Shown here in pieces: positions 1 to 64,000 of a stretch of DNA of 64,000 nucleotides. Both the position numbers and the translations under genes were made by a program. The first letter of the stretch is position 1. Each line of letters starts with the position of its first letter. A model generated the notes under the pieces. The model searched no databases and was not told the origin of the DNA. It saw nothing but the letters and a program-made list of their open reading frames with translations. Origin of the DNA: Gaeumannomyces sp. JS-464 (Eukaryota > Ascomycota > Sordariomycetes > Magnaporthales > Magnaporthaceae); assembly GCA_002197995.1 (NCBI GenBank), contig NGZR01000001.1, forward strand, positions 13,349,501-13,413,500, read 5' to 3'.

Positions 1-2990
1 ATAAAAGTATAACCGCCACTTTTCGAATGCTCGAATTATCGTTAAAAGGTTTTTATTATATATTTGGTAATTTAATTTAAATCCGTTTAACTTTTACGAA
101 AAAACGTAAGAAAGTATAACCGTTTTTAATCGTTTCGCTATTTAAATTAACCGCCAATCGCGTAACCTAACGCATCGATTTTAACTTTAAAAGGTTTTTT
201 TAAGTTTAAAAATATTAATATTAATTTTTTAACACGTCGTTCCGTAATTGCTTAAAAGCCTTTTATTTTTATTTTCCCTAATAAAATTAGTGGTTATTTT
301 TAGTAAGGTTTATAAATAGTACAGCGATTTTGCTATAACTACAAATAAACCGTTTATAAAAGTTTAAAAACCTTAAAAACCCTCGTACTTTTATAACGGT
401 TTTAAATATAAACCACTTTTTAACTTTTTTAACTTTTTTAAAATCCATATAAACCTATCCAAATGTAATTACGAATTTTAAAAAAGCGACTTTTTGCAAA
501 TACCATTCGCACTTTTCTAGTTTAATAAAAAGCTTTGTATTAAATAGCATTTAAAGCGTTTTATATACGTATTGCTTATATTTTTCCATCGTTTTCGATA
601 AAATTAAAATATCGTTTAAATACGTAAAAATAAAAATGTCGAAATACTCGCGTAATATATAAGTAATTATTTTTTAAAACGTGGTTAATGCATTAGTAAG
701 CCCGAAAGTTATTACTAAAAACTCGTAGCATTTAAGCTTTATTTTAAAAGCCGTAAACCATTTTTAACCCTTTTTAATTTATATTAAATTATAAGCTTTT
801 CGTAAATCCAAAGCTGTAAAATACTAGGCTTTATTAAGCTTATCGCGTAATTTATCGATAAAAAGTAAAAAAATACCGATTTTTAATTATAGCTTCGTTT
901 AATAATGTTATAGGACAAGATTAATGTTAATCCACGTGTACCACGAAGGTAAAAAAAGAACGTTGTTATAACTAGGGCTATAACCGTGCGAAGTTCTTAT
1001 TAAAAACCGATTGCACCGTAACAAATAGGCGGTAATCGATATATATTCGTTCCGTTCCATTTTTTTTCTTTATAAACTCCCGTATTTTATTAAAAAATCG
1101 AAAGGTTTAATATATCCTTTTCGTAAGTTTTTTTCCAGCTATTTTTTAATACCTTTTATTGCCGAAAGCTAAGTTAGTACAGCTTTTAATACTTAAATTG
1201 CGTTTTTAATTTAAGCTTAATTTTAAAATCGAACGGTTTGTGTTCGGGAAGCACGGTTTTTAGGTTTTTCTTAAACAACTTTTCGTATTTGTGGTATTTT
1301 TTTAAAACATTTGCAAGCCGTTTTTTAATATTAGTTTAGTCGTTTTAATCGCTTTCCATTTTAAATAATCGTATATTTATTAGTTAATACTAAATGCAAA
1401 AGTGAATTATTAAATCCTATTACCGTTATAACCTTTTTTCGTTACTTTTTATGCTTACGGTTTAAAGTTCGTAATTAATAAACCGTTTTAATTATTTATA
1501 ACTCCTTGTATTAAATTTAACCGGTAGTTTAATTTATCCGTAAGTTATTTTTCTTAAATTAAAGATTTTAAAAATTATATTTCCTTTTTTTATATTTAGC
1601 TCGTTTAATATAATAATAACGTTTTTTTATTTCGGGTGCGTAATATTATTAATTGTATTTTTCGGTCGATTTATTTTTCATTATAAGCAACGGGTATTTT
1701 TTAACCGTTTTTAATTAATACGGTTAATATTTCCGTTTTGTAGGAATTCCATACCGTTTAACCGTTTATAACGATACGTAATCGCTTTGTATTTCGCAAT
1801 CGATTATTACTTTAACCTTTTTCCTTTAATATTCCATCCGGAATGTTAATAAGTTATATGGTTAAATCGATTTTACTATCGCGAAGGTTTTTATCGGTTT
1901 TCGTTTCCCATTTCGTACTTTTCGTTTAAGTGGTTTTTTTAATTTTTTAATAAAAGGAACGAATACCGTACGTTTGTTTTTTTATTTAAATCGAACAAAA
2001 CGTACGCTCGCGCGATCCGTTAACATTAACCTTCCGCTTTTTATACTATATGTTTTTTGCATTTTATAATTTTACACTTTTCCTAATCGAGCGTTTTAAT
2101 AACGCATAGCATCGAATACCGTTCGCTAGGTTTAAAAACTGCGGTAAACTTACCGATTTGGGCTAATTTTTACCGTGGCAATTGGAATGCTAAACGGGGT
2201 TTAATTTTAAGCTTATTTCTTATTTTCCGTGGGAAAAAGTCGTGTTAAAATTTAAGTTATAAGTGGAATTTGCATTTTCCGTAAATGCATTTTGCTTAAA
2301 ACAAATGCAAATGTTTAAAATGCTTTAAATCGATATTAAAATAGTTTTCCGGTTTTAACGCGGCCTTTTTTAACTCGCTTATATCGTCGAACCGGTACTT
2401 AGCGTACTTAACTTTTTATTAGTTGTTAAACCACGATAAAAGTTAGCCGTTATTTTCGTCCGCCGGGGTGGCGTAATATAACGGGCCATTTGGGTATTTT
2501 AAAACCTTAACGTTTTAAAAACACTTCGAAATATTAAAGGGCGTAAAAACGCGTTAATTTTTTTAATTTGCTTAACTTTTACGAATTATAAATATAAAAG
2601 TTACGTCGTTTAAGCTTTTTATTTATTTTTTAAAACTCGGCTATTTCGAGGTTTTATTCGTTTTAGTTTATTTCGGCGTTAGTATCGGAATTTTCCGACT
2701 TACGAAAAAGGTGGGTTTAATTTAAAAGCTTTTTTTAGGCTTTTCCTTTTTTCGAACCGCTTGCTAAAGTTACTCCCTTTTAAATTCCGCGAAAAGCGGC
2801 ACCGTTTTCCTTTTTAAATTCGTAAGCCCGAAAGCAACGCGTTGCTCGTTTTCGCTATCGTATTTAAACCTTATAGCTTTAAGCATACAAACGTTTCGAA
2901 GTTTCCGAAAGTATTATCCGGTAACCTTTTTATCGAATTAGTATGTGGTATATAACTTATCGTAATAGCTTATTTAATTAAACGCCGATT
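1..2990 (-). pseudogene. pol remnant of copy A (RT region)
   Basis: Translation of the minus strand near 1030-1065 gives the start of a Ty3/gypsy reverse transcriptase (KNGTERIYIDYR), the strand and position predicted from the complete X copy, where the same block lies at 27601-27660. The protease part should lie between here and the gag knuckle. Frames are interrupted by many TAA/TAG codons, and the RT is further split by the solo LTR at 906-1023. RNase H and integrase lie beyond the left edge. Confidence 0.75.
906..1023. repeat. 118-bp solo LTR of another family inside copy A
   Basis: An extra segment absent from the aligned position of the complete X copy (near 27590). It begins TGTTATAGG and ends CCGTAACA, giving the TG..CA ends and short inverted termini of an LTR. 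Flanks AATAA and AATAG look like a 5-bp target duplication with one RIP-type change. No second copy of this LTR was seen in the window. It splits the reverse transcriptase frame of copy A. Confidence 0.6.
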
Positions 2991-4053
2991 CGAAGTATAA
3001 GCCTTTTTATATTAGGCTTTTTTATATTGGTTAAAAGTTAGCTATTTAGCGGTTATTATCCTTTTAAAAGCAATTTGCTTTAATATAACCGGTTTAGCCG
3101 CATTTAAAGCATTTCCCGTTTTTCGGGTTTTGCTTTTACTTTTTTTGCTGCTTTTATTGCTAGTAAGCGGTTTTCGCGCCAAAATTTATAAAGTTTAAAT
3201 GCGTTTCGTAAGCAGTAATAAGCTATTACTTAGCTTTTTTTTAATTAGCTTTATTATTTTATGCCGTATTTTTAAAACCATATTTTTTCTTTTTTTATTA
3301 TCGTTTATACAGTTTATCGCTAATACGAATTGCGTTTTTAACGTAATCCGTAAAAAACTCGGGGCGATTTTGCTTTGTAAATTTATTTTTTACGTTTTCG
3401 CGCAATCCGTTATAAAAGTATAGTATTAACTTAGCGTTATTTTAATCGAACTTTATATTAATCCGTTGGAAATCCGCTGCATATTTAACCGCGGCCTTTC
3501 GCTGTTTAAAGGTTAGCAAATCTTTTTCGGCGATTCGGGTTTCGTCGATTATTTTAAACACTTTTTCGACCTTTTTTTTAAAGGTTTTAAAATTAGCAAA
3601 AGTAAGCTTAATAGTTTTTTTAGCTATTTTTATACCTTTTAAAATAATCGTTTTAAGTTAGTTAAAACCACTTTTTTATTTTACCGTTTAACTTAATAGT
3701 AACGTAAACAGCCTTTTATTTTTGGTTTACGAATTGTTAGTTGTAAAACTTAAAATAGCTTTTGCATTCGATAAAAAACGTTTTAAATTTACCGTTTTCC
3801 TTTTCGTAAAGATTTAAAAACGGGAATTTATACGCTCGGATTGCGATAAGCGTTTTAAAAAATACCAATTTCGTAGTAAATTGCTTTATTTTAGCTTAGC
3901 TTTTAGGGATTTCGTCCGCTATAAGTTTAAAAAAGCTAGCCGTGTAAATTGTTTGTTAAAGTCGTATTTAACACCGTTAAAAGTAAAAACCGTGGTTTTT
4001 TCCTTTTTAAGCTTTTTGCTATTGCTTGTTATAATTGCATTATCCTCTTTCCG
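2990..4053 (-). pseudogene. gag remnant of copy A with CCHC zinc knuckle
   Basis: Read leftward from just inside the 5' LTR. A nucleocapsid zinc knuckle is visible at 3070-3111: minus-strand translation gives CFKCG, a stop, then TGYIKANC, which is CX2CX4HX4C with the histidine codon changed to Tyr and one CAA turned into TAA. The upstream part matches the gag of the complete X copy (29640-30632). In life it would be the structural capsid/nucleocapsid precursor. The open frame 3199-3423 on the other strand is a chance shadow. Confidence 0.75.
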
Positions 4054-4081
4054 ATAAAGTATTAAATAAAATTAATTAAAA

Positions 4082-4522
4082 TGTTATAATTAAAAGTTTG
4101 CTTTTAAAGTAAAGCATTTCGAAGGAAGAAAAAACAGTTTCGCTAATTTAATTAATAGAAAAACACGTAACTTAAAAAAACAATTTAATTACTTACTTTA
4201 AAAAATGTTTAAAAACTAACTTAAATTAATTAATACCAAAGCCTTAGTTAAAACTATTTAAAATAAAAAGGAAATCCATTTCTTATATATATATATTACT
4301 TTTTTAATAGTTTTTTGGATTTATAATTTTGCTAAATTTATAAATCCATTTTAAATTTATTACTTTATTACAAATTTACATATCTTTTTTAAATTTATTG
4401 CTTTATTACAAATTTACAAATTTTGCTTAAATTACGTAACTTTACGTGTTTAAATGCGAGGTGGGTATTATTCGAAGCCCTTTTTATCCTGTTATTTTAA
4501 AGCTTACATGCTAGTCGTAATA
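4082..4522 (-). repeat. LTR of family X, copy A
   Basis: Begins TGTTATAATT and ends TCGTAATA on the plus strand. It aligns end to end with the LTRs at 14069-14540, 23641-24069 and 30655-31083. Because the element is read on the minus strand, this is its 5' LTR, where transcription would start. Confidence 0.85.
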
Positions 4523-5994
4523 AGTGTTCGAAATAATCGATAAAATTTAAATCGCTAAAAAAGATTTGTTAGCGTTTAAATAACGAAAAACCGCGGTTAA
4601 ATACGTTGCGAACTTTTAACGGATTAGTATTAAACTTAATTAAAGCAACGCTACGTTAATATTACACTTTTATAACAAATTGCGCGAAAACGTAAAAAAT
4701 AAATTCGCGAAATAAAATCGCTTCGAATTTTTTACGGATTATGTTAAAAACGCAATTCGTATTAATAATAAATTATACGAACGATAATAAAAAAAGATAT
4801 GGTTTTAAAAATGCGGTATAAAATAATAAAGTTAATTAAAAAAAAAGTTAAATAATAAATTATTACAATTTACAAAACGCATTTAAACTTTATAAACTTT
4901 AATGCGGGAACCGTTTATTAGTAATAAAAGTAATAAAAAAAGTAAAAGCAAAATTTAAAAAACGAGAAATGCTTTAAGTGCGGTTAAACTGGCTATATTA
5001 AAACAAATTGCTTTTAACGGGATAATAACCGCCAAATAGCTAATTTTTAACAAACGTAAAAAAGCTTAGCCTAAAAAAACGGTGCTTTAAACTAGCGTTT
5101 AACTTAACAAATTGTTATAACGAATTGTACGCTACATATTAATTCGATAAAAAGGTTATCGAATAATACCTTTAAAAACTACGAAATATTACTATGTTTA
5201 AAGCTATTAAAATCGAGTATAATAGCGAAGGAAAACAACTGGTCGTTTTTAAACTTACGGGTTAAAAAAAAAAAAACGTTGTTTTTCGCTAAGCTTAAAA
5301 AAAAGCAACTTTAACAAGCGAGTTAAAAAAAGCAAACCCGAAAAAAAGCGTTTAAGCTAAATACACCTTTTTTAGAAATCGGAAAATTTTAATACCGACG
5401 CGAAAATGGGAAAAAACGAGTAAAACGTTATTATTACCCAGTTTTAAAAGCACGCGAAACGAGCGTAAAACGGCATTAATAGTAAACTTTTTAATTCGCA
5501 ACTTTATAAAACCTTAAATAACGGCAAACATTAATACGTTTTTATACCATTTAACGTTTTAAAGTGTTTTTAAAACGTTAAAATTTTAAAATACTTTAAT
5601 AAACCGTTATATTACGCCATTTTAACGGACGGAAATAACAGTTAACTTTTATTATAGTTTAACGATTAATAGGAAGTTAAATATGCTAAATACCGGTTTA
5701 ACAACACAAACGCGTTAAAAAAAAGCTGCGTTAAACTTTAAAAACCACTTTAGCATTAATTTAAAACACTTTAAATATTTGCACTTTTTTATAAGCAAAA
5801 TGCATTTATAAAAAATGCAAATTTCACTTATAACTTAAACTTAAATACGATTTTTTCCTTTGAAAAATAAAAAACAAATTTAAAAATAAACCGCGGTTAA
5901 CATTCCAATTGCTACGGTAAAAACCAGCCCGTATCGGTAAGTTTACCGCAATTTTTAAACCTAACGAACGGTACTTAATGCTATATATTATTAA
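4523..5994 (+). pseudogene. Family X copy H, gag part (plus strand)
   Basis: Reverse-complement homologue of about 2100-3570 in copy A. A zinc knuckle is visible at 4970-5011 (CFKCG, stop, TGYIKTNC; the His is again Tyr). The sequence starts directly after LTR A and stops at the copia insertion at 5995, resuming at 13372. H is the oldest recognisable layer in the left third: A, B and the copia element all sit inside it. The open frame 5824-6024 on the minus strand is a shadow. Confidence 0.8.
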
Positions 5995-6230
5995 TGTTAA
6001 TAGGAATGGTACTCCTATAAGCACGGAAATCTCCTAAAAGGAAAAAACAAAAATCTATAAATTTGGAACTGGTGTTTGTAGTAATGTATGTTTATATAGG
6101 GATCTAATTACAAGAAGGGGATTACAAAATCCCCTTTTGTAAGCTCGTAAAAACGCACGGCCCGTAGGCTTGCGGCTTTACGAAGCGTGGGCTTTTTTTA
6201 AATACACGCGTTAAATTACGTGGATTAACA
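5995..6230 (-). repeat. Copia 3' LTR (left)
   Basis: Begins TGTTAATAGG and ends ATTAACA with perfect terminal inversion. Matches 13137-13371 along its whole length and, reversed, the LTRs at 59548 and 61216. The purine-rich stretch read on the minus strand from 6246 to 6231 is the likely polypurine tract. Confidence 0.9.
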
Positions 6231-7569
6231 CTGGCAATTCTTTCTTTAAACGCGTGCATCGGTAAATGCTCGTTTTTCCAAATCCCGGGATTTTACAATA
6301 TTAATAACAAAGGAATCCGGATCTGGTAACCTGCTTTAAAAACAAAAGAAAAAAGGGCAAAAGGATTGTACTAAATATCGGTAAAAATTGTAAATAAGGA
6401 TTGTAAATAGGAATAATAGAAAATGGGGCAATGTTTAGTTAAACGTTCGTAAAATTAGGTAATGCCGGATTAAATGCGTATAATAGCAGTAAATAAATTT
6501 AATAAAAATTTATTAGGCCGTGTGCGTGCTAATCGGTGTAATAGGAAAAAGCAAATCGAAAGGATAACTTAACGGGCCTAGGATATTTTAAAAGCCGTAG
6601 GCCTTAATCGTTATAATTTAAAACTTAATTTTTACAATTACAAATATTAATATCCCCGCTGCCTGCCTGCCTGCTTGCCGATCTTTGCTTTACTGTTTTG
6701 CTGCTCGACTAATTACCGCGATAGTATCCACTCGCTTTAAAGGAGTTGGCAAAGGCAAATCCGTTAAAAAAGGTTAAGTTGGCGTTAAAACGGTCCTAAA
6801 TAATGGCGTTAAAAAACTCGTGCTAAAAAGGGAAAAGGCAAATCCCCTGCTTGCCCGCGTTTTGCAAAAGGCAAACAAAAATCGTTTTTATGCTTAAATT
6901 GCTTTAACTTTCTTTTGGCCGGCAAGTTCGATAAAATTAGGGTTTTAATACCAAGCCGGTCGGTAACCGTTGCTAGTCCTATGCTTTTGGTTATTCGTGT
7001 TAACCGGTGTAAATAATCTTTTAAGCTTTGGTTTGCTAATCTTTTGCGCTAACGACCGGTAGTTTTAAAATCGCAATGGTTTTAACCAAAAAGTTTATAA
7101 TTAAATATTTCCGCGAAACTATTATTAATAAAGTATAATACTAATTTTTTATTTAACTATTTTAATGCTTTGTTAACCGTGCTTTCGCTATTTTTAGGAT
7201 TTCGCGAAATGGCGTACTATTACCAAATGCATAATCCTTTTTAAAAAGGAGGAATAAGCCGGTAAGGTTAACGCTAATTTTATTAAAAAGTGCTGCTAAT
7301 CGGAAAGCGGCGGGCCGCGCTGCCGTTTACGTATGTTTAATGCGGCGTTTTTAAAAGCAAAGGATAGCTTATTTAAAGCTTTAACGATAACGAGGATAAG
7401 GACGAAAAAATGGCGAAAAGGGAAAAAAGGATAAAATGCTAGTAATGTCGATAAATAAGCTGGTAATATGTCCGGCAATGGTAAAGGTTTTTCCTAAAGC
7501 TTAAAATAATCGTTCGTAGATCGTTTTCCGGTTGTTTTAGCGTTTTAGTAATTTCGTTTTTTTTAGTTA
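6231..7569. other. Copia 3' noncoding region
   Basis: About 1.3 kb between the end of RNase H and the 3' LTR. The first 240 bases (6231-6470) align in reverse with 60980-61215 of the short derivative, so this end is a conserved cis-acting region. The rest contains short direct repeats of CTGC near 6660 and no recognisable coding. The frame at 7296-7478 is a chance opening. Confidence 0.6.
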
Positions 7570-10500
7570 TATTGTTAGCCATTTTTAAGTTATAACAAAT
7601 CGATTTTAACCGCTTTCTTTCGCTTTTTTTTTTTTTTCGCGCTTTACTTAACCCTCGATTCGTACCGTTATCGTATTGCTTATAACAAATTTTCCAAAGC
7701 TTTATTTAGCTAATTTTTATTATCGCGTTTGCCGGATTATTTAATCCTGCGATTTAGCGGATTTCGTCGATTTCGCGGCTTTCGTAGGATTTTTTAAATG
7801 TTATAATATCGATTATAAGCTTTTTTTCCGCTATTATGCCTAATTATACGAGGCATTAATATAGCGAAAAGCTATCGGTAAATTATTAATTTCGGGGCTT
7901 TTTAGTTTAGCTTTTTAAAAATCGTTGCGAGCGTTAAATTAAAAAACGTAAATTGCATTAAACCCGTTAACCATTCCGTAAATTTCATTTGCGAAAACGC
8001 TTTTCGTAACCTTTTGCATTTAACTAACGTTTAATGCAAAATGTTCCCGATTAGTTAAAAGCTGGTTTTTTAATCGTCGGATTTTTTATTACCTAATATA
8101 ATTACGAACCCGATTTGTAAATTTAAGTTTAAATTGTTTGCGAATAATATTTATAAAAGCGTAAAAGTTTTTTGATTTAATAAAACGTATTTTAGCCTTT
8201 TTTAAGCGTTATTAATTTGCTATTTAATTTTTTTGTTTAGCTTAACCACGTTTTTTTATCCCGGGTTTTTGGCTTACGCCGTTACGGAATAGTCGAATGC
8301 GGCTTTGGTTGGCATATAAACTAATATATGCGTTTCGAGCTTTTTAAACGATATATTTATGGTTTAAGCTTTTTAAATCGGTTTTTATTAGCTCGAGCTT
8401 TTTACTTTTTTTTTTTGTCGAATTTCGAGCTTATAATTTCCTATTAGGATTTTGCACCCGTTAAAGTCGGCTTCGTTTCCCGTTTAAAAATCGATTTCGG
8501 TTTTGCACGAAAGTTGCTTTTTAAATCGCTAATTTTTCTTTTATTAAAAAGTCCGGTTTTTAAAATTTAAAGTGTTATTTATTTGCATATTTACGATTTT
8601 AAAGCTTTGTCCGTTTTCCGAAATAAGCAAATAAAAATCGTAGCTTAACGTTTGGCAATTTAAGCGCTTTTTATAGTGCTTTTAATAGGTAACGAACTAA
8701 TGCAAGCCTAATTCCGCGATCCCGTAAAAAGGCTTAATTACTTTAATAACGTGCCCGGTTTAAACCATATTAATAACTTTTTAAATAAGCGCAAAAAAAC
8801 GTTTTTTTTGCAATTTTAATTCCAATTGGTATACGTTTAGCTAATATTCGGATTATTAAATTAAATTTTATAAGCGTAAGCGATAGTGCGATCGCTAGGA
8901 TTAATCGTTAGCTGCATTTTATAATCGTGGGAAATTGCGTAAAATATTATGTTTTTCCTCGTCGTTATATCCTATGGCTACGAATTTCGATTTTTTAAAA
9001 GGCTTTAAAGTTTGCCTTTTTTTATTTATAATCCGTAATCCAAAAATCGTGGCTCGGTTAAAAGTTTTTCCAATAATCGGCTTAATTATTTTAACGTCGA
9101 TAAATGCGTTTAGTTTTTATTAAGTCGTTGTTTAAATGGTGGACCGGGAGCTGTAATTTTGCCTTTTTGTTTAAGTCGGATCGCTAATTAGTAGGATTAG
9201 TGCTTTTTAGCGCTTAAAAACGTCGTGTGCATTTGCCGAAAGCTTCGTTTTATTGCAATTGTTAGTTATGCGTTTTTGCAAAAGCGACTTCGTTTATTGG
9301 GACCTTAGGTAATACCGTAATTTTAAATAAAATGGCTATTTAATTTTAGGGCTTTTTGTTTTACTGTTTTGCAACCTTTTTTTTCGGGGGTTTTTTTCGG
9401 CGTTTTAGCTATTCGGGCTTAGGGTATTCGAAAAGTGCTGGCTGCTTTTCGGATTTTTATACGATAGGTTTTTTTGCTTTATAATAAGGTTTAACCACCG
9501 TGCTTTTAAAAATCGCGTTGCCGTTAATCGTTTTTACCGTAATTAACGTGTTTTGTTATACATAGGACTTTGTACGGGCCTTGCTATCCGTCCTTTTCCC
9601 GAAATACTAAAACTTTATTTTTTAAAGCTAAAAAGCTCGAAAGCACCCGTTTTATGTTTGGTTCGTTACGTACAGCCAATGCTTTTTACATACGTCGCTT
9701 ATCGTATAAAATCCGGATTTTGCCATGGCTTTTTTAATTGCAGCGGTTTTTTGTACCTGGGTTTATAAAAGTGGCGATTCGTTATTAATTTAAAGCATTG
9801 CTTTAAAAACGAGCAGTGTAAAAACAAGTCCGTCGGGGCCGGTCGTATCGTTTACGGCTTTTACTGCTTTTAAAGCACCGATTCGAAATGCATAATTAGG
9901 CATTTTATCGGATAATATTAAAAGTTCGGCGTAAAAAGGCGTGATATTTTTTAATTTTGCCGATTAACTAATGCGCTTCGATTGGGACTTATTTATAAGT
10001 GATTTTAAAAAGCTTTATTTTAATTTAAAATTCGCTCGCGGCGAAATTAATACCGGCATTATGAAAAATTACGTTAAAAGGCTTTAAATAAACGTCGATT
10101 TAGCACCGTTTAAAGGCTTTTTACGTTTTTTTTGCCGATATGTTTTTAAAAGCGCTATAGCATTAAAAGCTATGCTCGCATCGATTACGTAAAAGATTGG
10201 TTTGTAATTAATGTAAAACACGTTTACAATCATTTCGTGGTTAAAATCGATATCGTTTAAAGTTTAAATTAAAAGCGTTATAATGTAAAACCTTTTTTTT
10301 AACAAAAACGGCATATTCGGTTAATTATTGCAAAAGCGTCGCAATTAGCCTCGTGCTTTGCACGCTTTAAAACGTTTTAAAGTTTATCGATAAATGGGTG
10401 CCTAAAGCGCTTATATACGCGCTTTAGCTTAGCTTTCGTAAGGAAAACTGCTTTCGCGATTTTTGTTTCCGTTATAAAGCTAACTACCGTTGTAACGTGG

Positions 10501-11200
10501 GTAACGTCGTTAAGAAAAAACCAAAAGTGGCCGTGCCTTTTTATAATCGGGACGCGCGTACCGTCGTTTTTATAAACTCGTTGCGCGTGTTATTTAAGTA
10601 AACGTGCAATGCATTTATATTTGCAAAGCATAATAGGAAAAAGGTCGGAATTAAACCATAAAAAACGTAATTTGGCCGATTGGGGTTGGAATAGTGATCT
10701 TTCCGGTATTAAAAACAGCTTTTTTTAATCCGAAAATTACGCGTTTTTTGTGCCTGTTTATATTAACGACGAGATTTGGCTTGTAGCGTTGGAATGCGTG
10801 GATTTAATTCTTTCCCGGCCGTAAAAGTTATTACTACACTTATATCCGGAAAAATCTTTTGTTATTGCTTAGTGCTTCGGATTTTATATTAAACTAATAT
10901 TTAATCCGCAGGAATATGGGAATAAAGCTTGTTAAATCCCGAGTTTTAGCGCTTATAAATGCGGTAAGTAAAAGCCTTTTTAATTAGGTATGCGGCCGTA
11001 ATGGAGGTTATAAAATAGCTGCTTTTATAATCCTCCTTTCCTTTTGTTTTTTAATCGTTAAAATTAAAGGATGGCTATTCCTCTTTATCGGTGCTTTCGG
11101 GCTTTATTAATGCGAAAAATTAAATGTACCTTTTGCGTGGTTTATTTTATGCCTTTTTTTGTGTTTTCCATTGTTTTTTAAATCGTCGTTATTTTTAAAA
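7570..11200 (-). pseudogene. Copia pol remnant (integrase, RT, RNase H)
   Basis: Minus-strand translation gives fungal copia signatures in order. Near 10200-10260 the integrase core region reads DFNHEMIVNVFYINYKPIFY, and a zinc-binding-region-like stretch ending in a HP motif lies about 10380-10450. Near 8660-8780 the RT block reads VIKPFYGIAELGLH. At about 7600-8130 there is the RNase H/C-terminal block, including a stretch related to the SYERREI motif of these elements. Stops are nearly all TAA/TAG at expected Gln codons. No open segment exceeds about 70 codons. Small plus-strand frames here (8935, 9553) are shadows. Confidence 0.8.
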
Positions 11201-12700
11201 AAGTGGCGTGTCGATTTGCAATCCGGCTTTTTGCAAATTTAACAACCGCGTGTATATAGGCGTAAACGGGGGTTCGGTTGGAAGGATTTGGGTTTATATG
11301 TTCGGTTTCGGCTTTTATTATCCCTTTTGCGATTTTTGTAATTTTTAAACTTCCGTTTTACAAAATGGATGCCGAAAGGTCGTGCGTTTTTTTCCATTCG
11401 CATTATGCTTTTAAATTGGGAAAATAGGCTTTTAAAAGTTTTATTGGGATTTATAAAAACGGTTTTAAACTTCGACATACTTTGGATTGCTTTTAAAGTG
11501 CTTGCAATTAGCTGGTTTTCGTTTTAATAGGAAGGTTCGAAAGCGCGTTAGCAATTTTGCAGCTTATTTAGAAAAGTTTGCAAAACTTTTATATTAGATT
11601 TGTTTATATTAGCGATTTTTAAACGGATTGTTTAAAAAGTAATCGAGCTTTAGTTTGTATAGTATAGTAATCGGTTAACTTTAATATCGAAATGCGCTTT
11701 AAAATTATATAAATCTTTTAAAAGGGGGCTATACCCGATATACCGGGTGTACCACTGCTTTGCTTTACTTTAAAGTGCTTAAAGAAAAATCGCATGGAGC
11801 TATAAAAGGGTATTTCGAGGGTTTCGCATATGGTTGCGAAAAATAAATCTTATCGTCCAGGATATCGTATGGATTACCGGAATAGCTGTACTTTTTATCC
11901 CACGCGTTTTGGAATGCTTTTATTAAGCTTTTATCGACGGCGGCGTTAAGCACCTTTTTAAAAGGAGGTTGTTTGTATAGTAACTTCGCAAACGCTAGGG
12001 TTTTATATTAGGGACGTAATGTTTTTATATCTTGTAATCCATCGATCGGTTAAATGGTTTTCCCACGATCCTTTTGCTTTATATATTGCTTATAGTAGGA
12101 CTTTTATATATGCGTGGGTTAAATGTTCGTTAAAGCTAAAAATTGGTTGCTTAAGGGATCGGTGCGGTTTCGGGTAAAAAAAGGGGTTGCAAAAGGTATA
12201 AAGCGGTGGTTTAATTATTTGGGAAATCGGTGCGCTTTTAAAAACGGTAATTTTTAATAAAAGAAAAAGTGGAGGGCTTTGGGATTTTATTCATGGAAAG
12301 GGTAAAGGAGTTTCGATAAAAACGAAATAAAGCCCTGGAGCGTTTTGGCGATTTTTGGATTTCATTTCCGCTAGTTTGTTGCTCGGCGGTAAGCTTCGCT
12401 AACGAAATGGCGGGTCGCATTATTCCAAAGGCATTTATAGCAGTAATCGAAGGATTGGCCTTTGGAAAAGTTATACGATTTTGGAAAGCAAAAAGGTGTA
12501 ATTTTGTAGTAAAAGTTGTTATCCTAAAGATTAATTCTTATCGCATAACTTGCATAATCCTTTCGCTAAGCTTTCCTTTTAGTAAGCCAGGTACGGGGAA
12601 AGCAATGTTTTAAGCATTTATACGTTCCGGCGAGCGATGGAAGCTTAATTTGGTAATCCTTCGAAACTATATAATGGTTTTAATAGGAAGGGCATGTCGA
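11200..12700 (-). pseudogene. Copia gag remnant
   Basis: Open pieces at 11765-11953 (a stretch AFQNAWDKKYSYSGNPYDIL) and 11239-11478 (Lys/Arg/Asn-rich) lie on the pol strand immediately upstream of integrase, the position of copia gag. The basic 11239-11478 piece resembles the nucleic-acid-binding tail of such gags; no CCHC knuckle was identified. Assignment rests on position and strand more than on motifs. Confidence 0.55.
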
Positions 12701-13136
12701 TATTCTTTGCGAGGAATTTAGGGAGGTCGAATGTTATTAGTGCGCTTTTTGTGATTATTTTTTGCTTATTGCTAAGCTCCTTTGCCGTTTGTTATTCCGA
12801 AGTGTCGGATATGTTATCGGTAAAGGGGGACGAGTAATATCGTTTAGGTAATCGATTTAAAAGTCCAGTCGCTTAACGCAGGAAGGTGCTTAAAAGGATT
12901 ACGTAACGCCTTTTTCACAGTTGTTTAAATTTTATAAACAAAGATTTAATCGCTTGTAATAAAAAGGTGCTTTTAATGCGTAATCGACTTTCGTGTAACG
13001 CGTTACCAAACAGTGGAATTCGATTTCTTTACTTTTAAACTTTTACGTTAACCTAATCGTTTTTTCCAAAAAGGTATTAAACGTTTAAATCCTTTACCTT
13101 GCTGTTTATATTGCCTTTTTAAGTAACACTAATTAG
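12701..13136. other. Copia 5' leader
   Basis: Between gag and the 5' LTR. From about 12850 to 13136 it aligns in reverse with 59783-60075 of the short copia derivative, for example at the GTAACGCC block near 12904 and the TGGAATTCGATT block near 13014. It probably holds the primer-binding and packaging signals; the minus-strand bases next to the LTR read CTAATTAG in both elements. Confidence 0.65.
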
Positions 13137-13371
13137 TGTTAGTAGGAGTAATACTCCTATAGGCGCGAAGATTTCTTAAAAGGAAAGAACAAAGATTTAT
13201 AAATTGGAACTAGTGTTTGTAGTAATGCATGTTTATGTAGGAATTTAATTATAAAAAGGGGATTATAAAATCCCTTTTTGTAAGCTCGTAAAAGCGCACG
13301 GCCCGTAGGCTTGCGGCTTTACGAAGCGTGGGCCTTTTTTAAATGCACGCGTTAAATTACGTGGATTAACA
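13137..13371 (-). repeat. Copia 5' LTR (right)
   Basis: 235 bp, TGTTAGTAGG to GGATTAACA, followed by the target duplication ATTAA. Nearly identical to the left LTR apart from transitions. Confidence 0.9.
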
Positions 13372-14068
13372 ATTAAAACGTTTAATTAAAAAAAATGCAA
13401 AATTGTAAAATGTAAAAAGAAATAATATAAAAAGCGAAAGCTTAACATTAAAAAATTACGCGAACGTATATTTCGTTTAACCAAAATAAAAAAAACGAAC
13501 GTACGGCATTTATTCCTTTTATTAAAAAATTAAAAAAAAACTACTTAAGTAAAAAGCACGAAATGGGAAGTAAAAACTAATAAAAAACCTTCGCGATAGT
13601 AAAATCGAATTAATTGTATAAGCTATTAACGTTTCGAATAAAATATTAAAAAAAAGTTATAGTAATAATCGATTATAAAGCATAAAGCGATTATATATCG
13701 CGATAAACGGTTAAACGGTATAAAATTTTTTATAAAACGAAAGCATTAATCGTACCAATTAAAACGGTTAAAAAATGCTTATCGCTTATATAATAAAAAT
13801 AAATCGACCGAAAAATACAACTAATACTTACGCATTTAAAATAAGGAAAACGTTATTATTATATTAACGAATTAAATATAAAGAAAAAACCTTATTTTTA
13901 AAAATCTTTTAGTTTAAAAAAAATAACCCGCGAATAAATAAGCTACTAGGTAAATTTAATAAGAAAATTACGAGTAATTAAAACGGTTCGCTAATTACGA
14001 ACTTTAAACCGTAAACGTAAAAAGCAACGAAAAAAGGTTATAACGGTAATAGGATTTAGCAATTTACT
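13372..14068 (+). pseudogene. Family X copy H, continuation (protease/RT-proximal part)
   Basis: Reverse-complement homologue of about 1400-2090 in copy A, picking up where the copia insertion began. The sequence is collinear until TTTACT at 14063-14068, where LTR B starts; TTACT is thus B's expected target duplication. Stop-riddled; no catalytic motif can be read with confidence. Confidence 0.75.
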
Positions 14069-14540
14069 GGTTACAATTAAAAGTTTGCTTTTAAAGTAAA
14101 GCATTTTAAAAGTGGAAAAGAAAGTATCGCTGGTGTTAGTAAATAAAAAAACACGTAACTTAAAAGGATAATTTAATTGTTTGTTTTAAGAGATACTTAA
14201 AAGCTAACTTAAGTTAATTAATACCGAAGCTTTAGTTAAAACTTTTTAAAATAATAGGAAATCCATTCTTTTATATACGCGCTGCTTTTTACTTTCGTAA
14301 CTTTTGGATTTATCGCTTTGCTTACAAATTTACAAATCCTTTTAAATTTGTAAGCAAAGCGACAAATCCATAAATTCTTTTAAATTTATCACTTTGCTCG
14401 CAAATTTACAAATCCTTTTAAATTTATCGCTCTTTTTACAAATTTATAAATCCTTTTAGGTTACGTGTCCTAATACGATAATAGCACCATTTAAAGCCTT
14501 TCCCGTCCTGCTGTTTTAAAGCTTGCATGCTGTTGTAATA
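14069..14540 (-). repeat. LTR of family X, copy B
   Basis: Longer (472 bp) than the 429-bp LTRs of the complete copy because a module of about 43 bp (ACAAATTTACAAATCCTTTT with its flank) is present in extra copies between 14313 and 14460. First bases GGTTACAATT, last GTTGTAATA. Confidence 0.85.
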
Positions 14541-14652
14541 TTAAGCTTTCCTTTTAAGCCGAGTTTTTTTAACCATATTTTATCGCCCCGCTTTTTTTAA
14601 TAGTAAGTACTTTCCTTTTTTACCATTTCCTATTCCTTTTTATTTTAATAAA

Positions 14653-15090
14653 ATGTTAGTCGAGTGCGAAAATGTCTTTTTGCGAAAAAAAACCTTTTAA
14701 TGTAAGGATTTACTTATTTAAATCGTTTTTTTTGCCGTTAAAATGCCTTTTTGCTTTTTTTTACAAGGTTTTAAAGCGTAAAAAATTTATTTCGGTATGT
14801 GAAATGTTTCGGTTAAACAGTTTTTAATTGCGATCTTCGTTTAAGAAATTCCGTTTATCGGTTTTATTTAATCAAAAAAAACGGTTTAAAGCGATAAAAA
14901 AAAGCGCCGCGTTTTGGATAATAAATTCGAACGCTTGCGAAAATAAAAAAAAGCATGGTTCGAAAAGAAAATGCGTGCAATTCATCGTGGTATTAACGCT
15001 GTAAAAAAGTTAAAACGTATTAAGTAGGAGGAGGGCGACCGGAAAGCCCGTTAAATTTCCTCGCAATCCGAGCTATTCGTAGTTATTGCC
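14653..15090 (+). pseudogene. Antisense cysteine/coiled-coil ORF remnant in family X (copy B)
   Basis: Opposite strand to pol, between chromodomain and 3' LTR. One frame from an ATG at 14653 can be followed through several TAA/TAG codons to about 15090 and matches the frame at 24185-24722 of the complete copy. The N-terminal Cys block is partly lost (residues FCFFYKVLKRKKF remain). The Lys/Arg/Glu-rich C-terminal part (RRVLDNKFERLRK, then WFEKKMRAIHRGINAV) reads as a heptad-like helix. Function unknown. Confidence 0.5.
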
Positions 15091-15190
15091 GTTTTTTTTT
15101 AGCTAGTAAGCGTTTAAAGTTAATCTTAACTTAACCTTGTTTGCTTTTTTTAACCGTAGTAAATTGTAATGTTTTTTAACAATTTCTTTA

Positions 15191-15260
15191 AGTTTTATGG
15201 TATATTAAGTATGGTTTTGGTTTTCCTCCCGAAGTTTAGGGTTCGAATCTTAATATAACC
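15191..15260 (+). tRNA. tRNA-like pseudogene in family X, copy B
   Basis: 70-bp segment with a TTCGAAT loop in the position of the T-loop and acceptor-like ends (AGTTTTA against TATAACC). It aligns base for base with 24781-24850 of the complete copy, where the ends are GGTTTTA/TACGACC. Mismatches in the stems are mostly C-to-T or G-to-A. A T-run of about 19 follows at 15299-15318. Resembles a decayed tRNA, perhaps Gln-like; not functional. Confidence 0.4.
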
Positions 15261-15362
15261 GTTTAAAAAAAGTTTAACAATGTTAGGTTTTTTTTAAAGC
15301 TTTTTTTTTTTTTTTTTGCTAACTGTTTTGTAAGCGCTTTTACCGGTACTTTTTTAAAGCTT

Positions 15363-15620
15363 TTAACAGTTTATAAGGTTAGTTCCTTTTTTCCACGTGT
15401 TTTTTTCGTAGCCGTACTTTTTTAACTTAATTAAATACTTTTTAAGCTTGCTTTTTAGCTTATAATTTAAAAAAAATTTAATTTCGTATTTATATTTTAA
15501 GTTAATTTCTATTAATTTATCGCTTTTAACGCCTGGTAGCGTTAATTCGAATAGGGAAATATGAAAAACCGAGTGGGATTTTATAGTTAATAGCAGTTTA
15601 AATTTGTAATTTACGTCCAA
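15363..15620 (-). pseudogene. Chromodomain region at the C-terminus of pol (copy B)
   Basis: An 85-codon open piece. Its first half matches the segment just before chromodomains of fungal chromoviruses (FHISLFELTLPGV). The second half reads as a chromodomain with YLIKLKKYGYEKNTWK, corresponding to the family pattern YLVKWxGYxxxxxTWE with key Trp/Glu residues altered. In active elements this domain binds methylated histone H3 and directs integration into heterochromatin, which fits the location. Confidence 0.75.
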
Positions 15621-16009
15621 AACTTTTTTTTAGTATTTTAAAAAGTCCCAGTTTTTTATAGTTTAGCTTATCGCTCGGTCGTTTCGTTTTAATATTTCGT
15701 TAAAAAAAATAAACGCTATCCCTTTTTTTAAAAGTCGGTTTTTTAATCCTTTTTTTATTTGCTTAAGTAATTATACGGTGCCGTAGTTTTTTTTAGCTTT
15801 GTTTAAAAGTGTTTATGCAATTTAATAAGTTCCGTTATTTATATTTTTGCTGCTTAAGCATATTTTCCTAACCTGGCTTTTTTATACGCTATAAACGTAA
15901 ACTTGTAATTTGTATAAAACGGTATAGTTTTTATACTTTCGTAAATTAAATTGTTATAAGCGAATTAAACTATAAAAAGTAATTATACCTAGTTATTTTG
16001 TTTATAATT

Positions 16010-16440
16010 AACGTAATAGCGTAAATATTACTTTATAGTTTGGTTTATTCGCTTCGTTTATTCGTTTATTTAAAAGTGGTAAGCCGTAAATAAAAAATGC
16101 TTAGCTTTTAGTAAAGTCGTAAACCTTTTCCAAAATTTGCTTATAAATAGCTTATTTTTATCCGTAATTAAACGGTTCGGCGTGCCGTGTTGCGTTATTA
16201 TATGTTTAATAAAAACGTACGCTAATTCGGTAACGTTGCTGCTTTTTTTATACGGTAAAAATAAAGCATATTTGGTAAGCTTATTTATTATTACCAATAC
16301 ATTGTCGTATTTTACTTTAATTTTTCGTTTTTTAAATTGGGGAAATTTAATAACCAAATTTATAGTAACTTTTTACCACGCTTTATTAAGCGCCGGTAAA
16401 AGTTGTAAAAGCTTATAAAGTTTATACTTATTAGTTTTAT
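16010..16440 (-). pseudogene. Integrase core of family X (copy B)
   Basis: The open piece at 16070-16357 reads VLVIINKLTKYALFLPYKKS, then HGTPNRLITDKNKLFISKFW, then FTAYHF. This is the DDE integrase core of Ty3/gypsy elements; the second catalytic Asp is retained in ITDK. Downstream on the plus strand begins the chromodomain region. The plus-strand frame 16137-16418 is its shadow. Confidence 0.8.
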
Positions 16441-16675
16441 TTTTAACACAGTTTTCGCAATTTTTTATTACGTTTTATATTTCGGCTCGAGTTTTTACGA
16501 ACCCGTGATATTATTATAACCGTTTTTATATTTTAGTTACATTTTAATAGTTATGTGCCAATTGGTTATAAATTTGTTAAATTCTTTTTCGGGTTTAAAC
16601 TTTTTTTACCGGACCGTTTAGCGAATATCTTTTATGCCGGGATTAAAAATCCGTTTGGTTTTTTCGTTAGGATTA

Positions 16676-17169
16676 TGTAAAGATATAAGGTTTTAATTAG
16701 GGCGTGCTTGCGCTAATTACAGTAATTAACAGCGTTACGTTTAATTAATACGGGCTTTGTTAAGCACTACAAGTAGTGCTAGCAAAGCCTTAAGCTTAGT
16801 GGGTAGTACAGGCTTATATTGCAAGAAAAGGGCGTTAATAGTCGCCTTTTTTATACACCCTCCGACATTAATCCCGCGGGCCCCCGCCCAAAAGGGTTCC
16901 AGTGCCGCACGCGATTTTCCGAAAAATTATTTTGTATAAGGAAATTAAAAAATCGACTCACGGCTACCAAAACCATTTTCGCGTTAGGCTTCCAAACTTA
17001 ACTTGTGCGTTTCACTTTTGCCTCGGCGCGTGCAAAGTAAGTGAATTAGGTAGCCCTATAACGGTTAACTTAAACGTTATAGCACGTTGTAAGCCGACCT
17101 TATGCATAAATCCAAAAAGTATAAGGTAGGTAATACAAGGTAAGTAATGCGAAGTAGGTAAAGTTTGTG
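16676..17169. other. Terminal region of element E with strong hairpin, noncoding
   Basis: A less AT-rich stretch between copy B and the minus-strand pol of element E, so probably E's 3' end or LTR. No matching second copy was found near E's gag. It holds a near-perfect hairpin at 16752-16790 (GGCTTTG/CAAAGCC outside, AGCACTAC/GTAGTGCT inside) and several AAGGTARGTAAT-type direct repeats around 17120-17160. The overlapping short plus-strand frames (16757, 16819, 16902) have no recognisable product. Confidence 0.4.
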
Positions 17170-20100
17170 CATTTAACTTTAGCTAAATACATTAGTTTTT
17201 TTTAACATAAACTTTATCGCCTTTTTAAAACTTTTTTATTAAACGCCGAGATTTGTTCGTATCGGCTTTTCATTATTATTATATAAATGCTATTACGGCC
17301 GTAGTTATTTTTAACCTTTTTTTTAAATGTGTTAAAAAACGCGAATGCTTATTTTTTTGCTTGTTATTAATGTTTTAATTATTAATACCTTTTTAAGCCA
17401 AAAGTTAATATCGAAACTAAATAGCAATTAGTTAAAATTAAACCCCGTTATAATTAAATTTCGGTTATTTAAAACCAATTAGCAAACGTTTAAATATAAA
17501 AACTAATTTTTTTATAAAAAAACGATAAAATATTTTAAATAATGCTATACTTTTTAATTCGCCCGCTTTATACTTTCGTTTGTTTAAAAGTAAAACGCCG
17601 TTAAAAAAAAAGCTAGTTAATACCAACCTAAAAGTAAAATTGTATTTAAAATTTTTTAACCCAATTGGAACTTTTATCCGAAATAATATAGTTAAGGAAT
17701 TCCCGAAATTTCCACCACGTATTTCATAACCGTATCGCGCATTTTTAGCGCTTATTATATGCATTGCTTCGAACTAAACGTATTTTATAATTTGTTTATA
17801 ATTATTATTAAATATTCCGGGTTTTTATTTTTCGCGGGCAATTTTGTTATAAAATCGATCGAAATTATTTTTTAATATTAATTCGGTATTAGGAAAAGGC
17901 GGAAAAGATTTTATTTCGCTAGTTTCGAAGGTCGGGATTTGCGGCAAATGTTATAATTACGTATAAAACGCGCCACGTTTCGTATTATACCCTTTTAATA
18001 GTAATTTCGGTATAATATTTTAAACGTGTTATTTTTGCTTACGTATTTTATAATTCACAAAACGTAAACTTTTTAAATTATTATAGTTATTAATAGCTTT
18101 TAACCCAAAAGTTATAAATGGTTTTTATATTGTAAAGCTTTTTACGCGTTAATAAAACAATTTATAATTTTGTTTTAATATCGGTTTTAAGTGAAAACCT
18201 ACGCGCGTTTTATCGGATTACGTTTAGCTTTGTTTTATAAATAAAGTTTTAACGTAACTTTTCCTTTTATAACTTTATTATATTCGTTTTACTAAAAAAG
18301 TATATATTTATAATAAAATACCGGATTTAAAACGGGCAAATATTATTTTCGTAGTTTGCGTTTTTTCCGTTTTTATTATAATTACGGTAGTTACGAGGTA
18401 AGTTAAACAAAAAATTATTATTTTCCAAAGCATTATTAATTCGTTTTGCTTTTTTCGGGATAAAACGTTTAATAAAATAGCGTATTTTTTTAATTTATAT
18501 TATAAATCGTAATTAAATTTTAATAATATTTTAATTAACGCATTTATTATTCCGACATTTTTCGCGATTTAAAAAAGTATTTTAAAAAATATAATTTATT
18601 TGGATTAAAAATGGGTTTTTAACGTTTTAAAGTTTTAATTCCTATGTCTTAATACAAACGATTACAATTAGCAGCTTTTTATCGTAAATGGTGTAATTTT
18701 CGCTAGCTATTTTTAAACTTTGCTAAATAAAAAGCGATTAGTTGTTAAATCCCGTTTTTACCGAATTAAAAAAGGCATTTTTTTAATACCGCGCTAAAGT
18801 AATCCGTTTTAACCTTCGCGTTTAACTTAAGGTTTTATTAGGTTAAAATAAAAGCGTGTATAAAAACTAATTTAAATTTTTAAATGCTATGTTAACTTTT
18901 TTTATTTAATTAAACGGTGCTTTTTTTTTGTTAATGCTATTAATAATAATGTTAAATCGAAATATTTGTCGATAAAGCTTTAGTAAAAGTTTGCGAAGTT
19001 AAAACTTATTTTTTAACGCTTTTTATTTACGAATAGCACGGATTTTTTCCAGGTTTATTTAAATCCTTTTTCTTGCTTTAAAAATAAAGCTTAAATATTT
19101 AACTTTTTGCATTACGAATTTGCTTTTATTTAAATCCAAATTAATCCCGGTTTCGCGAAACCGTTAAAAAGTTTCGCGTATTTTATTTATATAATTTTTG
19201 CGTAACCCCGAAAAAAATTAGCATATCGTCCAAATTGGCCGATACGAAATCGTTTAAAATGTCGGCTAGTACGCCGTTAATATAGCGTTAAAAAGTAGCG
19301 GGGGCGTTTGCTAAACTAAATAAATATACTAGTTATTCGAATAAGCTAAACCTTATACGAAATGAAATTAAATGCTTATTTTCTTTTACTACGCGTATTT
19401 TGTAAAAAGCGAAGTGTACGTCGATTTTAATAAACTATTTCGCCCCGGTTAAAAAACGGAGTATTTTTTTTACTAACGAAAGCGGGTAGCGGTTTTATTA
19501 TGTAATCGCATTAAATGCTCGGTAATTTACGCATAAGCGTTAATTATTTATGGCTTTTTTATTATAAGAATTAATATTACGGCCGGTAACGAACTAGCTC
19601 GGATTTAACTTTTATTTATAAAGTTTATAATTTAACGGCGTAATTTTAAAAGTTGGTTTTTAAGCATATTATATAGTTAGTTATTAAAAAACTCCGGTTT
19701 ATTTCCGTTAATATCTTTTTTTAATAGGATATAATGGTTTAAATTGCCCCGGTATAACGGTAAAGTTAACATTTTATTTTTATCGAAAAGGTTCGTAAAG
19801 TCCCGCAATTTCGAAAGTAATTTAGCTATAATTTAAAATTAGTTCGTAATTGCTACAAACGCTAGCAAAATTTATATTATTTTTTTTAATAACGTAATTA
19901 CGAACTTGTATTCGTAAGCTGGGTTTCGGCGTTATTTTTAGCACGTTGCCACGAAAATGCTACCGATTATTACACCCGAACGCTTACCGTTATTTAATTA
20001 AAAGCGTAATTTTTAAACCAACATTTTTTTAACGGTTTTTATTTAAAAAAAACCACTTGCCGCGTTTAATTTTACGCGGTTATACTTTATTTATAATAAA

Positions 20101-20347
20101 AATAATATAATATTTTTTAACATTTTTAAAATAATATAAAATAAAATAAAAATACTTACCTATTTAAATCCAATTCGCATTTAACGATATAAATAATCGC
20201 CGCCGGTATGCGTTTTAAAATTATGCTAATTTATCGGGGTTTTTAAAGTTAGGATTTTTTAACCCCGATTTTTACCGCGAAACTTTCGTTTATTGCTACA
20301 TAATAATTGCAACCGGAATTTACTTATATATTAACGAATTTAATATT
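17170..20347 (-). pseudogene. Ty3/gypsy element E: protease-RT-RNase H-integrase remnant
   Basis: Read leftward. A retropepsin-like start lies about 20200-20345 (VNSGCNYYVAINESFAVKIG, with the catalytic DSG changed to NSG). RT follows: VNYRAFNAIT at 19501-19530 and NLDDMLIFF at about 19211-19250, the latter the YLDD box with Tyr changed to Asn. RNase H and integrase regions continue to about 17400; the 99-codon opening at 17465-17764 lies in the distal part. E differs from family X. Its gag lies at 31089-32323; the two were separated by the virus-like segment and the complete X element. Confidence 0.75.
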
Positions 20348-20359
20348 ACAGCCTTAGTG
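20341..20359 (+). promoter_or_regulatory. Virus-type origin nonanucleotide at the left junction
   Basis: TAATATTAC at 20341-20349, the conserved origin sequence nicked by Rep between positions 7 and 8 in geminiviruses and genomoviruses. Bases up to 20347 can be read as element E coding sequence, and 20348 onward as insert. AGCCTTAGTG (20350-20359) can pair with CACCAAAGCT at 23624-23633 in 8 of 10 positions. One mismatch is a RIP-type change. Confidence 0.55.
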
Positions 20360-20428
20360 CGCAATGTTTTAATATCCTCTTCGTAGTAGTGTAAGTCCTT
20401 GTGCGGGGTTTGCTAAGTTTAATTAGTG

Positions 20429-20469
20429 TTTTGCAGGGGATTGTTTTATTATTTTCGTAATTTGCAGGG
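20429..20469 (+). repeat. Candidate iterons near the origin
   Basis: Two direct copies of TTTGCAGGG, at 20430-20438 and 20461-20469, about 30 bp apart and 80-120 bp from the nonanucleotide. CRESS-DNA Rep proteins bind short direct repeats (iterons) beside the origin. Two copies could also be chance. Confidence 0.3.
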
Positions 20470-20548
20470 CATTATTATATGATAGTTTAGTTTTCGCAAT
20501 GGTTAAATAGGACCGCATCCAATCGCAATTTCGCGATGCATACATCCC

Positions 20549-20556
20549 TATATAAA
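20549..20556 (+). promoter_or_regulatory. TATA box upstream of the capsid-like frame
   Basis: TATATAAA preceded by a CCC-containing stretch, in the noncoding left flank of the virus-like segment and oriented toward the capsid-like frame. Plausible leftover promoter for the plus-strand transcript. Confidence 0.35.
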
Positions 20557-20609
20557 CTGCAACACAATTAAATATAATCGGCATATTACAGCTTTACACA
20601 GCCCTTATA

Positions 20610-21146
20610 TTGCTTTTTAAAGTCGGTCGTTTGGATATTCCCTTTTATTATTGCATTAGTGTTTTACGCGAAATTATTATTTATTTATTCGATCGCGATA
20701 CGCGCATTCGATTAAACGTGGATTTTCCCGTTATTATCGCGTTTTTATCATGTCGACTGTCTTTTTCTCTGCCTATAAAAAGAGGTGCTTTGCTTGCCAT
20801 AAGTTGCAAAATTACCCTTTTTCTCGATGTATTTACGATTCCGTTACAAGCGATCGACTTGGTATCGTCGCTTTTACCCCAATCGCTTTTTATACGGCAC
20901 CGTCCGTTTTTTAGCTCGATTTCCTCGTTAGCGTCGCTAGCGCTATTAAATACAGCCGCCGTTCGCTGTATCCTTCTTTATCGATTCGGCACTTTTTTAA
21001 TCAGCCGCATTTCCGCTTTAGTGCTGCTTTTCCTTCTTTTCGACACTTTGTGCACCACTTTCACTCCTTACCGTTACCACCGCCATTATGGTTTCCGGCT
21101 TACGAGGAGGCTACCGGCGCCACTTCCGCAGCGGTCGAGGCTTTAA
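20610..21146 (+). CDS. 178-codon open frame upstream of and overlapping the capsid-like frame
   Basis: The longest uninterrupted plus-strand frame in the window and very hydrophobic overall (Leu/Ile/Phe/Ser-rich), ending in an Arg-rich tail RYHRHYGFRLTRRLPAPL. It overlaps the start of the capsid-like frame by about 60 bp in another phase. Some geminiviruses have a small V2-type gene in this place, but there is no sequence motif to support that here. It may be open only because this phase happens to lack RIP-prone codons. No function assigned. Confidence 0.25.
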   Translation: MLFKVGRLDIPFYYCISVLREIIIYLFDRDTRIRLNVDFPVIIAFLSCRLSFSLPIKRGALLAISCKITLFLDVFTIPLQAIDLVSSLLPQSLFIRHRPFFSSISSLASLALLNTAAVRCILLYRFGTFLISRISALVLLFLLFDTLCTTFTPYRYHRHYGFRLTRRLPAPLPQRSRL

Positions 21147-22038
21147 CCGTTTTGCGTCGGCAGTAAAGCAGGTTTTTAACGTTAAGCGCCATTTTATTAG
21201 CAAATTGGTTAATGGGAATTCGCAGCCAGTCCGGTGTAAAATGCGTACCGGCACCCCTAATTCCGGTTTTTTTCTACCCGGCACCGACCTTTATCGTGGT
21301 ATTAATCGCGGCCCCGATATTTATACCGTTATTTATCGGGGTATTAAGCTTAATATATCGATTTGTGTATTTCGGTTTTGCAGCATGCGCATTATTGCTT
21401 ATCGCTTTGCCATTAATATCGCTGCTAATATATGGCATTATAGTAATCCTTTTAACGATGTGCGGAGTGTCGCACTCGTTTTAAGCGGGGGGGGGGGGGG
21501 GGGGGGGGTGGTGGATTTGGTAAGCTGGATCCGGAGGAAATAAATAATTCGTTTAGCGCTCGTTAATATCTCGCTAAATGTGAAGACTTTTTTTTTTTCT
21601 AATATTCGGACCATTTTTTTTCGGTTTATCGATTCGTAGCGCCGTTTACGCGTTTTGTTAAATTAAGTTTAGCATTTTTATATACGCGGGGCATTTTAAT
21701 TTCGGCCTGTTTTAATTTAGGTTCTTTTAACTTAAAAGGTTAAGTATTTCGGCATAAGGTTGGATGGTTTTTATCGGTGTATGCCATTAAAAGTTCCGTC
21801 GGACATTTATTTTTTTATTGTATTATATGCCGTTTTTACGGCGGAAAGCTAATATAGGCCCAATCCTATAGTGATGGATTTGGACCTTACTATTGTTATT
21901 TACCCGGAGGAGGTTATGGATAAGCCGTATTATCGCAGTTTGTTCGGCGCAAATCGGGTTTTATTTTTCTCGTTTGCCCGTTTTAAAAGTCCGGGACATT
22001 AGTTTTACTTTGTATTGGCGATAGCCGAAGTAAAGTAA
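21088..22038 (+). pseudogene. Capsid-like protein frame, RIP-broken
   Basis: From an ATG at 21088 a single phase runs 317 codons to TAA at 22036-22038. It is open for the first 151 codons and then carries about eleven TAA/TAG codons and no TGA, as expected from RIP of Gln codons. The N-terminus is strongly basic (GGYRRHFRSGRGFNRF), like the DNA-binding/nuclear-localising arm of CRESS-virus capsid proteins. A stretch near residues 65-120 alternates beta-like segments with IIAYRF and NPFND. Length suits a single-jelly-roll capsid. Homology is inferred from layout, length and composition, not from a diagnostic motif. A 22-base G-run codes for Gly in this phase. An upstream extension of the same phase to about 20835 is possible. 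Confidence 0.4.
21487..21508 (+). repeat. Poly-G tract of 22 bases
   Basis: Uninterrupted G22 inside the capsid-like frame. It is striking in such AT-rich sequence and prone to slippage and to sequencing error, so the true length and the downstream phase are uncertain. Confidence 0.9.
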
Positions 22039-22042
22039 TTAA

Positions 22043-23306
22043 TTAAAAAAAACTATCGTTTTTTTCGTTTAATTGTTTTATAAACGCTTTTAACGCTTCC
22101 ACTTTTAAATCTAGCGTTTTATATGGCCTCGCCTCCACGAACAGTGGTTTATGCATTTGCACGAATATATAATTTCCGTCCAACCACGTGGCGTCCACCC
22201 CATTATACCCACGTAGGTTTTCGTTTGCTAAATAAATGCAAAGCAATCCTTAGCTTTCGAAATGCACCTTTTTAAAGTACTTATCGGTTACCGAAAAATT
22301 GCTTTAACATTTTAGCATTTGCTTGTAATGCTTAAGCATATTTTTATCGCTTAATAGCACGTCGTCGATTACCAAGTATTTTTTAATGCTATTAAGCAGC
22401 GAGGCATTCCAATACCCACTTATGTAATTGTATAAGCCTAGGCTTTTAGCTTACATTGTTTTAAACAGTTTTATTGCACCGTATAAATACAGTAACTTAG
22501 GTCGTCCTATTAATAAAAGATAAGGTTAGCTACGTGTATAAAAGGTTCGGCGAGGGGCTTCCCGGGGGCCCTTTTAAAGTGGGGGGTTTAAGCTTTAAAC
22601 CGGACCTAACAAAATACCACCAACCAAGCCAAAACTAGGTTTTTACCCCTTAGGGGGTCCCGCAGCGAAAGACGAGCGGAAGGGGGGGTTATATCGTACC
22701 TTGTTTTTCTCGCAAGTTTTTTTACATCCACTTTGTAATTTCCACAAAAAGGTCCCACATACCGTTTAACGCTGGACTAACATACTTTAAGATTGGCATG
22801 CGGAATGTGTTATTAGCGTAAGCTTTTACATTTGTATAATGCAAAATTAATTCGCGGGGGGCCTTTTCGCGGAACCGGGAAAAAAAATCCGTGCGGTCGG
22901 ATGTTTTCACAGCCGCAAACCAAAAGTTTGCTTTAAGGTTTTTTCGCAGCCCTTTTAGCTCGGTTATTATACCGCTAACGTGTTTTAATTGGCCTTTCCG
23001 CTTGTGGAGGTATTTCCAAACAGCTAACTGTTGTTTAATCCGCTCGATGTTCGGATAAAACCTTTTAATATCGAAGTGTTTAGGGTTTTTAATGTTTTTC
23101 TTTTTGTCCTAATTGCTAATAACGTGGTAATGCGGGGTGCCGTTTTTGTAATGCTTTCGGACGGCGTAATAGTCGAAAAAGCCGAACTTTTCAATGCTTT
23201 GGTTAAGTTCCTTTGGCGAAAGCGTACATTTTGAGTACGTTAGGAAAACGGACTTTAATGCAAGCCGGAACGGTATATTGCCGACGCAAGGATCGACGAT
23301 TTGCAA
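22043..23306 (-). pseudogene. rep: Replication-associated protein (Rep), geminivirus/genomovirus type, RIP-broken
   Basis: Rolling-circle initiator. From an ATG at 23306 the minus strand shows motif I FLTYSKC (23246-23226), motif II PHYHV (HxH at 23132-23124), a GRS-like segment FDIKRFYPNIERI (about 23070-23030) and a YxxK-type motif III (KYLHK). This phase continues to about 22700 with in-frame TAG/TAA. The superfamily 3 helicase part follows in a different phase from about 22528: a degraded Walker A around 22460-22500, Walker B VIDDV near 22361-22375, then C-terminal open codons 22246-22043. In a live virus Rep nicks the origin, joins to its 5' end and unwinds DNA. The phase change coincides with a GC-rich insert at 22547-22700. 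Confidence 0.8.
22547..22700 (-). other. GC-rich insert between Rep endonuclease and helicase parts
   Basis: About 150 bp with G/C runs and short palindromes (GGGGGCCC, CCCGGG, CCTTAGGGGG) unlike the flanks. The Rep reading phase shifts across it. A minus-strand GT at 22699-22698 and AG at 22531-22530 bound a possible intron, as found in some mastrevirus-type Rep genes, but splicing exactly there leaves the phase one base out. It could be an intron with decay, or an insertion. Confidence 0.35.
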
Positions 23307-23640
23307 ATCGTTTAACTATTAGCTTATTAGTAATATTGGTGTTTCGTTTTGCATAAGCGAGTTAAATAAGTGGTTTATTAAAAGTGGGGAAAGTAAACCG
23401 ATTAATAAAGTGTTTATTTATGCGTTATGTTATTAGTTGTCGAACACTGTTTATAGCACGAACAGCGGTAATAATTGCAAAAGAGAAAAAGGGGGGGGGA
23501 CGATGCCTGGAAAAATTGAAATGGGGAAAACATGTTACTGCTTATTGCCTATTGCTTGGGATATTGTTAAGAAATCGGAATGCGGTGTCCTGTCCTTTTT
23601 ATGCTTTTTTCACACCGCGCGAACACCAAAGCTAATTTAA
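23307..23640. other. Rep-side noncoding flank of the virus-like segment
   Basis: No coding recognised. It contains a G8 run near 23480 and ends with the arm CACCAAAGCT followed by AATTTAA, where the X element's target duplication TTTAA (23636-23640) begins. In a circular genome this would join 20348 to make the large intergenic region. Frames at 23384 and 23437 overlap each other and look fortuitous. Confidence 0.45.
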
Positions 23641-24069
23641 TATTACAATTAGGGGTTTGCTTTTAAAGTAAGGCACTTTAAGGGTAAAAAGGACAGTATC
23701 GCTAGTGCTGGTGGACAGGGGAACACGTAACTTAAAAGGATAATTTAATTGCTTGCCCTAAAAGATGTTTAAAAGCTAACTTAGGTTAATTAATGCCGAA
23801 ACCTTAGTTAAAACTATTTAAAATAGTAAGAAATCCATTTTTTATATACACGCTACCTTTTATTTTACGTTAGGTTAAATTTATGGATTTATAATTTCGC
23901 TAATATAAATTTAAAAATCCTTTTAGCTTTATAAATTTGTGGTTTCGCCGATACAAATTTAAAAATCCAGCTAAAGTTACGTAACTTTACGTGTTTAGGT
24001 GCGGGGCAAAAGCACCGCTTAAAGCCCTTTTCGTCCGGCCGCCCCGGGGCTTGCATACTAGTCGTAATA
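23641..24069 (-). repeat. 3' LTR of complete X copy
   Basis: Starts TATTACAATT (from TGTTAC by G-to-A) and ends TCGTAATA. Aligns with 30655-31083 over its full length. Confidence 0.92.
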
Positions 24070-24087
24070 TTAGGTTTCCCTTTTTAA
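24070..24087 (-). promoter_or_regulatory. Polypurine tract of complete X copy
   Basis: The minus strand reads AAAAAGGGAAACCTAA directly against the 3' LTR, the primer site for plus-strand DNA synthesis. The same tract sits before the LTR at 59416 (AAAATGGGAAACCTAA), identifying that as an X element in the opposite direction. Confidence 0.75.
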
Positions 24088-24184
24088 GCCAAATCCTTTT
24101 GGCCACGTTTTATCGCCCCGCTTTTTATTAATGGTAAGTACTTTCCTTTTTTACCATTTTTTATCCCTTTTTTAATTTAACAAA

Positions 24185-24722
24185 ATGTTTAGTCGGGTGC
24201 GAAAACGTCCTTTTGCGAAAAAAACCCTTTAACGTAAAAACTTGCTTGTTTAAATCGTTTTTTCCTTTATTAAAATGCCTTTTTGCTCTTTTTATTACGA
24301 GGTTTTAAAGCGAAAAAAGTGCGAAGCCTTTTTTTAAAACTCTTTTCGGTGCGTGGAATGCTTTAATCGGAATCGCATAAATTGCGACATTTTAAGTTTT
24401 TCGCCCAAGCAGCTTCGTTTTATCGGCTTTTAATACTAGCAAATAAAAGCGAAAGTCGAAGCGGTAAAAGAAAAACGTCGCGTTTTAAACAACAAACGTC
24501 GTACTTTAAACAATAAACTCGAGCGTTTACGAAAATAAAAAAAATATGGTTTAAAAAGAAAATGCGTGCAATTCGTTATAGTATTAACGCTGTAAAAAAG
24601 TTAAAGCGTGTCGAGCGGGAGGAGGCCGACCGGGAGGCTCGCCGGGCTTTTTTACAACTTAAACCATCCATAGCTCCTTCCTTTTTTTTCGGTTAGCAAG
24701 CGTTCGAAGTTAATCCTAATTT
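24185..24722 (+). pseudogene. Antisense ORF of family X: cysteine cluster plus coiled coil
   Basis: Opposite strand to pol, between the 3' LTR and the chromodomain. From ATG 24185 one phase runs with only TAA/TAG interruptions, with a slip in an A-run near 24535, to about 24722. Seen: MPFCSFYYEVLKRKKC followed by RCVECFNRNRINCD, giving C-X2-(Y)-X8-C-X9-C-X2-C-X7-C. If the Tyr codon was Cys before RIP, this is close to a Zn2Cys6-type six-cysteine layout. A Lys/Arg/Glu-rich helix follows, containing KEKRRVLNN and EREEADREARRA. Copy B keeps the same frame. Proteins with such a Cys block and coiled coil are common in fungal genomes; the role in this element is unknown. Confidence 0.55.
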
Positions 24723-24780
24723 AAACCTGTTTGCCTTTTTTAACTAAAGTAAATTATAACTTTTTTTAACAACTTTTTTG

Positions 24781-24850
24781 GGTTTTATAGCGCATTAGGC
24801 GTAGCTTTAATCTTTTTGCCGAAATTTCGAATTCGAATCCCGGTACGACC
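24781..24850 (+). tRNA. tRNA-like pseudogene in complete X copy
   Basis: 70 bp with acceptor-like ends GGTTTTA/TACGACC, a T-loop TTCGAAT at 24832-24838 with 3' T-stem CCCGG, and a D-arm-like block after the acceptor. The 5' T-stem TCGAA differs from the expected CCGGG only by transitions. It resembles tRNA-Gln-like sequences, but the anticodon cannot be read safely. A T-run at about 24904-24920, like a Pol III terminator, follows. It lies at the homologous place to 15191-15260. Confidence 0.45.
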
Positions 24851-24920
24851 GTAAAGGTCGATAAGTTTTCGGGCTTGTTTTGGGGCTTATTAAGCCTTTA
24901 TCCTTTTTTTTTTTTTTTTG

Positions 24921-25125
24921 CTAACCGTTCGGCGCAAACTTTTTTGCCCTATTTAGTTCCGGTAAATGCTGCTTCCTTTTAACCTAATAATAAAGCGGTA
25001 TTATTTATAATACCCATTTTATAAATCCCGGGTTCGATTCCCGGTTAAGCTAAAAAAAAACCGGCGGTTTTTTTTGGAAATATCGCGGGTATTTTTAAAA
25101 AAGATCGCCGTTTCGCCGTCCTTTT
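24921..25125 (+). repeat. Insertion of about 200 bp carrying a second tRNA-like sequence (SINE-like)
   Basis: Present in this copy but absent from copy B, whose sequence runs directly from the T-run into GCTAACTG..AAGCGCTTTTACCGG. The insert is bounded by TTTTGCTAA on both sides, as a retroposon duplication would be. Inside, 24970-25054 has a clear T-arm (CCGGG TTCGATT CCCGG at 25028-25044), an anticodon-arm-like GGTATT..AATACC and a short A-run after the 3' end. Confidence 0.45.
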
Positions 25126-25179
25126 GCTAAGCTTTTTATAAGCGCTTTTACCGGTATTTCGCTAAAGCTTTTTAATAGT

Positions 25180-28100
25180 TTACAAAATTGGTTCCTTTTT
25201 CCCACGTGTTTTTTTCGTGGCCGTACTTTTTCCATTTAACTAAATACTTTTTAAGGCTTGCGTTTTGGCTTATAATTTAAGATTTTTTCGATTTTGTATT
25301 TTTATTCCGGGTCGATTTCTATTAACTCGTCGTTTTTAAAACCGGTAACGTTAATTCGAATTAAAAACGTAAAAAACCGGGTGGGATTTTATGGTTAATA
25401 GTAGTCGGAATTTGTAATTTACGTTCGAAACCTTTTTTAATACCTTAAAAAGTTTTAATTTTTTATAGTTTAGCTTATCGTTTGGTCGTTTCGTTTTAAA
25501 TTTCGTCGAAAAAGATAAACGCTATCCCTTTTTTTAAAAATTGGTTTTTCGATTTTTTTTTATTTGCTTAAGTAGCTATACGGTGCCGTAGCTTTTTTAG
25601 CTTTGCTTAAAAGTGTTTATGCAGTTTGGTAAGCTCCGTTACTTATATTACCGCTGCTAAAGCATATTTTCCTGCTTTAAATTCCTTATACGCCGTAAGC
25701 GTAAACCCGTAATTCGCATAAAACGATATAATTCCTATGCTTTTATAAATTAAACTGTTATAAGCGAACTAAGCTATAAGAAATAGTTATACCTAGTCGT
25801 TTTATTTATAATTAACGTAATAACGTAAATACTGTTTTATGGTTTGGTTTATCCGCTTTGTTTATTTATTTGTTTAAAAGTACTAAGCCGTAAATAAAAA
25901 GTGCTTCGCTTTTAGCCTACTCGTAAGCCTTTTTTAAAACTTGCTTATAAATAGCTTGTTTTTATCCGTAATTAAGCGGTTCGGCGTGCCGTGTTTTGCT
26001 ATTACGTGTTTAATAAAAAGTACGCGCTTATAACGTCGCTACTTTTTTTATATGGTAAAAACAAAGCGTATTTAGTAAGCCTATCCATATTACTAATATA
26101 TTATCGTTTTTACTTTAATTAACGGTTTTTAAATTGGGGAAGTTTAATAACGAAATTTATAATAACTTTTTGCTACGTTTCGTTCGGTGCTAATAAAAGT
26201 TATAATAACCTATATAGTTTATGCTTATTAGCTTTATTTTTAATATAACTTTCGCAATTTTTTATTACATTTTATATTTCGGTTTGAATTTTTGTAAACC
26301 CGTAATATTGTTATAACCGTTTCCACGTTTTTTTTACACTTTAATAGCCGTATACCAGCTAATTGTAAATTTGTTAAATTTTTTTTAAGTTTTAAACTTT
26401 TCCTTATCGGATTATTTTAGCGAGCGTTTTTTATACCGGGATTAAAAATCCGTTTGGTTTTCCCGTTAAAATTACTCGTGTTTTTTTAAGTATTACAACT
26501 TAATAGTTCGGTTATCGGCTTAAAGCGTCCGCCCGGCCGTTTTCCGACCTTTTCCGGTACTTAATTCAAATGTCGTAGTTTTGCAAAAACTCGTTTTAAC
26601 GGATTTATCGCTTATTTAAATTTTTGCTTATAGTAAAATGCGTTAGGTTTTTGTAATTTATATATATTATAATTTAATAGTTCGTTTTATAAAAATATAG
26701 CCGTTATTTTTCAAATGCTCGGATTATTATTAAAAGCTTTTTATCGTAAATTTGGTAATTTAATTTAAATCCATTTAACTTTTGCGAAAAAAACGCGTAA
26801 AGGTACAACCGTTTTTAATCGTTTCGCTATTCGAATTAGCCGCCGATCGCGTAATTTAACGCGTCGGTTTTAACTTCGAAAAGTTTTTTTAGGTTTGGAA
26901 ATGCTAACATTGGTTTTTTTAATACGGCGTTTCGTAATTGCTCGAAAGCCTTTTGTTTTTGCTTTTCCTAATAAAACTAGTGGTTATTTTTAATAAAATT
27001 CGTAAATAGTATAGCGACTTTATTATAATTACGAATAAACCGTTTATAAAAGTTTAAAAAACCCTAAAAACCCTTATATTTCCGTAACGTTTTTAAATAT
27101 AAGCCATTTTTTAATTTCCTTAACTTTTTTAAGGTTTATGCAAACTTGTTTAAATGTAATTATAAACCTTAAAAAAGCGACTTTTTGCGAATGCCATTTG
27201 CACTTTTTTGGTTTTAACGAGGAGTTTTTACGTTAAATAACTTTTAAAGCACTTTATACACGTGTTATTTATGCTTTTTTATCGTTTTTCGAAAAAATTA
27301 AAATATCGTCCAGGTATACGAAAATAAAAATGTCGAAATACTCGCGTAATATATGGTTAATTATTTTTTTAAAACGTAATTAATGCGTTAGTAAACCCAA
27401 AAGTTATTACTAAAAATTTATAGCATTTAAACTTTATTTTAAAAGCCGTAAACCACTTTTAGCCCTTTTTAATCCGTATTAAGTTATAAGCTTTCCGTAA
27501 GTTTAAAGCCGTAAAATACTAAGCTTTGCCGAGCTTATCGCGCAGCTCGTCGATAAAAAGCAAAAAATACCGGTTTTTAATCGTAATTTCGTTTAGCGGG
27601 CGGTAATCGACGTATATTCGTTCCGTCCCGTTTTTCTTTCTTTTTTATAAAATCCTATATTTTATTAAAAAATCGGAAAGTTTAATATATCCTTTTCGTA
27701 AGTTTTCCTCCAGCTGTTTTTTTAGCACTTTTTATTACCGAGGGCTAAATTGGTACAGCTTTTGGTATTTAAACTACGTTTTTAATTTAAATTTAATTTC
27801 CAAATCGAACGGTTTATATTCGGAAAGCACCGTTTTTAGGTTTTTCCGGAACAATTTTTCGTATTTGTAATATTTTTCCGAAACATTCGCGAACCGTTTT
27901 TTAACGCTAATTTGGTCGTTTTAATCGCTTTTCACTTTAAATAGTCGTATATTCGTTAATGCTAAATGCAAAAGTGGATTGCCAAATTTTATTACCGTTA
28001 TAACCTTTTTTCGTTGCTTTTTATGCTTACGGTTTAAAATTCGTAATTGGTAAACCGTTTTAATTATTTGTAGCTTTTTTTATTAAATTTGGCCGGTAGC

Positions 28101-29600
28101 CCAATTTATCCGTAAATTGTTTTTTTTAAACCAAAGGATTTCGAAAATCACATTTCCTTTTTTTATATCCAATTTATCCAATATAATAATAACGTTTTCC
28201 CCGTTTCGGGTGCGTAATATTACTAGTTGCGTTTTTCGGTCGATTTATTTTTTATTATAAGCGACGGGTATTTTTTCGACCGTTTTAATTAATGCGGTTA
28301 GCGTTTTCGTTTATAGGAATTTTATACCGTTTAACCGCTTATAACGATACGTAATCGCTTTATGCTCCGCAATCGATTATTTTTTAATCTTTTTCCTTTA
28401 ATATTCCATTCGAAATGTTAATAAGTTATATAATTAATTCGATTTTGCTATTGCAAAGGTTTTTATTAGTTTTTCTTTTTTTCCATTCCGTGCTTTTCGT
28501 TTAGGCGGTTTTTTTAGTTTTTTAATAAAAGGAACGAATACCGTACATTCGTCCTTTTATCCGGGTTAAACGGCACGTACGTTTGCGCGATCCCCTAATG
28601 CTAAGCTTTCGCTTTTTATGCTATTTGTTTTTTGCATTTCGCAGTTTTACACTTTTTTTAATCGAGCGTTTTAATAACGCATAGCATTAAATACCGCTCG
28701 CTAGGTTTAAAAACGGCGGTAAACCTGCCGATCCGGGCTGGTTTTTACCGTGGCAATTAAAATGCTAAACGGGGTTTAACTTTTGGCTTATTTTTTACTT
28801 TTATAAAAAGAAATCGTATTTAAGCTTAGGTTATAAATGAAATTTGCATTTCCCGTAAATGCATTTTGCTTAAAAAAGGTACAAATATTTCGAATGCTTT
28901 ATATTAATGCTAAGGTGGTTTTCGGGAATTAGCGCAGCTTATTTTAACTCGCTTGCGTTTTCGGACTTATAGCTAGCATATTTAACTTCCTGCTAATCGC
29001 TAAACCACGATAAAGTTAGCCCGTTATTTTCGTCCGCCGGGGTAGCGTAATATAACGGGCCATTTAGGTATCCTAAAACCTTAACGTTCCAAAAATACGC
29101 CGAAATATCGAAAAGCGTAAAAGCGTGTTAATCCTTTCAGCTTACCTGCTTTTCGCAAACCGTAAGTACGAAAGTTTTACCGTACGAGCTTTCCGCTCGT
29201 TTTTAAAACTCGGCCGTTTTAAAGTTTTAACCACTTTAGTTTATTTTAACGTCGGTATTAGAATTTTCCGTTTTTTAAAAAAGGTATGTTTAATTTAAAA
29301 GCTTTTTTCGGGCTTTTCTTTCCTCCGCGTTACTTGTTAAAATTACTTCCTTTTAAATCCCGCGAAAAACGGTGTCGTTTTTTTTTTCCGAATTTTTAAA
29401 TCCGGAAATAATCCGCTATTTTCCTTTATTATCGTATTTAAACCCCGTGGTTTTAAGCATATAAATGCTTTGTAATTTCCAAAAATACCATCCGGTAGCT
29501 TTTTTATCGAACTAATATATAATATAAAGCTTATCGTAATAATATATCCAATTAAACGCCATTTTAAAATACAATCCTTTTTATATTAAACTTTTTTACG
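25180..29600 (-). pseudogene. pol of complete X copy (protease, RT, RNase H, integrase, chromodomain)
   Basis: From right to left: the protease region lies upstream of RT with no safe catalytic triplet. RT begins about 27690 with NGTERIYVDYR near 27601-27635, followed by a stretch ITIKNRYFLLFIDELRDKL. The RNase H region follows to about 26400. The integrase core at about 25700-26150 and the chromodomain at about 25190-25420 both align with copy B. Every segment has TAA/TAG interruptions. In an active element it makes, integrates and targets the cDNA to H3K9-methylated chromatin. Confidence 0.82.
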
Positions 29601-29639
29601 TTCGCTAAAAGTTCGTTACCTAACGGTTATTATTTCGCT

Positions 29640-30632
29640 AACGGCAATTAATTTTTATATAGCCGGTTTAGCCGCATTTAAAACACTTCCCGTTTTTTAA
29701 GTTTTGTTTTTACTTTTTTATTACCTTTATTATTAATAAACGGCTTCCGCATTAAAATTTATAAAGCTTAAATGCGTTTTATAAACCGTAATAGGTTATT
29801 ATTTAGCCTTTTTTTAATTAACCTTATTATTTTATACCGCACTTTTAAAACCATATCCTTTTTTTTCCTATTATCGTTTATATAATTTATCGTTAATGCG
29901 AACCGCGTTTTTAACGTAATCCGTAAAAAACTTTAGGCGGTTTTACTTTGCGAGTTCGTTTTTTACGTTTTCGCGCAATCCGTTATAAAAGTGCAATATT
30001 AACGTAGCGTCGTTTTAATTAAGCTTAATGCTAATTCGTTAAAAGTTTACTACGTATTTGGCTGCGGCTTTTCGTTATTTAAAAGCCAACAGGTTTTTTT
30101 CGGCGATTCGGGTTTCGTCGATTATTCCGAACATTTTTCCGACCTTTTTTCCAAAGGTTTCAAAGCTAGCGAAAATAAGTTTGGTAGCTTTTTAGCTATT
30201 TTTATACCTTTTAAAATAGTTACTCCAGGTTAGCTAAACCCACTTTTTTACTTTGCCGTCCAGCTTAATAGCAGCGTAGGCAACCTTTTATTTTTCGTTT
30301 ACGAATTGCTATTCGTAAAACTTAAAATAGCTTTTGCATTTGGTAAAAAACGTTTTAAATTTGCCGTTTTCCTTTTCGTAAAAATCCGAAAACGGAAATT
30401 TATACGCTTTAACCGCGATAAGCGTTTTAAAGGATAGCAATTTCGTGGTAAATTGCTTTACTTCGGCTTAGCTTTTAGCAATTTCTTTTTTTATAAGCTT
30501 AAAAAGGCTAGCCGTATTAGCAGTTTCGTTAAAGTCGTATTTAACACCGTTAAAGGTAAAAACCGTGGTTTTTTCCTCCTTAGGCTTTTTATTACTGCTT
30601 GTTATAACTGTACTATTTTCCTTTTAATAAAG
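29640..30632 (-). pseudogene. gag of complete X copy
   Basis: Read leftward from the 5' LTR. The N-terminus (about 30630) reads STVITSSNKKPKEEKTTVFT, the initiator Met codon apparently lost. The capsid part retains VKKW and a GLRENVKNELAK stretch typical of fungal gypsy gag. The nucleocapsid knuckle lies at 29644-29685 (CFKCG, stop, TGYIKINC; the His is now Tyr). The plus-strand opening 30453-30638 is its shadow. Confidence 0.8.
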
Positions 30633-30654
30633 TATTAAACAAAATTAATTAAAA

Positions 30655-31083
30655 TGTTACAATTAGGGGTTTACTTTTAAGGTAAGGCATTTCGGGGGTG
30701 GAAAGGATAGTATCGCTAGTGCTAGTAAATAAAGAAATACGTAATTTAAAAGGACAATTTAATTACTTGCCCTAAAAGATGCTTAAAAGCTAATTTAGGT
30801 TAACTAATGCCGAAACCTTAGTTAAAGCTACCTAAAATAGTAAAAAATCCATCCTTTATATATACGCTGCTTTTTGCCTTACGTTAAGTTAGATTTGTAA
30901 ATTTATAATTTCGTTAACACAAATCCAAAAATCCTTTTGGCTTTGTAAATTTGTGGTTTCGCCGATACAAATCCAAAAATCCAGCTAAGGTTACGTAATT
31001 TTACGTGTCCGGGTGCGGGGCAGGGGCACCGCTTAAGGCCCTTTCCGTTCGGCCGCTTCGGGGTTTGCATATTAGTCGTAACA
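30655..31083 (-). repeat. 5' LTR of complete X copy
   Basis: TGTTACAATT to TCGTAACA, the least altered ends of this LTR family in the window, followed by TTTAA. Confidence 0.92.
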
Positions 31084-31088
31084 TTTAA

Positions 31089-32323
31089 TTAAATTAAGCA
31101 ATATTAAAATTAAAAACGAAAAGCCGTTTATATTACGTTTAATTTTTTAGCTTGTTTTTTCACTTTTTAAAATATGTTTTTTTAATTATTAATTTATTTT
31201 ATTATTACGTAGTTTTTTTTAATTAAAACTCGTATTAAAAGCTATTTTTTCTCGTATTAACGCTAGTTATCGTGGTTTATGCTATTAGCGCAGTTTTAAA
31301 TCGGAACGGGTTACGGTAGCGATACGCCCGTTTTTCCGATTTTTAACTGCCGTAATTTAAATATGCTTTTATTTCGCGTCGCTAGCGGAAAACTTTTTAA
31401 AAAAACTATAGTGTTTTAAATTTGCGTGCTTTTTAACCGCTATTTCTTTTTAAACTCGTATTCGCCGCGTTTATTCCTATTATTAATATATCCCCGATTT
31501 ATATGCTACGTGTTATACGGTATAATAAACTGCTGGTTTTTTATTAAATTTATTATTTATATCGATCGCTTTTAACGTTTAAGCGATTTATCGGTATATG
31601 GAAATTATACCGGCGTAAATAAATTGTTATTTTTCGTTGCTTACCGCGGCGAATCGGATATTATTCGAAATGCGTAAACGAAAGTAATTAATTTTAATTT
31701 CGTTTGTTTACGCGATATTTTCGGCTGCAATTAATAAGGTTTTAAACTTTGTAATAAACGAAGCGAATAATTATTTTAAATTTATTTAAAATATTTTCAA
31801 TTTCGATAAAACTTCGGCCTTTTTATAAAAATCGTTAAAAATGGTATCGAAGTGGTTAAAAAATTGCAACGGGTTATGCGTACCGCCTGGTTTTCCGGTT
31901 TCGTAATACGAACGGACTGTTTTTTAAATGGTTAAAGTAAAAAAAACTTAAATATATTCGTAATAATCGCGGTTATTGCTAATAAACTTCGTATTTCGTA
32001 TTATTTTATATTTAAAAGCGTTTCGCTACGTATCGAAGCTTTAGCCGTTTTTATCGTAAAAAAAAGGCTTTTTAAAAAGTTTTTTTTAAAAGCTACAAGC
32101 AGGTCGTTTGCGAGTTTAAACTAAGCGTTTTACGTTTTAATAATACGGTTTTATTCGTTGCGTTAATTAACGAAAACTGTGTTAATTTCGGCTTAAAACT
32201 TAGCCAGCTTTTTTTCGAATGCGGTTAAACGAATTTGCAAATCCGCGATATTAATTGCGAAGTTTATTTGGTTTAAAAGTATTGTCGTCGAAATGGCGGC
32301 GTTTGCCGGTAAAAAGGGGAAAA
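31089..32323 (-). pseudogene. gag of element E
   Basis: From an ATG at 32323 one minus-strand phase can be followed to about 31089 through TAA/TAG codons only. It includes an N-terminal helix-rich part (MSFIFPFLPANAAISTTILL), a central stretch KPGGTHNPLQFFNHFDTIFN typical of gypsy capsid, and a basic Asn/Lys/Gln-rich tail. No zinc knuckle was seen. It is the missing upstream half of the pol at 17170-20347; together they place the virus-like segment at the gag/protease boundary of E. Confidence 0.65.
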
Positions 32324-32555
32324 TAAACGACATAATTATAATCCCGCTTTCGGAAAAAGATTTTATAACAATGTAATAGGTTAAACTAATAAGTGGTAAT
32401 TAATAAGTGCTAAAATAATATTATATTGTAAAATAAAAAAAAGGAAAAAAAGTAGTTTTTTTTTTTAAAATTAGCTTTTGTTATATAAGTAATAAAACGG
32501 TTTAAAAGTAATTTTTAAACGTATAACCCGTGCTATTAGCACGGAATTATAATAA
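32324..32555. other. Leader/flank of element E, noncoding
   Basis: AT-rich, with A- and T-runs around 32430-32475. It contains a perfect 8-bp inverted repeat with one central base, CCGTGCTA-T-TAGCACGG, at 32528-32544. No LTR matching 16676-17169 is evident. Confidence 0.4.
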
Positions 32556-34559
32556 AACTTTTATTTTCGGCCTTTTACGAAAAGCTACAAAACGAAGTTA
32601 AAAACGAGCTCGCAAAAATTAAACAACTCGAGTTTTTATCGAAATACATTAAAAAAGCAGTTTAAATTAACAACTAACTATACAAACGACGATAAATAAA
32701 AAAATAATCGCTAAAAGTTAAAAGTTTCCAAAAATTTAATTAAAGTAAAAAAAAAGTATTAACGCTAAAAAAGCACGGCGTATAAAGCTTATTTAAAACT
32801 TATAAACTTTATTATTAAAGCAGCATATTACGAAAAGGATAAAAAAAGTTTCGATTTAATATTAAAAACGGGAAATGCTTTAAATGCGAACAATTTAAAC
32901 ACATTAAAAAACACTGTTTTTAACTAGCTAAATAAAATAGCAAATAAATAGTAATAATTTACTAATAAAAAATAAAAAAAATTTGTATTTAAAACGCATT
33001 TTTAATTAAACGGTTATTATAACGATTTATACGAAATATACCAATCGGATAAAAACGGATTAAAATAATACCCCCGATTAAAAGTTACCGTTATAATACG
33101 ACGAACTTTCGCAAAATTAAACATTTAAAAAGCTTTTATTTAAATTAAAATCCAAAACGTGAAAAAAAACTAATATAAGTATTTTAAAAAACCAAAACTT
33201 ATTAAGTTTACGAAAAAAAAAGTGGAAAAAATATCCGTTTAACAAGTAGTGCGATAGCGGGAAAAAAGGATATTTTTACTATTAAAAACTTAAATAAAAA
33301 GCATAACTTTATTAAATACCTCGGAAAAAAAGTTAAATAAACCTTTTAAAAGTTTTACAAAGGTTTAAAAAACGCCGAATAATAAACACCACGGCGTTAA
33401 GTAAAATGGGTTATAAAAAGCTACGAAATAAACGATAAACCTTCGAAATACGATTAATAAAACACGATAAATTTGTTAAAACTTAAAAAAATCGAAAAAT
33501 TATTAAGTAATTACATTTAATGCAGCGTGTAATAACTAGTTGAAAAACGCGAAAAAAAACTAAATTGGTTTCTAATAACAAACACGCGTTCGTATAATAA
33601 ATTTTAGTGGAAAAGTTTTCGAAAAACGAAATTTAACAAAAAGCTTAACTTGTTAAAAATAATAACGAAAACCTATTAAATTGGTTTATAAACGTTTAAT
33701 ATATTACGTATTACGAAATAATACAGAAAATAACGCAAAAAAATTAACGAAAAAAAACTTGACAAGTTTATAACGGGAAATTATAAAAACGTGGTTTTAA
33801 TAAAAAACGGCTATAAGCAGCTTTTTTAAGCAAATTGCTTTTATAACGATTGCTTTTCGCATTTAGGAAAAAAGCTAAAATACGATTAGTTTTTATAAAA
33901 ACAACGTAAAAATTAACCACGTGCAAAAGTACGAAAATAATATTAACTTTTATAATAAAAAATTAATATAAGCAATTACGAGTAAAATTTCGTAATTTTC
34001 GAGCTTTTAATTTTTTACCCGATAATTTGCGTTATTAAAATGCTCGAATAGCACAAATGCTTAAACGAAAATGCAAAGTTTACATGCATTAAAAAGCTAA
34101 AGCTTAAATAAACGGGTAAATTTAAAACGTACAGCGAAAATATAATACGAAAAACGGATAAACTTTTAAAACTTTAAAGTTAAAAAACTAAACTAACCAC
34201 CGCGAAAAAAGCACGAAGTAAAATATTACCGTAAAAAACCTTAGTAAAAACTAATACGGCAAAAGTTAAAAGCTAACATTTAATATTATTAATAAAAATT
34301 AACGAACGACTAGTACTTATTATAATTAATAACGGAGTATAAAGGAATTTTATTTTATTAACGGCGGTAAAAAAATGGAAATTTACCACGTAAAAAAAAG
34401 TTTTCGTATTAACTTTATAATTTGAAAAAAAAAAACGGGTTTCGTACAATTAAAACGTTATTATTTAAAAAAACCGATTATTTATAATAATAATCGAACT
34501 TTAAAAAAAAAACTATTGCTTTAAATATTACTAACATAAGGAAATAAAACGTGGTTTTT
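32556..34559 (+). pseudogene. Gypsy element F, gag/protease fragment
   Basis: Plus strand, one phase with TAA/TAG interruptions. It shows a gag C-terminal part similar in layout to family X gag (a segment reading INNQLYKRR after Gln restoration of one stop is suggested), then an intact CX2CX4HX4C knuckle at 32876-32917 (CFKCEQFKHIKKHC). Downstream to 34559 it should cover protease, but no catalytic triplet is readable. It differs from X in the knuckle and is cut off by the repeat starting near 34560. Confidence 0.55.
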
Positions 34560-34637
34560 ATTCGTGGCAATTGTGCTAGTACCGGTTTTTAAAGTAAAAA
34601 GGCTTTCGGGTATATTGTTATCTTAAAAGCTGTTTAT
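34560..34637 (+). repeat. LTR-like repeat L3, left copy, first part
   Basis: Matches 58692-58770 (TACCGGTTTTTAAAG, then GGCTTTCGGGTATATTGTTA). It is interrupted at 34637 by the gypsy element 34638-51554 and resumes at 51555. Confidence 0.7.
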
Positions 34638-34921
34638 TATCACGGGGTAAGCCGAAAGCCTGTACGAGGTAATTACGATAACCGTAAACGGTAATTAAAG
34701 GTTAAAAGCTTATATTGCTATAAGGTAAATACGACAACTTTAGCTTGTTCCGGCAATTTAAAAATTGCCTTTTACAAGCTGCCTAAGTAGCGTGGCCCTC
34801 CTTAAGCCCCCTATTACGTGCTTAGGGTGCCTTAAGCTTTTACGTAGCTCGGGCCCGTAAACAAGGCTAAAGCTTTTTGCTATAGCGGTAACCCGCCACT
34901 ATTACGGCGAGCCTCCTTACA
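34638..34921 (-). repeat. 3' LTR of element 34638-51554, with adjacent polypurine tract
   Basis: 284 bp from TATCACGGGG (from TGTTACGGGG) to CCTTACA. Aligns with 51280-51554 apart from two small gaps near the end. The minus strand just right of it (34938-34922) reads AAAAAGGGGATAA, a polypurine tract. Confidence 0.88.
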
Positions 34922-37500
34922 TTATCCCCTTTTTAAAGCATTAACGTTTTGGCAATGCCTATTAGCGAAATGGTCGCGTTAAAGCTTGGTCGGTTTATAG
35001 CGAGTTAACGGGCAAGCCAAATTTGTTAATACCTTTACCATTTATGGTAAATGGTTTTTTAATAATGTAAAAGTGCGAATAGCTTTTTTAGTAAAATGCT
35101 AGTAAGGTTTATAGGTTTTAGTAACGTTTTTAGTAGCGTTAGCTGTGTAAAGCTGGTAACGGTTAAAGTAAAAGCGGTTTTGCCGGTAAACCTTTTGTGT
35201 TTTTTCGGCCGGCCGGCGTTGTTTTCCTTCCTTTTAACAATATAATTAACAACGACGATTAAACGCCGTTAATTATTACTTTATTTCTTTTGCTTTCGCA
35301 TTGCTTATTTACTTATAAAGCTCGCGCTTTTAACGCATAAAAGCCTGCATTTGCTTTTTAAAATTAGCGCTTTTTTTTTCCCGCAATTTTTTTGCGCTTT
35401 TTGCTTAGCCCGAATTTAAGCTTTTTCCAATTGCGGTTGCGGTTTTAATTACGCTTAATTACGTTTCCTTTTCCAATTGCGATCGCGGTTATACGTTTTT
35501 GTCCTTCTTTCCGGCTCGCTCGTTTCGAGCGTACGTTAACCCGATTTTACCGCAAAATTATATTTTACAACGTTACTATTAACAAGGCATTTCGCCGTCG
35601 CCTTTTCGCTTTTAACGATATAAAGCGGGCGATTGTAATTAGCCTTACGAAGGAAAGTTTTTACCATTTTGCCGACCATAGCATTTTTAAAAAAATCCGC
35701 TTTTTTTTTGCCATTCCGCTTTCCGGTTTAGCTTTAATTTGGACTTTTAAAACATTTTCGTTACTAATATACCCCGTTAGCGTTATTCGTTAGTTTAACG
35801 AGTTTAACGATTTCGCCGATAAAAAGCATCGTTTCGCTTTGCGCTTTTTTGCAAAAAAGGACCGTTAACGAGTTTAAATTGCTTTTATTATAGTACGATG
35901 GCTTTTAATAATATTCGACGCCTTTTTTTTATAGCAATTGCTATATGGCCGACTTTTTTCGGGGTGGGACGCATTTTAAACACGATTTGGTATATATTAC
36001 CGGCATTATTAAAGCAAACCGCTGCTTTCGGTGCATTTACCGGGGTTAAGTTTATCGTTTTTTATTTCAGGGTTTCCTTTTTAACATCGATTTAGGTTTG
36101 TTAAAAATATGCTAGTAAATGTATAGTAATTTACCAAATTTTTCGGTAAGTTTATTACGCGGTTTCGCTTTTTTTAATTTGTTTTTATAAAAAAACTTTT
36201 ATAATTCCTCCGTTACGATTTATCTTTTAATTTGTTGTGGTTTTTTTATTTTATAACCGATAATGGTCGGATTTTTATTAAATCCGCCTTTTTAACTTTA
36301 ACAAAGCGTTTATATCGCCATTTTTTTTAAAAGTTCGACAATTATAATTTGTACCATTTTTTAACGTTTTAAAACCTGTTTATAAGTGTTTAATACCACC
36401 GGTTGCTCGCGAAAAGGCATGCATTTACGGCGTATCCGGGGGTGTATATTCGGCACGCTTTTTATAGCAAATTTACCGAAGTTAACGAAGTATTAACTCG
36501 GATAAGCCAATTTTTTTTTAAGGTTAAGCTTTGGTTATAACTCGCGCTAATTAAAAATTGCGTTTTGTGCTTTTTTATAAAATCGTGCTTAACTCGGCTA
36601 TTAACGGTATTCGTTTTTTCTAATTTCCGAAGTTATAGTAAAAGGTTTTAACGAGGGTTAAGCTTTCGACCTTTCGGACGAGGAGTTTAAAAAAGGTTTA
36701 AATTGCGAAGTGAAAATTAAGTTTAATAACGTATTATTATTCGTTAATATTAATAGCAACCCGACTTTATCCTAAATCGTTAAAACTTAAGTTATAATTC
36801 GATTTGCTAATAATTCGAAGCTTAAAAAGGGAAATGATAATAATAAAAACTTTTTTATCGAAATACGGTTGTTAAACGTTAAGTAAAAGCCAGGGATTTT
36901 TCGGCGGTTTTAAACTTTTATTTTCCTTTTTTTTCACTTTTTACTTTTTTTTAGCTTTGGAATAAGGTTATTTTATTTGCGGTGCGTTTTGCGCTTTTTT
37001 TAAAAATAGCTTTTAATTAGCTTTTATGCGTTATTTAAATGTTTTTCCGGTTTTTATATGTTATACTTTGCCGGCCATTTTGCTTATTTTACTAAAAACA
37101 AGCGGGATTCGTTTTGCTTTTGCATATTAACCACGTTTTTTACTTTCCACTTTTCGGTTTTCTTTTTTAAATTTGAAAAGGCGGAATTGGAAACCCGAGG
37201 TTTAAAATCGTTTTACGGTTTTAATAAAACGACGAAAAAAACGTTATATAATCGATTATAATTGGCCGGCAGTTAAACTTTACAAGTAAAACTTTTTACC
37301 CTTTTTATAATAAGTATACGAATATATATAAGTGCGAGTTTGCGTTTTTGTTTTAAACCGAAAGTTTCGAATAAATAATTTAACGATTTATCCTTTTTAA
37401 TATTTTTAAGGTTATCGTTTTTAGTTATAGTACCGGCGTTAAGCTTTTATTACTTAAGCATAATTCGTTCGTATGTTAATTTTAATCCAACGAATGTAAT
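34922..37500. other. 3' portion of element 34638-51554, no recognised protein
   Basis: About 2.5 kb beyond the integrase. AT-rich with runs of T. Several short openings (35898-36095 and 37058-37261, plus strand) show no family features. It may include a decayed integrase C-terminus or chromodomain, but nothing is readable. Confidence 0.4.
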
Positions 37501-40500
37501 ATAGCCTTTTTAGCATTCCCTAAACTTTAATTTCCTTTAAATTTGCTATAATTTTACATATGCGTGGGTTAAAACCATATAAAACCTCGAAAAGGCTAAT
37601 TTTAATAGTTTTGTATTTTGCGTTATTATAAGCGAATTCGGCTTTATATAATACCGTTATTTAGCCGAACTTTTCCCGGTTAATAAACGTTTGCAAATAA
37701 TACGTTAACGTTTGGTAAATACGTTTAGTTTAACCGTCGGTTTAAAAATGGAACGTAATGGATAGCTAACGAGCGGATTAAAGCGCTTTTTTATACTTAA
37801 TTTAAAAATAACGAGTAAATAGCGAGTTTCGGTTATTTACGATGCTTTTAAAAGTGCCGAATTAGCATTTAACGTATTATTATAGCATTTAAACAAAGGA
37901 AAAAGCCGAAATTGTTTTCCGCACCGGGATAAATTTAGCGTATTTAGTAAAACGGTTTACCATTACAAGCATTGCATCGTACGTTTAATTTATAAACGTT
38001 AAACATTTTAATAACCCTGTAATAAAATTTAAATTAATTTTTTAAAAAAGGTATTCGGGTAATAAAAGTGGTTAAAGTTCGCTATAAGGTTTATGCTTTA
38101 GCATTTTCGCTTTTTAATATGCTTAATAAAAGCGGACGTATTTCGCGATATTTTTATTTACGTTTTCCTAATAAAATTTGCGTTTAATTAGTTCCACTGT
38201 TTTATGTATTCCGAAATGCCTTATTCGGGAATCGTTATAATGTTATGCTATAATTTAAGCTTAAAATGCCTTTTAAACGGGAATTACTAAGCGTTTTCGG
38301 AAATATAAAACTCCGTTTTCGTTTATATGGTATTTTTTATAAAGGTTTCGGCTTTTCCTAGCTTTATCGCTTTTATAAGCGGCATCGCATCTTTGCGCGG
38401 CATCGCGGCTTTACGCGGTATCGCTTTTTTTAACGGCATCGCGACTTTGCACGGCATCGCGACTTTGCATAGCATCGCGACTTTGCACGGTATCGCTTTT
38501 TTTAACGGTATCGCGACTTTGCACGGCATCGCTTCTTTTAACGGTATTGCGATTTTGTACGGCATCGCGACTTTGTACGGCATTATTTGTCTTAACGGCA
38601 TTACGGTTTCGCGTGGTATCGCTTTTTTAACGGCATCGCTATTATACGCGGCTTTACGTTTTTGCCTAGCATCGCTTTTTTAACAGTATTACGGCTTTAC
38701 GCGGTATCGCTTTTACGAGCGGGTTAATTTTTTAAGATTCCGGCACCGTTTTTTATTAAAGCACGCAATGCGATAACCTTTTTTTTGCGTTTGTAACCGT
38801 TTAACCAATTGGTATATTGTTTAACTTAGTTTGTTAATTTTAACCGTTTCGTTTTTTATTAATTCGATAATAATAAAGCGAAAAAGCAGTTGGTTATAAA
38901 TAACGCTTTTAGCTTTAAGCTTTTTTACTAGCAGTTTTTTTTTGCCCGGGGCTAAGCTATCGCTAACCTTTTTAAGTTACCTTTTAAGCTAGGTTTTATT
39001 TGCCACTTTCGTTTTTTTTCGCGAATAAAAGCTGCGATAAAAATTTGCATGGCTATTTGCAATTTAAACCGTGGAAATTAGTTACTTTCGGCGACTTTTA
39101 AACGTGCCCGTTTTAAGCGAGGTTTTAACGGTATTTGCTTTTCGTTTTTCCTTTTTATAAAAGCATTAACCCGGGATAAATAGTTTAAAAGGTTAACGTT
39201 ATAACTATTCCTTTTTAAGCGGGCGCGTTGCTTTTTTTGCGGGTCGCGGCCCCGGATTGGAATATTTTTTTACAGTTTGGATATATTGTTTTTTAACTTT
39301 AAGCAACTTTTTTAATTGTTAATGCAGCTTTATTAGGTTAATTTATTTAGCAAATGCGGCAGCAAATTTAATTTGGCCGCGAATAATAGGACGACGTTTT
39401 TGTATATAATTTTTCCTTTTATATAATTTAGCTTTTTGGATAAACCATTTACGAGGTTAATTTTGCCCGACTTATGTTTAATATTAAAGTTAAACTGGGA
39501 TAACCGGTACACTTATCGCGTTAACCTGCTTCGAAAGTTTTTAACCGGGGTTTAAATTACTTTTTTTAACGCTTAATGGTCCGTTAAAACGGTAAACACT
39601 TTAAATGCGCCTTTTAAATATTAGCGTTAATATTTAAAAAATTTAATAATGGTTAATAATTTTTGCTATCCTATAGCCTACTTTTATTTGCGTTTGTTAA
39701 TTTGCAAAAGTAAAAAGCTATAAAGTGCTATCGCTTATCCGTTAGCTAAAATAGTATATTAAAAATGGCTTTAATAAAAGCGTTCGTTTTATTGTGTTTT
39801 TCTAGTTAAGTTTTAATGCTTAAAAATTATTACGTTTTTTAAACGCCGTTTTAAACCTTTCGAAAGCTCGGGCTATTATAAGTAGCTAGTTAAACATTTT
39901 TTTCTTTTTCCCATTTTAATTGCTTTTTAACAGCTCCGTTATCGGAGCGATTATTTAGAAATAGCTAAAGATAAATTTGCGGTAAAAGTTCGCGAATTTT
40001 AAAAACATTTAAATATTTTTATAGGATTTTAAAGGTTGCTATTTTTAAATCGCTTTAATGCGTTTAGGGTTTATAAAAACACTTTCCCGAAATACGCGGA
40101 ATTTTAAAAAATTAACGTGATTTTTAAAAAACTCGCATTTGGATTGCTTCGCGTATAGCTTATATAATTAAAACCTATTTAAGATTTGTTTTATATATTG
40201 CTCGTGCTTTTTTTTTATTTAAAAAAACATAATAATATCGTTAAGGTATATTACGCAAATGTAATCGATAAAGTTTGCTAATGTTCGGTATATATAGGTT
40301 TAAAAAATGGACGAAGCTTAATTAGTTCGAATAGCATTACGGTATATTTAAACAGCTTATATTTAATATGGAATGCTGTTTTTCACTTATTTTCCAATCG
40401 AATGCGAATGCTATAATAAGTATCTCGTAAGTTTAACTTGGAAAACCATTTGGCTTTTGCCAATTTATTTATTAAATCGGATATAAAAGGTAATAAGTAG

Positions 40501-41300
40501 CGGTTTTTGCGCGTAATTCGGTTTAAAGCTCGGTAATCGATATATAATCGTAAAAATCCGTTTTTTTTAAGTACGAATAGCATTAAAAAGCCCGCGTTTG
40601 CTTTTAAAAAGGTAATTTTTCCTAACGCGAAGTTTTTTTTAAAGTACTTTTTTAATACTGCTATTTATTTTTCCGAAGTTAAGTATAAAGCTTTTATAAA
40701 AAGTTTAACTTTTTTTTTTAATTTAATAGCATATTTGGCTTTTTCCAATAGCGGGAGCTTTTTCGCTTTCGTATTAAAAAATACGTTAGCATATGCTTGC
40801 AATCGAAAGTTAAACGGCTTTGTTAACTTTTTTTCGTTTTTTTCGTTTAACGTAAAAATTGCCGGCTTATAAATGTTTAATTAATAGTAAACGGTTGTTA
40901 TACATCCTATTACCGCTTTCGTAAATTGGACTTAATATGCTAAGGATTTTACCGTTATAATAACAGCTTATTCGCTTAATTCGAGCATTTAGGCAATATT
41001 AAACTCCTATAATTAATCGGCATTAAATAGGTTAATACTTTTTTCCACTATCGTCGGGCGTTTTAAAAAGATGTTTAAAGCGTTAACGCTTTTTCAAATA
41101 GCGTAAAAAAGCGCCGTAATATCCCGCTTTTAGCTTTTTTTATTTTATGCTTTTAACGTGATTTAATACGTTTTATAGCATTTAATAGGCGCATTTTACA
41201 CGCCGATTAGCTCGAGTAATAGCATACATGCTGTTAGGACTTTATACTTCCGAACGAACTTATAATTTATTATATTAGCCGTTACGCTCGTATTAAAGTT
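37500..41300 (-). pseudogene. pol of element 34638-51554
   Basis: RT at 40383-40583 is the cleanest piece: LFVLKKNGFLRLYIDYRALN, then NRYLLPFI and AKWFSKLNLRDTYY. The YLDD box follows near 40225-40290 as CVIYLNDIIMFF (first Asp now Asn). RNase H lies about 39300-39800. The integrase zinc-binding region at 38100-38300 reads HFGIHKTVELIKRKFY, and the core end near 37690-37750 reads TDG, stop, TKRIYQTLTYYLQTFI. Between RNase H and integrase lies an 18-bp tandem repeat. Stops elsewhere are TAA/TAG. Confidence 0.8.
38323..38720 (-). repeat. 18-bp tandem repeat coding a hexapeptide in the RNase H-integrase linker
   Basis: About 19 imperfect units related to GGCATCGCGACTTTGCAC. On the pol strand they code MPCKVA-type hexads (MPYKVA, IPLKKA, MPRKDA), open for 92 codons over 38323-38601. 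They sit just before the integrase zinc-binding region. The other strand is also open (38327-38683) because each unit lacks stops in both. Possibly a flexible basic linker. Confidence 0.75.
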
Positions 41301-41559
41301 TATTAGCATTTTAGCTAGTCGTTTTATAGTTTAAACATTTATACCCGTTTAAAAAAGTAATTATACCCTTTTATATTTAAAATATCGAAACCGCGAAAGT
41401 AAAAGTTATTTAACGGTTAAACTCGTTTCCCGATTTAAAATTCGAGTCGAATTGCGATTAATGGTTTTCGTTTCGCGTTAAAACGCGCTCGTTTTTATTA
41501 CTATCGCTAATAGCGCGGTTGTAATCGAATTTCTCGTTATTAAAGTAATAAGCGTCGAT

Positions 41560-43000
41560 TGCTTTTACCTTTTTGGGTTTAAAATAGCAGTCGGCCGTTT
41601 AGTGGCTTAATTGTCCGTAGTTATTACAATTACCGGGCTTTTAACCCGAGTGGTTTAGTTTTCCGGCTTTGCCGTTATAGCCTTACGATTATTTCGTTTA
41701 AAAGCGTGTTAGGTTTGGAAAAACGAAGGTTTCCCGTTTTTTAGTTATAACGGCGGGAGTTTTGCCGTTTTAAGTCGAAGCGGCGCGAATTGTCCCGTTT
41801 TTTATATCGGCGTTTTTCCCGCCGATTTAAGCGTTCGTTTTTATCGTTCCTTTTTTAAGCCTAATACCTGGATATTCGTTACTTTTAATAGGATTTTTAA
41901 TAAAAATGATAATCGAACGTTTTTGCGTTGGATTTGCTTTTTTTTACGGCCTATTTCCTTTCCGCGGCATTAGCGACGTTTTAAAAAGTGTGTTAATTAA
42001 TTTGCGCGTTTGCTATTAATTTATTTTACAGCTAATTTTGCAAATAAAAAAAAAACCTTTTCGATAATCGAAATGGTTATTAAAAGTCCGTTTATAAGGT
42101 TTCGGGTGCGATTTTTTAAGCTAATATTTGTTATTTGGTTAAAAACGATACCGGAAAGTCGTAATATTTTTAATATAATTGCTTATAAGTAATTTAGCTT
42201 TAATAAATTTAAATGGTTAAATTTATTGGTTTTTTTTCCAAATAATTAACGAAATTGGTTTATATTTACTATTAGGATTGCGTAAACCCGTATACCCCTT
42301 TCGTATAAGTTTTTCAATTCGTAATTACTTTGTAATGCAATTAAAGCATTATTTAAATAATTTGCATTTATTTAAAAATTTTATTATATAACGCGTTTTT
42401 TTCGCTAATATTTTAAATTTAATTTCGAATTTCCGAAAAAAAAGCGTAAAATTTTAAAATTTTTACGCTATATTTTAAAAGTTTTATATAACGGGTAAAA
42501 AGTGTGTAATTTTTGTTTTTAACGAAAAGGATTTTTTTTAAAAGGTTAGCAAATTGTAAACTTCCGTTTCGAAAGTTTTGCGTATTACAATTGCGGTTTT
42601 TCGGGAAATGTAAACGCCGGTTCGTTAAAAGTTCCCGTTTTTTCCTACCCCGGTAATTGTAATATAATGCCCCCGAAGCGCGGAATTCCGCGTGTTGGGT
42701 AAAACGCGAAAAGTTACGAAAACGAAGCTAATTGCGTTTTAAAAAACGAGCTTTACGCGTGGTTAACTCCTTTTAACGGTACTTTTAATAGCGTTCCTTT
42801 TTATGCTTATATTTCGGTAACCGTAAGTTTAACGCGATCGTTTCGCGGTTTTTAACAAAATTAAATCGCGATAATCGTTATAAATTCGGTTATCGTCGGT
42901 TTCGTTACGAACGTAGTCGTTTTCGGAGGTATCGTTTTAACTTAACTTTTTTAACAAAAAGGTAAGCGGATTCGAAGCGTAGTTCCGCTTTCGGAAACTA
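41560..43000 (-). pseudogene. gag of element 34638-51554
   Basis: Recognised by a zinc knuckle on the minus strand at about 41585-41630: CNNYGQLSH, stop, TADC, which is CX2CX4HX4C with the second Cys now Tyr. It lies upstream of RT on the same strand, as gag should. The remainder up to the nested insertion at 43218 is too decayed to read. Confidence 0.6.
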
Positions 43001-43217
43001 CGATGCATTTGGTTTATAAGGTTTTCCAAAGCGTAATTGCTTTTTTGCTTAAAAAGGTTTCGAAATTCTTCTTCGAGCTTCGAAAAAATCGCGGGTTAAC
43101 GACGTACCGTTTGCAAGCGAGTATTAGGTCGCGCTAAAGCACGAAGCAGCGGCTTTTCTTAGGTTGCCGTACCCGGCGTCGTGTTCGATTAACCGTTTGC
43201 GTTTATAACAAACGGCT

Positions 43218-43397
43218 TATTACGGAGCGATCCCCAGCCACCACCCAGCCATTACCTAATGTTACGGAGCGATCTTTAGCCACTACCTAGCTTATATATA
43301 TACGGCTTTCCGCCATTAAATAAATGGAAGTTTTTTCCTTTCCCTCCTCGCGCAACAATAAGCTTTTTTCCTAGCACCAAAATGTTGCACTGTAATA
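43218..43397 (+). repeat. 5' LTR (180 bp) with internal 42-bp direct repeat
   Basis: TATTACGGAG to CACTGTAATA. The first 84 bp are two tandem copies of a 42-bp unit beginning TGTTACGGAGCGATC, so the LTR terminus itself is duplicated. A TATATATA stretch near 43294 may be the promoter. Confidence 0.88.
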
Positions 43398-43419
43398 ATT
43401 TATTGCGCCATTTTCCAAA

Positions 43420-45000
43420 AACCGGTCGAAGCCGACCGCTTTTTGCCAGGACCAAAACGTAACACACCACGAAACTATAAACAAAATTACGAAGCATTAC
43501 CAAAAAACCGACGGCGAACCGACAGCCACCTACCAAAACTTTCAAAATAACCAAAAGCCACCCATATAACGAACAAGGCTTTAAACAGCGGAGCCGCATT
43601 ATAAAGCAAGCGGAGCTTTAGCGAATTTTTCGCCGAATTCCTTGCTTTAATAACCCTAATTCGAGGGGCAAAAAAAGCGAGCATAACAGCTTTTATCGGC
43701 GTTATTAGCGGTTTTAAACAAACAATAAACCAAATAAACGCCATCCTATTAAAATTAAATAGCGGCGTAAATAATTTGCTTATTACCAATGTTACTACCA
43801 AAAACAGCCTAAACCAAATGTCGGCAGCGCATTAAACCGCACTAGCCGATATAAAACGAAAAATGGCTAAAAGCGCTAAACTAAAGGAAAATAAGCGGGA
43901 AGCGAACGCGTTGGAAAAAGCGGTAATAGCCCGGCTTTAAAAAGCGCGGGATAGGATTATAATTTTTAAAGCATAATAAAAACAAAGGCGGGAACCTGGC
44001 TATCGAAAGTCGACCCGTTACGAAAACCTTTTTAGCCCAAAAACGCATACACCAGCTATTAGCAAAGCATTTACACCTACATTTAACGCTAATTTCCCAC
44101 CGACCAGCGCTTTTTTATTAACTACCGGGGAAACGGCGGCTTTTCGACTTAAAGCTTATAACCCCCTAACGTTCGCAAAGGAGCAGCTTTTATCCGAAGC
44201 ACGATAAAAGGCTTACGAGTTTTAAAAAGCCTAATTACAAACCAAGTTCGCGCTAAACGAACCAGCGTTTTTAAAAAACGAAAAAAAGGTGTTATACGCC
44301 GGGCAATTCCTCGCGGGACAAGCGTATAACCTAGTTAAAAGCAAAATACCCACCGACGATAACCCGTCGCCCAAATAAATCCATACCATCGCCGACCTAT
44401 TTCGCACTTTTAATCCGGTATATATTACGGCCGACGCGGCATAAGCGGCCCGACGGCATTTCGCCAGCTTTAAATAAGGAAAAAGCTTTTTCGGAGATTT
44501 TATTAACGAATTCCACCGTTTCGCCGACCTATACGATATAACTAATGCATAACTAGTAAAAGCTTTAAAAAAAAAAGTTAATAGCGAATTTAGCAAATTG
44601 CTCCGCCCTATTTTCCCATTATTACGACCAGCTTTTAACGCATTTAACAAATGGGTAGCACTATTTTGCGATTTATTTAACAATATCGCCGACTATACTT
44701 ATCGCTAGCGGAATTACAATTAAACGCTTTAAAACCGCCCGGGTTCGCAGTAGGATACGGCGCACAGCGGCGACCTTATAAACCTTAACAAAGTTAGCAC
44801 TAAAAGCCGCCCTTTTATTACGTTAGTAAAAAAGAACCGGCGCATAGCCCAAAACCTTTATTTTTATTGCGGAAAGGAAGGACATATATCCCGCGCATGC
44901 CTTACGAAAACCAGCGGAATACCGGCGAAAAAAGAGTAAACTTTACGTTAAAACGCACGCGAAACATTCGAAGGCAACCATTTTAAACAAATATAAAAAG
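43420..45000 (+). pseudogene. gag of element 43218-51242
   Basis: The zinc knuckle near 44860-44905 reads YFYCGKEGHISRAC, CX2CX4HX4C with the first Cys changed to Tyr (TGT to TAT). The upstream plus-strand frame is interrupted by TAA/TAG. Minus-strand openings of 104-150 codons (43276, 43487, 44231) are shadows of this gag. Confidence 0.7.
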
Positions 45001-45049
45001 AGTTTTTTTTAGCTTTATAAGTTTTAATATAACTTTTTTCTTTTTTACA

Positions 45050-48000
45050 TGTTTACGCCTTAGTAATAGGAAGGCCATCCTATACCGATTGTTAATTAAC
45101 ACGGGATATTTACTATAAGCGTTTATTAATAACTTTTTCGCGCATAAACATTAGCTCCTACGCTAACTTTTACCGCGATTAAAACCATTTCGTTTCGCAA
45201 ACGGGAATATCGTAAAGTACATTATTAAATACGTTAAAACACGACATTACTTCGCCGATAAAACGGAAGTACTAGCAATGTATTACTGGCTTTTAAGCGG
45301 TTTTAATGTTATTTTCGGCCTTTTTTAACTTAAATACCATAACCCCGCTATTAATTAAAAAACAGGCATATTAGCAATTAACGGTAAAACGATAGCGAAA
45401 ACCTAATACGCTATATTAAAACTGGAAATACGAATACTTAACGCTATTAACTTTTTTACTTTTTGCAAATAAACCAAGCGTATAAACCGAACGAACTATA
45501 TTAGGAAAACTTATTACCAAAACGACGATTAAACGCTTAAAAAACACGCGAAATTCCGACGAAATCGCTAACGAAACGCTAATCGCCCTTTTGCGATCCA
45601 TTTTAACCTTAAATAATATACCCGACGTTATTAAACTATTACCACGCTTTTAAACCTTCCGAAATTAAATCGATAAAATACCGCATTTTTAACGAATTTC
45701 CGACGAAAATATTAAAAAATATTTAAAAGGAAAGCTACCGGCGATAATGCAAAAAATCTTGGATAAGCTCCCCGCCGAGCTAAAAAACATAGTTAAATGC
45801 TTTTTGCCAAAAAACGCAAACATTTTACCATTTTACCGGCCGTTCGATTATAAAATCGAGCTGCTCGCCGGTTAAACGCCACTATATAGCCATTATAAAG
45901 CCATATTACTAGGGGAATTACGCGTAATCCGCAAATATTTGGATAAGCATTTAAATAAAAGTTTTATTCGCCCGAGCTAATTTTTCGCCGCAGCGCCGGT
46001 GCTTTTCGCGCGGAAACCCGGTAGAAAAGTACGGGTTTATATCGATTATAAAAAATTAAATAACGTTATCGTAAAAAACCGGTATTTTATCCCGCTTATT
46101 AAAAAAACTTTTAACGCGCTGTTTAAAGCGAAGTGGTTTTTTAAGCTGGATATTACTGCGGCATTTAACCGTTTGCGGATCGCCTTGGGAAATAAATGGA
46201 AAATAACGTTTATTACTAAATTCGGCTTTTTTAAATGCCTCGTCGCCAATTTCGGTATAATAAAAGCCTTAAACTCATTTTAACATTACATTAACCACAC
46301 GTTAGGCGATATTTTAAACAAATTCGCTACCGCCTATTTAAATAACGTGCTTATTTATAGCCAAACGCGGGCGAAATACGGGCGATATATTAGGGATATA
46401 ATATAAAAACTCGCGAACGCCGGCCTTATTATCGACATTAGGAAATGCGAGTTTAGCGTACAAAAAACAAAATACCTCGGCCTGGTTATTACAATAACAG
46501 GGATACGTATAAACGAAAACAAAATACGGGCGATTAAAAAATAGCAGGAACCATATTCGCTAAAAAACTTTTAACGTTTCGTTAGGTTTGCCAATTTTTA
46601 TTAACGATTTATTAAAAGCTTTTTAATTATCGCGCAACTTTTAACAGTATTAATAAGCGAAAAAAGTTAGCCGGGTTTATTTACAATTAAAGCTTTAACG
46701 GCATTTCGATAGCTAAAAAACTCCTTTTCGACCACGATTATTTTAGCTTTTTATAACCCCAGTAAACAAATTATCGTAAAAGCGGACGCTTTCGATTAGG
46801 CGTTTAGCGGAGTTTTATCCTAAGAAAACGATAACGAGGCCCGACGCCCGGTCGCCTTCTTTTCGTTTAAATACTCGCTAGCGAAGTGTAATTACGAGAT
46901 TTATAATAAAAAACTCCTAGCTATAATTAAAGCTTTTAAAAAATGGCGCCCTAAATTTTAAAGCACCGAATAATTAGTGGAAGTTTAGTTAAATTATAAA
47001 AACCTTTAATATTTCGCAATTATTAAACTTTTAAACCAGCAATAAATCCGGTGGTTAAAATTCCTTAGCGATTTTAAGTTCCAAATTATTTATAAATTAA
47101 AAAAATTAACAGTTATGCCAAATGCATTTTCCCGATTACCGGGCGTTTAATTAGCGAACATACGCGATATAACAAACGATAAGATCGCATTGCGCTAAAA
47201 AACGTTACTTTTAAAAAGTGTTTAACAACCAAAGCATTAGCAAAACGACGGTATATTAACACTTTTACAATATATAACACTTTATTAATTGGATATATTA
47301 AAACCTATTAATACGCTAATCGATAATGCTTACGAGAAATGCGAAATAACTTAAGCGATATTGGAAATATTACGAAGCCTAATAGCTAAACAATTCCCGC
47401 ATTTCGTCCGGAAATATAAAATTACTAAAACTAATTGCTTAGCAATCCGCGAGCGTATTTATATCGGGAACCGATTGTAAATCCCGTTTAACGACGCTTT
47501 AAAATTGCAAATCTTACACCGAACACACAGCTTACCGCTAAAAAAGCATCCCGGTAAAACGAAAACATATAACCTTATATAAAAAACTTACACGTAGCTA
47601 AGTTTATAGCGAAACGTTAGCACTTTTATTCGAGGTTATTACTTATGCAAAATGGTAAAAGGAAAAAAAGGTTCGCCAAACGGATTATTAAAACCGCTGC
47701 TAATATTATTTCGGCCGTGGACGGATATTTCGATGGATTTCGTCGGGCTATTACCAAAATGCGAGCGAAACGGGATTAAATACGAAAACGTCCTGGTAAT
47801 AGTAAACCGTTTAACGAAAATAAAACATTACATCCCAATTAGTATAACGAATGCGGGCTGCTTCGCCGACGCTTTCGTTACGTTAATATATCGCTATTAC
47901 GGTATACTAAATACTATCGTTTTTAATAGGGGCACGCAGTTCGTTTCGGCATTTTGGAAAAAACTATCGCGACGTTTCGGCGTTACCCTCCGCATATCGT

Positions 48001-48840
48001 TATCGTACTACCCGAAATCCGACGGATAAACCGAAATAATTAACGCGTATATAAAACAATATTTTCGAACATTTTGCTTATTTTACCAAAACGATTAGGT
48101 TAATTAGCTACTTTTAAAAAAATTCGCTAATAATAACCAAATGTTAAAAATTATATACGTTACACCATTTTTCGCTAATTACAAATAGCATTTACATATA
48201 AGCATAAAGTTAAAATCGGAGCAAAACGAGGGCGAAATACCGGTAACCCAGCGTAAAATCCATAACGCTACTACCGTCGCAAACCGTATTAAAAAAGTTT
48301 TCAAATTCGTTAAAACATTAGCGAAAGCATCCAAAAAACGCTACAAAAAAGCAGCGAACCGCCATCGCTAAAACGCAGGAACATTTAAAATAAACGATTT
48401 AGTTTAAGTAAATACGAAGTACATAGCGATATTTCGCTTTACGCCGAAACTTAACGACAAATAAGTGGAACCGTTTTACGTAATTAAAATGTATCCACGC
48501 GCTTTTATTATTAACTTGCCGGCGGAATATAAAATCTTTTTTGTTTTTTATATATCGCTAATAGCAAGGGAAAAACCGGGCTTATTAAAATAAAAGCAAA
48601 TAAACCGGCAGTACGCGAGGCGGGCGGATAGCGTAATACTAATAAAACATCCAAATTAAAGCAACGAAAACCCAGCGAAAGAATAGCACTTTAACGCGAT
48701 TTTAAACTTTAAAAAAACACCCGAAATACTAAAATATAAAGTAAAATGGGTTACGCTGTACAAGCTTACGTAAAAGCTAGCACGGTTTTTAAAAAAAGCG
48801 GACGAAAAAATACAAAACTTTTACAAACGCCACCCGGGCA
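45050..48840 (+). pseudogene. pol of element 43218-51242 (protease, RT, RNase H, integrase, chromodomain)
   Basis: Protease: LLINTG near 45085-45105 (active-site DTG now NTG). RT 45880-46500: VYIDYKKLNNVIVKNRYFIP and, at 46335-46361, YLNNVLIYS (YLDD box with both Asp now Asn, each a G-to-A change). RNase H lies about 46720-47000. Integrase 47520-48080 is open from 47652 to 48029, with MDFVGLLPKC, VLVIVNRLTKIKHYIPI and FNRGTQFVSAFW (catalytic Asp now Asn). Chromodomain about 48690-48830: KYKVKWVTLYKLT and a tail FYKRHPGKPSPP. The loss of all three catalytic sites makes it inactive. Confidence 0.85.
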
Positions 48841-51062
48841 AACCAAGCCCCCCGATATAGTAGCGACCCCCCGTGGCAAAAGCAGCATAAGCCTAGCGAA
48901 CAACCGGTTTCGCGTAACGCGTTAAATAGGAAGCGCTACCCCGGAAACCACGCGGGAAACCGAAATAATAATAATAGCGAAACGAATAGCAATTACGAAA
49001 ACAACGCGATTTAATATTTAATTTTAATCGTACAACCGCACGAAAAAAGCCCAAATAGCAAAAGGCCGGCGAAATAAAAACGATATTAAAACGCAAAACC
49101 ATTATTACGATATAATAACGCCAAAATTATTCCACGCTTTAGCCCGCACTAATAACGTTACTATCGTTATCCAAATTACTAATTTAAAAACCGATGTCGT
49201 TATTACCGCTTAAAAACGGCGAACTACCATTATTACCACTTTTAACACTACTATTACCACCGCTATTACTATTATTATCGGAAAAACCGCTAAACGACGT
49301 TTAATCGCTAGCGTCGCCTTTTAAATCCGATATAAAAACGTTAAACTCCGTTTTAAACTTAACGAAAAAATTATAAACCACGCCCTCGTTTTAAAACTCC
49401 TAATAATATATAAGCGGGAAACTGGTAATTAAACCCCGGATTTCCTCGTTATAATATTTAATAATGTGGTTGTAATAATTACTTATAATTTAATAACGAA
49501 AACCGCTCCGAATGCCGCAATAATAAACAACCGCTCGCGCGCAAATAGGAAAACGACGCACGTTTTCGTTTTACCAGCTAACAAAGCGGCCGATAATGCA
49601 ATTAACGAATTAACGGCGCGCAAAGCCCTAAATGCAACTCCCGTCGTCGGTATTACAAATGCAAAGCTGTATAAACACGACGTTAGCTTGCGTTAATCTA
49701 ACAGGGTAATATCGCGTCCACGATAATAACGCGCTTATTAACGCAAAAACATCCACTTTTAACGGAGCTCCTAGCGATTTTTTAACGTAATAAAGGAGTT
49801 TACCAGCTTTTAAGCCTCGGTACGCGCGGCTGCTAGCTTACGCTCGATACGCTTTTACTATAAACGGATAAACGGTTAGCAATAACAATTAAATAATAAA
49901 TAGCTAGCGTTATACTTATATTGCGACTTTTCTTTAAACCTTTAGCGCCGCGCTATTTATCACTTTGCATATTCGCGCGAATAAAGCTATTAAAAAGCTT
50001 ATATATCGATATAAAAACGGTTTAAATAAACTGTAACTTAAATAATAATAATCGGCCGGGTAAACTTATTACGAAGCGTTGTTATCGCGGTGCTCGCTAG
50101 CCTCCCATTGGTTAAACTTCACGTTATAAAAAAAGGCACGACGAAAAAAACAACCGCCAAAAGCCCAAAAAACGACGAGGTTATTAAAATCGCTACGCAA
50201 AAAACGCTAACGGCTAAACAGCGACCAGTTAGCAAACGATAAGCAAAAATAAAACGGGGAAACATTACGCTATTGCAAAGCTTATTACAGTTATTGCACT
50301 AATCGCATAAATCCGATTACTAATTAAAACGACGATTATTACTAAAATGGCACGAAAACTGGATAACAACGAACATTTGGTCGAATAACGGGGCGCGAGC
50401 GATAATTAAAAGCTTTATGCGCTAAAACGCGGTACGCAAGCAATAAATACAAATGCGAACGGTAAAAGCCGTAGCATAACCGACGATATCGCCGGGACGA
50501 AAGTAAACTAACGCTATTACAACGACGGCGGAAAACCGGCGAGGCGCGAAATTTCGAAATAAAAAAGCGGGAAATGTCGTAAAGCAAATGAAAAAAAGGA
50601 TAAAAAACGGCGGGAATAAAGCGGGGCGATAACGCGACGATGTTTTTTAAACATAAAAAGTTGTGGTATTATAAAATGTCGCGGTACGTTGCCAAAAAAC
50701 GGCGAGGAAAAAAGGAAAAACCAGAAAGAAGCAAATGGAACACGAGCGAAACGACGCGTTAGCGCCGGACAAAAAAATAAAAAACTAGCGAAGCAACCAC
50801 GCCGCGCGCGCGGCGCCGCAACAAAAAAGGAAGGAGCGACCTAACGGGTGGTAAAACGGAGGTGAAAAAGGGGTGACAAAACGGGCATAACGCGCACGAG
50901 CATACCGCGCCCCGACGACGCGGGGCATATACGGAAGCACGGGACTATTAGCAAAACTACGGCAGCTTAACGACGATTCGACAATTACCCGCCAGCAAAA
51001 TAACATACGGATACCAACCTTAGTTTGCAATTTAAGAATAACTGCGGTTTAAGCAGGGGTAT
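48841..51062. other. 3' region of element 43218-51242, unidentified
   Basis: 2.2 kb after the chromodomain, long for a chromovirus 3' end. Short openings occur on both strands (minus 48893-49102, 50342-50587 and 50785-51030, the last Arg/Cys-rich; plus 49466-49696). Given that family X carries an antisense frame at the same place, a decayed antisense gene is possible, but I could not align the two. The last bases before the LTR (AAGCAGGGGTAT) could be the polypurine tract. Confidence 0.4.
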
Positions 51063-51242
51063 TGTTACGGAGCGATCCCCAGCTACCACCCAGCTATTAC
51101 CTAATGTTACGGAGCGATCCCCAACCACCACCTAGCTTGTATATATACGGCCTTCCGCTATTAAATAGATGGGAGTTTTTTCTTTTCCCTCCTCGCGCAA
51201 TAACAAGCTTTTTTCCTAGCACCAAAGTGTTGCACTGTAACA
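51063..51242 (+). repeat. 3' LTR of element 43218-51242
   Basis: TGTTACGGAG to CACTGTAACA, 180 bp, with the 42-bp internal duplication (second unit starts at 51105). Followed by CGGCT. Confidence 0.9.
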
Positions 51243-51279
51243 CGGCTCGTATTTTTAAAAAGATGGTAAAGCTAAAAAA

Positions 51280-51554
51280 TGTTACGGGGTAAGCCGAAAG
51301 CTTATACGAGGTGATTATAATAACTGTAAACGGTAATTAAAAGTTAAAGGCTTATATTGTTATAAGGTAAATACGATAACTTTAGCTTGTTCCGGCAATT
51401 TAAAAATTGCTTTTTACAAGCTGCTTAAGTAGCGTAGCCCTTTTTGGGCCCCTTGTTACGTGCTTGGGGTGCTTTAGGCTTTTACGTAGTTCGGGCCCGT
51501 AAACAAGGTTAAAGCTTTTTGTTATAACGGCGGCCCGCTATTATATTTTTTACA
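51280..51554 (-). repeat. 5' LTR of element 34638-51554
   Basis: TGTTACGGGG to TTTTTACA, 275 bp, followed by TTTAT. Aligns with the left LTR from AAGCCGAAAGCTTATACGAG onward. The 81- and 90-codon openings nearby are incidental. Confidence 0.88.
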
Positions 51555-51600
51555 TTTATTTTTTTAAGTACAAAAAAAGGGCTTATCGTACGAGCCTTGC

Positions 51601-51634
<34 letters not shown>

Positions 51635-51857
51635 ATGCCGAAAGCCGCGGGGTGCGATCGTATAAGGCAAATCTCGAAGTCGGGATTTAACTTGGAACTT
51701 GCATAACTTCCGTGCATAACGGCTTGGCTGGTAATTTCCGTGCCGAAGCTTTCGTGCCGGGGAAACGTTGTTTTTTACCACGGAGTTTCGGGCCGTAAAT
51801 TTTCCGCTTTCCGTAAATAGCTTTGTGCGACTTTTAGCTGCTTATTTAATACTAGCA
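51555..51857 (+). repeat. LTR-like repeat L3, left copy, second part
   Basis: Continues 34560-34637 after the nested element. Aligns with 58770-59050 through GCTTATCGTACGAGCCTTGC, a (TA)n run and the GCGATCGTATAA block, to an end near ACTAGCA. The (TA)n run at 51604-51631 is longer than its counterpart near 58812. Openings on either strand (51509-51781 minus) also occur in the other copy and are probably not genes. Confidence 0.7.
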
Positions 51858-54800
51858 GTTTTTCTTTTATAATTGCACTTCCCCTTTTTTAAATATTAAT
51901 TAAAACAAATTAAGTTATTTCCTAATAAGGTAATTTAAATAATTATGCGAAATGGGCAAAACAAAAAAGATATATGCCGAAAAGCATATCGTGCAAAGCA
52001 ATTAACTCCGAGCTTTAATATAAACGTTAAAAAAATATCTTTTTGGGTAATTCGGCGTATATATATGTATGCATCGTATAAAAGCGGCGTAAAAATGGTA
52101 AAATAAAAAAGGTTATTAATGCGGAAATGGTAATCAGTTTATGTAAAAAGGATAAAGCTATTAGGTTATAAATAGCTTTATGCGAAAGTGGCTATAAAAA
52201 GTGGTTTTTCCTTTTTGCTTTTATAAAGCCGTACGGAAAACCCCATTTTTGCAAGCATTAAAACGCCTTTCTTTTCCTTTTGCTTTTTTTTTCCTATATA
52301 ATAACACACCTTTTACCATAATTTTAACCTCGTCCGTTTTTTTTAATCGCGCGATTTTTTAGCTTTTCCCTTTTTTTAACGTTTAGCTACGGTCGATCGT
52401 CGCGTTTTATACGTTAACGTTTTCCGGCGCGCGTTTTTTCGTTCCCACGCTCCCGATCGTTTTTCCGGATCGCACGATATCTTTTTTGCCCGCTATTTAG
52501 CCTAGCGTTTTAGCGTTTGCCGTTTACACTTTTTTAAGTGCGATTAGCACTTGTATTAATAACGAGGGTGCGATTTGGTTGCGTTTTTCTACCGGTTCGC
52601 TTAGCAATTGTTAATTTATAACGGTTTTCGCTATTAACGTACGTATTACCTTTTTTGGCTTTTTTTTCGCATAAAGCTAATTTTTTTTTCATTTTTAGCT
52701 CGAAAAACGCCAGCTCGCCGTTTTGCCGTTATACGATATCAAAGTCCGAATGGATATTACCGACCCGAATATAACGTTTAACGAGCGTACCATGCTTTTA
52801 ATGGTTAAAGTCGTACGGCGCGAGTTGTATTTCCGCGCGGTTTAATCCATTCGCGCGGAGCTTTAATTCGCCGCTGTTTTTAAAAGTGCTGCAATTTTAG
52901 CGCTATTCCGCGCTTTTTTCGTTACGTACGGATTTGTGGCTTTTAAAACGGAGCTTGCTTAAATTATGTTTAATAATTACACGGTTGGAATTATAAATAT
53001 GTTCGTATTAAATCGGCGTTTTTAAGCTTATCCGTTGGAAATTTAAACCGGGGTAATAAACCTAATAGTGGTAATAGCGACGATAGTGCGGTTATTTTTA
53101 AAAGTCGTGCGATGCCGTTATTAAAACAGCTGTTTCGTTTTAATTCGGCTGGCTTTAGCTTAGGTCGTAAAGTTATTTTGGTCGAAAATTAATCGTGCGA
53201 AATGGTTTTTATTTTTGTTTTATATTTAAAAAAAAGGTATTTTTTTTTCGTGCGATATTTTTTGTTAAATCTTTTTTTAAAAATGAAGGTTCGGGAATAA
53301 CTATAATTCGTATAAAGTAAAAATAAAAATAAAATAAAAATTTAATATTACTTTTTTTTTTTCATTTCGTTTAATATACGTTTTTACTTTAATCGTTGTA
53401 CGATTTGTTAAAACTAAGGTTAATAAAGCATCGTTCGGTTCCTTTTTTATTAAAGCGTTAATTGGGTTATTTCGTTCGTTAATTTAGCGCATTTTCGAAA
53501 TTTCCCGTTTTTCGTACGATTTTCGAAATAATATAATATTAATTGTTAGTTTTTTTTCCGTTGTGCTTTTTAGTTTAACCAAATATTCGTATAATAATTT
53601 CGAATTTATATAAACGATAATTGGAATTTGTACGGCATTTAAAACAAATGTAATTTTTTTAACGTTATATTTAATGCGAATTTATTATTAAAGTTAATTA
53701 TTATTTCGTATAATTCGCTGGTTAAAACGTTTTATGTAATTCGTTTGTATTTAGTTAATAATTAATATAAAATATTTTTTTATTAAAAAAAAAAGTTATT
53801 TTCGTACGGTTTGTTTTTTTTATTAAAACGATTAATATTTAAATTGTAATATTAGGTTTTTATTGTTAGCAAATAATCCGTTCGCAAAAATAAACAATTT
53901 CGTACGATTAAAGTTTAAAAGTAAATAGGTAAATTTACGGTATGCGTTATCCATTTGCTATTAAAATCGTTTGTTTAAATTAGCGATATTGTTTTTGCTT
54001 AAAATGCTTATTTAGGCAGTAATTAAAAGGTTATACGTGTGTTTTTAGTTAGTAAATGGTTGCTATATATGCGCTTCGTACGCGTTAGGTAACATATTTG
54101 CTATGTTGCGTTTAAAAGCGTTTAAATTAATAAGTTTCGAATTATATAAGTTGTTTTTTTTTTTTGCTTAATAGTAATATTTTTTTCTTTAAAGATTGGA
54201 TTTTGCATTTGTTAAACTTTAAAGGATTATCGTACGAAAAAAAGGATTTTAGCTTTGCTTAAAGCTTAGTTTCGTACAATTTTTTTCCAATTATAAAAAG
54301 GAAAATGTTTGCAAAATTAAAAATATCGTTCGTTTATATGCTTATAATTCCGAATTCGTGCAATTTTATCGTATAAATATAAAATAAAAATTGTACGAGG
54401 AAACCGTTATTTTTAACGCTTTTTATAGTAAGTATGGTATGTTTTCCACTAATACGTTTTAAATTCCGCCATTTCGATAATAGTTTTTAAATTTAAAAAA
54501 CCGAATTTGCGGGTATTTCGCTCGGATTTTTTTAAATAATCGTGCGATAAATTATTTTAGCTAGTTTATTTTTAAATTGGATATAAATTTAAATAATGTT
54601 TTTAATTTTGCACGATATTTCGTATATTATAATTAAAGTTAATCTTAATTTAAAAATAAAACGTTATTTTATTTTTTAAATTGTTAATGTTTAGGTAAAC
54701 AATTTTTCCTTTTTTCGGTTATTATAACTTTATACGATTAGCTTTAACTTTTTATATAAGTGGTTTATTATTTTACCTTTTACTTTTCGCACGAATTTTG

Positions 54801-57800
54801 TATTTTATATGCGGAAGTGTTAATATAAAGCTAAATCGTATAAAATAATGCGTATAATACCGCGTACGATTAAACTATCGATTTTCGTTGCGTTAAATTT
54901 TTCGAATGGTTTTTTTAAAGCGTAATTTTGCTATCCGCACGAAATAATAATGCTAGCTCCCAATTTTTTTCCTTTTTAATTATAAGGAATGTTTTTAGTT
55001 AAGCGTTTTTACGTGGGCGTTTTTTGCTTTTTTTTAACGGTGTAATTAAGTTTAAAGTTTACGTAGCGTTTTGTTATTTTCCAGGTTTATGCGATAAAAG
55101 TTGTTAGTTTTTTTGCTTTTTTTCCGTTAAATCGCGGTTGTACGGTTTAATTTGGGTTAACCGGAAGGTTTTAAATCCGCTTTTTATTACGACGGTAATA
55201 TTAGCGTAATTCGTTATTTTAAAATGCGTACGGTTTTATTTACCTTTTTTTTCTTTTTAAATTAAAACCTCGCTTTTAAACGGCAATTTTAATAATTTAT
55301 CCGTATAAGGCCTATTACGTATGTTAAATGTTTTATTTACGTTAACTTTTATATAAATCCCTCGAAGTATTTTTATCGCTTTTCGAATTGCTTTTGCTTA
55401 TTATGCGATATTTAAAAGAAAAGGAAAGTTTTAATTAATACGTAAATATGCATTAAAACGAAAAAGGTTAAAATAAATCCGTTAGGTTCGGCTATATCGT
55501 TTAATATTTTAATTGCCATTTAAAACAGTGTTTTATCGTTCGTATAATGGTTAAATTCGTTTTTAAAAATGTCGTACGTTCGTTTAAATAATATATAAGC
55601 TCGTTCGATTTTGCCTAATACTTAATATGCTTTTATTAGCATTTTTTTATATAATATTCCTATAATTTTAATTTAATTGCGGAATTTTTTCGAAAAGAAA
55701 AGTTAATACCGGGGTTATGCGAAATATAATTCGATGGTTTTTAATACATATGTATTTAATATCGATAAAATGCGTTTTATATTTCTTTAACCGATATATA
55801 TTGTACGAAAGTAGCTATTTAAAAAGAAATTGCTATATCGATAACGTGCAATGCATTTTTTCCTTTTAAATGTATAATGTTTATTATTATTTCGTAATTA
55901 AATTCGCAATTGTTTTTAATGCTAAATTTAAATCGTTAAAAGGTAAGGTTATACGTTTAACAATAATAATACATTTTGCTAATTTTTTTTAGGATTTTTT
56001 TCGTACGTTTTCGTAGCCCGTTTTTTTAATAAGCGATAAAAGCGTTTCGTACGAAGGTGTTTAAATTTCCAATGTAGTTTTTTAGTTTTAGTTTTGTAAA
56101 AAACGCGGCTAATTTCGTACGATTAATATTAAAAAATAAGTGTTTTTATTTCCGTATAATTAGGATAATTATTCCATTTAGTCGTACGATAATGTTTTCC
56201 ACGTTATTAAAATAGCATTTTAGCTATCGGTATTATATAAGTGAAAAAAACGGTGTTTAAAAAGTTTAAAATATATATACGTAACAGTTTTTAGCTGGTT
56301 TTTTATTCGCATTATACCGATCGATATTTTAATTTAATTGCTTTTAAAGCGAATTTCGGTTAAACTTAATATTTAGTCGATTTCCGCACGAGGGTTTTTT
56401 TTTAAATATGCTTTTATTTGGCATTTTTCGATTGTAAAAACACGTGCGGCGCTAATATTTTAAAGTTTTCTTTAATACGTTATGCTATATTAGTTATATA
56501 ACACGAATTGGTTGGATATTCGCACGCGCTAGCTCGATAAATATTTTCGCTAATTATGCGATAAAAATACGTATAGTTTTATAAGTATTATATTAAAAAA
56601 CCTTTGGTATCGGCGTCGTTTTTTTTTAAATCGTTTTCGTTATACTTTAATTAAGGGCTTTTATAATTTTAAAGAAATGTATTAAAGTTTATACCTTTCG
56701 TGCTTAGGTTTTCGCACGTTTAAAGGAATTTTTACTTTGTACTATTTCGTTTTTTTTGCGGGTGGTTGGTTAACTAGCAGTTTTTTTTGCATACGTAATA
56801 TCGTTTAATTATGCGAAATTAAAAGCTAGTTATACGAGGTTAAAAGTTAGCTTTAAGTTTAAAGCCGTTTTAACCCGTGTTTTAAAACGAGGGATTATTT
56901 ATGCGAAGCTTTTAATTGTTATAATAGCGTTTGTCCGTATAATTAGCGTTGTGCGAAGCGTTTTTCATTAAGTATTAGTTTTTACCCGTACGATTTATAA
57001 CCATTTAAAAAAATACTCGCAACTCGGTAAATAAAGCTTCGCACGTTTCCTTTTAGGTAAAAAAAGCGTTTTTTAATTTTAAAACGCTACGGTAAGCTCG
57101 TGCAACCGTTATGTGTAAAGCAATTTCGCTTTAAAAGCTTTCGTTTAATGCTTTTTATACGAGCTGGAATTTGTTAAGTATAGTTTTTAGCATTTCGGGC
57201 AATGTTTTTTTTAAATACGTTTGTTTTATTCGTACGAAGGTAATCGTTATTTAATTCGTTTAATATTGCGTATAGTTTAGTTTGGAATTAAAATGCGTAT
57301 TTAAAAAGTTATATATTTCGTTTTATCGCTTATTCGGTTCGATATGGTTAATATAAAAATCTTTTGCACGATTTAACAAAATGTCGGAAAAAATAGCGTA
57401 ATATTAGTTTTTTTCGATTTAAAGTTTTTGGCAAATGCTAATAAAAATCTTTGCTTTATCGAAAAGAATGTCGTACGGTTTGCTGGTATAATTTCTACAA
57501 ATTTCCATCCTTTTTGGAAAGCTAAAATTTTAATTAGTTTTAATAAATAACTATATATTTATTAAGTTAATAGCAAATCGTATTCCGTTAAAAGTTAATT
57601 TAAACGTGCTTTTATTTCCTTTTAAAAGCGTAAAAATGTTTAAATTTCTTATATCGTACGAGCTCCCGGGGGAACGATTTTAAATACGTAAATTGCCTTT
57701 CGTACGAACTTCGTTTCGGCTTTTGGGTGGCTTATTTCGACCGTTGGGAAAATCGTACAAATAGTTCTTTTTTTCGCAATTTAAAGTTTTGCTAAAGTTA

Positions 57801-58691
57801 AAAGTTATTCCGCTATTTATAGCGGTCGTATAAACTAAAGCTATAATGTTTAAAATAGCGTATTTAAAAAAGTAAAATTTAAAATTCGTACGAGTTATTC
57901 CGTAACCATATTTTTTGGGATATTAATTTTGTTATCGTATGGCAGTTCGAGCATTTTCCTTCGAAACGTATAATTAATAAATTCGAATTAAAATGCTTCC
58001 CATTTTGCGAATTTTTAGCGGAATATATTACGTAATCGTTTTTTTTTTAAAAAGGATAGCCAAATAGCTTTTACTATATATCGTACGAAATATGTAATAA
58101 AGTGTCGCTTGTTTATAATTTGGCGAACGTCGTACGGCTCGTTTTAGTATTTAAAATTTGTGCTTTTTTTTATAATAAGGTTAAAATACCGCTGCTTTTG
58201 TCATTTCGTCGTACGTAAGTAAAACGAGGTTATCCTCGTTTTAAAAAAAAGTGTTATTTTTAAAGCTCCGCCGTTCCGGCGGTAAAGCCCGTTTTTAATA
58301 TTTCGGCCTCGTCGGATATGGTAATCGTGCGAAGTCGAAAGCCGGGATTATTTAATTAAAAAAAGGAAAAAAAAGGAAATACTAATAACGAATGCGTAAT
58401 AACGCGCGATTTTTTTTTATTCGTGCGATACTTATCGGTTGGCCGAGTTAAACCCGGTGGTTCCAGCAAATCGCATTTGCAGTTTGGAAATCCGTCCAAA
58501 TGTTCCTTTTTTTAGTAAAAAAAGTCGTTTGGGATTAAGCGCGATTACTTATCGAACGGGGTTACGATTGGATCGTTAAAAAAACGTCGTACGCTATGGT
58601 AACCTCGCGTTCGACTAGTGTAAATCGCTTTTTCACGTTGCCAATTTGTGGGTTGTGCTACTTAATAGGTAAAGCTTGCCTATTAATTAAT
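51858..58691. other. 6.8-kb noncoding internal region with dispersed TCGTACGA motifs
   Basis: Lies between the two L3 repeats. No open frame above about 60 codons and no transposon protein motif on either strand. The distinctive content is an 8-bp motif, TCGTACGA or its relatives TCGTGCGA/TCGCACGA, plus degenerate forms, about 55 times at roughly 120-bp average spacing. Clear exact copies begin at 53512, 53900, 54230, 56047, 57230, 57654, 57700, 57886 and 58081. TCGTGCGA and TCGCACGA are reverse complements of each other, and both become the palindrome TCGTACGA after one RIP change. The part 52320-52960 is less AT-rich and could be old coding. Confidence 0.6.
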
Positions 58692-59050
58692 ATTCGTGGT
58701 AATTATACCGGTACCGGTTTTTAAAGTGAAAAGGCTTTCGGGTATATTGTTATTTTAAAAGCTGTTTGTTTTTTAAATACAAAGAAAAGGCTTATCGTAC
58801 GAGCCTTGCTTAATATATATATATATCCCATGCCGGAAGCCGCGGGGTGCGATCGTATAAAGCAAATCCCAAAGTCGGGATTTGATTTAAAACTTGCACA
58901 GCTTTCGTGCATAACGGCCTGGCCGGTAATTTCCGTGCCGGAGCTTCCGTGCCGGGGAAACGTTATCTTTTACCACGGAGCTTCGGGCCGTAAATTTTCC
59001 GCCTTTCGTAAATAGCCTCGTGCGACTTTTGGCTGCCTATTTAACAGTTT
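58692..59050 (+). repeat. LTR-like repeat L3, right copy (uninterrupted)
   Basis: About 360 bp matching 34560-34637 plus 51555-51857. It shows the pre-insertion state of the target (GCTGTTTGTTTTTTAAATAC) for the element at 34638. Exact ends are unclear: similarity extends a few bases beyond TG..CA-like termini, and no target duplication was found around the pair. The short openings at 58721 (minus) and 58806 (plus) are conserved with the left copy only because the DNA is. Confidence 0.65.
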
Positions 59051-59415
59051 TAAAACTTTTTTAACGTAATTTTTTAAATAAAAAATTTAAAATGTTATAA
59101 AAAAAAGGGTTATAATAAAAGCATTATACATAACGGGGAGAATTTTATAAAAAAGCTAAGTATTAATTTTAACTTAAAAATTCGCAAAAAAAAACAAAAA
59201 ACATAAAAAAAGCGGGAAAAAAATTAAAAATAATAAATCGTAACGACGAAAAGTATAACACACGATAACGCTTTTCGTTTTTACACCCGACTAAACATAT
59301 TATTAAATTAAAAAAAAGGGATAAAAGAAAGTAAAAAAGGAAAATACTTCCCAATTAATAAAAAGCGGGGCAATAAATTTAACTAAAAAGATTTAGCTTA
59401 AAATGGGAAACCTAA
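59051..59415 (+). pseudogene. 3' internal end of a plus-strand family X element
   Basis: Reverse-complement homologue of 24070-24370. It ends with the polypurine tract AAAATGGGAAACCTAA at 59400-59415 directly before an X LTR. It covers part of the antisense frame, here on the minus strand, too decayed to read. The rest of this element leftward was lost or displaced by the L3 unit. Confidence 0.65.
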
Positions 59416-59547
59416 TGTTATAACTACGGCTGGAAAAAGGGAGCGATAAGCGGGACAACTTAAAAAAAGCTTATTTAACCCTATTAAGCGGAATTACGTA
59501 ATAAGCTTAAGTAAACCCCGATTTAATTTGTTAATTTAAAATAAATT
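59416..59547 (+). repeat. X LTR, first part (interrupted)
   Basis: Starts TGTTATAACTACGG after the polypurine tract. Broken at 59547 by the copia derivative and continued at 61451. The two parts sum to about 457 bp, in the range of other X LTRs. Confidence 0.65.
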
Positions 59548-59782
59548 TATTAATCCACATAATTAGCGCGTGCACCGGGATAAACTCCACACCTCGTGGA
59601 GCAACAGGCCCAAAGCCCGTGCGCTTTTACGAGTATACAAAAAGGGATTTTCCAATCCCCTTCTTGTAATTAAATTCCTTCCCAAAATATGCATAATATA
59701 AAAACCCTCCAAATTTATAAATCTTTATGTGTCACCATAAGAGAGCTCCGGGCTTTTAACAAAAGTAACACTTTTACCAACA
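59548..59782 (+). repeat. 5' LTR of the copia derivative
   Basis: TATTAATCC to ACCAACA. Related along its whole length, in reverse, to the LTR at 5995-6230, but clearly a distinct sequence rather than a RIP product alone. Confidence 0.88.
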
Positions 59783-60240
59783 CTAATTAGTAATGGTTGT
59801 CACAAATTAGCAAAGTAAAAGGTTTTACTATTTAATACCTTCTTTTAAAACGACTGGGTCAAATGGAAAAGCCTAAAAGCAAAGGAATCGAATTCCACTG
59901 CTCGGTAGCGCGTCACACGGAAAAGCAGTTACACAAAAAAGGCACCTTTTTATAGCAAGCGATTGGACCTCTCTTTATAAGATTTGAACGACCGTGGGAA
60001 GGGCGTTACGTAATCCCCTCGAGCACCTTCCTGCGGCAGGCGATTGGACTCTTGGATTAGAAGATCACCCAGGCGATATCGCTCGCTAAATTCGACAATC
60101 CAACGGCTACCTCGATCGATTCGAAAGCTATCGCAACCAACCTTTTCGATAGCGATTCCGAAGATACCTTCTTGTAGCAAGCGATTGGGTCTTTTGGTTC
60201 GTTATTCGGAAGTGCGATAACCATTTCGACGGTTTCCCGA
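59783..60240 (+). repeat. Leader with three copies of a GCGATTGG module
   Basis: Aligned with the copia leader up to about 60075. The module ACCTTnnnG..GCRRGCGATTGGRCTC occurs near 59945, 60026 and 60164. The element 5995-13371 has the module at least twice, near 12860 and 12950. Possible packaging or regulatory repeat. Confidence 0.45.
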
Positions 60241-60730
60241 TGGCCACAGCCGGCACCCCCAAGACCCCGACGTCCCCTTCGCTGGGCCCGACGCACACAA
60301 AACCCCTGGAGCTTCCGGGCACACACAAGACCCCCGGAGCCTCCGGCACCTCCAAGACCCGGACGTCCCCTTCGCTGGGCCCGACGCACACAAAACCCCT
60401 GGAGCCTCCGGACACACACGAGACCCCCGGAGCCTCCGGCACCTCCAAAACCCCGACGTCCCCTTCGCTGGGCCCGACGCCTACAAGACCCCCGGCCTTT
60501 GGGCACGCATAAGAGCCCCAAAAACCCCCGGAGCCCTCGGCACGCACAAGACCCCCGGAGCCTTCAGTACGCACAAGACCCCCGGAGCCTTCAGCACGCA
60601 CGAGACCCCCGGAGCCTCCGGCATAAAGAAAAAGTTGCCAGGATGGAATCATTATTCCGGCACTTACAAAAGCCCCGGAGCCTTCGGCACTTACAAGACC
60701 CCCGACCTTTAGGCACGCACAAAAGCCCCA
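60240..60730. repeat. GC-rich minisatellite: 93-bp and 27-bp units
   Basis: A 93-bp unit recurs with GACGTCCCCTTCGCTGGG starting at 60269, 60362 and 60455. It is followed by units of about 27 bp ending CCCCCGGAGCC through 60630, with related blocks to 60730. Both strands are open for long stretches (minus 60128-60841, 237 codons, Gly/Cys/Ser-rich; plus 60240-60512 and 60499-60948, Pro/Thr-rich) because the unit lengths are multiples of three and GC-rich. I cannot say that either is translated. Confidence 0.8.
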
Positions 60731-61215
60731 AAGCCTTCGGTACCAATAACCAATGCACGCGCCCAAAGACAAAAACTGCCAGGATTGGATCATATGGCAA
60801 CGCGTGCATTTGGGAGGGCCCCACGCGTTGTAAAGCCGCAAGCTTACAGGATACCCCTTTCACAACTTCATGCGATCTTTCCTTTGGCATTTTATTGCAA
60901 CGCCAAGCAATGGTACACCCAGCACATCGGCTGTGGCCCCGAATATAAAATCACCTAATCGCTCGAGCATATAAGCGGTTATTACCTGATCCCATAAGCA
61001 CTTAACTAAGCATTGCCCCATTTCCTGTTGTTTTTATTCACAGTCCCTAATTTACGGTTTTTACCGATATCCAGCACGGCCCTTTTGCCCTTATTTTCCT
61101 TTGTTTTCAAAGCAGATTACCAGATCCGGAATCCTTTGTTGTTAGTATTGTGAAATCCCCGGATCCGGAAAAAAGCATGTGGCCGTTGCACGCGCATAAA
61201 AGAAAAAGTTGCCAG

Positions 61216-61450
61216 TGTTAATCCACATAATTAGCGCGTGCACCGGGATAAACTCCACACCTCGTAAAGCAACGGGCCTAGGGCTCGTGCGCTTCCACGA
61301 GCATACAAAAGGGGATTTTCCAATCCCCTTTTTGTAATTAAATTCCTTTTTAAAATATGCACAATATAAGAACCCTTTAAATTTATAGATCTTTATGTGT
61401 TACTATAGGAAAGCTCCGGGCTTTTAACAAAAGTAACACTCCTATTAACA
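61216..61450 (+). repeat. 3' LTR of the copia derivative
   Basis: TGTTAATCC to CTATTAACA. Just before it, 61199-61215 reads ATAAAAGAAAAAGTTGCCAG, the probable polypurine tract region also seen in the longer copia element. Confidence 0.88.
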
Positions 61451-61775
61451 AAATTAATAAATTATAAAGCCGTTTTATTAATTTGTAATAAATTAACACA
61501 TTACGATTGCTTTGTTAATTTGTAACAAATTAATAAACTATTACGAAATGTATAAAAAGGTTTTTAAAAATATAAAAAAGCAAAGCTTTTTATACTAGTA
61601 AATTTAACTAAAATTTCGGCATTAATTAACTTAAGTTAGCTTTAAATATCTTTTAAAGCAAGCAATTAAAACGCTGCACTTTTAAACTTAAAGTTTTTTA
61701 AAGTTATCGATAAGTGCATTGTTTTAGCCCTATTTTTAAGTGCTTTACTTTAAAAGCAAAACCCCGGTTGTAATA
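61451..61775 (+). repeat. X LTR, second part
   Basis: Resumes after the copia derivative and ends GGTTGTAATA. The last 170 bp align with the reverse complement of 30655-30830. Contains two AACAAATTAATAAA-like repeats near 61455-61540. Confidence 0.7.
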
Positions 61776-62104
61776 GCATTGTTATTTGTTTCCACACCTT
61801 TTCGAGCAGTTGTAAAAGCATTTCGAAAAGTTGCGGTAACGTTTTAAAAAGTTATTAAAGCAGTTTTTTAATATCGTATAACTTTTCAATTAAATGTAAC
61901 TTTTAAAACTGCTTATAAAGTAAAACCGGGTAAACGTTATTAATTTTACTATTTTGTTTTTATTTTAATAATTAAAAAATAACCTTACATATTACCATTA
62001 TTTAAATTGTTAATATGTTAATTGTAAATAAGTTTTACGTAAATCGCAGCTTAACATATTACGAAAAAAAAGCTTTTTATAAGCTATAAAATTATTAACC
62101 ATTA
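61776..62104. other. AT-rich flank, nothing recognised
   Basis: About 330 bp of A/T-rich sequence with no open frame or repeat match found in the window. It ends with the TA (62103-62104) into which the DNA transposon inserted. Confidence 0.6.
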
Positions 62105-62145
62105 ACGTGGTTTACCACCGAGTGGCGCACACCACCGAATGGCGC
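62105..62145 (+). repeat. Left terminal inverted repeat
   Basis: ACGTGGTTTACCACCG onward. The unit CACCGARTGGCGCAC occurs twice within it. Confidence 0.9.
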
Positions 62146-62229
62146 ACCCATACCCGACTTCCGGTTAATCGACGCGCATGCCAACCTAACAACGCCAGGA
62201 ATCCATTTAAACTACTCGGAATTGTATAT

Positions 62230-63865
62230 ATCGGACATTTTTACTTCCTTTTAACAAGTGCGCGCATTGTGTCCGGTTTTGCCGCAAATGCCACATCGCC
62301 GACGAGTCGCCGTCGTCTTCCTTTCCGAACCCCCCTAATCGCGCATTTCTTGCTATAGCTATTTATCCAGCTCCTTTTGGTTTAGAACATTTCGTACCTC
62401 GTTTATAGTAAGTGACCTTTTTAGTCGAACACGTGTTTTTTTGGCCTTCCGGCGTTTGCTTAATGCTTCGTTCGCCTTTCTAAGCGTAAACATTTCGGCT
62501 CGGAAAAGGGCCACTTTATGCATTATCGCCTTCGTCCTTTTTGCGATTTGGTTTACAACCGCCAATATAGGTGTCGAAAAGCTGCTTCGGTGATTGGAAA
62601 TTCGAATTTTAATATATTTGGATTGCGAAGTTGCTTTTTTAGCTGTCCGCGGCGTTTTAAAAGTCCAAAGTTCGGCGTTATTTAGGGGCTCCCTCGGGGG
62701 CGTCGGAGTTCGTAGCTTTACATCCAGCTTTTCCAAAACTAAATTCGGATTAAAAGGAGCAAAGCTAACCTTTCGAAAGCCTTTTCGAATGTTTTCCTTA
62801 GTTATAAAGTTAAAAATGCCGTTTTAAACGCCGAAAGAAACTCGACTTTAATTACGTAATTAACGTATAACTTTATTAGGTTTTCGATTTGTTAACCGTA
62901 CGCCCGCTTTATTAAACCGAAACACTTAACGTTAAGTGGCTAAAAAAAGTAAAACGAATGCGGAAGCATGCAAAGCGTAACAATGTTATGTTTTTAGCAA
63001 TAAAGCTCGAAATTCGTCGAGTAATGGCTTTCGTAGCCGTTTAGCATTAACAAACGATAAAAGCCTTTTGCGCGCAATGCAATATGTTTATCGAAATGCC
63101 GAATTTATTCCAAGCCGAGCTCGTTTATAATCCACCCGTTAAAACTCGTTGCGATAACCCAATCGCGTAAAAGGTCGGTTTTTAAATACCAATTGGCCAA
63201 ATGGTATTGCTTTTTAACGATAATAAAAAAAAGGACCGCTTAACCGCAACAATTAACCTTTTAAATAATTGTAGCCCATTCCCGGTTGCTAAGCTGGACC
63301 AGCTTTGCTTTGCTACGGCTTTCCAACGTTATAATAACTATAACGGCGGCGATTATGCCTATAAAAAAGCCGGTTTCGTCGAAATTGTAAATGTTATTAT
63401 TTAAAATGCTATATTTGGCTATAGTATTCCGCATAAGGTTAAACCACGCAAAAACGAGCTTAGGATTTTCGCATTTGGCTTTTTGGTAGTCGTACTTTCG
63501 AATTTAGCGCGTGCCGAGCTTTGCGCGGCGTTTAACGAATTTCGCGACCCAGTTGGTCTCAATGGTGCCCGCGTCGCGCTCGGCGAGCAATCGGTTAGCT
63601 ATATTTTTAACACCAAAAAGCCGGGAAGGGAACGCGCGAAAATCCAGCTCGAATATGTACTTAATAAGCGCCTTTTTTTTGGATTCCGTTAATTTCCGGT
63701 AATTAGGCATGCTATCGCGTCGAGCACATTGGCTAGCGCGTTAGCGACGCAGCGTGGTTTTAAAAACGTCGTAAATTTTAGCTGCCGAACGAACACTTAA
63801 CGTTAAATTGGATTAAATTGCCCGTATAGCAAAAACAATTTTAACTTCGTTAAATGTCGACGTTA
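62230..63865 (-). pseudogene. pogo/Fot1-type transposase, RIP-broken
   Basis: About 545 codons read leftward. N-terminus near 63865 (initiator codon now ACG): a psq-type helix-turn-helix with LSVRSAAKIYDV, then a CENP-B-like DNA-binding part at 63710-63504 (MPNYRKLTESKKKALIKYIF, later WVAKFVKRR). The central DDE region (about 62740-63500) is stop-ridden. The C-terminal piece 62736-62359 reads SFSTPILAVVNQIAKRTKA and LRKANEALSKRRKAKKTR, well known from fungal pogo transposases. The tail ends with an intact zinc knuckle CGICGKTGHNARTC at 62254-62295. Cut-and-paste transposase acting in the nucleus. Plus-strand openings (62107, 62594, 63201, 63483, 63511) are shadows. Confidence 0.85.
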
Positions 63866-63923
63866 TTTGTGGTTGTTAAAAAATTAAGGTTAGAAGTGGG
63901 AAACGCGAGTCGCGATGGAAAAC

Positions 63924-63964
63924 GCGCCATTTGGTGGTGTGCGCCATTCGGTGGTAAACCACGT
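63924..63964 (-). repeat. Right terminal inverted repeat
   Basis: Inverse of 62105-62145 with two transitions. Followed by TA and 34 bp of flank to the window end. Confidence 0.9.
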
Positions 63965-64000
63965 TATAATTTCCAAATATATTAAATTTTAAAGCCATTT

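What the first reader, a model, noticed from the sequence alone, without database searches (positions are those of the whole stretch)
20348..23640. Fossil CRESS-DNA virus-like genome with both Rep and a convergent capsid-like frame
Rep motifs I, II, GRS-like, III and Walker B are readable on the minus strand, and a 317-codon basic-N-terminus frame converges on it with a 4-bp gap. This is the ambisense layout of circular ssDNA viruses. Integrated Rep fragments are known in fungi; a whole genome-length unit with a capsid partner, decayed by RIP, would record infection or capture of such a virus by this lineage.
Basis: partly seen in the sequence, partly recalled or inferred. Interest (0 to 1): 0.92.

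Follow-up and report, generated by a model that had tools for sequence, protein, structure and literature searches.

The report
Virus-like jumping element in a fungus
A fungal genome holds many decayed copies of a small virus-like DNA circle that seems to have inserted itself exactly at host copies of the short sequence where such viruses start copying their DNA, which would link a group of small DNA viruses to jumping genes.

Summary
The Rep observation holds, but the unit is one of a family: 22 left ends and 23 right ends in this fungal genome. Each unit runs from one geminivirus-type nick site, TAATATT^AC, to the next (window 20348-23644, 3297 bp). Four arrays show the closed head-to-tail junction.

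New is how it inserted. The seven bases at 17 of 17 single left ends are TAATNTT; of 20 single right ends 18 are TAATATT and 18 continue with AC. For 6 of 10 copies tested, uninterrupted related host sites exist; most hold a TAATNTT-like site, and the element sits between its bases 7 and 8 without duplication or loss. Only base 5 varies among left ends, a base not contacted in solved Rep complexes (PMC7826260, passages).

The second frame is a real gene (codon-phase signal; divergent homologue in a sister type), but here it has 9 internal stops and no detectable capsid relative.

Best reading: a CRESS-type replicon that moved by Rep nicking of host nonanucleotides, as rolling-circle transposon or integrating virus. 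Of 16 Rep matches in the genome 15 contain stops; the other is partial.

The parts
20348..23644 (.). the element: one unit from nick site to nick site, 3297 bp
   Evidence: boundaries shared by sister copies
20341..20349 (+). left nonanucleotide TAATATT^AC: first 7 bases read as target DNA, last 2 as element
   Evidence: 17 of 17 single left ends fit TAATNTT
23638..23646 (+). right nonanucleotide TAATATT^AC: first 7 bases element, last 2 target
   Evidence: 18 of 20 single right ends are TAATATT and 18 of 20 are followed by AC
20350..20373 (+). right arm of the origin hairpin (AGCC.., GCGC.. part) with the place of an iteron-like GGTGTCC pair, decayed in this copy but clear in L019
23612..23637 (+). 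left arm of the origin hairpin (ACACCGCGCG .. AAGCT AATT)
20350..20912 (.). leader, as well conserved as the Rep half and present in both element types, without codon-phase signal
21088..22024 (+). ORF2 (capsid-like position; identity unproven), broken by stops, a 22-G tract at 21487-21508 and a probable frame change after about 21850
   Evidence: homologue in type-B copies
22722..23315 (-). Rep, nuclease part (motifs I, II, III, GRS-like) in two pieces split by a TAG at 23109-23111
22451..22720 (-). Rep interval without phase signal; possible intron inside the Walker A region
   Evidence: transversion p = 0.32; reading by eye, inference
22043..22450 (-). Rep, C-terminal helicase pieces with Walker B LVIDDV
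   Evidence: transversion p = 0.53; any-variable phase test p = 1e-9
24048..24259 (-). paralogous empty target site of the sister copy at C30:1149190 (L018/L048)
26108..26504 (-). paralogous empty target site of the sister copy at C12:8834851 (L019/L049)
28014..28405 (-). paralogous empty target site of the sister copies L022/L076 and L030/L065
1446..1833 (-). second paralogous empty target site of the same host repeat
32666..33061 (+). paralogous empty target site of the array L032/L052 (weaker, 72% identity; AA instead of AC after the nick)

Best explanation
This is a fossil copy of a mobile circular replicon of CRESS-DNA type: a geminivirus-like Rep gene, a second gene in capsid position, and a hairpin origin with TAATATTAC. 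SHOWN: units begin and end at the nick position TAATATT^AC; the closed junction occurs in head-to-tail arrays; related empty host sites mostly hold a TAATNTT site followed by AC, and the unit lies between its 7th and 8th base with no duplication or loss; both genes carry codon-phase signals. INFERRED: Rep nicked the circle and, like an HUH transposase, a matching host site exposed as single strand, then joined the strands. An inserted copy has a nick site at each end, so a later Rep round could peel out and recircularise one unit (copy-out, paste-in). RIP-type mutation then inactivated the copies.
For: 17 of 17 single left ends are TAATNTT (10 A, 5 G, 2 T at base 5); background for TAATNTT in the same flanks is 23 of 8347 windows. 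Of 20 single right ends 18 are TAATATT and 18 are followed by AC. Among the 43 matches listed none begins between query positions 6 and 224, so left ends lacking the site were not filtered out of what that call showed. Base 5 differs from A only at the left end (7 of 17 against 0 of 20, p = 0.0019), so the left heptamer is target and the right one element. Empty sites: 5 of 10 flank pairs (best alignments of about 220-410 nt across the joint) and a sixth copy with 9 full-length matches (1-260 of 260, 86-93%). Tandem junctions in 4 arrays, folding as a hairpin in the one tested. PMC7826260 (passages): A-3 and T-2 are least conserved, with no base contacts in the PCV2 and WDV complexes, and geminiviral Reps strongly prefer A at -5; here only -3 varies and -5 is A in 17 of 17. 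Rep family.
Against: Activity is not shown: of 16 Gemini_AL1 matches in the genome 15 contain stops and the sixteenth covers 63 of 113 positions. For 4 of the 10 flank pairs no convincing empty site was found (L017/L047, also searched genome-wide; L024/L050, L020/L056 and L033/L051, compared only with the fetched DNA). L022 and L030 sit at the same place of one host repeat and may be one event; L030/L065 are ends 10.8 kb apart, taken as one split copy; the L032/L052 empty site lacks the C of AC; some related sites differ at the joint (CAATATT, TAATATC, or a small indel in the relative at window 13637-14027). Position -2 is T in all 17 left ends although the paper calls it as little conserved as -3. 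The hairpin scored only z = -1.4; 16 of 200 shuffles folded as well. Two of 20 right ends depart from TAATATT and two from AC.
Confidence: 0.8

Rival explanations
1. Repeated germline capture of an infecting ssDNA mycovirus: circles came from outside each time and were joined to the chromosome; the inserted copies never moved again. This overlaps with the best explanation if Rep did the joining.
For: ORF2 kept codon-phase constraint and two divergent types, as expected if a capsid was needed for spread; distances of ORF2 and Rep halves disagree between copies (L020/L056 against L024/L050), as in recombining viruses.
Against: Does not by itself explain the exact use of host nonanucleotides unless Rep does the joining; it then differs from the best explanation only in where the circles came from. 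No free relative was found in the scans made.
Confidence: 0.35
2. Host microhomology repair: viral circles recombined with chromosomal TAATATTAC by chance pairing of nine bases, without Rep acting on the target.
For: The circle and the target share the nonanucleotide.
Against: The left heptamer follows the target and the right one the element, which puts the joint on the nick side of base 5; no filler or deletion at the joints of the six copies compared, apart from the differences among related sites told above; the tolerated base is one that Rep does not contact.
Confidence: 0.1
3. A conventional transposon with a 9-bp target duplication TAATATTAC that picked up a Rep gene.
For: Nine-base direct repeats flank the window unit.
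Against: The two flanking copies differ in a directed way (left A, G or T at base 5, right always A); tandem units share one nonanucleotide; no transposase among the ten pieces scanned and no inverted repeat at the two ends among the 25 longest of 175 listed.
Confidence: 0.04
4. A chance Rep-like fragment and a chance frame in AT-rich, RIP-mutated DNA.
For: The first Rep piece of the window copy alone scores just below the Pfam cut-off.
Against: 14 of 16 genomic matches exceed the cut-off while the 14 control genomes give none; codon-phase signals; shared sharp ends, with no match to the reversed control patterns.
Confidence: 0.01

Closest known systems
Geminiviridae / Genomoviridae-type CRESS-DNA viruses
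   Same: Gemini_AL1-type HUH nuclease with motifs I-III and a GRS/bridging-like stretch, Walker B, nonanucleotide TAATATTAC in a hairpin, two convergent genes, unit of 3.3 kb
   Different: No capsid match; integrated in many copies at host nonanucleotides; no free circle found
Geminivirus-like transposon of Tuber melanosporum (Liu et al. 2011, PMC3198968; abstract, passages and section 8 read)
   Same: Multicopy geminivirus-like Rep element in a fungal genome, no obvious target duplication
   Different: That element is described with 37-bp terminal inverted repeats and two transposase frames; here neither was seen, but there are a hairpin origin, direct nonanucleotide ends, tandem units and a second gene
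Endogenous geminivirus sequences of yam (EGV, PMC5014472; passages read) and Nicotiana GRD (as mentioned there)
   Same: Tandem units with a TAATATTAC hairpin in yam; the authors proposed that Rep was re-oriented towards a transposition function
   Different: Plant hosts, no detectable coat-protein homologue in the yam units; in the passages read no insertion-site evidence is given, which is what is found here
Whole CRESS genomes in Entamoeba and Giardia (PMC7493932; passages read)
   Same: Rep and capsid genes integrated together, a tandemly repeated element; integration said to be likely Rep-mediated
   Different: Other virus families; in the passages read no target-site analysis is given
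Helitrons
   Same: HUH nuclease plus helicase, no inverted repeats, no target duplication (PMC10741241 passage and recall); hairpin (PMC5014472 passage)
   Different: Different Rep family (recalled; PMC6668415 passages find no link of helitrons to CRESS Reps); insertion between A and T, not at TAATNTT^AC
Replitrons (Craig 2023, not held; described in PMC10741241 passages)
   Same: HUH element of 0.9-4 kb with short direct terminal repeats and no inverted repeats
   Different: Described with target duplications of 2-8 bp in green algae and lower land plants, and a nuclease distantly related to that of Helitrons; no capsid-position gene is mentioned in the passages

Membership tests
CRESS-DNA viruses (Cressdnaviricota) | HUH Rep with motifs I-III | tested here: met
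CRESS-DNA viruses (Cressdnaviricota) | superfamily 3 helicase domain | tested here: inconclusive
   Walker B LVIDDV and a split Walker A-like stretch by eye; no Pfam helicase hit for the pieces
CRESS-DNA viruses (Cressdnaviricota) | circular genome with nonanucleotide hairpin origin | tested here: met
   closed junction in 4 tandem arrays; hairpin in the one folded, z = -1.4; a free circle was not testable
CRESS-DNA viruses (Cressdnaviricota) | jelly-roll capsid protein | tested here: inconclusive
   ORF2 behaves as a gene but its pieces have no match; models pLDDT 45 and 41
Geminiviridae | geminiviral coat protein (Gemini_coat) | tested here: inconclusive
   no Gemini_coat hit for ORF2 pieces at E up to 10, but only pieces of decayed genes could be scanned
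Geminiviridae | geminate particles in plants | not testable with these tools
   fungal chromosome (Velvet domain genes)
Helitron | insertion between A and T, CTRR near the hairpin | tested here: not met
   target TAATNTT^AC; ends AC..TAATATT
Replitron | target duplication of 2-8 bp with short direct terminal repeats | tested here: not met
   no duplication at the empty sites
Tuber geminivirus-like transposon | 37-bp terminal inverted repeats and transposase frames | tested here: not met
   no inverted repeat at the two ends among the 25 longest of 175 listed and no transposase hit in the ten pieces scanned
Rolling-circle transposon (as a way of working) | precise nick-site ends, no target duplication, target resembling the terminal nick site | tested here: met

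The most novel reading that the evidence does not exclude
A geminivirus-like fungal DNA virus, with its own capsid, that was able to enter and leave chromosomes by using its replication Rep as a site-specific integrase: it pasted itself into host copies of its own origin nonanucleotide and could be copied out again as a unit circle, a temperate CRESS virus and a working link between ssDNA viruses and rolling-circle transposons.
Probability: 0.4. Interest if true: 0.93.

Novelty: new variant of a known kind. Interest (0 to 1): 0.82.

Why it matters
Rep-mediated integration of CRESS viruses and the descent of rolling-circle transposons from ssDNA viruses (or the reverse) have, as far as I recall, been argued mostly from Rep similarity. 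Here the reaction left its footprint: filled and empty sites, directed asymmetry of the two nonanucleotides, and a tolerated base that fits the published structures of the nuclease. It gives a testable rule (TAATNTT^AC, no duplication) for finding further elements and for telling Rep-driven insertion from random capture in other genomes, including the yam elements, for which the authors left the question open (PMC5014472, passages).

Tried and rejected
A single captured viral genome: rejected because of more than 20 copies with shared ends. A 9-bp target duplication: rejected by the asymmetry of base 5. The frames 20556-21146 (+, 196 aa) and 20681-20977 (-, 98 aa) as genes: no phase signal in 20487-20912, and in the 20 copies aligned over 20500-20910 each of the six frames has at least 2 stops in each copy. 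ORF2 as a known capsid: no useful match in Pfam, PDB profiles or the protein database; the protein database considers only proteins of 0.55 to 1.75 times the query's length, so full-length relatives of short pieces can be missed, for the Rep piece above all. Two folds of pieces were too poor to compare, so no fold search was run. Free relatives: none in viral contigs (could not run), in the protein database with a Rep piece or in plasmids. An empty site for the window copy: none among the 40 scored of 851 candidates; its right flank belongs to a common host repeat. Literature: ten full-text searches of the open-access library only; in the listings and passages seen there was no report of nonanucleotide-targeted insertion, which does not show that none exists.
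Full report
SETTING. The window is C1:13349501-13413500 of a 53.0-Mb assembly in 34 contigs. The host is taken as a fungus: the Velvet domain, a fungal family as I recall, has 10 matches, all over its cut-off, while 14 control genomes give none. The species was not identified. Differences among copies are mostly transitions; C/T columns are commonest before T and A, and invariant C sits mostly before G, which fits RIP-type mutation.

OBSERVATION. On the minus strand the pieces 23112-23315, 22725-23108, 22307-22450 and 22046-22249 carry Rep motifs I, II, III, a GRS-like stretch and Walker B. The first piece matches Gemini_AL1 at 6.3e-5, under the cut-off; the second matches Gemini_AL1_M only at 0.088, and two unrelated families more strongly (0.0046 and 0.013), all under cut-off; the other two have no hit. 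The unbroken piece of copy L049 matches Gemini_AL1 at 1.3e-6, over the cut-off. In the PDB the first six matches are named Rep or replication-associated protein; three copper ATPases follow at E of 0.12 and more; with L049 all six matches are Reps. A profile of the middle piece had no useful match. The plus-strand frame 21088-22038 exists but has 9 internal stops.

A FAMILY. Gemini_AL1 finds 16 places in the genome, 14 over the cut-off; 15 have stops inside the match, and the one without covers 63 of 113 positions. DNA of the two halves finds 43 and 38 matching pieces, as lower bounds. A left-end pattern finds 22 places and a right-end pattern 23, with up to 3 mismatches and no match to the reversed control patterns. 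Identity to the window copy over the matched pieces is about 70-93%. Transversion distances between the right halves of 16 copies run from 0.4 to 4.9%, so the copies need not be one burst.

ENDS AND JUNCTION. I examined 21 of the 22 left ends base by base (the other had no locus) and 23 right ends (22 of the 23, and L057). Four left ends and three right ends lie in head-to-tail arrays, where the end of one unit meets the start of the next with a single nonanucleotide; the four junction heptamers are TAATATT three times and TAAAATT once. There the arms AAGGCT-like and AGCCTT-like face each other around AATTTAATATTAC, with an outer ACCGCG/CGCGGT stem; the L021 junction folds so at -8.8 kcal/mol (shuffles -6.0, z = -1.4, 16 of 200 shuffles as good). 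GGTGTCC repeats that look like Rep-binding iterons lie 22 and 30 bases after the start of the left nonanucleotide in L019 and about 61 bases before the nick in 4 of the 10 right ends scanned; the exact heptamer is present in 4 of 21 left ends, so most copies have decayed here or differ.

INSERTION. Single left ends: 17 of 17 TAATNTT (10 A, 5 G, 2 T at base 5). Single right ends: 18 of 20 TAATATT, one TAATAGT, one TAACATT; next two bases AC in 18, AT in 1, AG in 1. TAATNTT occurs in 23 of 8347 background windows of the same flanks. If the nine bases were a target duplication, both sides should match; instead base 5 differs from A in 7 of 17 left and 0 of 20 right ends (p = 0.0019). The change A to G or T is not the RIP direction. 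The left heptamer is therefore host DNA and the right heptamer element DNA, with the joint at the Rep nick.

EMPTY SITES. Ten pairs of left and right flanks were joined in a script and compared with the fetched DNA and the window. Five gave uninterrupted alignments of about 220-410 nt across the joint: L018/L048, L019/L049, L022/L076, L030/L065 and L032/L052. At the joint the related empty sites read TAATATT^AC, TAATGTT^AC, CAATATT^AC, TAATATC^AC or, for the last pair, TAATATT^AA; a further relative at window 13637-14027 has a small indel next to the joint, and L032/L052 also has two weak relatives without the site. Two pairs gave only short doubtful alignments (L020/L056, L033/L051) and three gave none (L017/L047, L024/L050, L036/L057). 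For L036/L057 a genome search with the joined flanks gave 9 places matching bases 1-260 of 260 at 86-93%; the letters of those nine were not read. A pattern of the joint finds three of the nine with 2 mismatches and one more relative that reads AACTGTTTTTTTAATATTACAACATATAAAA. For the window copy no empty site was found. Caveats: L022 and L030 may not be independent, and L030/L065 is taken as one copy split by later DNA.

MATCH TO THE ENZYME. [quoted passage not shown] Here -3 is the only variable target base and -5 is always A. Position -2, also uncontacted in that work, does not vary here.

SECOND GENE. In 21851-22037 the counts are 4, 9 and 2 of 58 (p = 0.058), another phase. The leader shows no such bias: 19, 20 and 18 of 142 (p = 0.94). 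On transversions alone only the Rep N piece is significant (p = 0.0088); the other Rep pieces are not (p = 0.4 and 0.53), though by all variable columns all three are (p = 7.8e-7 to 1e-9). These tests treat columns as independent and are not corrected for their number. Copies of a second type (L055, L057, L058) have at this place a related but divergent protein: L055 against L051 is 25 of 95 identical (E = 8e-11 for the single comparison), while their Rep halves remain 78-79% identical in DNA to the window copy. Genome searches with the two types give 32 and 21 matches. ORF2 is thus a fast-evolving gene in capsid position with a basic, aromatic N-terminus. No database match or usable model supports capsid identity.

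RECOMBINATION. Copy L020/L056 is near the window copy in ORF2 (1.3% transversions in 21088-21480) but far in Rep (3.8%); copy L024/L050 is the reverse (4.9% and 1.5%). Modules were exchanged, as in CRESS viruses (recalled), though conversion between chromosomal copies is not excluded.

MECHANISM. Shown: closed junction, nick-to-nick ends, target sequence, precision, coding signal. Inferred: Rep nicks the circle's or the unit's TAATATT^AC, attacks host TAATNTT^AC when single-stranded, and joins both; the filled site keeps two nick sites, so a further round could release a unit circle. Whether circles arrived from outside or arose from chromosomal copies is open.

COMPARISON AND NOVELTY. The Tuber element (PMC3198968, section 8) differs in ends and genes; the yam study (PMC5014472, passages) proposed a transposition role and left its test open; Entamoeba and Giardia hold whole integrated CRESS genomes (PMC7493932, passages). 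Within the ten searches made here I saw no report of insertion at host nonanucleotides. I call it a new variant of rolling-circle mobile elements built on a CRESS replicon.

Noticed in passing
window 20350-20912: Leader as conserved as the Rep half across both element types but without codon-phase signal: a regulatory or structural constraint of unknown kind.
   Followed up: partly
window 21487-21508: A run of 22 G inside ORF2 of the window copy; G tracts also in L018, L019 and L020, absent in L035, L051 and L054.
   Followed up: no
window 23645-24260: Right flank of the element belongs to a very common host repeat (40 scored of 851 candidates) whose copies begin near the joint.
   Followed up: partly
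window 1446-1833, 14496-14727, 16308-16675, 26108-26504, 28014-28405: Host repeat families of the window that hold the element in other places of the genome; two sister insertions (L022, L030) lie at the same base of one repeat.
   Followed up: partly
window 24981-25052: A tRNA match to Rfam RF00005 (35.8 bits) in repeat-rich DNA.
   Followed up: no
window 47610-48029: Open frame that looks by eye like the integrase of a Ty3-type retrotransposon.
   Followed up: no
window 60057-60948: GC-rich stretch with overlapping repetitive frames on both strands, probably a minisatellite.
   Followed up: no
aligned copies of the element: RIP-like C to T changes appear about as strong before T as before A, unlike the classical preference for CpA (recalled).
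   Followed up: no
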